From an uncultured Bacteroidales bacterium (GTDB lineage Bacteria; Bacteroidota; Bacteroidia; Bacteroidales; Bacteroidaceae), in the NCBI GenBank assembly GCA_902779315.1, contig CACZBC010000007.1, forward strand, positions 1 to 57,080: DNA of 57,080 nt. The letters run 5' to 3'. A program made the position numbers and the translations under genes. Position 1 is the stretch's first letter, and each line of letters starts with the position of its first letter. Positions 1 through 57,080 of this stretch are shown here, piece after piece. Under the pieces are notes generated by a model. The model searched no databases. It saw nothing but the letters and a program-made list of their open reading frames with translations, and was not told where the DNA came from.

Positions 1-324
1 GCCGTTGTTGACAGCCAGGCTGTAGTCCTTGCCATTCATGGTGAAGTGTCCCTTGGCAATGCGGTTACCATAGCGGCCCACAAGGGTGCTGAGGAAAGGC
101 TCAGGACTGTTCACCATGTTCTGTATGGAGTCATGTCCTTGTATAACATTGGCCATCTTGCCTTCCTTGTCGGGAACCATGATGGCCATGATAGCACCTC
201 CGTAATTGGTGATGCAGACTTCCATACCGTTGCTGTTCGTGAGGACGTAGAGGTCAGTCTCTTTGCCCTGAATGACAGCTTGGAAGTTCTCTCTCTTTAG
301 TCCGGAAATAAGTACTTTGTCCAT
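1..324 (-). CDS. galM: aldose 1-epimerase (galactose mutarotase), 5' part only
   Basis: The first 108 codons are present and the gene runs off the left edge of the window. The protein starts MDKVLISGLKREN. It then shows typical mutarotase N-terminal features: a NYGGAIMAIMVPD stretch (the family's 'NYGA xxxx xxxPD' strand), an NVIQGHDS stretch, and LVGRYGNRIAKGHF, which matches the conserved GRxxNRIxxGxF motif that lines the sugar site. Mutarotases interconvert alpha and beta aldoses such as galactose and feed the Leloir pathway. No signal peptide is visible in this part, so it may be cytoplasmic. The ATG lies 36 nt downstream of a TATATTTG promoter element. The catalytic His and Glu lie outside the window, so activity cannot be judged. 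Confidence 0.85.
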   Translation of the reverse strand, partial: MDKVLISGLKRENFQAVIQGKETDLYVLTNSNGMEVCITNYGGAIMAIMVPDKEGKMANVIQGHDSIQNMVNSPEPFLSTLVGRYGNRIAKGHFTMNGKDYSLAVNNG

Positions 325-360
325 AGGCGTATAATGTAGTTAAATTTGCATTTTCCCTTG

Positions 361-368
361 CAAATATA
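361..368 (-). promoter_or_regulatory. Bacteroidota -7 promoter element upstream of galM
   Basis: Reads TATATTTG on the minus strand. A TTTG (-33 type) motif lies upstream with a 19-nt spacer, the spacing expected for the Bacteroidota primary sigma factor. The galM ATG follows after 36 nt. Confidence 0.7.
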
Positions 369-469
369 GCAAAAAAAACAATTGCTTCAAAGGAAAATGG
401 AGAAATCTTACATCCTCGCCTATTAAAAGATGTTAAAGAGCATATATGGATAATTCCACATTGCGCTTT

Positions 470-3400
470 CTACCATTCGCCCCAGAGGAGGGTGCCGTCT
501 TGGGCTTGGCCTTCCGCTTCGATGCTCAGGGTTGTCTGGCGGGAGTTGTTGTAGAACTTTATTTCCGCTTCGCCTTTATCATCCAACTTCATGTTGGGGT
601 TCCAATAGAGTGTTCTGCGATAGTCCTTCGTCTCTTCCGAAGGCGTTTGCTTGCTGTAGTCGGGCGAATAGAACTCGGCCGGATAGGCAAAACCGTTGAG
701 GATGTAGCGACGGTCCCTGTAGGTCATTCGCCGCGAACCGTCAGCATAGGGATAGAGCACGAGTGTGGTCTTGGGTTCGTTGCCTCCGTAGTACAGCTCG
801 CTTCCTTCCATGCGAGGGCTGTAGTCGGAATAGAACACATACTTGTCCCAGATGCCTGTTCCCATGTATTCCCTCGATTCACCTGGCGAGAGTATTAAAC
901 CAGGTCCACCGCCACCAGGTCCAGATGGTCCGCCAAAACTGGAACTAAGCGAGAATGTGCCTGATATGAGATACTTTCTGGCATAGATGGAGTCCTTTGG
1001 GATTTCGTAATCCAGCAGCATCCTGCGCGTCTTTCCATAGCCATAACGCGTTTCGAACGTTTTCTCCATGTTCACTTCATTCAGTTTCGGGTTGGTTCCA
1101 ACTCCGAAGTCGCCCACCATGATGCGCATGAAGTCGAGCCCATAGTCGGTACACATGTTGTCCGCCTCAAGCGCATCTATTGCCAGGATGGGCCAAGTGT
1201 CATCGAACCTGCGAAGGGTGTTCCGTTTGGCTCTGACTGTCACTTCGCGCATCAGGGTCTCGTCACCCATTTTCACCCACTTGTCGGAACTCTTTTCCTG
1301 CTGATCCTGGGGAGCAACACGACTCTGATAGAACGAGTAGGGTTTGACGAAATGGGGATAAGGCCATACGATGCGGGCCAGGTAATCTGCGGGTTCGACG
1401 AATATCTTGCGACGGGCTTTTGCGTTTGCAGGCAAATAGTCAAAGTCTGTATACTCATTATCGGGCTCTGCCTGAACCCACAGATATTGTTCCCCTTTCT
1501 TCCATTTGGTCGTATCAGCTACACTGAGGAAGAGGACAGACTGGCCATAGAAGGGCAACAGTTGGATGAGGAACTCCCCTCGATTGGTGACGCATTCGCA
1601 CTCGACTGGCTCGTCGTAGTCGACCAGAACCTGTTCGCCATGCACTTTCAGCTCGGTCCGCTTCTTGTCTTTCTCGGCCTTCTTCTCGATTGAGCGTCTG
1701 TAACCGGTTTTGTCGCGGGCAATCCGCTCATCCTGTCTGCCCCAATCCCCTTGCATAGGCAGGTCGTATTCCACCCTGTAGTCGTCTCTGTCTCGTGGGC
1801 TTCGACCACTATCGTAATAGCTGTCCCTGGAAACTCTGCTGTCGTTGCTATAGAAGTTGCTGAAGTCCTCTTCCAGCTCATCCTTGTCTTGCTTGGCGAT
1901 GGTTTCGTCGTCGTAGGGACTGACATTTTCGTATGTTCTGCCTATCAGGATGGGCGCCAGTTCTGCCGGTTCCCTTATGCCCCAAAGTCCAGGCACAGCC
2001 ATACTTTGCCAGTCAAACCGACGCCAGCCCTGAGTCATCATCAAGAGGTCGAGTGCAAGACGGTGTTCCTCGTCGTCCTTCTCGAAATACCAGCCCGGCT
2101 GGGGCACGAAGCCGCGTATTTCGCTCGAAAGGAGCATTTCCGTCAGGATGTTCCCGTTGTCGTAGAGAAGGTCCCTTCGCGAATCATCCCTGACTGTAAT
2201 CGAGACGGCAGACTTGTTTTGCGGCGCCTTCAAGGTCAGGTTGACTGGTTCGTAGGGTTGGTATTCCTCCTTCAGTCCCTCGATGCTTACGGTCGGGTTG
2301 AAGTCTTCCTTGCCCCTGTTGAAGAAGAGGCGGTCGGCAAAGACGCGTCCCTGAGTGTCGAAGACGGTCAGCTGGTAAACGCCGGAGGGAAGCCCCTTCC
2401 CGTCCTCTCCGGGGGAGGGGATAAGGACTAAGTTCTCCTCCTTTTGCGAGAGTTGGAGGAGAAGGGGGCTGACCGTTCTCCCTTCGCACATCAGGCTCAC
2501 TCCCAGGCTGTCTGAGGGTATGTTGTCTGTGTGTCGGATATGGGCCACCCAGCACGAATCGGTCTGTTCCACTTTCAGCGAGACGCCTGTCTGTTTCGGC
2601 TTGGGCAGTTTCGCTTTGGCTGTTTTACCGTCTTTGTTGACGAAGAGGACATCCTTCTCCAGTCCTTTCTGCGGAACAAGTTCGAAAACGCCCCTGCCTC
2701 GATTCTGCGTCCTGATGGAATCTCCGTCATATACGAGGACGCCTTCTGCCCATTCTCCGTCGTCGAAAGCCGCTTCGAAAGCCACTCTGCAAGGCAGTCC
2801 TGCCACAAGGTTGCCGCCCTCGGGATAGAGCGAAAGCTTCAGCTTGCGCTTTTCAGGGTCGTTCTTGTAGATCCGTCGCATGGAACGCAAGGTCATATCG
2901 TGCGTGTATTCGCCTGGTTCCTGGGGTTTGTCGTAGACGGGAAAGACTCGGCTGTAGAGCTTCTCGTAGTCGCGGTAGAACTCTTTCTCCTGGCGTTTCG
3001 AGGTGAAGTGTTCGCTCATCTCCAGGCCGTGCTTGTGCTCGTAGAGTCCCCAGTTGAGTTGCCAGCGCGTGTAGGCCCTGAGTTCGTAGAATCCGGCATA
3101 TTGTATCAGGTTGCTCAGAGCGAAGAATCCGCTGCCTTGCCCTTCTTTCATCTGGATGAGTTTGCGCTCTATCATGTAGCCTTCCTGGCCGTAGAGTTCC
3201 ACATAGAGCACACCGCTCACGTCCGAAGGTTTGCCCGTATCGGTCCGTCGCAGATAGGCCGAGAACCAGATGGTGTCGCCCACCTGATAGCTGGTGTTGT
3301 CCATGTGGATGAAGACCTTTTCCTGCGGTATTCTGTTGCCGAAAGCGGTAAGGCGTTTCATGAGTGGGGCGAATGCCTCCGGATATTCGATTTCCTTCTC

Positions 3401-4636
3401 CGGTTCTTGTTGTTCCTGTTCCTTTGTCTCCGTTTCTTCCGATTCCTCTTCGCCGGTAGTTTCAGGGACGGGTTGTGACGTTTCGCCAAAGGCAATCAGT
3501 TCCTCTTCGGCAGTTCGCTTGATGATGTCGTACTTTTCCCACAGCTGAGAATCGTAGCCGGCATTCTGTATCACATTGACGATATTATTCCCCAAAACAC
3601 CTCCTTCAGCAAGGAGATTGTCGTCCTGCACGTTGAACAGCAGCATCTTGTATTGCAACTGTTTGTTTCCTCCCTCCACGGAAAGGTTGTTCACGGCAGG
3701 GTAACCTTTGCTGTAGTCGTAGTTTATCTGGAAATTGATTTCATTCGGTAGCGTTTGAGAGTTGTTATATCTCACAAATGCGTTTCCCACCTTTCCCTTG
3801 AAGCGCAACAGGCGGAGCGTCTTGGCATCCACGTATGCAGTTCCCAATATGCGCTGTCTGTCCCTCAGATATCTGGTTTGCCAATCAGGACGCTCTTTTT
3901 CCTTCCATTCGAAGTCGATGCGGTACAGCTTTTCCCCACCTGTGCCAAAGAGTGTTTCCAACTTATAGTCGAAATACTCCTTTGTCATCGAGAGGTTGTT
4001 CAACGGCTGGACGGAATTCTCGAAAAAGCCGCTTCCGAAGGTGGCAGGACCTACCTCGGACAAGAACTGTATGTTGGTGAAGGCCAACTTCATACGGCTC
4101 GAACCGCCTTCTGCGTTTACGCCACAGATGCCGCTGTGGAACTCTTCTTCGTGCAGGTTGACTGCCGACAGCGCAGACATGAAGCATTCTATCAGGTTGC
4201 TGTCCCGCTTGTCCTTCATCCATGTGCGCATGAAATAGCCCTGTTTCTCAGCCTTATGCTTCGAGAAGTCCTTCTTCAGGTTCTTAATCACCCGCTTTAC
4301 GACGTCCCATTCGTCTACAGGTACAACCACCACTTCCTCCAAGTCCCGCGCAAAGGGCTTTAATTTAACGACTCGAGGCACATCGGAAGCCTTCAGTTTC
4401 AGCTTCTCGTAACCCACATAACTGAACGTCAGGACATCCTGGTTTCCTGCAGACAGGCTGAAGTTCCCCTCGGCATTGGTCAGCGTTCCGCGACCTGCAG
4501 CCACATAAATACTGGCATAGGGTAGGGGCTCTCCCGTTTCGGCATCCCTGATCTGACCTTGAAGCGTCAGATTCTGTGCCACAACTGGAGGCAAGCAGGC
4601 CAGCAAAAGCATTATGATGTACGCAAAACGCCTCAT
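470..4636 (-). CDS. large secreted protein with carboxypeptidase-regulatory-like and macroglobulin-like domains
   Basis: A 1388-residue exported protein. Residues 1-21 are a signal peptide ending VVAQ. Residues about 23-100 form a carboxypeptidase-regulatory-like beta sandwich (GQIRDAETGEPLPYASIYV, then TNAEGNFSL), common at the N terminus of Bacteroidota surface proteins. Residues about 110-340 form a domain shared with the 291-residue protein at 6730-7605. An acidic Glu-rich linker follows near 395-418, then a macroglobulin MG2-like segment near 436-530 (KVFIHMDNTSYQVGDTIWF). Around 1129 a TVRAK segment resembles a TonB-receptor plug start. Near 1235 is a Gly-rich stretch, and the C terminus (WNPNMKLDDKGEAEIKFYN) resembles the beta strands of macroglobulin-like proteins. 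No beta barrel is evident, so it is probably an envelope protein rather than a transporter. The substrate is unknown. It has its own promoter and a nearly identical signal peptide to the 6730-7605 gene. Confidence 0.8.
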   Translation of the reverse strand: MRRFAYIIMLLLACLPPVVAQNLTLQGQIRDAETGEPLPYASIYVAAGRGTLTNAEGNFSLSAGNQDVLTFSYVGYEKLKLKASDVPRVVKLKPFARDLEEVVVVPVDEWDVVKRVIKNLKKDFSKHKAEKQGYFMRTWMKDKRDSNLIECFMSALSAVNLHEEEFHSGICGVNAEGGSSRMKLAFTNIQFLSEVGPATFGSGFFENSVQPLNNLSMTKEYFDYKLETLFGTGGEKLYRIDFEWKEKERPDWQTRYLRDRQRILGTAYVDAKTLRLLRFKGKVGNAFVRYNNSQTLPNEINFQINYDYSKGYPAVNNLSVEGGNKQLQYKMLLFNVQDDNLLAEGGVLGNNIVNVIQNAGYDSQLWEKYDIIKRTAEEELIAFGETSQPVPETTGEEESEETETKEQEQQEPEKEIEYPEAFAPLMKRLTAFGNRIPQEKVFIHMDNTSYQVGDTIWFSAYLRRTDTGKPSDVSGVLYVELYGQEGYMIERKLIQMKEGQGSGFFALSNLIQYAGFYELRAYTRWQLNWGLYEHKHGLEMSEHFTSKRQEKEFYRDYEKLYSRVFPVYDKPQEPGEYTHDMTLRSMRRIYKNDPEKRKLKLSLYPEGGNLVAGLPCRVAFEAAFDDGEWAEGVLVYDGDSIRTQNRGRGVFELVPQKGLEKDVLFVNKDGKTAKAKLPKPKQTGVSLKVEQTDSCWVAHIRHTDNIPSDSLGVSLMCEGRTVSPLLLQLSQKEENLVLIPSPGEDGKGLPSGVYQLTVFDTQGRVFADRLFFNRGKEDFNPTVSIEGLKEEYQPYEPVNLTLKAPQNKSAVSITVRDDSRRDLLYDNGNILTEMLLSSEIRGFVPQPGWYFEKDDEEHRLALDLLMMTQGWRRFDWQSMAVPGLWGIREPAELAPILIGRTYENVSPYDDETIAKQDKDELEEDFSNFYSNDSRVSRDSYYDSGRSPRDRDDYRVEYDLPMQGDWGRQDERIARDKTGYRRSIEKKAEKDKKRTELKVHGEQVLVDYDEPVECECVTNRGEFLIQLLPFYGQSVLFLSVADTTKWKKGEQYLWVQAEPDNEYTDFDYLPANAKARRKIFVEPADYLARIVWPYPHFVKPYSFYQSRVAPQDQQEKSSDKWVKMGDETLMREVTVRAKRNTLRRFDDTWPILAIDALEADNMCTDYGLDFMRIMVGDFGVGTNPKLNEVNMEKTFETRYGYGKTRRMLLDYEIPKDSIYARKYLISGTFSLSSSFGGPSGPGGGGPGLILSPGESREYMGTGIWDKYVFYSDYSPRMEGSELYYGGNEPKTTLVLYPYADGSRRMTYRDRRYILNGFAYPAEFYSPDYSKQTPSEETKDYRRTLYWNPNMKLDDKGEAEIKFYNNSRQTTLSIEAEGQAQDGTLLWGEW

Positions 4637-4665
4637 TTCTCTTCTTTATAGGCTTATCCCGTTTG

Positions 4666-4673
4666 CAAATATA
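4666..4673 (-). promoter_or_regulatory. -7 promoter element (TATATTTG)
   Basis: TATATTTG on the minus strand, 29 nt before the ATG of the 1388-residue protein gene. The surrounding CCGTTTGCAAATATACG (plus strand) also occurs at the promoter of the paralogous gene at 6730-7605. Confidence 0.7.
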
Positions 4674-4763
4674 CGAAATATTTCCTTACCTTCTACTTTT
4701 TCCCTCCTTTTTTCCATTTTTTCGATGTAGATGCTCTGAGAAGGTCTGGCGGGGAGTGGTGAA

Positions 4764-5519
4764 CTATTTCTTCGCCTTTTTCTTTGTCACCTTTATATAA
4801 CGCCGTTCAGTATCTCCGGCAACGGCAACTCTGCTGTAAATCTTTCCTTTGCGGGGAAGGACAACAAGCTTCAGGTTGGGGCAGCGATAGAACATATCCA
4901 TGCAGAATAACTTCTTGCTGGTGAAGGCGTTATACGTGTAATGCTCTCCCTCGCCTTTCGAAATGCGATGTCCCTTGCCATTAAGCTTCTGCTGTTTCAG
5001 GCTCTTCCATTCAGCCAAGTTCCGAGCTTTCGCCTTCACATCCATCTCCGCAGATGCCTCTCCCAGAAGGACATAGTTGGCATCCTCCGTTGTGACACCA
5101 CGCGAGATGGGCGAATATCTGTCGTCTTCAAGGTGGAAATCGAGATTGTCGAAATGATTGGAGAGAGGGCCTAGGGAGAATGATGTGGGTTCGTAATGTT
5201 CGTAAGACTTACCTGCCAGAATCTTTTCCTCGGCATTTCGGATGGTCAGATAAGGCGTTTCGCTCGAGACGATTGTTGCGTTCATCAGGTTCAGGATCGT
5301 TAGTTTGCCGCGACCGTCTGCTCCGGCCATTTTGCGCAACACCTTGATGTCGGCGGAGTTCAGCTTTCCCGAAACAGCAAGGTACTGGCAAGTGTCCTGC
5401 TGGGCCTGTGTCAAAAGCGCAGATAGTGTTCCTGGCTCTTTGACCTTCACTTTAACAGGTTCCCGACTCGAAGCAATGAGTGAAAAGCAGAAAGCGATAA
5501 ATAGGAATAGGTTTTTCAT
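4764..5519 (-). CDS. secreted hypothetical protein, BspA/leucine-rich-like remnant
   Basis: A 251-residue protein starting with a signal peptide (MKNLFLFIAFCFSLIASS). The body has LSALLTQAQQ, LAVSGKLNSADIKVLRKMAG and KLTILNLMNATIV, a pattern seen in the lead-in of Bacteroidales BspA-like leucine-rich-repeat proteins (gain of 'sGkLnsaDi' followed by 'L.tLdLs.a'). Near the C terminus FYRCPNLKLVVLP looks like one LRR_5-type repeat. Full-length family members have many such repeats; only about one is present here, so the protein may be a shortened member. The end is very Lys-rich (KVTKKKAKK). No enzymatic motif is visible. Its promoter region shares about 27 bp with that of the next gene upstream (5570-6583), suggesting a local duplication. 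Confidence 0.65.
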   Translation of the reverse strand: MKNLFLFIAFCFSLIASSREPVKVKVKEPGTLSALLTQAQQDTCQYLAVSGKLNSADIKVLRKMAGADGRGKLTILNLMNATIVSSETPYLTIRNAEEKILAGKSYEHYEPTSFSLGPLSNHFDNLDFHLEDDRYSPISRGVTTEDANYVLLGEASAEMDVKAKARNLAEWKSLKQQKLNGKGHRISKGEGEHYTYNAFTSKKLFCMDMFYRCPNLKLVVLPRKGKIYSRVAVAGDTERRYIKVTKKKAKK

Positions 5520-5541
5520 AATTGTAAGTGTTTTCTGTTTG

Positions 5542-5549
5542 CAAAGTTA
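5542..5549 (-). promoter_or_regulatory. -7 promoter element (TAACTTTG)
   Basis: TAACTTTG on the minus strand, 22 nt before the start of the 251-residue protein. It sits in a stretch of about 27 bp (TTTTCTGTTTGCAAAG and flanks) repeated at 6604-6630. Confidence 0.7.
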
Positions 5550-5569
5550 GTGAATTATTCTGTTCTTTT

Positions 5570-6583
5570 TTACTTTGCCAAGATTTTTTGTCCGTTCCCG
5601 ATGTAAATGCCTGGCTGCGTTATCTTGTCGATTTTGCGGCCTTGAAGGTCGAAGAGGGCCTCGCCCGTACCCTTATCCACCTTTGGTATTCCTGTAGGAT
5701 CATCGGCTTTTAGAGCAACAATTGTGCCGAAATCGCTCCAAGGCGAAGTAGTTCTATATGCATCTATTGAACCAGCGGGAACATGAAGAGTTGCAGAGGC
5801 GATGGGGGCGTTTCTGAAAACATTGTTTTCTGTGTTTGGGACATTGTCTGCACAACAATAGACATCTGTCAGGTTGCTGCAATTTTGAAATGCTGCTTCG
5901 CCAATTGAAGTAATGCTGCTTGGAATGACGACGGAATTTAAAAGAGAAGTATTTAAGAAAGCCAATGCATCGATGTTGTTCACAACGTATGTCTGCCCTT
6001 CATAGTCCAGTCTCGATGGGATAATAAAATCCTTCAGCACTTCAATTCCTGTTGCTCCCGTATCCACACATACATACGTGGCTGTATGACTTACTTTTTC
6101 CACAATGTATGTATATCCCTCTATGGTAACATATTCCGTGATACTCTCCAGAGTCAATGGCTCACCATCTGTCAGGCTGACCTGCCCATCGTACCACCAA
6201 CAGGAGAAATGGAAACTGTTTGTTTCTAGACCATGTAAGGTGAATGACACGTTATAAGGACAGATACATGTTGCCATATCCTCGCCCTCTATAGGCTTCA
6301 CACCGATGGACACAGAATAAGGTGTACCGTCGCTTAAACTGGGGGCCACATCGAAACCTCCTATGGCGCAGTTGGCGACAAAGCCTAACAGTTGCACCGA
6401 AAGGATGTCACCCTCCTTTGTCATAATAATCGTTTGCCTTTTTTCGTTTTCATTGGCGCGTGCTCGTGTGCTGCGCATACAGCCGCTGTTCTGAACATCA
6501 GAAGCCGTCAGCCCCTGGGCATGGGCTGCAATTCGTGCTCCCATCAGGAGCATTAAAATCATATATAATAATCCCCTTTTCAT
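5570..6583 (-). CDS. BspA-like leucine-rich repeat secreted protein
   Basis: A 337-residue protein with an N-terminal signal peptide (MKRGLLYMILMLLMGARIAAHAQG). The first half is beta-rich with no motif I recognise. From about residue 160 there is a run of BspA/LRR_5-type repeat sequence: the IPSRLDYEGQTYVV segment, then VVIPSSITSIGEAAFQNCSNL and ATLHVPAGSIDAY. It ends with a short tail (LFDLQGRKIDKITQPGIYI, then NGQKILAK) typical of Prevotella surface proteins and similar to type IX secretion C-terminal signals. BspA-like proteins are cell-surface adhesins or protein binders. Surface export through the type IX system is an inference; a PorE-like component is encoded at 15302-17650. Confidence 0.8.
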   Translation of the reverse strand: MKRGLLYMILMLLMGARIAAHAQGLTASDVQNSGCMRSTRARANENEKRQTIIMTKEGDILSVQLLGFVANCAIGGFDVAPSLSDGTPYSVSIGVKPIEGEDMATCICPYNVSFTLHGLETNSFHFSCWWYDGQVSLTDGEPLTLESITEYVTIEGYTYIVEKVSHTATYVCVDTGATGIEVLKDFIIPSRLDYEGQTYVVNNIDALAFLNTSLLNSVVIPSSITSIGEAAFQNCSNLTDVYCCADNVPNTENNVFRNAPIASATLHVPAGSIDAYRTTSPWSDFGTIVALKADDPTGIPKVDKGTGEALFDLQGRKIDKITQPGIYIGNGQKILAK

Positions 6584-6616
6584 GACCAGATTGATTTATT
6601 ATTTGTTTTCTGTTTG

Positions 6617-6624
6617 CAAAGTTA
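6617..6624 (-). promoter_or_regulatory. -7 promoter element (TAACTTTG)
   Basis: TAACTTTG on the minus strand, 33 nt before the BspA-like gene. It is nearly identical in context to the promoter at 5542-5549. Confidence 0.7.
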
Positions 6625-6729
6625 GTGAATTTAATTATCGATTCCAAATGTTTTGTGGGTATTTAGTTTTTTTCTTAAAGCTCCCGCATCTCACGACGAA
6701 GGAGCTGATTTGCGCGCATCTTTTATTTA

Positions 6730-7605
6730 TTAAAGTTTCAGGACCGTACCTTTTGTTATGTCACCATTAATATTCCTTTCGAATCTGATCTTCTTGATAA
6801 TTGGAGCATTTGCATTAGTTTCGTAATCAACCTGATATAGAACGCGCGTCCAAGTCTCAGATGTGGGAGTAGAATAAGAGAAGGAGGCATCTCCTGCACG
6901 TGCTTGCTTTTCGAACATACGTTGAATTGGCTGTATGTCATGAAGTTTTCTCCCTTTCTCCTGTACCAATTGCAATGTATTCATGTCGAAATATGCCGTA
7001 GCAGTAATTAGGTCAAAGTAATAATTGTAATTTCCGTGAGTGATTCGTTTTTTCTTGGGTGAATAAGTTATACGATATGTCCCTCTGCCCGATTCGTCAC
7101 TAATTCGGTATACCGTCACATCATAATACTTGTGTATCAAATTCTTTAAAGCCTTTGGCTTTGATATCTTTTTTGTATCAGAAATAAACCTTATGTGTGA
7201 CGGGAAGAAACCAGTATAGATTGGTATTGCTTTTTTTATTGATGAAGCGTCATAGCTTTTTCCTGATAATCCTTCAAAACTGAAATCTTCGCCTGTAACG
7301 ATTTTCATTTCGATACCTGTTTCCGCTGAGAGAATATACTTCACCTTGAATGATGGCGTGGAGCCCACGACAAAGGTGTTTTCAACTTTATACTTTCTGG
7401 CTATGGGCTTTCGCTCCATATCGTATAAGAGCCGAGTTATAATGCTATCCAACAACTTCTTCGGTTTCTTGACGGGCATGATAGCCATTCCGCTGATGGA
7501 GTCTTCCATCTCTGCATCCAAGAATGCAGAATCGGAAAGTTCTTGTGCCACAATCGGAGGCAGGCAAGCAAGCAAAAGCATTATGATACAAGCAAAGTGT
7601 TTCAT
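6730..7605 (-). CDS. secreted protein paralogous to a domain of the 1388-residue protein
   Basis: A 291-residue exported protein. The signal peptide (MKHFACIIMLLLACLPPIVAQ) differs at only a few positions from that of the 470-4636 protein. The rest is colinear with residues about 110-320 of that protein. Both have an IITRLL/VIKNLKKD helix followed by KYKVENTF/KQGYFMRTW. Both also have a Y-R-I ... TAYxDxxTLxL ... G pattern (TATAYFDMNTLQLVQEKGR here). The macroglobulin-like and carboxypeptidase-like parts are absent. Bacteroidota carry many such proteins of unknown function; a beta-sandwich envelope protein is the most I can say. It has its own promoter. Confidence 0.7.
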   Translation of the reverse strand: MKHFACIIMLLLACLPPIVAQELSDSAFLDAEMEDSISGMAIMPVKKPKKLLDSIITRLLYDMERKPIARKYKVENTFVVGSTPSFKVKYILSAETGIEMKIVTGEDFSFEGLSGKSYDASSIKKAIPIYTGFFPSHIRFISDTKKISKPKALKNLIHKYYDVTVYRISDESGRGTYRITYSPKKKRITHGNYNYYFDLITATAYFDMNTLQLVQEKGRKLHDIQPIQRMFEKQARAGDASFSYSTPTSETWTRVLYQVDYETNANAPIIKKIRFERNINGDITKGTVLKL

Positions 7606-7636
7606 ATCCTATTCCTTTATTAGCTTTTTCCGTTTG

Positions 7637-7644
7637 CAAATATA
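7637..7644 (-). promoter_or_regulatory. -7 promoter element (TATATTTG)
   Basis: TATATTTG on the minus strand, 31 nt before the ATG of the 291-residue protein gene. Its context matches the promoter at 4666-4673. Confidence 0.7.
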
Positions 7645-7716
7645 CGGGTAATTTTAATTTCTTCAATAGATTTCGCAGAAAAAAACTATGCTTTGTCGAA
7701 CATAATTGCACAGAAA

Positions 7717-7745
7717 CAATCACGGAGTGGTGTTCTCCGTGATTG
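7717..7745 (-). terminator. hairpin overlapping the stop of the small frameshifted gene
   Basis: CAATCACGGAG and CTCCGTGATTG form a perfect 11-bp stem around a 7-nt loop. On the minus strand it is followed by TTTCTGTG, a weak U-rich run. The TGA of the second reading frame of the small gene lies inside the stem (7720-7722). It is either a terminator or the end of a small repeat element. Confidence 0.5.
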
Positions 7746-7940
7746 TGAGGGTGACTTCATGGCCGCGGCGCAGGGCGGCGTTGATACGGTTGTAGAGTTG
7801 CATGAAGAGGATGTCGCTGTGCTTTACGCAAGCCCCATCAGACGGAACTTTGTGCCGGCCGACGGTTGCTCTTTTCGGCTCTTTTCAATCTTCTCGAACA
7901 GGTCGGAAAATGTTGCGTTATATTCGCCAGTGTCTTTCAT
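7720..7940 (-). pseudogene. small hypothetical gene broken by a frameshift
   Basis: An ATG at 7938-7940 opens a 38-codon frame (MKDTGEYNATFSDLFEKIEK, ending KFRLMGLA) that stops at 7824-7826. A second frame overlaps the break and continues with plausible protein sequence (KHSDILFMQLYNRINAAL, RRGHEVTLTITENTTP) to the stop at 7720-7722. Together they would make a charged, mostly helical protein of about 73 residues. A one-base shift near 7826 explains the break. A degenerate promoter-like TAACTTCG lies upstream. I do not recognise the family. It could instead be two unrelated short frames. Confidence 0.45.
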
Positions 7941-8088
7941 AGTATGTAGAATAATGTAATGTGCATATCGGTTGCGAAGTTACAAAATATCCTGGACGTG
8001 ACAAAGCAAATAATGAAGATTTTTCTCACTTTTTTCAGGGTAAAATATAATGTGTTTGAAAGACAGACAGTTAGGGGAAATCAGTCGG

Positions 8089-8243
8089 GTGTCAAAGTGT
8101 CAAGTGTCAAAGTGTCAAAAACGTTTTAGAAGTGTAGATTCATCTCATTTAGTAATAAATATATATTATATATTTATTACTAAATGCCCCCTCACCCCCA
8201 ACCGAAATTGAAAATGACACTTTGACACTTGACACTTTGACAC
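8089..8243. repeat. nested palindromic element with TGTCA repeats and an AT-rich core
   Basis: The outer arms are a perfect 29-bp inverted repeat (8089-8117 and 8215-8243), each arm made of four GTGTCA-type repeats at alternating 8- and 7-bp spacing (GTGTCAAA, GTGTCAA, GTGTCAAA, GTGTCA). Inside is a second, perfect 19-bp inverted repeat (ATTTAGTAATAAATATATA at 8147-8165, mirrored at 8167-8185, one central base). No reading frame spans it. A related architecture lies at 52898-53049. Confidence 0.8.
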
Positions 8244-8303
8244 GCTTCGAAAAAAATCGAAAAAAAGTTGGCAAAGTATTCGTAGACCGCAATACATGTG
8301 TTG

Positions 8304-8311
8304 TAAATTTG
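8304..8311 (+). promoter_or_regulatory. orphan TAAATTTG promoter-like element
   Basis: TAAATTTG (TAnnTTTG) on the plus strand just before the hairpin-rich repeats at 8322-8775. No -33 motif at the right spacing is visible and no open frame follows, so any transcript would be noncoding. Confidence 0.3.
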
Positions 8312-8321
8312 CATCGGAATT

Positions 8322-8775
8322 AAGAGACAGTCTCTTCGCATAGAAACAGGGCCCGTTTCTCTGCAAGAGCTGGCGCTCAAGATTCCGCTGCGAGAACAGG
8401 CTACGCTGATTTCGTCGACTTCTGTCACGACTCGGCCAAACAAGTAAACTTGATGGCGCTCGCTGCTCCATCAGTTCGGCAAATTTGAAAGCTAGCTCTC
8501 ATTTTGCACTCGGCTTGCACTGTCCTTGAAGCAAGATTTAAGAGACAGAGTCTCTTAACAGTGAAAAGCGGCCATTTTCCTGTCAAGAGCTGAAGCTAAA
8601 AAATCCAATGCGCGCGTGAATCAAAGAGACGAAGTTCTCAGTAGTGAAAACGGCCATTTCGCTGCCAGGAACCGAGGCTCAGAAATCAACAGCGCGCGTG
8701 AATCAAAGAGACGAAGTTCTCAGCATCGAAACCGGCCATTTCGCTGCCAGGAACTGAGGCTCTGGGATTCAAAAA
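8322..8775 (+). repeat. degenerate tandem repeats of about 82 bp with conserved hairpins
   Basis: Four related units begin at 8322, 8540, 8624 and 8706. The last two are almost identical and 82 bp apart; the second is 84 bp before the third; the first is separated by about 135 bp of unrelated sequence. Each unit begins with a small hairpin (AAGAGAC-A-GTCTCTT, AAGAGAC-AGA-GTCTCTT, then weaker GAGA/TCTC), followed by a GAAA...TTTC stem around a GGCC-containing loop and a GAGC/GCTC-type stem. The spacings of 82 and 84 bp are not both multiples of three and the frames do not match between units, so this is not a repeat protein. Confidence 0.65.
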
Positions 8776-8817
8776 CAGAGAGGTGCGCCCTTAGGCTGCA
8801 GACAAGGGCAAACAATG

Positions 8818-8883
8818 CACTGTTGAAGTGCAATCTTAACACGTTAAAGTGGCCAATTTAACACGTTAAGTTCCGCAACGAAG
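8818..8883 (+). repeat. 22-bp tandem intergenic repeats, array 1
   Basis: Three 22-bp units start at 8818, 8840 and 8862 (CACTGTTGAAGTGC, CACGTTAAAGTGGC, CACGTTAAGTTCCGC). The array ends 4 bp before the 3' end of folC. It belongs to the family seen at 15179, 20619, 39980, 46615 and 52719. Confidence 0.65.
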
Positions 8884-8887
8884 CACG

Positions 8888-10165
8888 CTATGTTGTCAAA
8901 TTCAAGTAACTCAGCAAATCGGCCACAATGAAGGTGCTGCCACCGATGTAAATGATGTCTTCGGCTGTGGCGTTCTGCTTGGCCGCCTGGTAGGCAGAGG
9001 GAACATCGGGGTAGGTGGTGAATTGGAATTGGGAAACCGATAGCGCCTTTTTTGCGAGTTCTTCTGCAGGCATAGCCCGTTGCACAGAGGCTTGGGTGAA
9101 GTAGTAGACCGCGTCCTTCGGCATCATGCTCAGCACGGTTCCCACATCCTTGTCGCTGACCATTCCGAAGACGAGATGCAGACGTTTGTGGGGTAGGGAA
9201 GCAAGGTGGCGGAAGATGTACTGGAGTCCGCCTACGTTGTGGGCTGTGTCGCAGATTGTGAGGGGTTTCTTGGAAAGCGTTTGCCAACGTCCCATCAGTC
9301 CGGTCATCTTGACGACGTCCCTGAATCCGCGCTTGACGGCGATGTCGCTTATCTCTATGCCCCTTTCGCGAAGCAGACCGACGGAGGTGAGGATGGTCCG
9401 TTGGTTCTTCTCCTGGCAAAGGCCGGTCAACGCGGGCTTAAAGTCACTCCCCCCAAGGGGGAGCTGGAGGGGGCTTTCTTCTGCAAATACGATATGAGCT
9501 CCCACTTCTTTTGCTTTGTTCTCAAAGACGGCTTTGACCTCGGGATTGACGTTCTCGCCGATGCAGACGGGAATGCCCGGCTTGATGATGCCGGCCTTCT
9601 CCGAGGCTATCTTCGGCAGTGTGTCGCCCAGGAACTGGATGTGGTCGAAGCTGATGTTGGTGATGACACTCAGTTCCGGTGTGATGATGTTTGTGCAGTC
9701 GAGTCTGCCTCCCAGTCCGACTTCGATGACGGCAAAGTCCACCTTCTGCTCGGCAAAATACTGGAATGCAAGCGCTGTGGCAAGTTCGAAGAAGGAGAAA
9801 CCAACCTCCGAATTTTGAATTTTGAATTTATTATTTTTGAATTCTTTGACAAAGTCAACTACTCGCTTCTTGCTTATCATCTTGCCGTTCACACGAATCC
9901 GTTCGCGGAAGTCCACCAGATGGGGGCTTGTATAAAGTCCCACACGATAGCCCTGTGCCTGCAGAATGGCTGCAAGGGTGTGACTGACGGAGCCTTTGCC
10001 GTTCGTGCCGCCGACGTGAATGGTGCGATACTGGCGATGCGGATGGCCGTAATGCTCGTCAAGGGAAAGCGTGCCTGCAAGCCCCTCCTTATACGCAGCT
10101 GCCCCCACATTCTGAAACATAGGGGCAGAGTCGAACAAGTATTGAATTGCTAATTCATAATTCAT
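8888..10165 (-). CDS. folC: bifunctional dihydrofolate/folylpolyglutamate synthase
   Basis: 425 residues, normal for FolC. The enzyme joins glutamate to dihydropteroate and extends polyglutamate tails on folates. The P-loop GGTNGKGS is at residues 52-59, followed by SHTLAAILQAQGYRVGLYTSPHL and the FRERIRVNG segment of the Mur-ligase fold. The central ATP/Mg region has FAVIEVGLGGRLDCTN and ITNISFDHIQFLGDT. The C-terminal glutamate-ligase domain has CDTAHNVGG. It lies 67 bp after dnaJ and probably shares its transcript. The start codon is embedded in AATTATG-type heptamers that offer ATGs in several frames; the first in-frame ATG joined to the FolC sequence is used. Confidence 0.93.
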   Translation of the reverse strand: MNYELAIQYLFDSAPMFQNVGAAAYKEGLAGTLSLDEHYGHPHRQYRTIHVGGTNGKGSVSHTLAAILQAQGYRVGLYTSPHLVDFRERIRVNGKMISKKRVVDFVKEFKNNKFKIQNSEVGFSFFELATALAFQYFAEQKVDFAVIEVGLGGRLDCTNIITPELSVITNISFDHIQFLGDTLPKIASEKAGIIKPGIPVCIGENVNPEVKAVFENKAKEVGAHIVFAEESPLQLPLGGSDFKPALTGLCQEKNQRTILTSVGLLRERGIEISDIAVKRGFRDVVKMTGLMGRWQTLSKKPLTICDTAHNVGGLQYIFRHLASLPHKRLHLVFGMVSDKDVGTVLSMMPKDAVYYFTQASVQRAMPAEELAKKALSVSQFQFTTYPDVPSAYQAAKQNATAEDIIYIGGSTFIVADLLSYLNLTT

Positions 10166-10184
10166 AATTCACAATTCATAATTC
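10152..10184. repeat. 7-bp tandem repeat over the folC start
   Basis: AATTCAT, AATTCAT, AATTCAC, AATTCAT and a partial unit in direct succession. On the minus strand this gives an ATG about every 7 bases, overlapping the folC start codon. Confidence 0.8.
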
Positions 10185-10232
10185 TTTGATGTTTTTCCAC
10201 AAAAAAGCGCGGAACAATCTTCAATCTCCAAC

Positions 10233-11399
10233 TTACTCAAACATCTTCTTGAATCTGTTGAAGAAGTTGCTCTTCGCCGTAGCTCCGGGCTTCATGTTCT
10301 CGCTTGTGCGGAGCTTCTCGAAGGTCTCTTTCTCTTCGCGCGAGAGGTTCTCGGGGATGTAGACGCCGATCTGCACGATCAGGTCGCCTGTGCCGTAGCC
10401 GTAACCTTGCACGACAGGCAGTCCTTTGCCCCTCAGACGCATGGTCTTGCCGGGTTGAGTGCCTGGCTCTATCTTTATCTTGACCTTTCCGTCGATGGTC
10501 GGAACTTCAGCAGAGCCGCCCAGAATGGCTGTCGGAACATCGAGCAGGAGCTGGTATTGCAGGTTCTGTCCGTCGCGAAGGAGTTCGGGGTGCGGCTCTT
10601 CCTGGATGTAGACCTGGATGTCACCGGGAACACCATTCCAACGGGCGGCATTGCCCTTGCCCCTCTCGGTCACAACCATACCTTCCTGAACGCCTGCAGG
10701 TATCTTTATCTCTTCAATCTCCTCGCCCTTCACGATGCCTGTTCCTCCACAGTGCTTACACTTGTTGCGGATGACACTGCCTGTGCCTCCGCAAGCGTCA
10801 CATTGTGTCTGAGTCTGCATGTGTCCGAACATGGTGTTTACGGAGCGATAAGTGACGCCAGAGCCCTTACACTTCGAGCAGGTCTCTGTCTTTCCGTCTT
10901 CGCTGCCACTGCCGTTACAATGGGGGCAAGTGACGTATTTGTTTATCTTGAACTTCTTGGTGACGCCGGAAGCGACCTCTTTCAGGCTGACGCGAACTTT
11001 GAGACGAAGGTCAGAACCCTTCTCAACGTGCTTTCCGCCTCGAGCTCCTCCGCCGAAGCCTCCGAAGCCTCCGAAACCGCCACCAAAGTTACCACCTCCG
11101 AAGATGTCGCCAAACATGCTGAAGATGTCGTCCATAGACATGCTGGCGCCGCCTCCGAAACCACCTTGGCCATTCATTCCTGCAAAGCCGAACTGGTCGT
11201 AGCGCTGGCGCTTCTCGGGGTCGTGAAGGACATCATAAGCCTCAGCAGCCTCCTTGAACTTCTCCTCAGCCTCCTTGTTGCCCGGATTGCGGTCAGGGTG
11301 GTACTTGATGGCCATCTTCTTGTAGGCGGCCTTTATCTCGGCATCCGTGGCTGTCTTGCTGACACCAAGGACTTCGTAGTAATCTCTCTTCTCTGCCAT
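10233..11399 (-). CDS. dnaJ: molecular chaperone DnaJ
   Basis: 388 residues, full-length type I Hsp40. The J domain (1-70) has [13 protein letters not shown] with the HPD motif that stimulates DnaK ATPase. A Gly/Phe-rich region follows (GGFGGG repeats, about 77-125). The zinc-binding domain has four CxxCxGxG motifs: [24 protein letters not shown] and CKHCGGTG. The two C-terminal substrate-binding beta domains follow. The start lies 5 bp after grpE, so the two are co-transcribed. dnaK is not in this window. DnaJ delivers unfolded proteins to DnaK, and GrpE exchanges its nucleotide. Confidence 0.97.
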
Positions 11400-11404
11400 A
11401 ATGT

Positions 11405-11986
11405 TTAAACTCCTACAACAACTTGAGCGTGACGAATGACTTTCTCGTTGAGCTTATAGCCAGTCAAAGTGCAGTCCATCACCTTGCCTTTCAGCTCGGG
11501 CGTAGGAGCAGGCAACTGGGCAACTGCTTCGTGAAGGTCAACATCGAAATCGGCTTCTTTTGTGTCGATAATGCTGACTCCCTGCTTACCCAATATGTCT
11601 ATGAATTTCTTGTAGATAAGCTCCACTCCTTCAAGTACTGCGTTAACATCATCGGCATTCTTCATGTTCTTCAGGGCACGTTCGAAATCGTCGATGACAG
11701 GCAGTATGGTGATGATGGTTTTCTCGCCACCATTCAGGATGAGATCCGTCTTCTCCTTGATGGTACGCTTGCGATAGTTGTCGAACTCGGCAATCTTGCG
11801 CAGCAGTTGGTCCTTGAGGCTTGCTATCTCGGCATTTGCTGCTTCCAGCTGTTCCTCGACGGTAAGCTCCTTCTCCTCTTCCTGAGCGCTTTGTTCTGCA
11901 CTCTGTTCTTCATTGGAAGCAATATCCTCCGCTTCTGTGTTCTGCGGAGTTTCTTTCAATTCTTCGTCTTTCAAATCTTCTTTCAT
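11405..11986 (-). CDS. grpE: nucleotide exchange factor GrpE
   Basis: 193 residues. A very acidic, low-complexity N terminus (residues 1-50, many Glu) precedes the long dimer-forming coiled coil. It then shows family landmarks: [24 protein letters not shown], and the C-terminal beta-wing segment FDVDLHEAV ... [16 protein letters not shown]. GrpE releases ADP from DnaK. The ABC-F gene ends 58 bp upstream and no clear TAnnTTTG is visible in that gap, so grpE may be read through from the upstream genes or use an unrecognised heat-shock promoter. Confidence 0.95.
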
Positions 11987-12044
11987 TTTGTCTTGTTATT
12001 ACGTCAACCTCATCCATACAAGAAGTGTGCCAATCGACGTTTTG

Positions 12045-13670
<1,626 letters not shown>

Positions 13671-14585
13671 CTAACGGATTCTGATGATTTCGCCCACTTC
13701 AACTGCGTGAGGCTCGTCCCATTTGTTGAGCTTGCAGAGCGACTCGAGCCGGATGGCGTAGAGTTGGCTGATGTCGTGTAGGCTTTGGTTGACCTCTACG
13801 ATATGTATGGGGTTCTTCTTGAACTCTTTGCTGGCACACTTGCGCTTCTTCTGGAGGTAGATGAGGTCGCCGGCTGTGGGTGCATAGTCGCGGGGCAAGT
13901 CGTTGTATTTGTAGAGCTTACGCAGGCTGATGCCAGTCTTCTGACTGATGGTCGCCATATCGTCTCCGACCTCTACGATGATGAAGTAGCACTTGTTGCC
14001 CTTGTAAACCACGTGCCGAAGGAAGAAGTCGTCCACCTCTTGTGTCTGTGGAGCTGTGGAAGGCCTGGCCTGGCGGTATTTGCCTGTGTCGAACTGATAG
14101 AGACTGTACATCTCTATGACGCGAATGAGGGCTTCGGCATAGGTTGGACTGGTGGCGTAACCTGCAGCCTTCAGTCCGCGAGCCCAACCCTTGTAGTCTG
14201 TCGGAGAGAGTCGGAAGAGACCCTGATAGCGCTTCTGTTGCAGGAACTTCGAGTGGTCGATGTAGCTCTCTCTGGCGCTCCTGTACTTGCGGAAGCGGTC
14301 ATCGGGTCTGTCGTCACTTTGGACGATGTACGGCCCGTTCCAGTACATTCCGACCTTGATGCCGAAGTGGTTGTTGGCCTGAGTCGCCAGCCTGCTTCGG
14401 CCCGCATTACTCTCCAGAAGGCCCTGTGCGAGGGTGATGGAGGCTGGGATGCGATACTCGCGCATCTGCTCGATGGCCCAGTCCTTGTACTTGTCGATGT
14501 AAGTCCAGTAAGCCTGGTTGGTGCGTTGTGCCTGAATAAGCAGGCAAACTGCCGATAACAGTAGTGTGAGGATGTGCTTTTTCAT
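13671..14585 (-). CDS. exported glucosaminidase (GH73-like) with two LysM domains
   Basis: 304 residues from the chosen start. A signal peptide (MKKHILTLLLSAVCLLIQAQ) is followed by a mannosyl-glycoprotein endo-beta-N-acetylglucosaminidase-like domain: PASITLAQGLLESNAGRS, with the probable catalytic Glu in LLESN, then NNHFGIKV and YRSARESYIDHSKFL. Two LysM-type peptidoglycan-binding repeats follow (FIIVEVGDDMATISQKTGIS, and VEVNQSLHDISQLYAIRLES). It should cut peptidoglycan in the periplasm. A longer frame from 14618 is rejected because a promoter element lies between that ATG and 14585. The -7 box is only 10 nt from the ATG, so the leader is very short. It probably heads the ABC-F-grpE-dnaJ-folC run. 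Confidence 0.88.
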   Translation of the reverse strand: MKKHILTLLLSAVCLLIQAQRTNQAYWTYIDKYKDWAIEQMREYRIPASITLAQGLLESNAGRSRLATQANNHFGIKVGMYWNGPYIVQSDDRPDDRFRKYRSARESYIDHSKFLQQKRYQGLFRLSPTDYKGWARGLKAAGYATSPTYAEALIRVIEMYSLYQFDTGKYRQARPSTAPQTQEVDDFFLRHVVYKGNKCYFIIVEVGDDMATISQKTGISLRKLYKYNDLPRDYAPTAGDLIYLQKKRKCASKEFKKNPIHIVEVNQSLHDISQLYAIRLESLCKLNKWDEPHAVEVGEIIRIR

Positions 14586-14595
14586 AAGATGGGCG

Positions 14596-14603
14596 CAAAG
14601 GTA
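14596..14603 (-). promoter_or_regulatory. -7 promoter element (TACCTTTG)
   Basis: TACCTTTG on the minus strand, 10 nt before the glucosaminidase ATG. With a start site about 7 nt downstream, the mRNA would have a leader of only a few bases. Confidence 0.75.
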
Positions 14604-14611
14604 CGAAAAAA

Positions 14612-14639
14612 AGTTCATAGTTCATAGTTCACAGTTCAT
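14612..14639. repeat. 7-bp tandem repeat beside the glucosaminidase promoter
   Basis: Four units: AGTTCAT, AGTTCAT, AGTTCAC, AGTTCAT. They lie between the divergent promoters of the glucosaminidase gene and cdd. Confidence 0.8.
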
Positions 14640-14649
14640 AATTATTTCG

Positions 14650-14657
14650 TAAATTTG
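14650..14657 (+). promoter_or_regulatory. -7 promoter element (TAAATTTG) of cdd
   Basis: TAAATTTG on the plus strand, 22 nt before the cdd ATG. It is divergent from the promoter at 14596-14603. Confidence 0.7.
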
Positions 14658-14679
14658 CACTTGCAATACATTATTATAT

Positions 14680-15150
14680 ATGAAAGAGCATAAGATAGAG
14701 TCTGTTTTCCACCTCTGTGAGCCAAGTGAACTGAACAAGGAGGAACGCGAGCTGGTCGATGCAGCAAAGCGGGCCACGAAAGGCAGCTATGCCCCCTTCT
14801 CGAAGTTCAAGGTCGGAGCAGCTGTGCGTCTGGAGAGTGGAAGGATTGTGGTTGGAGCCAATCAGGAGAATGCGGCTTATCCGAGCGGACTTTGTGCCGA
14901 GCGGACTGCGCTCTTTGCAGCTGGAGCGCAATATCCTGACGAAGCGGTTGTGGCTTTGGCCATAGCGGCCAGGAAGGGCAGGCGTTTCACGGCAGAACCC
15001 ATTCCGCCTTGTGGAGCTTGCCGTCAGGTCATCAGTGGTGTGGAAGACCGTCACGGAAAGGCCATTCGCATCTTTCTCTATGGTTCGGACGGCATAGTCG
15101 TTTGTGACGGGATAACCCCGCTCTTACCCTTCAGGTTCTCCGAGTTCTGA
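14680..15150 (+). CDS. cdd: cytidine deaminase
   Basis: 156 residues. Converts cytidine or deoxycytidine to uridine or deoxyuridine in pyrimidine salvage, in the cytoplasm. The substrate loop YAPFSKFKVGAAV is followed by the zinc site GLCAERTALF (Cys ligand and catalytic Glu) and PPCGACRQV (two Cys ligands), spaced as in tetrameric zinc-type deaminases. It is slightly longer at the N terminus than the typical 130-residue enzyme (extra about 20 residues). It is transcribed alone. Downstream are a weak hairpin (15152-15167) and a 22-bp repeat array. Confidence 0.95.
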   Translation: MKEHKIESVFHLCEPSELNKEERELVDAAKRATKGSYAPFSKFKVGAAVRLESGRIVVGANQENAAYPSGLCAERTALFAAGAQYPDEAVVALAIAARKGRRFTAEPIPPCGACRQVISGVEDRHGKAIRIFLYGSDGIVVCDGITPLLPFRFSEF

Positions 15151-15178
15151 GGAGGAAGACTTTCCTCTTACAAACTTA

Positions 15179-15266
15179 ACGTGGGACAATTGCAATCGTA
15201 TAGTGTTACGTTTGCAATTTAATAGTGTTACGTTGGCGATTTACTAGTGTGAAGTTTGCGAATGAC
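15179..15266 (+). repeat. 22-bp tandem intergenic repeats, array 2
   Basis: Four 22-bp units start at 15179, 15201, 15223 and 15245. Units 2-4 begin TAGTGTTACGTTTGC, TAGTGTTACGTTGGC and TAGTGTGAAGTTTGC. The array lies between the convergent 3' ends of cdd and the PorE-like gene. Confidence 0.8.
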
Positions 15267-15301
15267 ACTGGGGAACTACGGAATCCAGTCGGGGATGGGC
15301 T

Positions 15302-17650
15302 TTACAACTGCTCTTGCTCATCCTCGCTCTTCTCGACTTTCTCTGGAATCTTCGGAGTTTCCTTTGCGGGTTCGTCCGATTTCTTGATGTCGTCAGACTT
15401 CTTTATGTCGGAAGATTTTTTCTGCGTATTAGCTGCAGCTTCCCTCTTTTCGGGCCTTTGTGGCCTCTCTGGCTTTGAGGGCTTACTCGGCTTCTCGGCA
15501 ACTTCCGTCTTTCCTTCGCCTTCAATCTTCTCGGACTTTTCTGTATTTGCCCCAACTGTTCCTCCTGTTTCGCCAGCCGTTCCACCACTCATCTCGTCAC
15601 CCGACTCTCCGACTATCTTTTCGTCTACAGCGGATTGAACGCTGTCGGTAAGTTCCTTCTTGACGCTTTTCGATGTCGAATCGAAGAGCTTGTAGGTGGT
15701 GCGCAAGACTTTGAACTCGGTTCTGCGGTTCAGCGAATGGCAGATTTCCTGCTTCTCTTCGTCCTCGAGAGCCGTGATGAACGCTTCCGTCAAAGTGTCG
15801 CCTTCGTTGAGGAATTCGTAGGTGGCGGCAATTCGCTTCGTCACAATCTTCGGACGCTTCTCGCCATAACCCTTCGGAGAAAGGCGGAGGCTGTCGATTC
15901 CGTGAGTTTGGAGGTAGTTCACCACGCTTTCTGCACGCCTTTGCGAGAGCTTCTCGTTGTACTCGTCCTTACCTCGGAAATCACAATGTGAGGCCAGTTC
16001 GATGGTGACGTTGGGATTCTCGTTCAAGAGGACTACGAGGCTGTCGAGCGCAACTTTGGAACTGTCCAGGAGGACTGCGGAATCGAACTCGTAGAAGATG
16101 TTGCGGATGAGCACAGGATTCTCTATGCTGGCCAAGGGGAACTGTAACGTGAATTCTTGGCTCACGCTACTTGTGTCTACGCTAAGTTCCTCTTTATGAT
16201 TGAGATAGCCTTTGCAAGTTCCCAGGAAGACATAGTTGACCTTCGGCTTCACTTCCTGCTCGAAACTGCCGTCACCTCGAACGCTAAGCTTCAGGTAGGT
16301 TCCATCGTCGCCAACCATATATACAAGTCCTTCAGGCAACTCGTAGCCGTCCTTCTCGTAAACCCAACCCTTGACGGTCTGAATGACCTCAGGATGCTCG
16401 AAACGCATGATGTGGTCCCAACCTCTTGCGTCACCTCTGTTCGTGCAGAAATAGCCACGATTGTGCAAGCCCTCGAAAGTCATTCCGAAGTCGTCTCCGC
16501 TGGAGTTCATGGGGTACTTCAGGTTCTCGAGCGTCCAATCTCCCAGGCTGTCTTGAACAGCTTTGATGATGTCCAAACCGCCCATACCTACGTGGCCGTT
16601 ACTTGAGAAATAGAAGTCTCCGTTGGGACGGAACGCAGGGAACATCTCGTCGCCAGGCGTATTGATGGGCCATCCAGCATTCTCCACACCACCCAGCCCG
16701 TGGTCGGTCAAAGCAATCTTCCAAATGTCGAAGCCGCCTTGTCCGCCTGGCATATCGCTTGTGAAGTAGAGCCAATTCCCATCCGGACTGACGGCAGGAT
16801 GAGCATAACTGGAGAGTGTGTCTTTCGAGATTTGCAGCAGTTGTGGCTTACTCCAAGCTGCATCACTACGGGAACTGGTGTAGATTTGGGCAAAGCGGGG
16901 ATAGTCTGCGTCATAAGTGCAAACAGTCAGGTACATCGTTTTGCCGTCAGGAGAGAAGCAACAAGCACCTTCCTCGTATTCGCTATTCAGGTCGCCCTCT
17001 ACAGTTTCAACAGGTTCCCACTTGCCTTTATCGTCCTTCTTCGTGAAGAAAATGTCTGCGCTCTTGGTGCCCGTAACGCCACTTATCTCGTTACCTTTAG
17101 CGTCATTTCTGGTGCTGGTAAAGTAGAGCATATCGCTATCATCACCCAAAAGAGCAGGACTGAAGTCGCTTCTTCTGCTGGTCAGTATCGGTTCTTTCTT
17201 GATGCTGTAAAGCGAGAAGGCGTTCTTCCACTTCGGTGCAAGTTCGCATCCCTTTAACCCATTGAGTGCCAATGTGTCATTCGGTACTTTCTCGAGGAAG
17301 GCTTCATATGCTTTGACGGCACTCTTGTAGTCGCCGTTCTTCTGATGAAGTTGGCCAAGATAGAGTAGAGCCATCGAGTCGGGATAACCATAACGGACTG
17401 AGTTCTGATAGGCTCCGATGGCCTTTGCCGTATAGTTGATGCGACGATAGCATTGTGCCATCTTCCAAGCTCGCTGTCCTCGCTTGTCCTTGTCCTTCGT
17501 CTGGGTGCGTGAATAAGCCTTCTTGTATTCGGCTGCAGCATCGAAATACTCGCCGATAGCATAGAACTGGTCGCCCTTCTTGACGTGAACTTCAGGCGTA
17601 CAAGCTGCTACAAGAAGCGAGAGAAGAATATATCGTAGAAGCGTCTTCAT
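15302..17650 (-). CDS. porE: PorE-like type IX secretion lipoprotein (TPR, beta-propeller, OmpA domain)
   Basis: 782 residues. Lipoprotein signal: LLVAAC, with Cys17 as the lipid site. Tetratricopeptide-like helices span about 25-145 (GEYFDAAAEYKKAYS, NGDYKSAVKAYEAFLEK). A PD40/WD40-like propeller spans about 155-390 (repeats such as ACCFSPDGKTMYLTV and PAVSPDGNWLYFTSD). A short carboxypeptidase-regulatory-like domain lies near 410-480. An OmpA C-terminal peptidoglycan-binding domain follows, with NVTIELASHCDFRG and LSQRRAESVVNYL. This order matches PorE of Porphyromonas gingivalis, which anchors the type IX secretion system to peptidoglycan. A Lys/Glu/Pro-rich tail of about 90 residues at the C terminus is extra and low-complexity. 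It lies 42 bp after topB with no visible promoter, so it is probably co-transcribed. Confidence 0.8.
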   Translation of the reverse strand: MKTLLRYILLSLLVAACTPEVHVKKGDQFYAIGEYFDAAAEYKKAYSRTQTKDKDKRGQRAWKMAQCYRRINYTAKAIGAYQNSVRYGYPDSMALLYLGQLHQKNGDYKSAVKAYEAFLEKVPNDTLALNGLKGCELAPKWKNAFSLYSIKKEPILTSRRSDFSPALLGDDSDMLYFTSTRNDAKGNEISGVTGTKSADIFFTKKDDKGKWEPVETVEGDLNSEYEEGACCFSPDGKTMYLTVCTYDADYPRFAQIYTSSRSDAAWSKPQLLQISKDTLSSYAHPAVSPDGNWLYFTSDMPGGQGGFDIWKIALTDHGLGGVENAGWPINTPGDEMFPAFRPNGDFYFSSNGHVGMGGLDIIKAVQDSLGDWTLENLKYPMNSSGDDFGMTFEGLHNRGYFCTNRGDARGWDHIMRFEHPEVIQTVKGWVYEKDGYELPEGLVYMVGDDGTYLKLSVRGDGSFEQEVKPKVNYVFLGTCKGYLNHKEELSVDTSSVSQEFTLQFPLASIENPVLIRNIFYEFDSAVLLDSSKVALDSLVVLLNENPNVTIELASHCDFRGKDEYNEKLSQRRAESVVNYLQTHGIDSLRLSPKGYGEKRPKIVTKRIAATYEFLNEGDTLTEAFITALEDEEKQEICHSLNRRTEFKVLRTTYKLFDSTSKSVKKELTDSVQSAVDEKIVGESGDEMSGGTAGETGGTVGANTEKSEKIEGEGKTEVAEKPSKPSKPERPQRPEKREAAANTQKKSSDIKKSDDIKKSDEPAKETPKIPEKVEKSEDEQEQL

Positions 17651-17692
17651 AACTTAATATATCATTATATATATAACGTATAAAGGCGCGTT

Positions 17693-19615
17693 TTATTGTA
17701 TGTTTGGTTGTTTGTTGTCTTTCAGGACGGCCAGAACGATGTCCGAAACCATCTGTTTCAGTTCTTCGAGGAAAGTCTTGGCTTCGTATTCGTGGCGTTC
17801 TATCTGCCGTAGTTTCTTCTCCCAACGTCCTGTCAGTTCTGCACTCTTGAGCAACTCTTCGTGAATGAGGTCGATGAGTTCGAAGCCCGTTTGTGTCGGA
17901 TGAAGCGAAGAACGTTCCCTGCGAATGTAGTTACGACGGATGAGGGTTTCGATGATGGCAGCTCTGGTACTTGGCCGGCCAATTCCATTCTCCTTCAAGG
18001 CATCTCTGAGTTCTTCGTCTTCCACAGTCTTGCCTGCCGTTTCCATTGCTCGCAGCAAAGTGGCATCTGTGTAAGGTTTGGGTGGTGTAGTCCATTTCTC
18101 GGCAAGAGAGGGGATGTGAGGACCGCTTTCGCCTTTCGTGAAAACGGGAAGTGTGTCAGGTTCTGCTTCTTCCTCAGGTGTTTCAACTTTCTTCTTGAAT
18201 ACGACTTTCCAGCCTTCTTCGATGATTACCTTACCTGTTGTGCGGAAGAGGATTTGCTTGTCGTCGGAGGGCTTCACTTCGCCCATCACTGTTGTTGTCT
18301 CGAACTTGCAATCGTCGTAGAAGGCTGCGATAAAAGCTCTTGCAACAATGTCGAACACCTTTTGCTCCAGTTCTGTGAGGTTCTGTGGAATGACACCAGT
18401 CGGGATGATAGCGTGGTGATCTGTCACCTTCGAGTTGTCGAACACCTTCTTCGACTTGCGTAAAGGTTTTCCGCCGCCAAGAGGGCGAATGAGGTCGGTA
18501 TAAGGAGCTACGCCTGCAAACTTTGTCTGGTAGAGACCATTCATGGTTTGGGGGCATTTCGGATAAACATCATCGGGCAGGAAAGTTGTATCAACACGCG
18601 GATAGGTCGTGACTTTCTTCTCGTAGAGACTTTGGATGATGGAGAGCGTTTGCTCGGCTGAAAGCCCGAGTTTCTTGTTGCAATCCACCTGAAGTCCTGT
18701 CAAATCATAAAGTCTCGGAGGTGCTTCCGTTCCTTTCTTCTTCTCGACGGAAAGAACGGTGAAAGGCTTTTCCTTGATGCTTTCGACGATTGCCTTTCCT
18801 TCGGCTTCTGTTGCGTATTCCAGAGGCTTGTAGATGATGCCTTTCGGCTTCTGTTTCTTCCCTTTTTCTGCAGCTGCAGCAACTGCGGCGGCATCTTCCG
18901 CTTCGGCTTCTTCGTCACGTTCAATCGCGTTGAATTTCGTGTCGCGATACAGTGTGGAGAGCACCCACGACTGCTTTGGGACGAAATTGTCTATTTCTCT
19001 CTGTCTGGCCACAACAAGCGCGAGGGTAGGGGTTTGCACTCGGCCCACACTAAGCACTTGCCGTTTGCCTGCAGCATATTTTAATGTATAGAGTCGTGTG
19101 GCGTTCATTCCGAGCAACCAATCGCCTATAGCGCGCATGAGACCGGCTTCGTAGAGACCTTGATAGGCACTTTGGTCCTTGAGCGTCTGGAAACCTTCCT
19201 TGATGGCTTCTTCTGTCAGACTGTTCACCCAAAGTCGCTTCACGGGACACTTTGCCGCAGCCTTTTGCATCACCCATCGTTGGATGAGTTCACCTTCTTG
19301 CCCGGCATCACCGCAATTTATGATTTCATCGGCCTTCTGGAAGAGTCCTTCGATGATGCCGAACTGCTTTTCGACGCCTTTGTCCGGCTTGAGTTTGATG
19401 CCGAAACGGGGTGGAATCATTGGCAACTGACTGAGGCTCCAGTTCTTCCACATTGAGGTATATTCGTGCGGTTCCTTCAGCTCGCAAAGGTGGCCGAAAG
19501 TCCAGGTCACCTGATATCCGTTGCCTTCCAGGTAGCCGTCCTTCGTGCTTTTGGCTCCCAGAATATTGGCGATTTCACGGGCCACAGAGGGTTTCTCGGC
19601 AATACAAACAATCAT
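17693..19615 (-). CDS. topB: DNA topoisomerase III
   Basis: 640 residues, type IA topoisomerase. The Toprim domain begins with CIAEKPSVAREIANILG (catalytic Glu) and has the acidic metal motif CGDAGQEGELIQRW. Core motifs follow: GMNATRLYTLKYA, LSVGRVQTPTLALVV, and TYPRVDTTFLP carrying the active-site Tyr. The C-terminal part has GIGRPSTRAAIIETLIRR. No cysteine zinc fingers follow. The enzyme relaxes and decatenates negatively supercoiled DNA through transient single-strand breaks and helps resolve replication intermediates. An Ala/Glu-rich insertion (EEAEAEDAAAVAAAAEKGKK) interrupts the middle of the protein. Its own TATCTTTG promoter lies 39 nt upstream. Confidence 0.93.
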   Translation of the reverse strand: MIVCIAEKPSVAREIANILGAKSTKDGYLEGNGYQVTWTFGHLCELKEPHEYTSMWKNWSLSQLPMIPPRFGIKLKPDKGVEKQFGIIEGLFQKADEIINCGDAGQEGELIQRWVMQKAAAKCPVKRLWVNSLTEEAIKEGFQTLKDQSAYQGLYEAGLMRAIGDWLLGMNATRLYTLKYAAGKRQVLSVGRVQTPTLALVVARQREIDNFVPKQSWVLSTLYRDTKFNAIERDEEAEAEDAAAVAAAAEKGKKQKPKGIIYKPLEYATEAEGKAIVESIKEKPFTVLSVEKKKGTEAPPRLYDLTGLQVDCNKKLGLSAEQTLSIIQSLYEKKVTTYPRVDTTFLPDDVYPKCPQTMNGLYQTKFAGVAPYTDLIRPLGGGKPLRKSKKVFDNSKVTDHHAIIPTGVIPQNLTELEQKVFDIVARAFIAAFYDDCKFETTTVMGEVKPSDDKQILFRTTGKVIIEEGWKVVFKKKVETPEEEAEPDTLPVFTKGESGPHIPSLAEKWTTPPKPYTDATLLRAMETAGKTVEDEELRDALKENGIGRPSTRAAIIETLIRRNYIRRERSSLHPTQTGFELIDLIHEELLKSAELTGRWEKKLRQIERHEYEAKTFLEELKQMVSDIVLAVLKDNKQPNIQ

Positions 19616-19654
19616 AATTTACGATTTGACTATTTACGATTTACGATTTCTGTG

Positions 19655-19662
19655 CAAAGATA
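19655..19662 (-). promoter_or_regulatory. -7 promoter element (TATCTTTG) of topB
   Basis: TATCTTTG on the minus strand, 39 nt before the topB ATG. Degenerate 7-bp repeats (ATTTACG type, 19617-19649) fill the leader. Confidence 0.7.
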
Positions 19663-19670
19663 CAAATAAT

Positions 19671-19705
19671 TTTTCACTTTTCACTTTTCAATTTTCAATT
19701 TTTTT
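19671..19705. repeat. 7-bp tandem repeat beside the glycosyltransferase promoter
   Basis: TTTTCAC twice, TTTTCAA twice, then a T-run of the same length, directly upstream of the TACCTTTG at 19708. Confidence 0.75.
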
Positions 19706-19707
19706 CG

Positions 19708-19715
19708 TACCTTTG
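19708..19715 (+). promoter_or_regulatory. -7 promoter element (TACCTTTG), near-leaderless start
   Basis: TACCTTTG on the plus strand, with only 8 nt between it and the glycosyltransferase ATG. The expected transcription start falls one or two bases before the start codon. Confidence 0.75.
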
Positions 19716-19723
19716 TGCCTGTT

Positions 19724-20587
19724 ATGGAGCCAATCATTTCGTTCATCGTCACCTATCACAACGAGCCGGAATCCTTTCTGCAGGCTTGTTTGGAGAGCAT
19801 CCAGGCCCTTCCTCTTCGCGAGGAAGAAGTGGAAATCCTGGTTGTGGACGACGGTAGTGAGGTGCTCCCGACCTTTGCCGGAAAAGCGGGAATCCGTTAT
19901 ATCCGACAGGAACAGGCCGGACTTTCTGTGGCCCGAAACAAGGGAATCAGGTATTCTCAGGGGCAATATCTGCAGTTTGTTGATGCTGACGATTATATTC
20001 TCCCGGCCGTTTACGAGAAGGTTCTCGAGCAAATCAGGGACGGCAATCCGGATTTGGTCCTCTTCAAGATGACGAAAAAAGCCTCGAAAGCCTCGAAATG
20101 TACCTCGAAGACCACTTCCGGACCACACTTCCTTCAGCATCGCAACCTTCGGGCAGCTGCTTGGGGGTATGCTTTCAAGCGTGAGATACTGGGCGATTTG
20201 CGATTCTATCCAGGCATTTTGCACGAGGATGAACTCTTCACTCCGCAGATTTTCTTGAGGGCAAACACTCTGGTTGACCTTGATGCAAAAGCATATTTCT
20301 ATCGTCAGCACGAAGGCACAATCACGCACTCGAAATCGCTCGATAAAGTTCGTAAACGCCTGGATGATATCCACTTTGTTCTTAGGGAGTTACAAGCTTT
20401 GGATAATCCTTTGCTTAAACGCAGGATAAGACAGCTCACGCTCGACTATTTGCAGCGGGTTTGGACCTTGACTCATAGCCCTCGAGAACTTCGTCGTCGC
20501 AAGAAGGAACTGCGGAAAGAAGGCTTCCTTCCTTTGCCTGTCCGTTTCTATTCGCTGCGTTATTTCCTGGCAAGTTTGGTCTGGTAG
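19724..20587 (+). CDS. family 2 glycosyltransferase
   Basis: 287 residues from the ATG at 19724; a GTG at 19715 is rejected because it lies inside the promoter element. GT-A fold: ISFIVTYHNEPESFLQACLES, then the nucleotide-binding VVDDGSE. AGLSVARNKGIRYSQGQYLQFVDADD follows, where DADD supplies the metal-binding DxD. Such enzymes transfer a sugar from a nucleotide donor to glycans of the cell surface; the donor and acceptor cannot be read from sequence. The C-terminal third is basic and helical (RELRRRKKELRKEG), suggesting peripheral membrane contact. It stands alone, not in a polysaccharide cluster. A 22-bp repeat array lies downstream. Confidence 0.88.
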   Translation: MEPIISFIVTYHNEPESFLQACLESIQALPLREEEVEILVVDDGSEVLPTFAGKAGIRYIRQEQAGLSVARNKGIRYSQGQYLQFVDADDYILPAVYEKVLEQIRDGNPDLVLFKMTKKASKASKCTSKTTSGPHFLQHRNLRAAAWGYAFKREILGDLRFYPGILHEDELFTPQIFLRANTLVDLDAKAYFYRQHEGTITHSKSLDKVRKRLDDIHFVLRELQALDNPLLKRRIRQLTLDYLQRVWTLTHSPRELRRRKKELRKEGFLPLPVRFYSLRYFLASLVW

Positions 20588-20618
20588 GAAAACATCGCGT
20601 AGTTAAAACGAAAACTTC

Positions 20619-20794
20619 ACGTTTGAAGTTGGCCAACAACTAGTGTGACGATTGGCATTTACTAGTGTGAAGTTTGGCATTTACTAGTGTGAAGTTTGCA
20701 AACAACTAGTGTTACGTTTGCATTTGTATAGTGTTACGTTTGTATTTGTATAGTGTTACGATTGCATTTGTATAGTGTTTCGTTGGGGTTTTAC
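20619..20794 (+). repeat. 22-bp tandem intergenic repeats, array 3 (longest)
   Basis: Eight consecutive 22-bp units without spacers start at 20619 and then every 22 bp. The seven from 20641 to 20773 all begin TAGTGT; most continue (T/G)A(C/A)GTTTGC and end in ATTTGTA or ATTTAC. The three middle units (20707, 20729, 20751) differ from each other by one or two bases. The array lies between the glycosyltransferase and lepA, about 50 bp upstream of the lepA promoter. Confidence 0.9.
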
Positions 20795-20845
20795 ATTATT
20801 CAATAAAAATCTTATCTTTTATTTGCATTACTCTTGCTTTTTTCG

Positions 20846-20853
20846 TAACTTTG
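20846..20853 (+). promoter_or_regulatory. -7 promoter element (TAACTTTG) of lepA
   Basis: TAACTTTG on the plus strand with a TTTG (-33) motif at 20822-20825, 20-nt spacer. The lepA ATG follows after 24 nt. An 8-codon frame (ATG at 20865, TAG at 20889-20891) overlaps the lepA start out of frame. Confidence 0.8.
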
Positions 20854-20877
20854 CAAAGCAAAATATGGACTTAATTC

Positions 20878-22659
20878 ATGCAAAACATTAGAAATTTCTG
20901 CATTATTGCCCACATCGATCACGGAAAAAGCACGCTGGCAGACCGTTTGCTGGAGTACACGAAAACCATAACTGTGACCAAAGGGCAGATGCTCGATGAT
21001 ATGGATCTGGAACAGGAGCGCGGAATCACCATCAAGAGTCACGCTATTCAGATGGAATACACGCTGGACGGACAGAAATACATTCTCAACCTTATCGATA
21101 CTCCGGGACACGTTGACTTCAGCTACGAGGTCTCGCGAAGCATAGCCGCTTGCGAAGGTGCACTTCTGGTTGTGGATGCCACGCAAGGCGTTCAGGCTCA
21201 AACCATTAGCAACCTCTATATGGCTATCGATCACGACCTGGAAATCATTCCCGTCATCAATAAGTGCGATATGCCGAACGCTATGCCGGAAGAGGTCGAG
21301 GACGAAATCGTGGACCTGATCGGCTGCAAACACGAGGAAATCATTCGTGCTAGCGGTAAGACCGGAATGGGTGTGGAGGATATTCTCAGGGCGGTTGTGG
21401 AGCGCATTCCCTGTCCCAAAGGCGACGAGAAAGCTCCCCTGCAAGCCCTCATTTTCGATTCGGTTTTCAACTCGTTCCGCGGAATTATCGCTTACTTCAA
21501 GATTGTAAACGGTACGATGAAAAGCGGAGACCAAGTGCAATTCATCAATACGGGAAAGGAGTACAAAGCCGATGAAATCGGAGTTCTGAAGATGGATATG
21601 GTGCCCAGACAGGTTCTCCATTGCGGAGACGTCGGTTACATCGTATCGGGCATCAAGACGGCAACCGAGGTGAAAGTGGGCGATACGATTACGACGGTTG
21701 AGAATCCTTGCAAGGAAGCCATTTCTGGTTTCGAAGAGGTGAAGCCGATGGTCTTCGCTGGCGTGTATCCCATTGAGACAGAAGACTTTGAGAACCTGCG
21801 CGCTTCGCTCGAGAAACTGCAGCTCAACGATGCCAGTCTCACCTTCACTCCCGAGAGTTCTGTGGCTCTGGGATTCGGTTTCCGTTGCGGTTTCCTTGGC
21901 CTCTTGCACATGGAAATCATTCAGGAAAGGCTCGACCGCGAGTTCAATATGGACGTCATCACGACTGTCCCCAACGTATCTTACCTTGTTTACGACAAAC
22001 AGGGACAGATGCAGGAAGTGCACAACCCAAGCGGAATGCCCGACCAGACGCTAATCGACCACATCGAGGAACCATACATTCATGCTTCTGTCATCACGAC
22101 GGCCAACTATATCGGCCCCATCATGACGCTCTGTTTAGGCAAGCGAGGCGAACTCCTGAAGCAGGAATACATTAGCGGAAACCGTGTGGAACTGCAATAC
22201 GCGATGCCCCTTGGCGAGATAGTCATCGACTTCTACGACAAACTCAAGAGCATCTCGAAGGGCTATGCCTCGTTCGATTATCACCAGGACGGCTATCGTC
22301 CCAGCAAACTCGTCAAGATGGACATTCTGCTCAATGGAGAACCCGTCGACGCACTTTCCACTTTGACGCATTTCGATAATGCGGAGACCTTTGGCCGCAG
22401 GATGTGCGAGAAGCTGAAGGAACTCCTCCCTCGACAACAGTTCGACATCGCCATCCAGGCTGCCATCGGAGCGAAGATTATTGCCCGCGAAACTGTGAAG
22501 CAGGTCCGCAAGGACGTCCTCGCAAAGTGCTATGGAGGTGATGTGAGCCGTAAACGCAAACTCCTTGAAAAACAGAAGAAAGGCAAGAAGCGCATGAAGC
22601 AGATAGGCAACGTCCAGGTTCCGCAGAAAGCCTTCCTTGCGGTCCTCAAACTAGACTAA
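20878..22659 (+). CDS. lepA: elongation factor 4 (LepA), ribosome back-translocating GTPase
   Basis: 593 residues, full length. G1 motif AHIDHGKST (11-19), switch segment [13 protein letters not shown]3 [10 protein letters not shown]4 NKCDMPNA. Domain 2 and the EF-G-like domains follow, then the LepA-specific C-terminal domain with [37 protein letters not shown] and the basic end [20 protein letters not shown]. LepA acts on the ribosome during elongation or assembly under stress. It probably heads the transcript lepA-crp-hpt-adk-obg-pgeF-M23. Confidence 0.97.
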
Positions 22660-22696
22660 ACCACCCAGAAACTAACCACCCTCAAACAAAACAAAT

Positions 22697-23344
22697 ATGG
22701 ACAATCGTCGCGATATCGCAAAGGAAATAGCCCGCATCTACTGCCCCATGACTCCGCTTGGGATTGATATGCTGGCTGGTATCCTCGTCCCAATGAAGTT
22801 CCAGAAGGGCGACACCATCCTGAAGGAAGGGAATGTCTGCAACGCCCTCTATTTCGTCGAGAAAGGTATGGTCCGGCAGTATTACTACAAGAACAAGAAA
22901 GATGTAACCGAGCACTTCTCGTTCGAGGGGCGTATCGTCTTTTGCATCGAGAGCTTGCTCAAGCAGGAACCGAGCCGCCTCATCGTCGAAGCTCTGGAAG
23001 CCACAACACTCTATGCCATTCCCTACGACATCCTCCTCGGACTGATGGTGCGCAACCAAGAGATGGAAATGCTCTATCGGAAGATACTCGAACATGTTGC
23101 CATCAGCAGCCAGGAACATGCTGACAGTCAGCGCTTTGAGAATGCCTCGGAGCGTTACGAGAGGCTGCTCCGCGAGAAACCGGAAATCATCCTCAGGGCT
23201 CCGATGGTCCACATCGCCAGTTTCCTGCAGATGACTCCCGAGACGTTGAGCCGTGTTCGTGGCGCCGCAACTTCCGGCTCGAACAAGAGCAACGCGCCTC
23301 GCGACTTGAACAATCCATGGTGGACAAATTCCAATCCGAAGTAA
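22697..23344 (+). CDS. Crp/Fnr-family transcriptional regulator
   Basis: 215 residues. An N-terminal cyclic-nucleotide-binding-like beta barrel (about 25-115; FQKGDTILKEGNVCNALYFV, then EKGMVRQYYY) is followed by a long dimer helix. A C-terminal winged helix-turn-helix lies near 168-188 (VHIASFLQMTPETLSRVRG). No cysteine cluster for an iron-sulfur group is seen, so it is not an Fnr-type oxygen sensor. The phosphate-binding RxS motif of cAMP receptors is not evident; the ligand is unknown. It lies 37 bp after lepA in the same direction. The C terminus carries an unstructured Asn/Ser-rich tail of about 25 residues. Confidence 0.87.
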   Translation: MDNRRDIAKEIARIYCPMTPLGIDMLAGILVPMKFQKGDTILKEGNVCNALYFVEKGMVRQYYYKNKKDVTEHFSFEGRIVFCIESLLKQEPSRLIVEALEATTLYAIPYDILLGLMVRNQEMEMLYRKILEHVAISSQEHADSQRFENASERYERLLREKPEIILRAPMVHIASFLQMTPETLSRVRGAATSGSNKSNAPRDLNNPWWTNSNPK

Positions 23345-23355
23345 CAACAAGCGTT

Positions 23356-23898
23356 ATGAAAAGAAGAAGAATCATCAAAGTCAAAGACAAGACATTCGCC
23401 ATATCCATTTCCGAGAGGTCGATAAAGAGTCAGATCAGGCACGTTGCAGACCGGATCAATCGCGACTACGAAGGCAAAGTGCCCATCTTCCTGGCTGTAC
23501 TGAACGGCTCGTTCATCTTCGCAGCCGACCTCCTTCGCGAGATAGATGTGCCTTGCGAGGTGTCCTTCATCAAGCTGTCTTCTTATGTGGGCACAAACAC
23601 ATCGGGTAATGTCCGCGAGATAATCGGCTTGAACATAGACATTACAGACCGTCCGGTCATTATCGTCGAAGACATTGTCGATACGGGATTGACGATGGCT
23701 CACATGCTCCAGACCCTCAAGCAATATAAACCCGAGAGCATCAACATCTGTACGCTCTTGCTCAAGCCAAGCAAGCTGAAGGTGGACCTCGACATTCGTT
23801 ACTGCTGCAACCAGATTCCCGACGACTTCGTGGTGGGTTACGGCTTGGATTACGACGGCTTCGGACGCAACACAAAAGACATCTATACCTTAATTTAA
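23356..23898 (+). CDS. hpt: hypoxanthine phosphoribosyltransferase
   Basis: 180 residues from the ATG at 23356 (MKRRRIIKVKDK). An earlier ATG at 23317 would overlap the regulator by 28 bp and add 13 residues without family similarity. Motifs: FLAVLNGSFIFAADLLR near the N terminus, the PRPP-binding loop VIIVEDIVDTGLTM, and the C-terminal purine-binding YCCNQIPDDFVVGYGLDY. The enzyme turns hypoxanthine or guanine plus PRPP into IMP or GMP in purine salvage. It sits beside adk, the next nucleotide enzyme, and in the same run as pgeF. Confidence 0.93.
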   Translation: MKRRRIIKVKDKTFAISISERSIKSQIRHVADRINRDYEGKVPIFLAVLNGSFIFAADLLREIDVPCEVSFIKLSSYVGTNTSGNVREIIGLNIDITDRPVIIVEDIVDTGLTMAHMLQTLKQYKPESINICTLLLKPSKLKVDLDIRYCCNQIPDDFVVGYGLDYDGFGRNTKDIYTLI

Positions 23899-23931
23899 AT
23901 TTGATAAATTCAAAAATCAAAATTGACAATA

Positions 23932-24510
23932 ATGAAGAATATCATCATCTTCGGTGCCCCAGGTTCAGGTAAAGGCACTTACAGCGACGAGATTGTAGAA
24001 CGTTATGGTATGGGACACATCAGCACAGGCGATGTGCTTCGTGCAGAAATCAAGAACGGAACAGAGCTGGGAAAGATTGCCCAGGGCTATATCTCGAACG
24101 GCCAGCTTATTCCCGACGACCTCATGATTGAGATTCTGGCCAAAACCTACGACGCTCAGCCTGCTGGCAAAGGCGTCATCTTCGACGGTTTCCCCCGCAC
24201 AATCGCTCAGGCAGAAGCCCTCAAGAAGATGCTTGCAGAGCGCGGCCACGATTTGGGCATCATGATTGAACTGGTTGTCGAAGAGGACATCCTGATGTTC
24301 CGCCTGCTTCGTCGCGCTAAGGAACAGGGCCGCGAGGACGACAACGAAGAGACCATCAAGAAGCGTTTCGCAGTCTATCAGAACCAGACAGCTCCCCTGA
24401 TTGACTGGTTCGAGAAGGAGGGCATCCGTCACACATTCCGCTGGGCAGATACGCCAAACAAGGAAGACATGATTGCCTCCATCTTCGCGTTCCTCGACAC
24501 AGTGAAATGA
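23932..24510 (+). CDS. adk: adenylate kinase
   Basis: 192 residues from the ATG at 23932. Interconverts ATP plus AMP with two ADP. P-loop GAPGSGKGT (8-16), AMP-binding GHISTGDVLRAE and VIFDGFPRTIAQAE, and the LID arginine region LLRRAKEQGREDDNEETIKKRF. The LID is the short form without zinc cysteines. Upstream sequence is AT-rich (AAATTCAAAAATC) with no Shine-Dalgarno, as usual here. It is 33 bp after hpt. Confidence 0.96.
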   Translation: MKNIIIFGAPGSGKGTYSDEIVERYGMGHISTGDVLRAEIKNGTELGKIAQGYISNGQLIPDDLMIEILAKTYDAQPAGKGVIFDGFPRTIAQAEALKKMLAERGHDLGIMIELVVEEDILMFRLLRRAKEQGREDDNEETIKKRFAVYQNQTAPLIDWFEKEGIRHTFRWADTPNKEDMIASIFAFLDTVK

Positions 24511-24574
24511 ACCCCTTTGTTTCCCTCCAAGAGACAAAGGTTCAAATTCCAATCTTTAATTTTCAATCCTATAA

Positions 24575-25732
24575 ATGGCAGAGAGTAACTTCGTAGATTA
24601 CGTCAAGATTTGCTGCCGTTCGGGTAAGGGTGGCAGAGGTTCCATGCACATGCATCGTGCCAAATACGTTCCCAATGGCGGACCTGATGGCGGCGATGGT
24701 GGGCGCGGAGGCCATGTGTATCTGCGAGGCAACCACAACTATTGGACGCTTCTGCACCTCCGCTTCGAGCGTCATGTTTTCGCCGGTCACGGAGGCAACG
24801 GAGGGCCGAGCGGTAGCACAGGAGCAGATGGCGAGGACCGTTACATCGATGTCCCTTGCGGCACAGTCGTTTACGATGCCGAGACGGGCGAATACCTCTG
24901 CGATGTGACCGACGACGGACAAGTCGTGATGCTGCTGAAAGGAGGTCGTGGAGGTATGGGCAACAAGCACTTCGCCACTTCCACCAATCAGGCTCCACGC
25001 TATGCCCAGCCGGGCGAACCGATGGAGGAGCGGACCGTTATCCTCGAGTTGAAGTTGCTGGCCGATGTCGGCCTCGTGGGTTTCCCCAATGCGGGAAAGA
25101 GCACATTGTTGAGTTCCCTGTCGAGCGCACGTCCTAAGATAGCGGGCTATCCCTTCACTACGATGGAACCCTCGCTCGGCATCGTGTCCTATCGCGACGG
25201 ACAGAGCTTCGTGATGGCCGACATTCCGGGCATCATCGAGGGCGCTTCGGAGGGTAGGGGACTCGGACTTCGTTTCCTGCGCCACATCGAGCGCAATTCG
25301 CTCCTGCTCTTCATGGTGCCGGGCGATACGGACGACATCCGTCACGAGTACGAGGTGCTGCTTGGCGAGTTGCGCAACTTCAATCCCGAAATGCTCGACA
25401 AACAGAGGGTACTTGCCATCACGAAGAGCGACCTGCTGGACGACGAACTGCAGCAAATGCTCTCCGAAGACCTTCCTGACGATTTGCCCTATGTTTTCAT
25501 CAGCGCAGTTACGGGAAGTGGTCTTGATAAGCTCAAAGACTTGCTCTGGACGGCTCTGAACAGCGAGAGCAACAAGCTGGCGGCCATCACCCAGCAGGAG
25601 ACCATCGTGCATCGCAACAAAGACCTCGCTGCGTTCCGTCAGGAACTGCTCGACGAGGGCGAAGACGAAGAGATAGAAATCCTGGACGACGACTACATCG
25701 AAGATGTGGACGAAGAGGATTTAGAAATGTAG
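24575..25732 (+). CDS. obg: ribosome-assembly GTPase Obg (CgtA)
   Basis: 385 residues. The Gly-rich Obg fold (1-158; [25 protein letters not shown]) is followed by the GTPase domain: G1 GFPNAGKST (169-177), G3 [10 protein letters not shown] with the adjacent [14 protein letters not shown], and G4 TKSDLLDDE. The C terminus is strongly acidic ([20 protein letters not shown]). Obg binds the large ribosomal subunit and links assembly to growth and ppGpp. It lies 64 bp after adk and 53 bp before pgeF. Confidence 0.96.
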
Positions 25733-25751
25733 ATAATTAGAAATGTAGAAG

Positions 25752-25783
25752 TTTTCTTATTTTCTTATTTTCCTATTCTCTTA
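25752..25783. repeat. 8-bp tandem repeat directly before the pgeF start
   Basis: TTTTCTTA, TTTTCTTA, TTTTCCTA, TTCTCTTA, then TTATG; the pgeF ATG follows after 2 bp. Confidence 0.75.
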
Positions 25784-25785
25784 TT

Positions 25786-26457
25786 ATGAACAAAATAATT
25801 GTTTACCACACTCCCTCCTGGCTGACGGCTTTTACGACGGGCAAAGGCAGTGGGGTGGAGGCACTCGGTTTCCAACTTGAGGAGCTCGCTCTCCCTCGTC
25901 AGGTACATTCGGACAATGTGCTGTGGATGCACGAAGCCGGACGCCCCGAAGCCACCGATGCCGTCATCACGGACCAGCCTGGCCTTCCGGTTTGCGTCAA
26001 GACGGCCGACTGCATCCCGGTCCTTCTTTATGATACTAGGCAGCGCATCGTGGCAGCCGTCCATGCGGGTTGGCGAGGGACCGTTTCGCGCATCGTGCAG
26101 AAGACCGTCCGCCAGATGCATCCCCTCGACCCCAAAGACCTGCACGCCATCATCGGTCCGGGCATTTCGCTCCAGCAGTTCGAGGTCGGCGATGAAGTCT
26201 ACGACGCCTTCTTTGCGGCTGGTTTCCCCATGGAAAGGATAGCGCGCCGCTTCCCTTCTTCAAACGGGAAAGAGGCCTGGCACATCGACCTTTGGGATGC
26301 AAACCGTTTCCTACTTCAGGAGTTGGGCGTCGATGGCATCTTCGTTGAAGGCACTTGTACGCGCACCTATGAGGATTTCTACAGCGCCCGTCGCGAGACC
26401 ATCAATACAGGGCGAAACTACAATGGAATCGTGATAAAAATGAAGAGTGAAGAGTGA
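25786..26457 (+). CDS. pgeF: YfiH/PgeF-family multicopper-oxidase-like purine nucleosidase-phosphorylase
   Basis: 223 residues. The zinc site is visible: QVHSDNVLW (His), KTADCIPVLLYD (Cys) and AAVHAGWRGTVSRIV (His). The C terminus has the family GTCTRTYEDFYSARRE. Members were first called polyphenol oxidases. Human LACC1 and bacterial YfiH homologues act on purine nucleosides (adenosine deaminase and phosphorylase activities), and some remove wrongly built peptidoglycan precursors. The position after hpt and adk fits a purine role, but that is inference. Confidence 0.9.
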   Translation: MNKIIVYHTPSWLTAFTTGKGSGVEALGFQLEELALPRQVHSDNVLWMHEAGRPEATDAVITDQPGLPVCVKTADCIPVLLYDTRQRIVAAVHAGWRGTVSRIVQKTVRQMHPLDPKDLHAIIGPGISLQQFEVGDEVYDAFFAAGFPMERIARRFPSSNGKEAWHIDLWDANRFLLQELGVDGIFVEGTCTRTYEDFYSARRETINTGRNYNGIVIKMKSEE

Positions 26458-26482
26458 AGAATGGGGAAATGATAAATGAAGT

Positions 26483-26510
26483 ATTAAGAATTAAGAATTA
26501 AGAATGAAGA
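26483..26510. repeat. 7-bp tandem repeat carrying the M23 peptidase start codon
   Basis: ATTAAGA three times, then ATGAAGA. The fourth unit is the start of the peptidase frame (ATG at 26504). Confidence 0.85.
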
Positions 26511-27151
26511 ATCTCTATTCATATAACGTTATCTTTCTGTTCATTGCGCTATGTTCAATGTTCAATGTTCAATGTTCAATGGTTTTCGCTCAGGACGAAA
26601 CGCCTGACATCGACGAGTGGCAGGTAATGCGTGTGGAAGCGGCAAAAGACCCCTTTGCCAATCACGACCAGTTCACGATAAACTTCGCCAATTATACAGT
26701 CGAGGAGTGGTGCTATCCGCTTCCCGGAGCCAAGGTATGCAGTCCCTATGGCGGTTCGCGGCATCATGGAGGAACTGACTTGCAAACTTTTGCCGGCGAC
26801 ACAACCAGAGCTGCTTTCCCGGGCGAAGTCATTCTGTCGGGCCCTTACTATGCCTACGGAAACTGCGTCATCCTTCGTCACGCAAACGGCTTGGAGACGA
26901 TGTATAGCCATCATTCGCGCAATCTGGTCAAGGTGGGGCAGTGGTTGCAGGCAGGCGATCCCGTGGGTTTGGAGGGCCATACAGGCCGTGCGACAGGCGA
27001 CCATCTTCATTTCGAGACACGCGTGCGTGGCCGTTCGTTCGATTCCTCTCGCATTTTCAATCACGCAAACCACAGCCTTATCCGCCAGATATTCGTTGTC
27101 ACCAAGCAGCAGAACGGCGCCCTGAAATTCACCTCCGCCAAAGTCGAGTAA
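26504..27151 (+). CDS. exported M23 family metallopeptidase
   Basis: 215 residues. A signal peptide of about 29 residues (MKNLYSYNVIFLFIALCSMF, cleaved near VFAQ) precedes an M23/LytM domain: zinc-binding HHGGTDLQ (His and Asp), VILRHANGLETMYSH, and GDHLHFETRV with the second HxH site. Such enzymes cut peptide cross-links of peptidoglycan, or regulate amidases when inactive; here all metal ligands are present. It is the last gene of the lepA run. Both the start codon and the signal peptide are made partly of 7-bp tandem repeats (26483-26510 and 26554-26581), so loss or gain of one unit in the second would shift the frame. Confidence 0.88.
   Translation: MKNLYSYNVIFLFIALCSMFNVQCSMVFAQDETPDIDEWQVMRVEAAKDPFANHDQFTINFANYTVEEWCYPLPGAKVCSPYGGSRHHGGTDLQTFAGDTTRAAFPGEVILSGPYYAYGNCVILRHANGLETMYSHHSRNLVKVGQWLQAGDPVGLEGHTGRATGDHLHFETRVRGRSFDSSRIFNHANHSLIRQIFVVTKQQNGALKFTSAKVE
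26554..26581. repeat. 7-bp tandem repeat inside the M23 signal peptide
   Basis: Four perfect copies of TTCAATG, encoding the end of the signal peptide. 28 bp is not a multiple of three, so a change of one unit is a frameshift. Confidence 0.9.
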
Positions 27152-27194
27152 CAGAAAGAGATCCACGCGCGAAAATATGGGGCTTACGTTTGTG

Positions 27195-27216
27195 TGTCAA
27201 AATTTTGTCAAAATTT
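27195..27216. repeat. 11-bp direct repeat TGTCAAAATTT, two copies
   Basis: Two perfect adjacent copies in the gap after the M23 gene. The TGTCA core is the same as in the palindromes at 8.1 and 53.0 kb. Confidence 0.6.
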
Positions 27217-27277
27217 TTCCTGGAATATTTATGTTTACGGCCGACCTGCTTCACGTAAAGTATCATGGCCGTTTCCC

Positions 27278-27452
27278 AGAGGGGTAAAATTCTTTGAATT
27301 TTAACGGCTTGTTTTAAGGCACCGTAGAGCGCAAGTTTTTGCCTATGTGGTACAGATGTACGTCGAGGGGATTTGAAGCGATTCTGGGGCAAATTAGAGG
27401 GGTTTCGGGGGGTTCTGGATTTAGTGCTGGGACTGGCAATTCTTCTTGGCAT
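27278..27452 (+). repeat. dispersed ~170-bp element with conserved hairpins, copy 1
   Basis: Homologous to the reverse complement of 53108-53276. Shared blocks include GGTAAAATTC, GAATTTTAACGGCT, GGCACCGTAGAGC, GATTTGAAGCGATT, GAGGGGTT and TTCTGGATT. A palindrome, TAAAATTC-TTT-GAATTTTA, lies at the left end; in the other copy its stem is identical and its loop differs. A 107-residue reading frame on the minus strand covers it, but has no recognisable domain. The rest of the 27152-27767 gap (27534-27767) shows nothing I can name. Confidence 0.7.
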
Positions 27453-27508
27453 AAAAATAGCAAAAAAATAATTTTTCGACCACCGGCGCGCATCATTTTT
27501 TGTGTTTT

Positions 27509-27533
27509 GCTACAGTGCTACAGTTGCTACAGT
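27509..27533. repeat. GCTACAGT direct repeats, three copies
   Basis: GCTACAGT at 27509, 27517 and 27526, 57 bp from the end of the 170-bp element. The 53-kb copy has its TGTCA palindrome at the corresponding place, 59 bp away. Confidence 0.6.
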
Positions 27534-27767
27534 TCATTTTGAGGTTATACACACCCCATTTTGATCGTGAAAATAGCGAGGTTTTATTATTAAAATGCTT
27601 CAGTCTGGTTGGTTTTTCTCTCTTCTTTTTGGGCAGAAAAGAGAAATTTTTCGTATTTTTACACCCGAAATTCGCAAAAAATAGGCAAAGAAAGGCAACG
27701 ACCTAGGGATTACAAGACATACTCCGACGCTTTGAAAGCAAGGGTAATATAATATTCGTACTTTTAT

Positions 27768-28520
27768 ATGATAGAATCTCTTCCTCTAATAATAATCTTT
27801 GTTCTTGGCCTGCTATACTTTTTGGTCAAGAAAATAGATTGGCCATCTCGTGGGGCCATAGGGGAGAGAACTGTCTCTGAAAAACTTCAAAGTTTAGGTG
27901 AACACTACATTGTTCTTGATAATTTACTAATCCCCAACGCACACGGCGACACACAAATAGACCATGTGGTGGTTTCTCCTTTCGGTATTTTTGTTGTAGA
28001 GACGAAATGTTGGAGTGGCTGGATTAGTGGTGGCGAGAACTCAGCGCAATGGACTCAGACAATCTATCAGGAGAAATATGACAAGCCCAACCCCATCTTT
28101 CAGAACAAAGTACATCTGGAAGCTGTAAAAAGTGCCTTAAAGCAATATGGTGATATATTATTTGTGCCTATAGTTGTTATTGTAGATTGTGACAGATTGG
28201 TAGTTAACGCGCCCAATCATTCCGTTATCACTCTTTATTCCCTGAAAGAAGAGGTACTGAAATATCATAGAATCCTATATACCGACGAGGAATGTGAAAA
28301 GATGGCCTTGAGTCTTCAAGGATTGTCTTCTGATGACGAAGAAAGGAGAAAAGAGCACATTCAAAAAGTCCGTACATATCAAGCCGTTTCTCAAGCTAAA
28401 GTAGATAGTGGCGTCTGCCCACGATGTGGTGGGGCGCTTGTTCTCAGAAATGGGCGATATGGTCGTTTCTATGGGTGCGCCAATTATCCTATTTGCAAAT
28501 TTATATCAAAATCAGTATAA
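27768..28520 (+). CDS. NERD-domain protein with C-terminal topoisomerase-type zinc finger
   Basis: 250 residues. One N-terminal membrane helix (2-22, LPLIIIFVLGLLYFLV) is followed by a NERD nuclease-related domain (GAIGERTVSEKLQSL, then HGDTQIDHVVVSPFGIFVVETKCWSG). The Asp and the ExK pair are the expected nuclease residues. The C terminus is a zinc ribbon of the topoisomerase type (CPRCGGAL ... GRFYGCANYPICKF). It probably processes DNA at the membrane; the biological role of such proteins is unclear. Codon use is clearly more AT-rich than in the neighbours and the upstream gap is full of repeats, suggesting recent acquisition. A weak TACTTTTA lies immediately before the ATG. Confidence 0.82.
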   Translation: MIESLPLIIIFVLGLLYFLVKKIDWPSRGAIGERTVSEKLQSLGEHYIVLDNLLIPNAHGDTQIDHVVVSPFGIFVVETKCWSGWISGGENSAQWTQTIYQEKYDKPNPIFQNKVHLEAVKSALKQYGDILFVPIVVIVDCDRLVVNAPNHSVITLYSLKEEVLKYHRILYTDEECEKMALSLQGLSSDDEERRKEHIQKVRTYQAVSQAKVDSGVCPRCGGALVLRNGRYGRFYGCANYPICKFISKSV

Positions 28521-28593
28521 GCAGCAGAGGATTAGCTTACCGCTTAATAGCTTTGGTGAGCAGGCGCAGGTAACACCCGAAGAACACACACAA

Positions 28594-28620
28594 AAAGCCC
28601 CCGCTTTTGGCGAGGGCTTT
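28594..28620. terminator. terminator between the NERD gene and valS
   Basis: AAAGCCC and AGGGCTTT arms with an inner CGC/GCG extension (one mismatch), loop TTTTG. On the minus strand it is followed by TTTTTG, making it the valS terminator; it can also stop the convergent NERD transcript. Confidence 0.85.
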
Positions 28621-28640
28621 CTATTTTCGTTTCCGGATTT

Positions 28641-31361
28641 TTAGCCTAAAGCCTTGATGGTGGCCTGGAGGGCCGCTATCTTGCTCTGGGCGTCGGCGAG
28701 TTTCTTGCGCTCCAACTCCACAACCTGAGCGGGGGCGTTCTGCACGAAGCGCTCGTTCTGCAACTTCTTCTCGATGCCCGCCATGAAGCCTTGCAGACGC
28801 TTGATCTCCGTCTCGGCCTTCTCGCGCTCGGCATCGGCGTCAATCAGGTTGCCGATGGGAACTGCATACTCGTCTGTGCCGACCAGGAAGGCCTGCGTGC
28901 CTTCGTTCTTCTCGGCGACGTTCTCTATCTGGCTCAAGCCTGCGAGTTTCCCGATGATGGCGGCAAGCGCGGAATCGCTGGTCACACCCTCTTTCGCTTT
29001 GCCGATGACCTGCAAGGGCAACGGTTCGCGGGGCGAGATGTTCTTGCTCTGACGAACGGCACGAACGCCGCTGACCACTTGCTTCATCTCCTCGACCTGC
29101 TGGATGAGCTGGGCATCTTCCTTCGTGGGTGCAGCGGTCTTGAAGACCGAAACCATCAGGGATTCGCCCTCTTTACGCTCGGCAATATGCTGCCAGAGTT
29201 CCTCCGTGATGAAGGGCATGAAGGGGTGTATGATGTGCAGGAGCTGGTCGAAGATGTCGAGCGTAGCCTGGAATGTCTTGGCATCGATTGGTGTCTGATA
29301 GGCGGGCTTGATCATCTCGAGGTACCAGCCGCTGAACTCGTCGGTGAAGAGCTTGAAGGCTGCCATCAAAGCTTCGTTCAGGCGATACTTGCTGTAGAGG
29401 TCGTTTATCTCGGCATAAGTGGCATTGAGTTTGGCTTGCATCCACTTGATGGCCAGTTCGTTAGCGCTATGTTTTTCGTTTTCGTTTGTTACTTCCCAAC
29501 CCTTGACGAGGCGGAAGGCGTTCCACATCTTGTTGCAGAATGCCATACCCTGGGCGCAGAGCGCGTCGTCGTAGAGGATGTCGTTTCCGGCAGGAGCGGC
29601 CAGCATCATGCCCATGCGAACGCCGTCGGCTCCGTACTTCTCGATGAGTTCGAGGGGGTCGGGCGAGTTGCCGAGGCTCTTGCTCATCTTCCGGCCCAGT
29701 TTGTCGCGCACAATGCCTGTGAAATAGACATTACGGAAAGGTATGTCGCCCATGTATTCCTCGCCGGCCATTATCATGCGAGCCACCCAGAAGAAGATGA
29801 TGTCCGGACCGGTCACGAGGTCGCTAGTGGGGTAGTAGTAGCTGATTTCCTCGTTGCCCGGGTTGTTGATGCCGTCGAAGAGCGTGACGGGCCAGAGCCA
29901 AGAGGAGAACCATGTGTCGAGCGCGTCTTCATCGCGATGGAGCATGTCCGTCGTTATCTCTTTGCCGAACTTCTCCTGAGCCTTTGCCAGAGCCTCTTCG
30001 GGCGTGAGGGCTACAACGAAACGCTCTTCCTCCTCGCCTTCGGGAGAGTCTATGAAGTAAGCAGGAATGCGATGTCCCCACCAAAGCTGGCGACTGATGC
30101 ACCAGTCCTGGATGTTCTCGAGCCAGTTGCGATAGGTTGTGACGTACTTTGTGGGATGGAACTTCAGTTTGCCCTCGAGCACGGGAGGCAGAGCGATGTC
30201 GGCCATGTGCTTCATCGAGAGGAACCACTGCTTGCAGAGGCGCGGCTCGACGGCTGTGTCCTGGTTGCGCTCGGAGTAGCCCACCTTGTTCTCGTAGTCC
30301 TCGACCTTTTCCAGAAGGCCAGCGGCATCGAGGTCCTTGACGATTTGCTTGCGCACATCCATGCGGTCCATTCCCACATACAGAGGACTCTGCTCGGAGA
30401 TGGTGCCGTCGGGATTGAAGATGTCTATGGTCTCCAGGTTGTGCGTCTTGCCCAACTGGTAGTCGTTCACGTCGTGAGCGGGCGTCACTTTCAAGCAACC
30501 CGTACCGAACTCGATGTCGACATAGCGGTCCTCGATGACGGGAATAACGCGGTTAACTAAAGGAACGATAACCTTGTGTCCGCGAAGCCATTGGTTCTTC
30601 GGGTCTTTGGGATTAATGCACATCGCCGTATCGCCCATGATGGTCTCGGGGCGCGTAGTGGCAACAACGGCATAGTAGCCTTTGGCGTCCTTGTGCAGAA
30701 CTTCGCCCTCTTCGCCTGTCGGAACAACAGGATTCTCGTTGGCATCGGCCACATAGTATTTCAAATAATACAGCTTGCTCTTCTCGTCCTTGTAGATGAC
30801 CTCTTCGGTGGAGAGCACGGTTTGCGCCTTGGGGTCCCAGTTGACCATACGGAGGCCGCGATAGATAAGGCCTTTGTCGTAGAGGTCGCAGAAGACTTTG
30901 AGCACGCTTTCGCTACGCTTCTCGTCCATCGTGAAAGCCGTGCGGTCCCAATCACAACTTGCTCCAAGTTTGCGGAGTTGCTTCAGGATAATGCCTCCGT
31001 GCTCTTCCGTCCAAGCCCAAGCGTGCTTCAGGAACTCCTCGCGAGTGAGGTCGCGCTTCTTGATACCCTGTTCTGCCAAGCGGTTCACCACCTTGGCTTC
31101 GGTAGCGATAGAGGCGTGGTCGGTTCCAGGCACCCAACAAGCGTTCTTGCCATCCAGACGGGCCTTACGAATCAGGATGTCCTGAATCGTGTTGTTGAGC
31201 ATGTGTCCCATGTGGAGCACACCCGTAACGTTTGGTGGGGGAATGACGATAGTATAAGGCTCGCGATTGTCGGGCTTGCTCGCAAAGAGCTTATGGTTTG
31301 TCCAGTACTCGTACCATTTCGCCTCGACCTCTGCGGGGCTGTATTTCGTAGCTAATTCCAT
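28641..31361 (-). CDS. valS: valyl-tRNA synthetase
   Basis: 906 residues, class I synthetase. The HIGH-type motif is [13 protein letters not shown] (41-53) and the KMSKS motif is at 558-562 ([14 protein letters not shown]). The editing (CP1) domain lies between, with [13 protein letters not shown] and [19 protein letters not shown] precedes KMSKS. The C terminus carries the valine-type coiled-coil tRNA arm (about 840-906). It charges tRNA-Val and hydrolyses mischarged threonine. It is the last gene of the ftsK-to-valS run and lies 23 bp after the transporter gene; the gap consists of 7-bp repeats. Confidence 0.97.
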
Positions 31362-31368
31362 ATTAAAA

Positions 31369-31403
31369 AGTTAAGAGTGAAGAGTTAAGAGTGAAGAATT
31401 AAA
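31369..31403. repeat. 7-bp tandem repeat over the transporter stop and valS leader
   Basis: AGTTAAG, AGTGAAG, AGTTAAG, AGTGAAG, AATTAAA. On the minus strand it encodes the last residues and the stop of the transporter gene and ends just before the valS ATG. Confidence 0.8.
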
Positions 31404-32575
31404 TTTTCTATTATATATGTTATGAAAAAGTATAACCAATGTGTGATGATGCCTGCCACAATGCCTCCAGTGAAGGTGCAGATAAAACTGCGGGAAATGA
31501 AGTGACGATAGCCCAGCGAATCGAGCGTCGCTGCATCTGCACTCAGGAATCCGCTCCAGCACATTCCCATAGCTGTGAAGACGGCAATGGCGTTACTGTC
31601 TATGATGCCTTTGCTCATCATCTCTGGGATGAGACCAAGCGCGGCACCAACTGTTCCCAAAGCCGTAATGGGGAAGGCCACGAGTTCGCTCGCATTGAAG
31701 CCAAAGAGCCACTTGAAGACGAAGCCCACCTTTCCTGCCAAGAGCGGCAGAAGTTCTGTGCCTTGATATGCGCCGCCGGTATAAGTGCCCGTGTTTGTGT
31801 CTGCTCCGAAAGTAAACATCATGACGAGTGTAGAAATGATGAGCACGCCAGGAATAATGGCAAGACCAACCTCTACGCCACTCTTGCCGCCATCGAGCAA
31901 GGCATCGAGCACGCGAACGAAAAGCGTCTGGCGCGGGTCGTCGGGAACTGTCTCGTAGGGAGTCGTTCTTTTTAATTGACCATTGACCATTGACCATTGA
32001 GCATTATCTTCTTCTATCACGTCTTCGTCCTTATATTGGGGGAACTCTTTGAGCACGAGTCTTTGCATCAGTCTTGTGGCAGTAATGCTGCCAACAATGG
32101 CTCCCACGAGTCCGTAAAGCGGTTCGGTATAGAAGCCGTGGCCCATCATGAAGATAATGACGAGCAAGCCCATGGCATAACTGCCTGCGAAGTTCACCAG
32201 GCTGATGTGCTGGTAGCGCTTGAAGTAACGGGCAAAGAGTGGATTCTTCGCGACGGAAATGATGACAGGCTTATCGCTGAGGAATGTCATTAAAGCGCCT
32301 GCGGAAGAGACTCCAGGCAAGTTGTAGAGAGGTCGCAGCACGGGCTTGAGCATCTTCTGCAGTAAGTCAACAACGCCAAACACGCTAAAGATGCGACTCA
32401 AAGCTCCCGTCAGAACGCACATTGCCATCAGGTAGAAGACGGTATTGAGCAGAAGGTCGTGAGCCGTCCTCATAATCGTGTTGAGCATGTTCGTGAAACC
32501 CATCACAGAGGAAAGGTAGCCGAAGAGCACTACAACAACTATCAGGCATGGTATGCCGCGAGGAATCTTTTTCAT
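31385..32575 (-). CDS. nucleoside-recognition (Gate) domain membrane protein, SpmA/SpmB fusion type
   Basis: 396 residues with about ten hydrophobic helices in two halves. Each half resembles a Gate/nucleoside-recognition domain: the first around SRIFSVFGVVDLLQKMLKPV, the second around GKSGVEVGLAIIPGVLIIST. The arrangement resembles fused SpmA and SpmB. The first half has PGVSSAGALMTFLSDKPVI, the second FNASELVAFPITALGTVG. Transport of a small solute is likely, but the substrate is unknown. A loop near residues 195-205 (NAQWSMVNGQL) is encoded by four 7-bp repeats (31975-32002) and looks like a tolerated insertion. The end of the protein is also repeat-encoded. It starts 3 bp after the next upstream gene. 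Confidence 0.8.
   Translation of the reverse strand: MKKIPRGIPCLIVVVVLFGYLSSVMGFTNMLNTIMRTAHDLLLNTVFYLMAMCVLTGALSRIFSVFGVVDLLQKMLKPVLRPLYNLPGVSSAGALMTFLSDKPVIISVAKNPLFARYFKRYQHISLVNFAGSYAMGLLVIIFMMGHGFYTEPLYGLVGAIVGSITATRLMQRLVLKEFPQYKDEDVIEEDNAQWSMVNGQLKRTTPYETVPDDPRQTLFVRVLDALLDGGKSGVEVGLAIIPGVLIISTLVMMFTFGADTNTGTYTGGAYQGTELLPLLAGKVGFVFKWLFGFNASELVAFPITALGTVGAALGLIPEMMSKGIIDSNAIAVFTAMGMCWSGFLSADAATLDSLGYRHFISRSFICTFTGGIVAGIITHWLYFFITYIIENLILHS
31975..32002. repeat. 7-bp tandem repeat inside the Gate-domain gene
   Basis: ATTGACC three times, then ATTGAGC, within the coding region. Slippage by one unit would break the frame. Confidence 0.85.
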
Positions 32576-32578
32576 CTC

Positions 32579-33349
32579 TTAGAATATCTTACCGCAAAGG
32601 CGGAAGTTAAGGACGGGATAAGCTTTAATTTTCGTTACGACCTTCAGCAGTTTGGCATTATCGCCTCCTGCATTGGTGTCCTCAACTGCCATTCCGTTGC
32701 AATATACGGAGGGCTTTCCCCACAGAACGCAGCCAAGATCCATCTTCAGGCCGATTCTGCCCTTCGGAACTGCACGGCCCAGTCCAATGCCCAAATAAGT
32801 CTTTACGGGCTTGACTTTCAGTTTGGCATTTATGTTGCCCTCTTCGTCGGGTTGGAGCAGATAATCTCCCAAGGCCGGCCCGTAGTTCTGCATCTTGTAG
32901 TTTGGATTCGAGGCGTTGTATTCGTTTATGGCCAGATTGGCTTTTGTCACTTCGGGTATAGGCTCTACATTGTACAGGTCCATCATCTCGTCGGAACCAA
33001 AGTAAACTCCGGCCGTAACGTGAAAGCTCGTAATCATTGGAAGGGGAGTAACGTTGACCAGCACTTTGCCGCCCTTCATCAAGGGCTTTGCTTTGAAGGG
33101 AACCTTCCTGATGTCTCCCAAAGGCTGATTCATGCCAAGCGAAGTGTTGAACTTGAATCCGGGAAACATCGTGTAGCCGGCTTGTATGTCTATGAAAGAC
33201 GTGAATGGCACACTCGCATCGATGCCCACCCCAAATGTGCCCACATCCACTCCGATAGCAAGGTGGTTGAGGATGTGAAGATCCTTTTGGGCAGATGCGT
33301 TGGAGAGCATCATAAATGCCGCGACGAGGGGTAGGAGAGCCTTATTCAT
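32579..33349 (-). CDS. outer-membrane beta-barrel-like hypothetical protein
   Basis: 256 residues with a signal peptide (MNKALLPLVAAFMMLSNASA). The body has alternating polar/hydrophobic strands with aromatic ends: LAIGVDVGTFGVGIDASVPF, IDIQAGYTMFPGF, then strands TYLGIGLGRAVPKGRIGLKM near the C terminus, ending in Phe (LCGKIF). This fits a small outer-membrane barrel of the type often annotated only as hypothetical in Bacteroidota. No ligand motif is visible. It sits between an ABC exporter and the Gate-domain gene, 14 and 3 bp away, so it is part of the same transcript. Confidence 0.65.
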   Translation of the reverse strand: MNKALLPLVAAFMMLSNASAQKDLHILNHLAIGVDVGTFGVGIDASVPFTSFIDIQAGYTMFPGFKFNTSLGMNQPLGDIRKVPFKAKPLMKGGKVLVNVTPLPMITSFHVTAGVYFGSDEMMDLYNVEPIPEVTKANLAINEYNASNPNYKMQNYGPALGDYLLQPDEEGNINAKLKVKPVKTYLGIGLGRAVPKGRIGLKMDLGCVLWGKPSVYCNGMAVEDTNAGGDNAKLLKVVTKIKAYPVLNFRLCGKIF

Positions 33350-33363
33350 AAATGGAGATGCTG

Positions 33364-34083
33364 TTAGTCGTTAATCTCGAAGTAGTTCTCTAGGATGTCC
33401 TGTGCCTGCTTCTCCTTGTTGTCGATGTCGTGAATAACCTTTCCATGCTCCAGAAGCACAATGCGCTCACTAATGTCGACTGTATGTTGGAGGTTGTGGC
33501 TGCTGACAAGAATCGTGGCTCCAGTTTCCTCGTTGTATTTCTTCAGCAAGTGCTTGATGGCATTCTGGCTACTTGGATCGAGGAAATTGAAAGGCTCGTC
33601 GAGAATGAGCACTTTCGGACGAAGCAGCATAGCCGCCATGATGCCAACTTTCTGCTTGTTGCCGGCACTAAGCGTGCGGATGAGTTTCTTCTGGCCGGCT
33701 AGTTCGTCCGCCATGAAGTGCTGGTACTGGGCAAGGAACTCTTGGAGCTGTTCGTCGCTCGTATCTGTAAGGCGGGCAATGAACTGGAAATACTCGTCGG
33801 GAGTCAGGTAGTCGATGAGGAAACTCTCGTCCACGAAAGCACCCGTCCAATCCTTCCACACTTCTGTTTCAGCCACATTGACATCAACTTCTCCGTCTTT
33901 CATGTGAACAGTTCCTGTATCTGCTTTTATGAGGTCGAGGATAAGGCGGAAGAGTGTGCTCTTGCCAGCACCATTGTTGCCTACCAATCCCAGCAGTTCG
34001 CCACTATGGATGGTAAGTTCAGGAATATCGACGGCAACTTTTTCGCCAAAAGTCTTTCTTAAATTGTTGATGATGATTTCCAT
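33364..34083 (-). CDS. ABC transporter ATP-binding protein
   Basis: 239 residues, single ABC ATPase. Walker A GLVGNNGAGKST, signature LSAGNKQKVGIMAAML, Walker B KVLILDEPFNFLDP, H-loop LVSSHNLQH. It pairs with the DUF5687-type membrane protein encoded just upstream (34107-35606), probably as an exporter whose substrate is unknown. The leader and start region consist of 7-bp repeats (34084-34118). Confidence 0.92.
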   Translation of the reverse strand: MEIIINNLRKTFGEKVAVDIPELTIHSGELLGLVGNNGAGKSTLFRLILDLIKADTGTVHMKDGEVDVNVAETEVWKDWTGAFVDESFLIDYLTPDEYFQFIARLTDTSDEQLQEFLAQYQHFMADELAGQKKLIRTLSAGNKQKVGIMAAMLLRPKVLILDEPFNFLDPSSQNAIKHLLKKYNEETGATILVSSHNLQHTVDISERIVLLEHGKVIHDIDNKEKQAQDILENYFEIND

Positions 34084-34118
34084 AACTATGAACTATGAAT
34101 TACGAATTATGAATTGCG
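34084..34118. repeat. 7-bp tandem repeat between permease stop and ATPase start
   Basis: AACTATG, AACTATG, AATTACG, AATTATG, AATTGCG. It spans the permease stop codon (34107-34109) and ends at the ATPase ATG (34081-34083). Confidence 0.8.
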
Positions 34119-35606
34119 CGAAGCCCTGAAGCCTTCCATATTCTTATAACGTCTTGCCATAAAGCGTTTGTATACATTTCGAAGCCAGTATTGATGGGTG
34201 GCAACACCCGCTATTCCGAGCAAAGCAAGGAAGACATAACCCCAAGGTTCGCCGAGAAGAGCCGTTGCCGCTTTCTCAAAAGCAATCGGCAGGAAGAGGA
34301 TAACGATGCTGACAATCTGCTGGGCCGTGTTGCCCTGCTTGCTTGTTAACTTCGTGTTCATGGGAAGTGTGTTGTCGTTGTAGACAGCCATCTGGAAGAG
34401 GAGAGGGTAGAGCACACCAGCCGTGAAGAAGAAGTAGCCGATGTTCATCCAAACAGACATCTTGCCGATTATCATCAAAGGCAACAGGATGATGGGTGGA
34501 ATGAAGAGTAGAAGAACGTTGAAATAGTACTTTGCCGTAAGCAATTGCAGGATGCTTTCGCGGCGGCTCATCAGTCCGTCGATGTAGTTGCCCTCGTAGC
34601 ACATAATCATCACTAGCGTCATCATGCCCAAGACAATATAGTTGTAAAGGCAGATGAACGAGCGCATGAAGCTGTTGTCGTACACATCGCTGAAGTACAT
34701 GATGACACTGAACAGCACCATCATGAACAAGCCGGCAAGGAAACTCATTCTCACCGTTTTGTTGCGAAGCCGTTGCTTAACCTCGAGCTTGAAGTATTCG
34801 CCAAGACGGCCAAAGCGGTTCAGGAAGTTCAGTTGTGTTGCATGCTTTATTTCCTTCTCTTCCTTCTTTGCAACCTCGTCGTACACCATTCCCATCTGCA
34901 ACTTGTAGTTTGCCCAATACAACAGGGCAATGAGCGCACCAGTCAAGAGGAAGGGCCAAAGTTTCCATTGCAGGAAGTCGTACATTAAGACGGTACAGGG
35001 CATATCGAGCGGATTTTTGTCTGGAACAAGCATGATGGCAAGCAAAGCTCCGTGAATGGCAATAGGAAGCAAGAGCCAAGCCATATGTTTCATAATCAAA
35101 GCCCTGCAGAAGAGATAGGCATAGCCGTTTGCAACGAGCAGTAGCCACCATCCAAGCAACCAGCCAAAGAATGCTATCCAGCCCAAAGGAATGGCGATTG
35201 CAATGAGTCCGAATGGAACAAGCAAGAAGAACCAATAGAGATTGCCCCACGTAAGGCCGGCCCTCGAAAGGTAGACGTTCATCAGGAAACTCCTTCGAAT
35301 GGGCAACAACGCATAGGGCTGCACATTTTGTGCTGGCGTCTCTTGAAGGCCAAAGCGAAACCAGAAGTCGCAAATCAACAGATAGAGCAAACCGCCATCG
35401 AAAACATGGAAGGCTGCGACTCCATTGTAACTGCCCTTCATTCCAACAGCCATCACAACTCCCATAAAGATAAGGATAGCAGCATAATAAAGCCACATGA
35501 AAATCATCAAGAACTTCATGAAGCGATTCTTATCGAGCATAGGATGCCTTTCCGTCTTCAGGTCGGCATTCTTGCCAATCAATCTGTAGAGTTGGTACTT
35601 GTTCAT
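34107..35606 (-). CDS. ABC transporter permease, DUF5687 type
   Basis: 499 residues with about 11-12 predicted membrane helices (for example FLMIFMWLYYAAILIFMGVV, LYWFFLLVPFGLIAIAIPL, MSFLAGLFMMVLFSVIMYF). The central cytoplasmic helix is charged (VYDEVAKKEEKEIKHA). The layout matches the DUF5687 family of Bacteroidota, which is always next to an ABC ATPase, as here. It overlaps the trxB stop by 4 bp (ATGA), so translation is coupled. Confidence 0.75.
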   Translation of the reverse strand: MNKYQLYRLIGKNADLKTERHPMLDKNRFMKFLMIFMWLYYAAILIFMGVVMAVGMKGSYNGVAAFHVFDGGLLYLLICDFWFRFGLQETPAQNVQPYALLPIRRSFLMNVYLSRAGLTWGNLYWFFLLVPFGLIAIAIPLGWIAFFGWLLGWWLLLVANGYAYLFCRALIMKHMAWLLLPIAIHGALLAIMLVPDKNPLDMPCTVLMYDFLQWKLWPFLLTGALIALLYWANYKLQMGMVYDEVAKKEEKEIKHATQLNFLNRFGRLGEYFKLEVKQRLRNKTVRMSFLAGLFMMVLFSVIMYFSDVYDNSFMRSFICLYNYIVLGMMTLVMIMCYEGNYIDGLMSRRESILQLLTAKYYFNVLLLFIPPIILLPLMIIGKMSVWMNIGYFFFTAGVLYPLLFQMAVYNDNTLPMNTKLTSKQGNTAQQIVSIVILFLPIAFEKAATALLGEPWGYVFLALLGIAGVATHQYWLRNVYKRFMARRYKNMEGFRASRNS

Positions 35607-36535
35607 TGTGCAAGATACTTTTCCGCCTCCATTGCGGCTTTTGCCCCGCTACCAGCTGCAATTACTGCTTGTCTGTATTTCGAGTCGGCCACATCGCCAG
35701 CAACATATACGCCAGGAACGTTGGTGCAGGGTGTGTCTCCTTCTGTCATGATGAAGCCATTCTCGTCTGTCTTGAGCCAAGGCGTGAACAGTTCGCTGTT
35801 GGGATGATGTCCGATGGCAAGGAAGAAACCGTCGATTGGCAGGTCATATTCTCTTTCGTCACTTTCCCCTTTTCTGTATATGAGATGTGCGCCCTCGACT
35901 CCATTCTCGCCGAAAAGGCCAAGCGTGTTGGTTTCGAAGAGCACTTCAATCTTTTCGTTGTTGAAAACGCGCTCTTGCATAATCTTGCTGGCACGAAGGT
36001 ATGGCTTGCGAACAATGAGGTAAACTTTCGAAGCGAGGCCAGCCAAATAGGATGCCTCTTCACAAGCCGTATCGCCCCCACCAACTACTGCCACAACTTT
36101 CTTGCGATAGAAGAAACCGTCGCAGGTTGCACAAGCGCTCACTCCTCTGCCCATATACTTCTGCTCGTCGCTAAGTCCGAGATACTTTGCACTAGCTCCA
36201 GTTGCGATAATCAGGCTGTCTGCAGTCCATTCGTTACCATCGTCGAGCGTGATAAGGAAAGGTCGAATGCCCAGATCTACCTTTGTTGCCACATTGGAAA
36301 GTATTTGTGTGCCAAAGCGTTCTGCCTGTTGACGCATGTTTTCCATCAGTTCGTTCGCATCAACGCCATCAGGGAAGCCTGGGAAGTTCTCCACCTCTGT
36401 CGTGATAGTAAGTTGTCCTCCTGGTTGAAGTCCTTCAAGCAAAACAGGAGAGAGGTTAGCACGACCTGCATATATACCTGCCGTATAGCCTGCAGGACCG
36501 CTACCTATAATAAGAAGTCTTGTGTGTGTGCTCAT
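35603..36535 (-). CDS. trxB: thioredoxin-disulfide reductase
   Basis: 310 residues, normal length. FAD-binding GSGPAGYTAGIYAGRA near the N terminus, redox-active CATC at 135-138, NADPH-binding GGGDTACEEASYLAGLAS, and C-terminal GVYVAGDVADSKYRQAV. The enzyme passes electrons from NADPH to thioredoxin in the cytoplasm. It overlaps the lolA-like gene upstream and the permease downstream by 4 bp each. Confidence 0.97.
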   Translation of the reverse strand: MSTHTRLLIIGSGPAGYTAGIYAGRANLSPVLLEGLQPGGQLTITTEVENFPGFPDGVDANELMENMRQQAERFGTQILSNVATKVDLGIRPFLITLDDGNEWTADSLIIATGASAKYLGLSDEQKYMGRGVSACATCDGFFYRKKVVAVVGGGDTACEEASYLAGLASKVYLIVRKPYLRASKIMQERVFNNEKIEVLFETNTLGLFGENGVEGAHLIYRKGESDEREYDLPIDGFFLAIGHHPNSELFTPWLKTDENGFIMTEGDTPCTNVPGVYVAGDVADSKYRQAVIAAGSGAKAAMEAEKYLAQ

Positions 36536-37155
36536 CTCATGTCATTAATTAATACGTTTGGATACTCGCTTTCTTTGAACGTAAAGAAGTCGTCACTCAA
36601 ATTCAGATTGCCTTTGAAACTAAGGACGCTGACTCGTTGCCAGTCCTTGTTTTCGCGGAGACGGATGCAAAGGGGCTGATAGTCGCTCTTTCGGACATCG
36701 ACGTAGATTTCCTTTACTTCCATCTTTGCATATCGTGCTTTAAGGTAGACCTCGTAAACCGCTTCACCTCGAAGGACAGTTTCCTTAACGGTCATCTTGA
36801 AGCCTTTCTTGTAGATGTTCATGAACGTGTAAGGGTTCATCGCGGCCATTTCCTTCTTGTTGGGCTCATCGATGTTCACCTCGTTAGCTTCAGGAACGTA
36901 GCACCAACGTGTTTTTCCGTTGTACCAAGTCTTTATGCCATCAGCCTCGAGCTTCATTTTGCTTTCCTGCAACCACATAGTCCCAGAGGAAGATGCGGTT
37001 TCAGTCCCATTCGAGAAGATGCCGGCTTTGTATTCTATCTTGACATTTCCTGCCTTACGGATGCGGTCGGCAGCTATGTCGAGCACCTTCATGGCATCCT
37101 GAGCTTGTATGCAAATGCTGACTAAAACGGCCAGCAATGAAAGAGTCTTTCTCAT
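36532..37155 (-). CDS. lolA: LolA-like outer-membrane lipoprotein carrier
   Basis: 207 residues. A signal peptide (MRKTLSLLAVLVSICIQAQ) is followed by the LolA/LolB-like half-barrel: NVKIEYKAGIFSNGTETASS, a strand pattern with MWLQESKMKLEADGIKTWYNG, WCYVPEANEVNIDEP, and MNPYTFMNIYKKGFKM. Periplasmic chaperones of this type carry lipoproteins from the Lol exporter to the outer membrane. Bacteroidota LolA is often encoded directly after ftsK, as here (1-bp gap), which supports the call. Sequence similarity to E. coli LolA is weak. Confidence 0.82.
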   Translation of the reverse strand: MRKTLSLLAVLVSICIQAQDAMKVLDIAADRIRKAGNVKIEYKAGIFSNGTETASSSGTMWLQESKMKLEADGIKTWYNGKTRWCYVPEANEVNIDEPNKKEMAAMNPYTFMNIYKKGFKMTVKETVLRGEAVYEVYLKARYAKMEVKEIYVDVRKSDYQPLCIRLRENKDWQRVSVLSFKGNLNLSDDFFTFKESEYPNVLINDMR

Positions 37156-37156
37156 T

Positions 37157-39658
37157 TTATCTAAGGTTATCCATTATCATCATTAACTGTTCTTCGCTTA
37201 CACAAAGCACTTCGCGGGGCTTGCTGCCTTTCGCAGGACCTACGATGCCAGCCTTTTCGAGCTGATCCATCAAGCGTCCTGCACGATTGTAACCAATCGC
37301 GAACTTGCGCTGAATCATGCTTGTGCTGCCGTTTTGCTCGCTAACAATCATACGAGCTGCATCCTCGAACATCGGATCGAGGTGTGTCATATCCACTTCT
37401 CCCAAGCCGCTATCTTCGTCGCCTTCAAGTGGAACTTCCGGCAAGAGATAGGGCGAGGTGTAACTTTGTTGCTTAGCAATATAATGCACAATGTCCTCGA
37501 GCTCGTTTGTATCGATGAATGCACATTGAATTCGAACGGGTTCCGAGCCTGTCATCAAGAGCATATCGCCTTTTCCGACGAGTTGGTTTGCTCCAGTTCG
37601 GTCTAGGATTGTCTTACTGTCGACGCCTGTAGTTACCTTGAAGGCCATACGTGCTGGGAAGTTTGCCTTGATGGTACCTGTAATGATGTTGGCTGTGGGG
37701 CGTTGTGTGGCGATAATCATATGGATGCCGACTGCTCGAGCAAGTTGCGCGATACGAGCGATGGGAAGTTCTATTTCCTTGCCTGCCGTCATGATGAGGT
37801 CGCCATACTCGTCGATAACCACAACTATATAGGGCATAAACCTGTGCCCATTTTGTGGATTCAGCTGGCGTTCGCGGAACTTTTCATTGTATTCCTTGAC
37901 ATTCCTTGCATGTGCTTTCTTGAGCAGATCATAGCGTTGGTCCATTTCGAGGCAAAGGCTCTTGAGTGTCTGAATCACTTTGTTGACGTCCGTAATGATG
38001 GGCTCTTCTGTGTCTTCGTTACCTTCAACTTGTGCCAGGAAATGGTTGACTATGGGAGCATAAAGGTTGAACTCGACTTTCTTGGGGTCGATCATGACCA
38101 GTTTCAACTCGGCTGGATGCTTCTTATATAGTAAAGAAGTGATGATGACATTCAGGCCGACAGACTTACCCTGACCTGTTGCACCAGCTACAAGAAGGTG
38201 CGGCATCTTCGTGAGGTCCGCTATGAAGACCTCGTTGGTGATGGTCTTTCCGAGAGCCATAGGCAGCTCGTAATCTGTTTCTTGGAACTTACGGCTGTTC
38301 AGGATGCTTTCCATCGAGACCATTTGGGGCTTGAGGTTGGGCACTTCTATGCCGATGGTTCCTTTGCCAGGAATGGGTGCGATGATTCGGATGCCTAATG
38401 CACTGAGGCTCAGAGCAATGTCGTCTTCGAGGTTTCGAATCGTGCTGATACGAATGCCAGGAGCGGGCGTGATTTCGTAGAGCGTGATTGTGGGGCCGAT
38501 TGTGGCTTTTGTATTATCGAGGATTTCGACTCGGAAGTTGCTCAGAACCGTTTTGATGCGGTTCTTGTTGTTGCGCTGCTCCTCCATATCGATAGCATTC
38601 GTGGTGTTATCATAATGGGTGAGGAGGTCGATGGTGGGATACTTGTAGTTCTCCAAGTCGAGCTTCGGATCGTAAGGCTCCAATGCGCGTCCGTCAGAGA
38701 GGTTAGCCTTCTCTGGATCTTGACCCACCACCACAGTGATATTATCCTCGTCGTTCGACTCATCCAGACCTTTCAGGGGAGCCAACGGATCTTCTGCAAA
38801 GTCAATGGTAGTCGCAGTTTGAGCGGCTTCGTCACTGAAGGGAATGCGAGGCTCTTCATCCTCTTTCGGCTCTTCCTGCTTGCATTCGTCCTCGCTGTCG
38901 GGCATCAAGGGATAAGTCACTTCTGGCTCTTCCTCCTGTTCTTCCACTTCGTCGGACTCCTCTTCCTTCTTCTTTCGGATGAGAAGATGACGGATCCAAG
39001 TGATGGCTTCGTCGCTGAGATAGAAGAGATAGAGTAGGGCGGAAAGGATGAAGATGAGCAGCGTGCCGAGGCCTCCAACTTTGCTCTGCAAGAAGTTCAG
39101 TTCGTTCTGACCAATCATGCCGCCCCAAATGATATAAGTATTTTGGGCACCAGGGAAATAACGCACAATGTAAGCGGCAAAGGCAGAAGCCCAAGCCATG
39201 ATTATCATGCAGTTAAGGAACCAAAGATGAAGTCTCACTTTAGCCAATCCCATGATGCGAATGCTGGCTGCAAGCATTAGGATGGGGATGAGTATACTGG
39301 AGACTCCGAAGGTGTTATCCATTAGCCAATGTGCCACTTCATAGCCCCAACGGCCCAACCAGTTTGCCGCTGTGTAGGATTCACTCGTGACGTACTTCTG
39401 GTCTTCAGCACCTGTGAAGACATGCGAGACGAGCGCTATGAGGATTGCCAACGAGAGAATGGCGAGAACGGCGCCCCATACGAAACGCAGGTTGTCACCG
39501 TGCTCAGCCCTTTTGTTAGGGGCAATTTCGTCCTGATCCGCTATGTTCGAGCGGAACCAGCTTAGCGAGCGGGCCCAAGAAGACTGGTTCTTCTTCTTTC
39601 GTCTGGCAGGCGTCTTGCTCGCTGGTTTATATTGTCTTACGCTTTTCTTTGCGTCCAT
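37157..39658 (-). CDS. ftsK: DNA translocase FtsK
   Basis: 833 residues. Four N-terminal membrane helices (about 60-215) anchor it at the division septum. An acidic linker (225-300, many Glu/Asp) is followed by the motor: VPNLKPQMVSMESILNS, Walker A GATGQGKS (492-499), Walker B YIVVVIDEYGDLIM, and TQRPTANIITGTIKANFPAR. The C-terminal gamma winged helix (MIQRKFAIGYNRAGRLMDQ) reads oriented DNA motifs. FtsK pumps the chromosome terminus and activates XerCD at dif. It heads the eight-gene run down to valS, with its own TACCTTTG promoter. Confidence 0.96.
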   Translation of the reverse strand: MDAKKSVRQYKPASKTPARRKKKNQSSWARSLSWFRSNIADQDEIAPNKRAEHGDNLRFVWGAVLAILSLAILIALVSHVFTGAEDQKYVTSESYTAANWLGRWGYEVAHWLMDNTFGVSSILIPILMLAASIRIMGLAKVRLHLWFLNCMIIMAWASAFAAYIVRYFPGAQNTYIIWGGMIGQNELNFLQSKVGGLGTLLIFILSALLYLFYLSDEAITWIRHLLIRKKKEEESDEVEEQEEEPEVTYPLMPDSEDECKQEEPKEDEEPRIPFSDEAAQTATTIDFAEDPLAPLKGLDESNDEDNITVVVGQDPEKANLSDGRALEPYDPKLDLENYKYPTIDLLTHYDNTTNAIDMEEQRNNKNRIKTVLSNFRVEILDNTKATIGPTITLYEITPAPGIRISTIRNLEDDIALSLSALGIRIIAPIPGKGTIGIEVPNLKPQMVSMESILNSRKFQETDYELPMALGKTITNEVFIADLTKMPHLLVAGATGQGKSVGLNVIITSLLYKKHPAELKLVMIDPKKVEFNLYAPIVNHFLAQVEGNEDTEEPIITDVNKVIQTLKSLCLEMDQRYDLLKKAHARNVKEYNEKFRERQLNPQNGHRFMPYIVVVIDEYGDLIMTAGKEIELPIARIAQLARAVGIHMIIATQRPTANIITGTIKANFPARMAFKVTTGVDSKTILDRTGANQLVGKGDMLLMTGSEPVRIQCAFIDTNELEDIVHYIAKQQSYTSPYLLPEVPLEGDEDSGLGEVDMTHLDPMFEDAARMIVSEQNGSTSMIQRKFAIGYNRAGRLMDQLEKAGIVGPAKGSKPREVLCVSEEQLMMIMDNLR

Positions 39659-39697
39659 TGTTTCCTATACATTATTTATATACGCGAATAACGGGCA

Positions 39698-39705
39698 CAA
39701 AGGTA
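39698..39705 (-). promoter_or_regulatory. -7 promoter element (TACCTTTG) of ftsK
   Basis: TACCTTTG on the minus strand, 39 nt before the ftsK ATG. The stretch 39706-39979 beyond it shows no gene or repeat that I can recognise. Confidence 0.75.
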
Positions 39706-39979
39706 CGAAAAAAATAGGAATTAAATGGTATGAAACCTGAATATTTTAAGCAAATTTACCATAATCGGTATTCCATTTTAGAGTTTGAAACAAACCGAAT
39801 TGGAGAAAAATGTAAAGAATTTTTCAATAGTTTAAGAGGTACTGACTTTGGGCTCTCAAGTGCCTGTTTCATGTTGAAGAACCTTTCCCCTTACTGATTG
39901 TTCACCCAGAAAATAGGGTTTGAGACAAGTTTTGTACTTCTTTTGTAACTCGCTTATAATGAATGGGTTGTATTTGTCA

Positions 39980-40111
39980 GGTTTCAAGTTTGAAATTTAG
40001 GCTAGTGAAGATTGTAATCATCACGTTTGAAGTTTGCATTTTTAACGTTTGAAGTTTGCCATCGTAACACTATATGTTTGCCGATTTAACACGCCAACTT
40101 TGCCAACTTGG
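39980..40111 (+). repeat. 22-bp tandem intergenic repeats, array 4
   Basis: Six units of 22 bp, at 39980, 40002, 40024, 40046, 40068 and 40090. The third and fourth begin CGTTTGAAGTTTGC; the second begins CTAGTGAAGATTG. The array lies in the 641-bp gap between divergent ftsK and mfd. The stretch from 40112 to the mfd promoter shows nothing else. Confidence 0.75.
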
Positions 40112-40276
40112 TTAAGGTAGTTTTCCTCTTATCAATTTTATGTCGGAAAACTAACTGCTTTATGCCGGCGGAAATGTCGTGAATTTTCCACCCGAATGAC
40201 TCTTGAAATCCGTAATTGTCGAGTTTTAGTTGAGAAGAAAAACAAAGATTTCTTTTGTTTTTCGCTAGCTTATTTG

Positions 40277-40284
40277 TACCTTTG
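40277..40284 (+). promoter_or_regulatory. -7 promoter element (TACCTTTG) of mfd
   Basis: TACCTTTG on the plus strand, with a TTTTG (-33) motif at 40253-40257, 19-nt spacer. The mfd ATG follows after 15 nt. Confidence 0.8.
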
Positions 40285-40299
40285 CAAAGTTTTAAAACG

Positions 40300-43200
40300 A
40301 TGGAGATTCAGAAACTGCTGAGCCTTTTTGCCAGACATCCAGGCGTGAAAGCTCTCGCCAAAGTGCTGCAGAAAGACTCTGGAACGGCCATTCAACTAGC
40401 TGGACTTCAAGGAAGTTCGGCTGCTCTTGTTTTCGCTTCGCTTGCCGAAAAGGCTCCCGAAGTGCTGAATGTTCCGTACCTTTTCGTGCTCGACGATGAG
40501 GAAGAGGCGGGCTATTTCTACCACGATCTAACGCGTTTCCTCGGCGATGAACAAGTCCTCTTCTTCCCAAGCTCGTATAAAAGGGCCATCAAGTTCGGCC
40601 AACGAAGTGCTGGACAGGAAATCCTTCGGACCGAAGTCCTGAGCCGACTCTCGTCTGGAAGCCTTCCGCTCTTTGTCGTAACGCATCCGCAGGCACTTTC
40701 CGAGCTTGTGGTCACGAAGCAGAAACTCAGCGAACAAACCCTCAGCCTCAGTGTAGGGGAACGGGTGGATATCATGTTTATTCAGGAGACTTTGCTCAGT
40801 TTCGGCTTCAACAAGACTGACTACGTTTACGAACCTGGGCAGTTTGCAGTTCGAGGAAGCATCATCGATGTCTATTCCTTCTCGCACGAACTTCCTTATC
40901 GTATCGATTTCTTCGGAGACGAAGTGGACAGTATCCGAACCTTCGAGGTACACAGTCAGCTCAGTCGAGACCGCCAACAAAGCATCACTATCGTGCCTGA
41001 AATGGACGGAAAGGACCTCAGCAGAGAGAGTTTCCTCACTTTCCTGCCACAAAACACCTTGCTCATCACGAAGGACTTGTTGTTCCTCTGCGAAAGTGTT
41101 GAGCAGATATATAATGAAGGTTTCAGCAGGTCGGCCATTACCGTACAACAGGAAGAAGCCTCCGAAGACTTGTCGGCGAAGGAAATGCTGGCTGATCCGG
41201 AAGAGTTTAAGAAACAGATAGTTGGCTTCCACAGAGTTGAGCTAAAAGCACATCCGCAAAGGGAAGGAAAGGAAGGGGCTCTGATTGAGTTCCGTACTCA
41301 CCCGCAACCCGTCTTCCACAAGAACTTCGACTTGCTCATCTCGGCTTTCCAAAAGCTTCAGGACAACGGCACAGACCTCTTCATTCTGGCTGACAGCAGG
41401 AAGCAGACGGACCGCCTGGAGAGCATCTTTCACGATAAGGAAACGGGCATTCAGTTCACGCCTGTCGACCAAGCTCTGCATGCAGGTTTCATCGATGACG
41501 ACCTGAATGTGGCCATCTTTACTGACCACCAGATCTTCGACCGCTTCCATCGTTACAATCTTCGCAGCGATAAAGCTACTGGAGGCAAAGTTGCGCTGAC
41601 TCTCAAGGAGTTGCAACAGTTCGAGATAGGCGATTATGTCGTCCATATTGATTATGGAGTGGGGCGTTTCGGGGGATTGGTCAGCATGCAGAATGGCGGC
41701 CAAATGCAGGAAGTTATCAAGATTACGTATTCCGGAAACGATAATGTCTACGTCTCCATTCATTCCTTGCACAAGGTTTCCAAGTACAAGGGCCGGGAAG
41801 GTGAACCGCCTCGCATCAGCAAATTAGGCACAGGAGCTTGGGAGCGGATGAAAGAAAGGACGAAGAAGAAGATTAAGGATATTGCCCGAGACCTCATTCT
41901 CCTTTACTCTCGTCGTCGAGAGGAAAAAGGCTTTGCATTCAGTCGCGACAGCTTCATGCAACATGAGCTCGAGGCAAGTTTCCTCTATGAAGATACGCCC
42001 GACCAACTGAAAGCCACCCAAGACGTCAAGTCGGATATGGAAAGGCAAAGGCCGATGGATAGGCTCGTCTGCGGCGATGTTGGCTTCGGCAAAACGGAAG
42101 TGGCAGTCAGAGCGGCTTTCAAGGCTTGTGTGGACAACAAGCAAGTCGCAGTTCTTGTGCCGACAACAGTCCTCGCATATCAGCATTTCCGCACTTTCCA
42201 GAGTCGCCTGAAAGACTTTCCTGTCAAGATAGAATACCTGACCAGAGCTCGTTCTCCACAACAGACGAAACAGGTTCTGGAGGGACTCAAAAACGGAACT
42301 GTAAACATTATCATCGGCACACATAAACTCATAGGCAAGAGTGTGCGTTTCAAGGACTTGGGTCTTCTCATCATAGACGAGGAGCAGAAGTTCGGCGTAT
42401 CGACCAAAGAGAAGCTCCGTCAACTGAAAACGAATGTCGACACCCTGACTTTGACGGCAACTCCGATACCTCGAACCTTGCAATTCTCTTTGATGGGAGC
42501 CCGCGATTTGAGTGTCATCCAAACGCCTCCGCCAAACCGTTATCCCATCCAGACACAGCTTTGTCAGTTCAGTGCCGAAGTTATTGCTGAAGCCATCGAG
42601 TTCGAAATGAGCCGAAGCGGACAAGTCTTCTTCGTCAACAACCGTATCAGCCAACTTCCCGAACTTGCAGAACTTGTCCGAAAGAACGTGCCAGATTGCC
42701 GAGTGGCAGTCGCTTACGGAAAGATGCCGCCAGAGGAACTCGAGAAGATTATGGTGGATTTCATGAACTACGACTACGATGTGCTCATCTCCACAACCAT
42801 CATCGAGAGCGGCCTCGACATTCCAAATGCCAACACCATCATCATCAACGGAGCCCACAACTTCGGCCTCTCGGACCTTCATCAAATGCGAGGAAGGGTG
42901 GGGCGTTCAAACAAAAAGGCATTCTGCTACCTTCTCGCTCCGCCTCTTTCTGTTCTGAACATCGATGCTCGACGCAGACTTCAAGCCATCGAGAACTTCA
43001 GCGACTTGGGAAGTGGCATTCATATCGCCATGCAGGACCTCGATATCCGAGGCGCAGGAAACTTGCTTGGAGCCGAACAAAGCGGCTTTATTGCCGACCT
43101 CGGATACGAGACGTATCAGAAGATACTGTCTCAAGCCGTCACAGAACTCCGTAATGATGAGTTCCACGAACTCTATGCGGAAGAGATGAAGGAAGGTAAA

Positions 43201-43704
43201 GTCGTTGAAAGCACTGAGGTGGTAGACGATTGCCAACTTGACAGCAACCTTCCCATGTACTTCAGCGAGGACTATGTTCCCACATCAAGCGAACGGATGC
43301 TCCTTTATCGGGAACTTGATTCGATGGAACGTGATGAAGATGTTGAAAGGTTCCGTCAACGGCTCATCGACCGCTTCGGAGCACTTCCAGACGAGGCAGA
43401 AGACCTGCTTAAAGTCGTTACGCTTCGTCGTTTAGGCAAGCATTTTGGCTGCGAACGGTTTGTCCTGAAGGCCGGACACGCAAGGATGTTCTTCGGTCCG
43501 GCAGACGATAATCCATTCTACGAAGGGCGAATCTTCGGTCAGGTCGTTTCCTTTGCGACTGCCAACGCCTATCGTTGTCACTTCAAACTCGACGGAAAAG
43601 GCAAGAGTCTCCTCATCGACGACGTCAATACCATTACTGAAGCCGTCGATATTCTAAAACAGATAAACAATATAAGCTATGCTAACGCATCTGACCATCA
43701 ATAA
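40300..43704 (+). CDS. mfd: transcription-repair coupling factor Mfd
   Basis: 1134 residues from the ATG at 40300 (MEIQKLLSLF); the open frame upstream of that contains the promoter and is excluded. The N-terminal UvrB-homology module has VLFFPSSYKRAIKFGQ and RGSIIDVYSFSHELPYRIDFFGDEVDSIR. The RNA-polymerase-binding domain has GDYVVHIDYGVGRF. The RecG-like translocase has Walker A CGDVGFGKTE (near residue 592), LLIIDEEQKFGV, TATPIPRTL, and HQMRGRVGRS. Mfd pushes stalled RNA polymerase off DNA and brings in UvrA. It overlaps recN by 26 bp. Confidence 0.96.
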   Translation: MEIQKLLSLFARHPGVKALAKVLQKDSGTAIQLAGLQGSSAALVFASLAEKAPEVLNVPYLFVLDDEEEAGYFYHDLTRFLGDEQVLFFPSSYKRAIKFGQRSAGQEILRTEVLSRLSSGSLPLFVVTHPQALSELVVTKQKLSEQTLSLSVGERVDIMFIQETLLSFGFNKTDYVYEPGQFAVRGSIIDVYSFSHELPYRIDFFGDEVDSIRTFEVHSQLSRDRQQSITIVPEMDGKDLSRESFLTFLPQNTLLITKDLLFLCESVEQIYNEGFSRSAITVQQEEASEDLSAKEMLADPEEFKKQIVGFHRVELKAHPQREGKEGALIEFRTHPQPVFHKNFDLLISAFQKLQDNGTDLFILADSRKQTDRLESIFHDKETGIQFTPVDQALHAGFIDDDLNVAIFTDHQIFDRFHRYNLRSDKATGGKVALTLKELQQFEIGDYVVHIDYGVGRFGGLVSMQNGGQMQEVIKITYSGNDNVYVSIHSLHKVSKYKGREGEPPRISKLGTGAWERMKERTKKKIKDIARDLILLYSRRREEKGFAFSRDSFMQHELEASFLYEDTPDQLKATQDVKSDMERQRPMDRLVCGDVGFGKTEVAVRAAFKACVDNKQVAVLVPTTVLAYQHFRTFQSRLKDFPVKIEYLTRARSPQQTKQVLEGLKNGTVNIIIGTHKLIGKSVRFKDLGLLIIDEEQKFGVSTKEKLRQLKTNVDTLTLTATPIPRTLQFSLMGARDLSVIQTPPPNRYPIQTQLCQFSAEVIAEAIEFEMSRSGQVFFVNNRISQLPELAELVRKNVPDCRVAVAYGKMPPEELEKIMVDFMNYDYDVLISTTIIESGLDIPNANTIIINGAHNFGLSDLHQMRGRVGRSNKKAFCYLLAPPLSVLNIDARRRLQAIENFSDLGSGIHIAMQDLDIRGAGNLLGAEQSGFIADLGYETYQKILSQAVTELRNDEFHELYAEEMKEGKVVESTEVVDDCQLDSNLPMYFSEDYVPTSSERMLLYRELDSMERDEDVERFRQRLIDRFGALPDEAEDLLKVVTLRRLGKHFGCERFVLKAGHARMFFGPADDNPFYEGRIFGQVVSFATANAYRCHFKLDGKGKSLLIDDVNTITEAVDILKQINNISYANASDHQ

Positions 43705-45358
43705 TTACGTTCTCATCGAATCGCTCGACATCGACTTTGCAGCCGGGTTCTCTGTTATGACAGGCGAAACCGGAGCAGGTAAATCCATTATCCTTGGAGC
43801 CTTAGGTCTGCTTACAGGAGGACGAGCTGATACTGGTAGCATCATGCCAGGAGCGGCCAAATGTACCGTAGAAGGCATTTTCAACATAGATGGTTACGAC
43901 TTGCAGAGTGTCTTCGAAGAGAATGAAATCGACTACGAACCAACGGAATGTATCCTTCGTCGTGAAGTCTCGTCGAACGGAAAGAGTCGTGCCTTCGTCA
44001 ATGATAGCCCAGTAAATGTTTCGGCGCTCCGTCAGATTGGACTTCGTTTGCTTGATATTCACTCCCAACATAGCAATCTGTTGCTCGAGAATCCTGCTTT
44101 CCAACTGGGTATTGTAGATACTGTTGCAGGACATTTTGATTTGCTTGGTCAGTATCGTGAGTGTTATGCTCGGATTGTCGAAACCAAGCGTCAACTCAAA
44201 GAACTCGAGGAGAATCTGGCAAAGCGGCAAAGTGATGAGGACTATCTTCGTTATCAACTCGACCAACTTGACGAGTTCAAACCTCAAGGAGGTGAAGACG
44301 AGGAACTTAAGCAGCAACAGAGCGCACTTTCTCATGCCGAGGATATAAAGATTTCGCTCTCCACGATAGATGCATTTCTAAATGGTGACGATAGCGAGAA
44401 TGGCATGGGAGCCATTGATGCATTACGGCGCTCGAGCCAAACCATGCAACAGATTGCTAGTGTTTATCCCGCAATAGAAGACTATTTGAGTCGTCTCGAA
44501 AGTGTTGTTATAGAAGTGAAAGATATTGCTGGAGACATTAATGGAATGGTTGAGGACATAGAGTATAACCCTGCTCGCCTACAACAAGTTACGGAACGAC
44601 TTGACCAGCTTTATTCTCTTGAGCAAAAGCATCATGTCGGTTCGTCTGATGAACTTATCGCTTTAGCAGAGGATATTCGTTCCCAGCTCGCTTTGTTGAC
44701 TGATTCCGAGGACAATATCAAGGAACTTCGAAAGCAAATAGAGGTGGAGACAGAACAGGCAAAGAAGCTTGCCGAAAAACTTTCTGCAGGTCGCTTGAAA
44801 GCGTCAAAGCAAGTTGAAAAGCTTGTCTCCGAGTCAATTACAGCAATGGATATGCCTGCAGCCATCTTCAAGGCAGACATAGAGAAAACAAATGAACTGC
44901 AACCCTCCGGAATGGATAATGCCACCTTCCTGTTCTCAGCGAATAAGAACATGACGCTCAGACCGTTAGCGGATGTGGCGAGTGGTGGCGAAATGTCAAG
45001 AGTGATGCTTGCCCTTAAAGCATTGACAAGCAAACAGATGAATCTGCCAACAATTATCTTCGACGAGATTGATACGGGCGTCAGCGGCAAGGTTGCAAGT
45101 TCGATGGCACAGATAATGGCACAGATGAGCAACGGTGGAAATCAGCAAGTCCTTGCCATCACTCACCTTCCACAGATTGCGGCAAAAGGCGATGCACACT
45201 ACTTCGTCTACAAAGAAGATGAAGGGACTCGCACTTTGACTCACATCAAACAACTAGACCAGGAAGGTCGCATTACAGAACTCGCTCACATGCTTTCCGG
45301 CAACATGGTAACCGAAGCTGCCAGGGAGAATGCCCGTCAACTTCTACAAGGAAAATGA
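43679..45358 (+). CDS. recN: DNA repair protein RecN
   Basis: 559 residues, SMC-like. Walker A GETGAGKS (29-36), LDIHSQHSNLLL (Q-loop region), a long coiled coil about 150-370, ABC signature VASGGEMSRVMLALKAL, Walker B PTIIFDEIDTGVSG, and AITHLPQIAAKGD. RecN bridges DNA ends at double-strand breaks. Its ATG lies inside the 3' end of mfd and its stop overlaps the tilS start by 4 bp, so the three are one transcript. Confidence 0.96.
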   Translation: MLTHLTINNYVLIESLDIDFAAGFSVMTGETGAGKSIILGALGLLTGGRADTGSIMPGAAKCTVEGIFNIDGYDLQSVFEENEIDYEPTECILRREVSSNGKSRAFVNDSPVNVSALRQIGLRLLDIHSQHSNLLLENPAFQLGIVDTVAGHFDLLGQYRECYARIVETKRQLKELEENLAKRQSDEDYLRYQLDQLDEFKPQGGEDEELKQQQSALSHAEDIKISLSTIDAFLNGDDSENGMGAIDALRRSSQTMQQIASVYPAIEDYLSRLESVVIEVKDIAGDINGMVEDIEYNPARLQQVTERLDQLYSLEQKHHVGSSDELIALAEDIRSQLALLTDSEDNIKELRKQIEVETEQAKKLAEKLSAGRLKASKQVEKLVSESITAMDMPAAIFKADIEKTNELQPSGMDNATFLFSANKNMTLRPLADVASGGEMSRVMLALKALTSKQMNLPTIIFDEIDTGVSGKVASSMAQIMAQMSNGGNQQVLAITHLPQIAAKGDAHYFVYKEDEGTRTLTHIKQLDQEGRITELAHMLSGNMVTEAARENARQLLQGK

Positions 45359-46608
45359 TTGACAAAGTCAAGAAATATATCGACCGAGAAATAGGGCTTC
45401 CACCTGAAGCTTTTATCCTCGTCGCTCTTAGTGGCGGAGCTGATTCTACCGCGCTTTTGCTCATTTTGAAGGAATTGGGTTACAAGGTTCATGCCTTGCA
45501 TTGCAACTTTCATTTGAGGGGTGAAGAGTCCAATCGCGACCAAGCTTTCGTGGAGGAACTCTGCAAGCAGAATGATGTGCCCTTGTCTGTCCGACATTTC
45601 CAAACGGAAGAAGAAGCAAAGCGCCGAGGCATCAGTTTGGAAATGGCAGCCCGCGACCTTCGTTATGACTGGTTCCGAGAGGAAATGAAGAACCTCAAAG
45701 CTTCGTGTATTGCAGTTGCCCATCATCGAGACGACCAAGCAGAGACATTGCTCTTGAACCTACTTCGTGGTACCGGATTGCGAGGTTTGGCAGGAATGCA
45801 GCCCAAACACGACGGCATTATCCGTCCGTTACTTTGTTTGAGCCGAGAAGAAATCCTCGATTATCTCCAGGAACGAGGCCAGTCTTTCGTTACAGACAGC
45901 TCGAATTCCGAACGAATTGCCCAAAGGAACAAGGTGCGTCTTGATGTCATTCCTCTGCTTCGGGAAATAAATCCTGCTGTTGTCGAGCATCTTCATCTTG
46001 CTTCCGAAAGTGTTCGCCAAAGTCTCCCTTATTATAATAAAGGTATAGAAGCGACTTTTGTGGAAAAGGGGATTACGGAAACCTGCTTCCCCCTGTCTGC
46101 TCTTTCTTCGCTAACTTTGCTTCACGAATGGCTTTTGGATAAAGGTTTCAATCGTGCTCAAGAAGAGGAGATGCTAAGTGCCGCGAACAGTCAGGTCGGC
46201 AAGGTTTGGCGTTCGAACAATCATTCGGTCCTTCGTGACCGCAATTCTTTGATACTTTCTCCCTTGTCAAAACAGGCTGAGGTGCCTCAAATCAAACAAG
46301 AGATAGTGTCTTGTATCGGCGAAACGGGCCCGGATATCGCATATTTTGATGCTGATTTGATTACAAATCAGATTGAAGTCCGTCCTGTTCAAGAAGGCGA
46401 TGCGTTCGTGCCTTTCGGCATGAAGGGCAGGAAGTTGGTGAGCGATTTCCTGACAGACCGCAAGCTCAATCGTTTCGAGAAAGCGGAACAATTTGTGGCG
46501 ATTTGTGGCGATGAAATCATTTGGCTTATAGGTCATCGCAGCGACAATCGTTTCAGGGTGACCGACGCGACTAAGCGTATTCTGAAACTTAGCGTGGTTA
46601 AATCGTAA
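45355..46608 (+). CDS. tilS: tRNA(Ile)-lysidine synthase
   Basis: 417 residues. PP-loop SGGADS (26-31), then LHCNFHLRGEESNRDQAFV, HHRDDQAETLLLNLLRGTGLRGLAGM and RPLLCLSREEILDYL. The C-terminal tRNA-binding domain is present (EVRPVQEGDAFVPFGMKGRKLVSDFL). The enzyme puts lysine on C34 of tRNA-Ile so that it reads AUA. Essential in most bacteria. It is the last gene of the mfd-recN-tilS transcript, followed by a strong hairpin. Confidence 0.95.
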   Translation: MIDKVKKYIDREIGLPPEAFILVALSGGADSTALLLILKELGYKVHALHCNFHLRGEESNRDQAFVEELCKQNDVPLSVRHFQTEEEAKRRGISLEMAARDLRYDWFREEMKNLKASCIAVAHHRDDQAETLLLNLLRGTGLRGLAGMQPKHDGIIRPLLCLSREEILDYLQERGQSFVTDSSNSERIAQRNKVRLDVIPLLREINPAVVEHLHLASESVRQSLPYYNKGIEATFVEKGITETCFPLSALSSLTLLHEWLLDKGFNRAQEEEMLSAANSQVGKVWRSNNHSVLRDRNSLILSPLSKQAEVPQIKQEIVSCIGETGPDIAYFDADLITNQIEVRPVQEGDAFVPFGMKGRKLVSDFLTDRKLNRFEKAEQFVAICGDEIIWLIGHRSDNRFRVTDATKRILKLSVVKS

Positions 46609-46614
46609 ACGTGA

Positions 46615-46680
46615 CGTGTGTCGTTGCCAATCATCACACGTGAAAATGCCCAACATCGCGTGTGATGTTGGGCATTTTCA
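46615..46680 (+). repeat. 22-bp tandem intergenic repeats, array 5 (overlaps the terminator)
   Basis: Three 22-bp units start at 46615, 46637 and 46659 (CGTGTGTCGTTGCC, CACGTGAAAATGCCC, CGTGTGATGTTGGGC). The third is close to the reverse complement of the second and pairs with it. Less similar to the consensus than arrays 2, 3, 4 and 6. Confidence 0.5.
46641..46680. terminator. bidirectional terminator between tilS and the fasciclin gene
   Basis: A perfect 17-bp stem (46641-46657 with 46664-46680; arm TGAAAATGCCCAACATC) and a 6-nt loop GCGTGT. It has A-rich and T-rich ends on both sides and serves the convergent tilS and fasciclin genes. Confidence 0.9.
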
Positions 46681-46699
46681 TTTGTGTTGACAAAACCTT

Positions 46700-48820
46700 T
46701 TACCAGATGTCTTCCGGCCTTTCGGGGTTGTCGTAAACTTCCTTCGGACAGTATTCCATGTAGTCCATGTAGAATTCCTTGTCTTCGGAATCTAGGACAG
46801 ATTTCAGTTTCATGTAGTAAGTCTTGTCAGGATCCATGGTCTGCCGAATGATGATATATCGGAGGTTTGAACTGCGATTGCGTTCAATGTCGGAACTGCT
46901 TCCGTCTGCCGTAACTGTCTTTGCGCCTTTCATTACGCCGTTGTTACGCAGTCGTTTGTCAACCTCGATGTTGTAGTCCTCGTCTTTTCCATCTGCTTCG
47001 TAACCGACATTCATGCTGCCAATACCTTTCGTCAGGTTCACAGGAATGCCTGCTGCGGGCAGTTTGGTCGGGTCTGAACCGAAGTAGAACTGCTGGATGC
47101 CTCGGTCGCCATTCGGCAATACATCGTAGCGGAACTCGTAGGTACCACGTCTCGGAACAGGAGGAAGCTTAAAGGTAAGCTCGAAGCGTCCTTTCGCTTT
47201 CATCTCGTCGCTATGGAGATTGCACCAGTTATAGCCGTATGCATTGAGATAAACGAAGAGCGTCTGGTCGTTCATCTGCATGTTTTCGAAGTAGTTGTAG
47301 ATGCGTGTTGCAGGGATATAGACGTCCTGGTTCTTCTCGTCGGCGGACATTTTGAGTCGGATGTCGTTGTTCATGGCTTCCGGGAAGAGTGTCATTCCGT
47401 CGAAGCGCAGACGTTCCTTGGCAAGGTTGTCGCGCACATTGTCGTTGTACGAGAGTGGCGCTCCGATTGGATAGATGCAACAATTGATGATGTCGTTCAG
47501 TATAGCATGCTCTGGGTCTCTGTCGACATAACATCCTTCCTTGTCGGCGTCGCAATAAAGTTCGTGCAGAATTTCCCGTCTGTCCTGTTCGAGTTTTGGG
47601 AAGCGGTTGAGGTAGATGCCGTTGCTTTCTTTGCTTTCATAGATTTTCAGGAGGCGGCGCTTGCCCATAGTCGTGTAGATTTCGTACATGGGTATGGTGA
47701 ACGTCTTTCTGGCTTGGTCGTAGCCGAACTCGTTCCTGTGGAAGACGAGGCGGTCAGCTGGAGTACGGAAGGGCAGGATGTGGTAGGTAGTCCATTGATA
47801 GAGGAGGTTCATCTCGCTCTCGTAGTTCTCGTCTGTCGTGAATCGGTCGTCGTCGGAATACTGATGGTTGTTCACAATCCATTGAATCAGAGCGGGGAGC
47901 AATGTTGCGGAAGGCGCTTTCGGATCTAGTCCTTGCTCGCGCCAGAATTCGTCTGTTTCGGCGAAGATGGTAAAGCCGTAGAGTCGGTGGCGAGGCGTCC
48001 AGTTGTCGCCATTCGGGAAATGTCCGTCGATGTACATGTGCATATTCTCGGGAATCTCGCCACGGAGGTATCTGTTCTCGTAGACTTCATCGCGGATTTT
48101 GGAGAGCGTGTCCATCAGTCCGCAAGCCTGTATGGCCTTTGCCATGACGAGGAAGCCTTCCTGATCGTTGTCGAGCATTTCCTGCAGATACAGGGCTGCC
48201 GTCACGTCCTTCGGAGCGATGACGCGAGTCACTTGGTGTATGACGCCGTTTGTGACAATGATGTCGCGTTCAGTGATGTTGATTGGGCAAGTGTTGTTGA
48301 TGAAGATGGTGTCAACGCCTTGGTAGCGGACGGACAACCTGCGGTCGTTCATGTTGTTCAGGGGGAACTCCGTGCCGGTCTTTTGCGGGAAAGCATTTAC
48401 CTGGAATGCTTCTTCGTGGTCGCCCGAGTCGATGACGGAATTGCAGACCACCACTCGGATTACCGAGTCGCGCTTGTGGTCGCTCACGAAAGCGTCCCAC
48501 GAAGGTTCGCTCAGTAGCGAAGGCTCTTCCTCGCAAAGTTCTTCCAGGTAGGTCTGGATGGCATCGTTTGTCGGCGCGAATACGGTGTAGTGTCCTCTTG
48601 CGCTCAGCAATTCGCCGACGGTACTTTTGCTTCGAATCGAGATGGGAGTTAATTTCAGAAGCCTGACGTATTCGGAATATGTGTTGTGCTTCTCCAAATA
48701 ACTCATAACGTTGTCGGATGTAAAGACGTATCGCGCGGAAGTGTCGATGTCCTCGGTACATCCCCACAGCGTAAATAGTAGAATTGCAATGGTTAAAGTC
48801 TTTCCAAACAGGAATTTCAT
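46700..48820 (-). CDS. fasciclin (FAS1)-domain lipoprotein
   Basis: 706 residues. Lipoprotein signal: TLWGC with Cys21 as the lipid site. A FAS1-type domain covers about 30-205 (LLSARGHYTVFAPTNDAIQ ... RDIIVTNGVIHQVTRVI). A second, more divergent FAS1-like part may follow, and the C-terminal 200 residues are beta-rich (FELTFKLPPVPRRGTYEFRY). FAS1 domains mediate surface adhesion or binding. Bacteroidota carry such lipoproteins near glycan-utilisation genes, but no SusC/SusD pair is present here. It is transcribed alone, with a TATTTTTG promoter. Confidence 0.83.
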   Translation of the reverse strand: MKFLFGKTLTIAILLFTLWGCTEDIDTSARYVFTSDNVMSYLEKHNTYSEYVRLLKLTPISIRSKSTVGELLSARGHYTVFAPTNDAIQTYLEELCEEEPSLLSEPSWDAFVSDHKRDSVIRVVVCNSVIDSGDHEEAFQVNAFPQKTGTEFPLNNMNDRRLSVRYQGVDTIFINNTCPINITERDIIVTNGVIHQVTRVIAPKDVTAALYLQEMLDNDQEGFLVMAKAIQACGLMDTLSKIRDEVYENRYLRGEIPENMHMYIDGHFPNGDNWTPRHRLYGFTIFAETDEFWREQGLDPKAPSATLLPALIQWIVNNHQYSDDDRFTTDENYESEMNLLYQWTTYHILPFRTPADRLVFHRNEFGYDQARKTFTIPMYEIYTTMGKRRLLKIYESKESNGIYLNRFPKLEQDRREILHELYCDADKEGCYVDRDPEHAILNDIINCCIYPIGAPLSYNDNVRDNLAKERLRFDGMTLFPEAMNNDIRLKMSADEKNQDVYIPATRIYNYFENMQMNDQTLFVYLNAYGYNWCNLHSDEMKAKGRFELTFKLPPVPRRGTYEFRYDVLPNGDRGIQQFYFGSDPTKLPAAGIPVNLTKGIGSMNVGYEADGKDEDYNIEVDKRLRNNGVMKGAKTVTADGSSSDIERNRSSNLRYIIIRQTMDPDKTYYMKLKSVLDSEDKEFYMDYMEYCPKEVYDNPERPEDIW

Positions 48821-48855
48821 GGTTGGATTGTGTTTGTTATTGTTAGTTTCGAATG

Positions 48856-48863
48856 CAAAAATA
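48856..48863 (-). promoter_or_regulatory. -7 promoter element (TATTTTTG)
   Basis: TATTTTTG on the minus strand, 35 nt before the fasciclin lipoprotein ATG. It is divergent from the typA promoter. Confidence 0.6.
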
Positions 48864-48907
48864 CAAAATATTTATGAAATGTGAATAATGATTTTTAAAT
48901 TATTTTG

Positions 48908-48915
48908 TACCTTTG
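48908..48915 (+). promoter_or_regulatory. -7 promoter element (TACCTTTG) of typA
   Basis: TACCTTTG on the plus strand, 22 nt before the typA ATG at 48938. Confidence 0.75.
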
Positions 48916-48937
48916 CACGCAAAATATTGAAAAAAGT

Positions 48938-50065
48938 ATGCAAAGCATCAGGAATATTGCTATCATTGCACATGTTGACCATGGCAAAACAACCCTTGTG
49001 GATAAAATGCTTCTGGCTGGAAACCTCTTCCGCGAGAATCAGCAGACCGGCGAACTTATGCTCGACAACAACGAGCTTGAACGTGAGCGAGGCATAACGA
49101 TTCTTTCCAAGAACGTGAGCATCAACTACAAGGACACGAAGATAAACATCATCGATACTCCGGGACACAGCGACTTCGGTGGCGAGGTTGAGCGTGTGCT
49201 CAACATGGCCGACGGATGCTTGCTGCTCGTCGATGCCTTCGAGGGACCGATGCCACAAACGCGTTTCGTCCTTCAAAAGGCTTTGCAGATTGGCTTGAAG
49301 CCCGTCGTGGTTATCAATAAGGTGGATAAGCCAAACTGTCGTCCCGAGGAGGTTTACGAGATGGTGTTCGACTTGATGTGCGACCTCGATGCGACTGAGG
49401 ATCAGCTCGATTTCCCCGTCATTTACGGCTCTGCAAAGCAAGGTTGGATGGCGGAGGATTGGCAAACACCAACTACTGACATCACCTATCTGCTGGACTG
49501 CATCCTGAAGTATATCCCCGAACCTCAGGTACTGGAAGGCACGCCTCAAATGCTCATCACGAGCCTCGATTATAGCAACTATACTGGCCGTATCGCAGTG
49601 GGGCGCGTACATCGTGGTACGTTGAAAGAGGGCATGAACATTACGATTGCCCATCGTAACGGCCAGATGGAAAAGACGAAAATCAAGGAGCTCCACACCT
49701 TCACGGGTATGGGACGACAGAAGACCTCGGAGGTCAGCTCGGGTGACATCTGTGCGATTGTTGGTTTGGAGCGCTTCGAGATAGGCGACACGCTTTGCGA
49801 CTTCGAGAATCCCGAGCCTTTGCCACCCATCAGTATCGACGAGCCGACGATGTCCATGCTCTTTACCATCAACGATTCGCCCTTCTTCGGCAAGGAAGGC
49901 AAGTATTGCACGAGCCGTCGGAGCGCGAACTCGAGAAGAACCTTGCCCTGCGTGTCGAGGTGCCCGAAGGCTATACGGACCGTTGGATTGTGTCGGGTAG
50001 GGGCGTTTTGCATCTGTCCGTCCTCATCGAAACCATGCGTCGCGAGGGTTATGAATTGCAGGTAG
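48938..50065 (+). CDS. typA: TypA/BipA GTPase, 5' part; frame broken near 49919
   Basis: From the ATG at 48938 the frame gives about 327 residues of normal TypA: G1 [45 protein letters not shown], and the domain 2 [16 protein letters not shown]. After [14 protein letters not shown] (to 49918) the sequence changes to unrelated Arg/Ser-rich residues and stops at 50065. The expected continuation is in another frame from 49921. Homologues have six residues (HIxDRL type) between TSR and the xxELxKNLALRV segment; only two bases of that stretch remain, so about 16 nt are missing. TypA is a ribosome-associated GTPase needed mainly under stress or cold. As read, it lacks domains III, V and the C-terminal domain. 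An assembly error remains possible. Confidence 0.85.
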
Positions 50066-50724
50066 GTCAGCCGCAAGTCATATATAAGGAAATAGATGGT
50101 GTGAAGTGCGAGCCCATCGAGGAGATGACGATTAATGTGCCCGAGGAGTTCTCGTCGAAGATGATTGATATGGTGACGCGCCGCAAGGGCGAAATGACAA
50201 GCATGGAGAGCCAGGGAGAGCGCGTCAACATCGAGTTCCTCATCCCTTCTCGCGGCATTATTGGCCTGCGCACAAACATGCTCACGGCCAGTCAGGGCGA
50301 AGCCATCATCGCCCATCGCTTCAAGGAATACCAGCCTTATAAGGGCGACATAAACCGACGCGTAAACGGCTCCCTCATTGCCCTGGAGAGCGGTAACGCC
50401 TACGCCTATGCCATCGACCATTTGCAGGACCGCGGACGCTTCTTCATCGAGCCTCAGGATCAAGTCTATGCAGGTCAGGTTGTCGGCGAGCATGTTCACG
50501 AGAACGACATCGTCATTAATGTCTGCAAGGCCAAGCAATTGACGAATGTGCGTGCTAGCGGCACAGACGAAAAGGCGCACATCATTCCGGCCACAATCTT
50601 CTCGCTGGAGGAGGCGCTGGAGTACATCAAGGCCGACGAATATGTGGAGGTTACGCCCAAGAGCATGCGCATGCGCAAGGTCATCCTCGACCACCTGGAA
50701 AGGAAAAGGGCGAACAAGGAGTAG
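49919..50724 (+). pseudogene. typA: 3' part of typA in another frame
   Basis: The frame after the break carries the rest of Typ[89 protein letters not shown] and the C-terminal VEVTPKSMRMRKVILD. An in-frame start at 49795 exists but lies upstream of the break and translates as non-TypA sequence, so this part is probably not made as a separate functional protein unless ribosomes or repair restore the frame. There are no further lesions, suggesting a recent event or an assembly error. Confidence 0.85.
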
Positions 50725-50725
50725 G

Positions 50726-50757
50726 ATGATAAAATGAAAGAATGAAGATATGAAAAA
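50726..50757. repeat. 8-bp tandem repeat carrying the GH99/71-like start codon
   Basis: ATGATAAA, ATGAAAGA, ATGAAGAT, ATGAAAAA. The last unit is the start of the hydrolase gene (50750). A T-rich 8-bp series continues in the signal peptide (50761-50792). Confidence 0.7.
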
Positions 50758-52576
50758 GTCTTTCCTGTTTTCTTGTTTTCTAATTCTCTTATTTTCAGGA
50801 GTTTTAGCTCAATCCACTTGGGTTGCCACTGATGCTCTTGGTCGCACTTTGCCCACTGCTGAGGAATGTCCGCTCAAGACCGACAAACCTCGAACTGTAG
50901 GCATTTTCTATATTACTTGGCACACCCCGGACCATCATGACGGACAGCCTTACACCTACGACGTGACGAAGCGCATCGAGGAGAACCCCGATTGCACAAA
51001 AGGCGAGCCCGACTTCCCTTATGCCACCTATCATTGGGGTGAACCCGAGTACGGATACTTCCTCAGTCAGGACAAATATGTCTGCTTCCACGACCTCTCG
51101 ATGCTTGCCGATGCGGGAGTTGACGTGCTTATCATGGACGTCACAAATGCCGTCTACTATTGGGACGAATGGGAAGTCCTCTTCCAGACAATGCAGGAGA
51201 TGAAAGCCCTCGGAAACAAGGTGCCGAAGTTCTGCTTCTGGGCATTCAACGGCAACGTGATTGACGTGGTTCAGAGCCTCTACGAACGCTTCTACAAGAC
51301 GCCTCGCTATCAGGATTGCTGGTTCTACTGGGACGGCAAGCCGTTGTTACTTTACAATGCCACGCCCAGTGTAGATGCCAATCCCAATGGCGGACAAAGT
51401 GACAAGGAGTATAGCGAGGAAGTCAAGGAGTTCTTTACCTTGAGGAACATGTGGTGGGGCTATCATTCTTGGGCTGGAGCGCCTTATGTTGGAGGCGAGG
51501 ACAAGTGGAGTTTCGGCTACGAGTTGAATGACCCGAATGTGGCAGCCCTCAAGCCCGAAGAGTTGTGTTCGAAGCATCAGGGGCATCTCGAAGAGATGGC
51601 AGTCACGCCTGCCCAGCATCCCATCAGCATTACGGGAAAGAGTTGGCGACGCGAAACTCTGGAGCCTGCTCTTGATGGAAAAGACATGCCAACAAAAGCT
51701 TTTGTGCCTTGGTTGGGAGAAGAACGGGAGAATCCCACGCAATACGGCATCTACTTCCAAGACCGTTGGGACGAAGCGTTTCAGGTTGATCCGGACTTTA
51801 TCTACCTCAACGACTGGAACGAGTGGACGGCTGGCAAGTACCGGAACGGCAAAGACCCTTCGGGACAGGCCGACATGCACATCGATTTCCTCGGCAGGAA
51901 GGAGAATCCCTTCTACTTCGTGGACCAGTACAATGCCGAGTTCAACCGCACCATCGCGCCCATGAAAGGCGGCTGGACGGACAACTACTACATGCAGATG
52001 GTCCAGAACATCCGTCGCTATAAAGGCGTAGCACCCATGCCCGTCCATCGCGGCTATCAGCAGATCACGCTCGATGGAAAGCTCGACGAATGGCAGCCCG
52101 ACAGCAGCTTCCTCGACACCCGTGGCGACGTTCTCCATCGCGACCACAACGGCTACGGCGACCTGCACTACACCGACAATACGGGCCGTAACGACATCGT
52201 GCGTTGCCTGGTTGCAGTCGACAAGAAGAACATCTATTTTGCAGCCGAGACGGCCCAGCCGCTCACGCCCAGCACGGACCGGAACTGGATGTTGCTCTAC
52301 ATCGACACCGACGAGGACGGGAAATTTGACATCGGAATCCAAGATTTAAGACTGGTAACTCCGAAGTTCGAGAAAGACTGGGATGTTGCAGTGGGGGAGA
52401 AGTGCGTCGAAGTGGCCATCCCGCGCAAGTTGCTCGGCAAGACGGGAAAACGTTTCAGCCTGTCCTTCAAGTGGGCCGACAATCCCACCCTTCCGGGCGA
52501 CATCATCTCCGTCTCCACCACCGGCGACACCGCACCCAACCGCCGCTTCGCCTACCGCTTCGTCTGGGAGAGATAA
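50750..52576 (+). CDS. exported glycoside-hydrolase-like protein (GH99/GH71-like) with C-terminal CBM9/DOMON-like domain
   Basis: 608 residues with a signal peptide (MKKSFLFSCFLILLFSGVLA). The N-terminal 400 residues look like a TIM barrel of the GH99/GH71-like superfamily: GIFYITWH, YGYFLSQDKYVCFHDLSMLA, VDVLIMDVTNAVYYWDEW, CFWAFNGNVIDVVQSLYERF, and YLNDWNEWTAG near 350-365, whose Glu is a candidate acid/base. Residues about 440-608 resemble a CBM9/DOMON-like sandwich (ITLDGKLDEWQP, CLVAVDKKNIYFAAETAQPL, YIDTDEDGKFDIGIQDL). It probably acts on a polysaccharide in the periplasm or at the surface; the substrate is unknown. It lies 25 bp after typA and near the GH92 gene. Confidence 0.72.
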   Translation: MKKSFLFSCFLILLFSGVLAQSTWVATDALGRTLPTAEECPLKTDKPRTVGIFYITWHTPDHHDGQPYTYDVTKRIEENPDCTKGEPDFPYATYHWGEPEYGYFLSQDKYVCFHDLSMLADAGVDVLIMDVTNAVYYWDEWEVLFQTMQEMKALGNKVPKFCFWAFNGNVIDVVQSLYERFYKTPRYQDCWFYWDGKPLLLYNATPSVDANPNGGQSDKEYSEEVKEFFTLRNMWWGYHSWAGAPYVGGEDKWSFGYELNDPNVAALKPEELCSKHQGHLEEMAVTPAQHPISITGKSWRRETLEPALDGKDMPTKAFVPWLGEERENPTQYGIYFQDRWDEAFQVDPDFIYLNDWNEWTAGKYRNGKDPSGQADMHIDFLGRKENPFYFVDQYNAEFNRTIAPMKGGWTDNYYMQMVQNIRRYKGVAPMPVHRGYQQITLDGKLDEWQPDSSFLDTRGDVLHRDHNGYGDLHYTDNTGRNDIVRCLVAVDKKNIYFAAETAQPLTPSTDRNWMLLYIDTDEDGKFDIGIQDLRLVTPKFEKDWDVAVGEKCVEVAIPRKLLGKTGKRFSLSFKWADNPTLPGDIISVSTTGDTAPNRRFAYRFVWER

Positions 52577-52718
52577 AGCAAAGGGGGCTTCCTTCGTAGT
52601 GTGTCAAAATCGTCTGACCTTGGGGCGCGTTTTATCAGTAAGTCAATTTTTCTTTTTGGGATAGGGATTCGCCGCTGCGTGTCCCCATTCATATATGGTG
52701 TTCCGCGAAGGGAATCGT

Positions 52719-52784
52719 CACGTTTGACGTTTGCATTTGTCTAGTGTGACGATTGCGATTGTCGCGTGTGTCGTTTCAAATCCA
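52719..52784 (+). repeat. 22-bp tandem intergenic repeats, array 6
   Basis: Three 22-bp units start at 52719, 52741 and 52763 (CACGTTTGACGTTTGC, CTAGTGTGACGATTGC, CGCGTGTGTCGTTTC). They lie in the 902-bp gap between the two glycosidase genes. The preceding 52577-52718 shows nothing recognisable. Confidence 0.75.
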
Positions 52785-52787
52785 GCA

Positions 52788-52795
52788 CAAAGGTA
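52788..52795 (-). promoter_or_regulatory. orphan TACCTTTG promoter pointing into repeat array 6
   Basis: A perfect TACCTTTG on the minus strand in a context like that of the ftsK and glucosaminidase promoters (GCACAAAGGTACG on the plus strand). No reading frame follows, only the 22-bp array read in reverse. Confidence 0.4.
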
Positions 52796-52897
52796 CGGCG
52801 TTTTCATGAGGTATAAAATTACCCGTTTTATACTTTTCGAAAAACGGATGCAGCTCCATGCTCGGGGGTGGATGGATTTCTTTTTAGCAGAAAGGGC

Positions 52898-53049
52898 TGT
52901 GACAAAATGACACTTGTGACATGTCACGAAATTAGAGGCGACGTTTTCGCCTATATATATCAATAATTACATATATTATTAATAATAAAGTAATATATAG
53001 CCTTCGCTTTTCTCTCAAAATCTTTTGTCATTTTTGTCATTTTGTCACA
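52898..53049. repeat. palindromic element with TGTCA repeats and an AT-rich core, copy 2
   Basis: Outer inverted repeat TGTGACAAAATGACA (52898-52912) and its reverse complement (53035-53049), each arm continued by further TGTCA/TGACA motifs. The core (52951-53000) is nearly all A and T, bounded by CTATATAT and ATATATAG. It shares its architecture, but not exact sequence, with 8089-8243. Confidence 0.7.
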
Positions 53050-53107
53050 AACTTCCCGTAATCTCCTTTTTTGCCCCCACCGAAGCCGCGATTTCCCCCT
53101 CGTTTTC

Positions 53108-53276
53108 ATGCCAAATAGATTTGCTTGTCTTGGCACGGAATCCAGAACCCCTCTGATTTGCCCAGAAATGCCCCTAAAATCGCTTCAAATCCCTCCGACA
53201 TTTACACCACCGAGGCAAAAACAAGAGCTCTACGGTGCCATAAAACGAGCCGTTAAAATTCGAGAATTTTACCTCT
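53108..53276 (-). repeat. dispersed ~170-bp element with conserved hairpins, copy 2
   Basis: The reverse complement matches 27278-27452 along its length, with small indels. The hairpin TAAAATTC-GA-GAATTTTA is conserved with a changed loop. A second weaker pairing, ACGG...CCGT, is also present in both copies. Its outer end lies 59 bp from the TGTCA palindrome at 52898-53049. 53277-53446 holds no gene. Confidence 0.7.
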
Positions 53277-53446
53277 TCGAAATCGTGCCCCAAAATCTTA
53301 TAATTATCCTTTTGGAAATAAATGCAAAAAAGCAAATAAAACATTGCTTAAAAAGACGCACAATAATATCATGGATTCGCAACTGGGGCTTCTTTTTTGC
53401 TTTGCAATAAACCTTTTCGAGGGAAGTTTGTCTAATAATTTATAAA

Positions 53447-53481
53447 AGACAACAGACAACAGACAATAGACAACAGATATG
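53447..53481. repeat. 7-bp tandem repeat carrying the GH92 start codon
   Basis: AGACAAC, AGACAAC, AGACAAT, AGACAAC, then AGATATG, whose ATG (53479) starts the GH92 gene. Confidence 0.85.
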
Positions 53482-55692
53482 CATAGGTTTTGTTCTTTCT
53501 TGATCGCTTTTTTTCTCGTTATCACATTCTCTTTTGCTGAGGGCGTGACGCAACTGGTTAATCCTTTCGTGGGCACTACGACGCTCTGGACGCCCGAGGA
53601 ACTGGGCTTCGTACCCAAACCGGGCGAACGGCAATGGGGCGCTGAAGCCTTCCCTGGAGCCGCCCTGCCGAACGCGATGGTGCAACTGACGCCCGTCACG
53701 GCCTATCGCTCGGGCTCGGGCTATCAGTACGAGGACAGCCTGATTTACGGCTTCGCGCACACGAGCAAGGGACATTGGAATCTGCTCCATCTCCCCATCC
53801 TGCCCGTCACGGACGAGGGCAAGCCTACGCCTCAGAGCTATGCCTCGCCCTACGGTCACGACAACGAGGAGGCGCATCCCGGCTACTATCAGGTCTTCTT
53901 GAAAAGGTATAATGTGAATGTGGAATTGACGACAACGCTTCGTTGCGGCTACCATCGCTACACTTTTCGAAAGGGCGACAACCGTGGCGTGCTCATCGAC
54001 ATAGCCCGCTCCAATAACAATCCGCGCAGATGGGAACTCAGACGTGCCCAAGAGAATAATGCCATCGAGGGCTTTCAGGACGGCGAAGGCCGCATCTACT
54101 TCTATGCCGAGCTGTCGGAAGACATAGAGAGCGTGGAGGAAGTGGGCAGACCTAATAGGGAAGAAGGAGGATGGACGAGGAATGACGGCAGGAGCAGGAA
54201 CTTCAGCCGTCCCGTCGGAATGGTGAAACTGAAGAAGCCGAAGGGCTTCAAGCCTCTGGAAATCAAGATAGGTTTCTCGTTCGTCAGCATCGAAAACGCG
54301 AAGGAGAACCTGGAGGCTGAACTGGCAGGCAAGAGCTTCGAAGCCGTTCGCAAGGATGCCGACAAGACGTGGAACGACATCCTCGGCCACATCCAGGTGG
54401 AAGGCGGAACAGAAGCCGACAAGCGGATGCTCTATTCGACGTTCTACAAGACGTTCCTCTTCCCGCACCTCCGCACGGACGTGAACGGCGAGAGTGCCGT
54501 CGAGGGCTCATCAGGTCGGAAGCTCGGCTTCAACTACTACACAAATCCTTCGTTCTGGGACACCTATCGCAACAAGCTCATCCTTCTGGGCATGGTAACG
54601 CCCGATGTGGCCCGCGACATCATTCGCAGCTGCATCGTCAGGGGTGAGGCGCGAGGCGGCTATATGCCCACATTCTTCCACGGAGACCATGCCAGCACCT
54701 TTGTGGCAGGCTCGTGGCTGAGAGGCATCAAGGACTTCGACTTGAGCAGGGCTTATGCCCTCATGCTGAAGAGTGCTACGGTGCCGGGTAGAGGAGGCCG
54801 TCCGTATCTGGACGAATACCTGGAGCGCGGCTGGATTTCGGAGAAAGATACCGTGAACGTGCCGACCGGAGACGAATACAAAGGCGCTGTCACAAAGACG
54901 CTGGAATTCGCCTACGACGACTACGCGACGGCCCTTGTGGCTCGCGAACTTGGGGATAAGGAGAACGAGCAGTTGCTCCTGAAACATTCGCAGAACTACA
55001 AGACGCTCTTCGACCCCTCGACGGGCTTTTGGCGCGGCAAAGTCTTACGTAATGGAAAGGGCGTTTGGATAGAGGATTTCCGTCCGAACTATCCGTATTA
55101 CCAGTACCAATATCGCGAAGCAGATGCCTGGAACTCGCTCTTCTTTGCGCCTCACGACCCCATGGGAATGGTGGCGCTCTATCCCTCGAAGCAGGCCGTG
55201 GAGCAGAAACTCGACTCGCTCTTTACCGTGAAGAACGGCGGCTATCCTGCCTTCAACTGCACGGGCTATCTCGGACTCTATTGTCACGGCAACCAGCCCG
55301 GTCACAGCATCCCCTTCACCTACTATTTTGTGGACAAGCAGGAAAAGGCCCAGCACGTGCTGAACACCTTGATGCACAAGTACTACGGCATGGGAAAAGA
55401 AGGCCTGGCCTATGCGGGAATGGACGATGCGGGCGAGATGTCAAGCTGGTTTGTGCTCAACGCAATAGGCATCTACACCTATTCGCCGGCAGATCCGGAG
55501 TACATCGTGACGGTTCCGCTCTTCGACAAAGTGCACTTTACCCTCGGAAATGGCAAGTCGTTCGACATCGTCAAAGAGGGTAGTGGCGAGAAGATTAAGC
55601 GCATTACCATCGGCGGAACCCCGCTACAAGGCTGGTTCGTCAAGCATTCTGACCTGGCTGAGGGGAAGGAGCTGCGGGTAGAAACTTATTAA
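53479..55692 (+). CDS. GH92 family alpha-mannosidase, exported
   Basis: 737 residues. A signal peptide (MHRFCSFLIAFFLVITFSFA) is followed by GH92 landmarks: LVNPFVGT, GAEAFPGAALPNAMVQLTPV, YGFAHTSKGHW, YHRYTF, TFYKTFLFPH. EADAWNSLFFAPHDP has Glu547 at the place of the family's general acid. GNQPGHSIPFTYYF and MDDAGEMSSWFVLNAIGIY follow, with Asp649 and Asp650 at the place of the catalytic base. GH92 enzymes are calcium-dependent exo-mannosidases acting on N-glycans and fungal mannans; the linkage cannot be read here. The 3' end overlaps nhaA on the other strand by 53 bp. Confidence 0.93.
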   Translation: MHRFCSFLIAFFLVITFSFAEGVTQLVNPFVGTTTLWTPEELGFVPKPGERQWGAEAFPGAALPNAMVQLTPVTAYRSGSGYQYEDSLIYGFAHTSKGHWNLLHLPILPVTDEGKPTPQSYASPYGHDNEEAHPGYYQVFLKRYNVNVELTTTLRCGYHRYTFRKGDNRGVLIDIARSNNNPRRWELRRAQENNAIEGFQDGEGRIYFYAELSEDIESVEEVGRPNREEGGWTRNDGRSRNFSRPVGMVKLKKPKGFKPLEIKIGFSFVSIENAKENLEAELAGKSFEAVRKDADKTWNDILGHIQVEGGTEADKRMLYSTFYKTFLFPHLRTDVNGESAVEGSSGRKLGFNYYTNPSFWDTYRNKLILLGMVTPDVARDIIRSCIVRGEARGGYMPTFFHGDHASTFVAGSWLRGIKDFDLSRAYALMLKSATVPGRGGRPYLDEYLERGWISEKDTVNVPTGDEYKGAVTKTLEFAYDDYATALVARELGDKENEQLLLKHSQNYKTLFDPSTGFWRGKVLRNGKGVWIEDFRPNYPYYQYQYREADAWNSLFFAPHDPMGMVALYPSKQAVEQKLDSLFTVKNGGYPAFNCTGYLGLYCHGNQPGHSIPFTYYFVDKQEKAQHVLNTLMHKYYGMGKEGLAYAGMDDAGEMSSWFVLNAIGIYTYSPADPEYIVTVPLFDKVHFTLGNGKSFDIVKEGSGEKIKRITIGGTPLQGWFVKHSDLAEGKELRVETY

Positions 55693-57004
55693 GCATCAGG
55701 CAACCTACCAGCGCACTCGCAATGGTGCCGCAAAGGATGCCCAACTTAGCATCGTTCAGCAGGTCGGCATGTTCGGCAGAGGGATAGCTCAAAGCCGCCA
55801 TGAACATGCTTACAGTAAAGCCTATTCCACAAAGCATACAGATGCTTGCAAACGACTTCCAGTTGGCATTTTCGGGCATTTGCATGAGGCCCAACTTGAT
55901 GCCGAGCCACGAGAAACTCAGTACGCCGCAGAATTTGCCGATTAGCAAACCGAGGAATACGGCCAGACCTACGCCCGAAAAGAGGCTCATCAGACTCATT
56001 CCTGCCAGATTAACGCCCGCATTCGCAAAGGCAAAGAGCGGAATGATTTGGTAGTTCACAGGCATTTTCAGTACGTCCTCCATGTCTTGAAGCGGGCTGA
56101 CGAGATGGTCCGAAGCCGACTCGACGCTCTTCAGCAAAGCGATTTCCTCGTCGCTCAGCACGACAGGCTTGTTGCGGTCCGCACGGGTGACGACTGTCGA
56201 GGGGAAATGGTCGAGCTGATGACGGATGCGCTCGATGTAGAACTTCGTGCCCCTCGGAATGTTGGCTGGAATGCAGAACGCCAGCACCACGCCTGCAATG
56301 GTGGCATGGATGCCGCTTCCAAGCATGAAATACCAAAGAACGAGGCCCGTATTAAGGTAGAAGGCTTTCGTGCGAATGCCTCGCCAATTACCTATGCAAA
56401 GCACGACAACAGTCAGCGCCGAAGCAAGCAGATACCAAAGGTTGAGGTTCTCGGTATAGCGTATTGCAATGACGATAATGCCGCCCAAATCGTCCGCTAC
56501 GGCCAGGGCTGCAAGGAATATCTTCAAACCAATAGGACAACGTTTGCTGAAAATACTCAGGCAACCCAGCGAAAACGCAATATCCGTTGCCATGGGAATC
56601 GCCATGCCTCGCTCCATGGCCGGGTCTTTCGGACAAACCAGAAAGAATACTATCACGGGGACAATCATGCCTCCACAAGCTCCTATGACCGGAGCAAGGG
56701 CTTTCTTTATGCTCGACAACTCGCCGCAAAGCACTTCTCGCTTTATCTCCAAACCGACACTCAGAAAGAAGATGGCCATCAGAAAATCGTTGATGAAGGC
56801 TCCCAAATGCAGCGCATGTCCGCCGTGGCTGAACAGATTGAAACCTCCGATACTCAGGCTGACAGGCAATTCCCAGAACTTCCGGTAGAGGTCGCCCCAA
56901 GGACCATTTGCAATGACGAGAGCCGCAATGGTGGCTATTACAAGAAGTACGCTACTGCTAACGTACTTGCGAAGCATACTTATAAACGGATAATTGTTTT
57001 CCAT
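55640..57004 (-). CDS. nhaA: Na+/H+ antiporter NhaA
   Basis: 454 residues, about 12 membrane helices. The ion-binding pair of Asp is in AVADDLGGIIVIA. Other NhaA signatures: FFLSVGLEIKREVL, PMATDIAFSLGCLSI, SGIHATIAGVVLAFCIP, FAFANAGVNLAG, and LCGIGFTVSMFMA. It exports sodium in exchange for protons and controls pH. Its own promoter (TAACTTTG) lies 26 nt upstream. Its last codons overlap the GH92 3' end in the antisense direction. Confidence 0.95.
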   Translation of the reverse strand: MENNYPFISMLRKYVSSSVLLVIATIAALVIANGPWGDLYRKFWELPVSLSIGGFNLFSHGGHALHLGAFINDFLMAIFFLSVGLEIKREVLCGELSSIKKALAPVIGACGGMIVPVIVFFLVCPKDPAMERGMAIPMATDIAFSLGCLSIFSKRCPIGLKIFLAALAVADDLGGIIVIAIRYTENLNLWYLLASALTVVVLCIGNWRGIRTKAFYLNTGLVLWYFMLGSGIHATIAGVVLAFCIPANIPRGTKFYIERIRHQLDHFPSTVVTRADRNKPVVLSDEEIALLKSVESASDHLVSPLQDMEDVLKMPVNYQIIPLFAFANAGVNLAGMSLMSLFSGVGLAVFLGLLIGKFCGVLSFSWLGIKLGLMQMPENANWKSFASICMLCGIGFTVSMFMAALSYPSAEHADLLNDAKLGILCGTIASALVGCLMLNKFLPAAPSPQPGQNA

Positions 57005-57030
57005 AATGGTTTGTTTGTGTGAAACGTCTG

Positions 57031-57038
57031 CAAAGTTA
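57031..57038 (-). promoter_or_regulatory. -7 promoter element (TAACTTTG) of nhaA
   Basis: TAACTTTG on the minus strand, 26 nt before the nhaA ATG. Confidence 0.75.
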
Positions 57039-57045
57039 CGAAATA

Positions 57046-57073
57046 ATTCTCAATTCTTAACTCTTAATTCTTA
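57046..57073. repeat. 7-bp tandem repeat upstream of the nhaA promoter
   Basis: ATTCTCA, ATTCTTA, ACTCTTA, ATTCTTA in direct succession, just upstream of the TAACTTTG. Confidence 0.75.
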
Positions 57074-57080
57074 TTTTCTT

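Follow-up and report, generated by a model that had tools for sequence, protein, structure and literature searches.

Tandem arrays of 22-bp dyad-symmetric units at operon ends of a Bacteroidaceae genome and upstream of HU-HIG genes

Spacerless tandem arrays of 22-bp units sit mostly at the 3′ ends of operons in the genome of an uncultured Bacteroidales bacterium. In related genomes the letters of the unit are replaced, but the period and often the positions of the arrays are kept, and about half of the usable HU-HIG genes have an array directly upstream. We consider it rather probable that the arrays are tandem operators of HU-HIG proteins, used in autoregulation and possibly as boundaries at operon ends. 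The window analyzed here is a stretch of 57,080 nucleotides, contig C7 of the source genome (G000), which is a 2.83-Mb draft in 107 contigs that is 84% complete.

Arrays in the source genome and their position relative to genes

A first-pass annotation of the window had described six spacerless arrays with a period of 22 bp and had called for a genome-wide profile search. A unit profile was iterated on the window and 367 kb from four further contigs of the source genome (424 kb in all). The scan recovered exactly those six arrays of at least three units in the window and 50 such arrays in the 424 kb, bearing out the 22-bp period genome-wide. The units are contiguous, the period is exactly 22 bp, and the density is about one array per 8.5 kb, which extrapolates to about 330 arrays in the full genome if the remainder is alike. 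TRF alone called period 22 at four of the six window arrays. A CRISPR array was rejected because the units are contiguous at 22 bp and lack unique spacers.

In a lag test, windows of 44 bases were merged into clusters if they had 30 or more identities at a given lag. Lag 22 gave 42 clusters in the 424 kb, and the other lags between 16 and 32 averaged 0.88 and never exceeded 3, indicating that the arrays did not arise by chance. When the whole source genome was searched for TAGTGTTACGTTTGC with at most one mismatch, 97 forward and 92 reverse matches were found, and the backwards control gave 0 and 0.

The arrays were found in 18 convergent, 28 tandem and 4 divergent contexts, whereas intergenic regions of at least 80 bp numbered 28, 68 and 29, respectively (convergent versus divergent placement, p = 1e-4). 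A stricter count over all adjacent gene pairs placed arrays in 18/42 convergent, 27/227 tandem and 3/40 divergent pairs, with 2 arrays within predicted ORFs. The edge of the array was at most 40 bp from a stop codon in 34 of the 50 cases, and certain convergent gaps consist almost wholly of array. Five of the six window arrays had been assigned to gene 3′ ends, and this held with a simple ORF caller; the exception is 39979-40110 (Table 1).

Table 1. The six arrays of the window, their gene context and the state of the orthologous position (slot) in relatives. F and R denote forward and reverse boxes.
Position	Units	Box orientation	Gene context	Orthologous slot in relatives	Identified by
8817-8904	4	reverse	overlaps the 3′ end of folC (8888-10165, minus)	folC orthologue with array in G008, without in G076	profile scan, dyad phase
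15179-15266	4	forward	flanked by convergent cytidine deaminase (14680-15150, plus) and PorE-like T9SS gene (15302-17650, minus)	array after one of the two flanking genes in G008, G027, G035; none in G036, G076	
20597-20794	9	forward	between glycosyltransferase-like gene (19715-20587, plus) and lepA (20878, plus); starts 9 bp past the stop codon of the former, ends 83 bp ahead of lepA	filled in G008, G036, G035, G076; empty in G027	
39979-40110	6	mixed, FFRR	between divergent ftsK-like gene (37157-39658, minus) and mfd (40255-43704, plus)	G008 also with array between ftsK-like gene and mfd	
46592-46679	4	mixed, FRF	overlaps the end of tilS (45355-46608, plus); convergent with gene 46700-48820 (minus)	array here too diverged for the lag test; slot with lag-22 array in G008, G035, G036	
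52698-52785	4	forward	121 bp past the stop codon of gene 50750-52576 (plus)	filled with other units in G027, G035; not in G076	

A role of the arrays as substitutes for intrinsic terminators was unsupported, since terminator-like hairpins were equally common with or without an array: 15/33 convergent 3′ ends with an array versus 12/23 without, and 7/25 tandem 3′ ends with an array versus 8/43 without. Loss of Rho was likewise rejected as an explanation, because rho was present in 38 of 41 genomes including the source genome, and the other three are 61-62% complete.

Some local repeats were noted in passing. The 120-bp right flanks of two arrays lying 7 kb apart on another contig of the source genome (C3:18892-19001 and C3:26210-26319) are 93% identical and share a terminator-like hairpin, a local duplication. 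In the window, an 82-bp unit is repeated 2.7 times at 8540-8762, beside the array at 8817, and GTGTCAAA repeats and their inverted copy TGACACTT lie about 100 bp apart at 8089-8119 and 8215-8243.

Symmetry and orientation of the unit

Read in one phase, the unit of the source genome consists of a 6-bp box, a 6-bp half-site, the core TGCA and a second half-site. The boxes are TAGTGT, ACACTA, ACGTGT, ACACGT and near forms, with GT or AC at the center of 225 of 292 boxes; the first half-sites include GACGTT, TACGTT and GTAAAT, and the second AACGTC and ATTTAC. Box orientation switches from array to array and also from unit to unit inside an array, without loss of the 22-bp register.

All six window arrays had been read as pointing in the same direction, which had suggested an orientation to replication. 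Neither claim held. By box orientation, three of the six are forward, one is reverse and two are mixed, and over the whole source genome TAGTGTGACGTTTGC occurred 222 times forward and 206 times reverse (backwards control, 1 and 0). Both orientations, which the annotation had named as refuting evidence if they occurred equally within one replichore, were found inside single contigs and even single arrays, so polar sites oriented to replication are a reading to which we give practically no weight.

Because the profile drew on both strands and is thus symmetric by construction, dyad symmetry was tested by separate means. It exceeded that of column-shuffled versions of the same arrays in 114 of 128 arrays of the genus. 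The left and right halves are alike as a class, and within a unit they matched at 3.10 of 6 positions compared with 3.19 in shuffles (242 units). This lack of covariation between half-sites points to a two-fold symmetric protein site at the level of DNA and argues against an RNA stem. The first-pass suggestion of spaced protein-binding sites thus gained support from the 22-bp period, the dyad symmetry, the lack of half-site covariation and a candidate HU-like binder predicted from sequence.

The arrays could instead be RNA elements, namely 3′ UTR hairpins that terminate transcription or protect mRNA. The mean RNA fold z-score of -1.89 over both strands of 41 arrays, with 35% of the values under -2, is in line with this reading, as is the orientation in tandem contexts, where the majority orientation was that of the upstream gene in 19/28 cases (p = 0.087, a weak trend at most). 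However, the half-sites do not covary, orientation flips freely, Rho is present, terminator hairpins coexist with the arrays, and Rfam at the gathering score gave 0 matches within the window. We therefore regard an RNA element as very unlikely.

At array ends such as C2:45902, C3:70345 and C7:15266 of the source genome, the terminal boxes look mirror-imaged and cap-like by eye, with CCAGT/GTCGTT at the start and AACGAC/ACTGG at the end.

Unit sequences and array positions in relatives

The annotation had proposed a comparison with related Prevotella and had named absence from close relatives as a refuting observation. A link to Prevotella found no support in the named records with arrays of the source-genome type, which are MAGs: Bacteroidaceae bacterium RGIG9745 and RGIG10220, from yak omasum and rumen, and, with one locus, uncultured Bacteroidales RUG12173; these arrays were found in 38 stretches in total. 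Absence seemed borne out at the level of letters: a search for TAGTGTGACGTTTGC in 60 relatives gave matches in 4 (G005, 7; G059, 2; G022, 1; G033, 1). Both G005 loci that were read are arrays, and the two G059 matches (L054, L056) lie in apparent coding sequence outside any array. Among viral contigs, none carried an exact double unit of the source-genome type. The letter search alone suggested a species-private repeat, but the letter-free period test overturned this view by finding arrays in many relatives.

Across 28 genomes of the genus, the source genome among them, 1.97 Mb was tested, and lag 22 gave 128 clusters compared with 0-31 at other lags. At least one lag-22 cluster was found in 18 of the 28 genomes, most of the others being sampled at 20 kb or less. 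Abundance varied (0 in 100 kb of G015, 3 in 180 kb of G017, 20 in 160 kb of G012), and other Bacteroidales families gave 1 cluster in 271 kb (20 genomes, one stretch each, two of them all N). That lone cluster (G059 L203, 880-959) is either a chance match or a sign of a faint wider range. The letters of the unit differ by species: TAGTGTGACGTTTGC in G000, GGTTAACCATT in G012, CACGTGGGTAAAATG in G036, both GACGCGTCCCTATGGG and TTCATGAATATTC in G035, CGCCGCACGCGG in G027 and G076, and AAGACGCGCGTCTT in G001.

The same orthologous genes are followed by arrays of unrelated letters in G000 and G012. For tandem slots after orthologous genes, 8 were filled in both genomes, 2 in the source genome only, 1 in the relative only and 101 in neither (p = 8e-10). 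The slot pairs are not independent, several genomes having slots in common, and some of the gaps counted as tandem are too short for an array. The corresponding counts agreed with this, at 3, 1, 1 and 19 for mixed-context slots and 3, 2, 0 and 7 for a second mixed-context class. Convergent slots alone showed no significant conservation (6 in both, 3 and 3 in one only, 5 in neither; p = 0.35). Filtering by gap gave 22/29 versus 0/5, a comparison that is partly circular since arrays lengthen gaps. From one related species to another, these operon-end elements change their letters but often hold their places.

Adjacent units of a single array are commonly near-identical, resembling local duplication, as would be expected of neutral minisatellites that grow by slippage and have no function. 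Such a process would have to produce one period, 22, across the unrelated sequences of the genus, dyad symmetry in most of their arrays, and conserved slots. We consider it slightly less likely still than an RNA element.

BIMEs lie at gene 3′ ends and in arrays, as do the repeats described here. According to the part of the source consulted (PMC3733652), REP/BIME elements with RAYT are, like these arrays, numerous, short, dyad-symmetric, species-specific and intergenic. Unlike that system, the source genome has no RAYT or other Y1 transposase, and the arrays lack hairpin covariation, have a fixed 22-bp direct period and are linked to HU-HIG genes. A second likeness is to BrickBuilt of Porphyromonas gingivalis, also a member of the Bacteroidales, with spacerless tandem intergenic repeats of a 23-nt unit; as far as the cited excerpt describes it, BrickBuilt has 19 copies, a leader, a tail and terminal inverted repeats (PMC4596501). 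The arrays here differ in that they have no such flanks, number about 330 by extrapolation and have their letters replaced between species.

A mobile repeat of the REP/BIME or MITE kind, piling up at the 3′ ends of operons because insertions are nearly harmless there, would account for hundreds of intergenic copies with species-specific letters, and a 23-nt tandem repeat within a MITE of P. gingivalis is a precedent, again from the excerpt (PMC4596501). Against this, Y1 transposase (PF01797) was absent from G000, G008 and G012; overall it matched in 15/31 genomes, 5/19 within the genus (one strongly, G013) and 10/12 elsewhere. No common leader or tail was found (8 similar pairs among 4950 flank pairs), none of the 50 arrays had a 10-bp exact inverted repeat shared between its two flanks, and slots are conserved though letters are replaced. 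Mobility thus appears improbable as the origin of the arrays.

The TAACTGA heptamers of Beggiatoaceae, with 169 sets of tandem repeats in one genome, resemble the arrays as tandem intergenic repeats that were proposed to be protein-binding sites. They differ, in the portion of the report cited, in having a 7-bp unit placed mostly just upstream of start codons, in the proposed post-transcriptional action, and in the occurrence of the same heptamer in distant phyla (PMC4679880). Period-7 tandem repeats of varied heptamers also occur in the window (10151-10184, 14612-14640, 19617-19702, 26475-26581, 31369-31402, 34087-34115, 53447-53477 and 57044-57073), several of them directly at start codons and reminiscent of the TAACTGA repeats. 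In the 424 kb of the source genome, period-7 repeats were found within 60 nt upstream of 13/297 genes and within 60 nt downstream of 6/297; in the same scan, tandem periods of 5-11 other than 7 were found at 2 genes at most.

HU-HIG genes as candidate binder genes

Two of the seven source-genome arrays without a stop codon within 150 bp precede paralogous HU-HIG genes (HU-HIG being Pfam PF18291). We examined 90 HU-HIG loci and set aside 5 in G047, which belongs to another family, and 4 with scant upstream DNA, leaving 81 usable genes from 22 genomes, all strand-corrected. An array was found within 450 bp upstream in 44/81 genes, at a median distance of 72 bp from the start codon, and downstream in 1/81, compared with 83/1066 upstream and 124/1066 downstream for background genes. 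Lag 22 was the top lag in 54/81 HU-HIG upstream regions versus 66/500 random ones. When genes were matched by requiring an upstream gap of at least 150 bp, the contrast shrank but persisted, at 44/81 versus 71/295 within 450 bp (p = 5e-7) and 30/81 versus 24/295 within 110 bp (p = 2e-9). Background genes with a gap of at least 250 bp gave 55/181 (p = 3e-4) and 11/181 (p = 1e-9), respectively, against the same HU-HIG values. The other 37 of the 81 genes had no upstream array at the threshold, some of those in G008 and G012 having visibly degenerate ones, and an upstream array was found at 0/5 loci of G047.

All three HU-HIG genes of the source genome with enough upstream DNA have an array. In the array-poor genomes G014, G015 and G017 (5 clusters in 360 kb), 12 of 15 HU-HIG genes still carry one upstream, which suggests that the pairing of gene and array came first and predates the use of arrays at operon ends.

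Nineteen genomes of the genus had 2-19 PF18291 matches each, ordinary HU included. Of the 12 genomes from other families, 11 had 1-4 matches and G047, the exception, had 12. The HU-HIG protein on contig C4 of the source genome scored 70.3 bits and a G012 protein 74.5 bits against the curated Pfam cut-off of 26.2. An AlphaFold2 model of the source-genome protein (pLDDT 85.9, pTM 0.64) had as its best PDB match in Foldseek 4fmr, a Bacteroides DNA-binding protein (E = 1e-5), followed by HU and IHF chains (probability 1.00, E of 7e-4 and weaker); the predicted fold of the candidate binder is that of HU/IHF. Some paralogues have about 205-212 residues with an extra C-terminal stretch, and the Pfam description of PF18291 is of fusions between HU and wHTH, Ig or glycine-rich parts. 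Burroughs et al. in 2017 reportedly dealt with HU/IHF clades and named HU-HIG. In the open-access literature, a scope outside which that clade paper falls, we found no account of HU-HIG proteins that mentions cognate arrays in tandem, sites at operon ends or autoregulation, and we know of no tested function for these proteins.

We then compared arrays across genomes with those upstream of HU-HIG genes. Seventy of 108 genome-wide arrays were most similar to an HU-HIG upstream array of their own genome, compared with a chance expectation of 2-19% per genome, and 0/2000 label permutations reached the observed mean. The own-genome match was best in 34/40 arrays of G000, 19/20 of G012, 5/5 of G035, 3/3 of G036, 3/6 of G027, 2/4 of G016, 2/9 of G076, 1/3 of G017 and 1/1 of G001, so that G000 and G012 supply most of the 70; in G000 the margin is small (mean similarity 0.548 own versus 0.514 best other). 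It was never best in G008 (0/9), G002 (0/3), G014 (0/2), G077 (0/2) and G013 (0/1); for these genomes, as for G017 and G076, only part of the HU-HIG genes entered the comparison. Across genomes, arrays were also more alike where the HU-HIG proteins were more identical (Mantel r = 0.52, 0/2000), a correlation to which plain descent is expected to contribute.

Within a genome, the array family differs from one HU-HIG gene to another, and these families recur genome-wide. In G012, an GGTTAACC array precedes the L241 paralogue and an array of the CTGCAG type precedes L223, while a CACGTTAACTTGG-type array was seen by eye, below threshold, before L239. Both array families in the sampled stretches of G035 have an HU-HIG owner, and in G017 6/7 HU-HIG genes have arrays, with several unrelated units.

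The position of the arrays and this matching make HU-HIG proteins their probable binder, as judged from sequence. The arrays might instead be operators of other proteins, regulators that simply act on HU-HIG genes often. Since HU-HIG genes and arrays are linked by position and statistics only, there is some room for this alternative, but it would have to explain why the arrays of HU-HIG genes within a genome fall into different families, as in G017, and why array similarity follows HU-HIG protein identity. Moreover, among 29 gene rows with a 5′-side array and no stop codon within 150 bp, HU-HIG, ftsK and mfd were the only ones to recur by BLAST. We consider other regulators unlikely. As for other binder types, excerpts of a report on pTERF proteins in a ruminant-gut Clostridia MAG (PMC11417379) prompted a check for mTERF-like binders, which were rejected: 0/41 genomes had a match above the cut-off, and 2 weak matches lay below it. 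Modular repeat proteins yielded no convincing binder among 15 candidate ORFs.

Under the preferred reading, in which HU-HIG proteins bind the arrays, these proteins would be DNA-binding members of the HU/IHF fold that have multiplied in the genus, and each unit would be a pseudo-palindromic dimer site. A spacing of 22 bp corresponds to two helical turns, so adjacent dimers would lie on one face of the DNA, which they could coat cooperatively. Often, an HU-HIG gene would be autoregulated through its own array a few tens of bp before the start codon, and in the clade of the source genome the same code would also have been placed past the stop codons of many operons. Coated DNA at operon ends might then form a two-way boundary that stops or slows RNA polymerase; given the place and symmetry of the arrays, a function as transcription boundaries is conceivable and falls a little short of probable. 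With many weak units sharing an array, protein and sites could drift together, so that letters would differ among species and paralogues while period, dyad and slot are kept. ParR/parC and plasmid iterons are also helix-phased tandem sites bound by a cooperative protein; they differ in occupying one locus per replicon, compared with hundreds of operon ends here.

More tentatively, we propose that this lineage has made the HU fold into a self-regulating, sequence-specific family with private palindromic codes in 22-bp tandem arrays. Hundreds of operon-end boundaries would pass to a single paralogue at each takeover, so that all of these sites would acquire new letters between species and yet remain in their slots. 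HU is commonly taught as an architectural protein with almost no sense of sequence. To our knowledge neither HU nor IHF is known for fast-changing base-specific recognition, which counts against the HU-HIG reading. If the proposal is true, the system would parallel, in bacteria, the rapid co-evolution of chromatin proteins with satellites. HU-HIG would gain a concrete candidate target, single genomes would offer presumed cognate and non-cognate pairs, and it would become directly testable how a DNA-binding protein coevolves with hundreds of sites.

Two further features of the HU-HIG loci were noted. A gene of about 130 residues, with a start like M.RG..NCNPLNIRRVAG, lies downstream of HU-HIG on G000 C1 and C69, G012 L241 and G036 L302, and matched no Pfam family when scanned in 70-residue pieces. 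HU-HIG genes also lie at or near contig ends, close to the contig starts, in the source genome (C18, C30, C56) and in G008 (C16, C36, C44); near-identical copies may have broken the assembly, and the true copy number may be higher.
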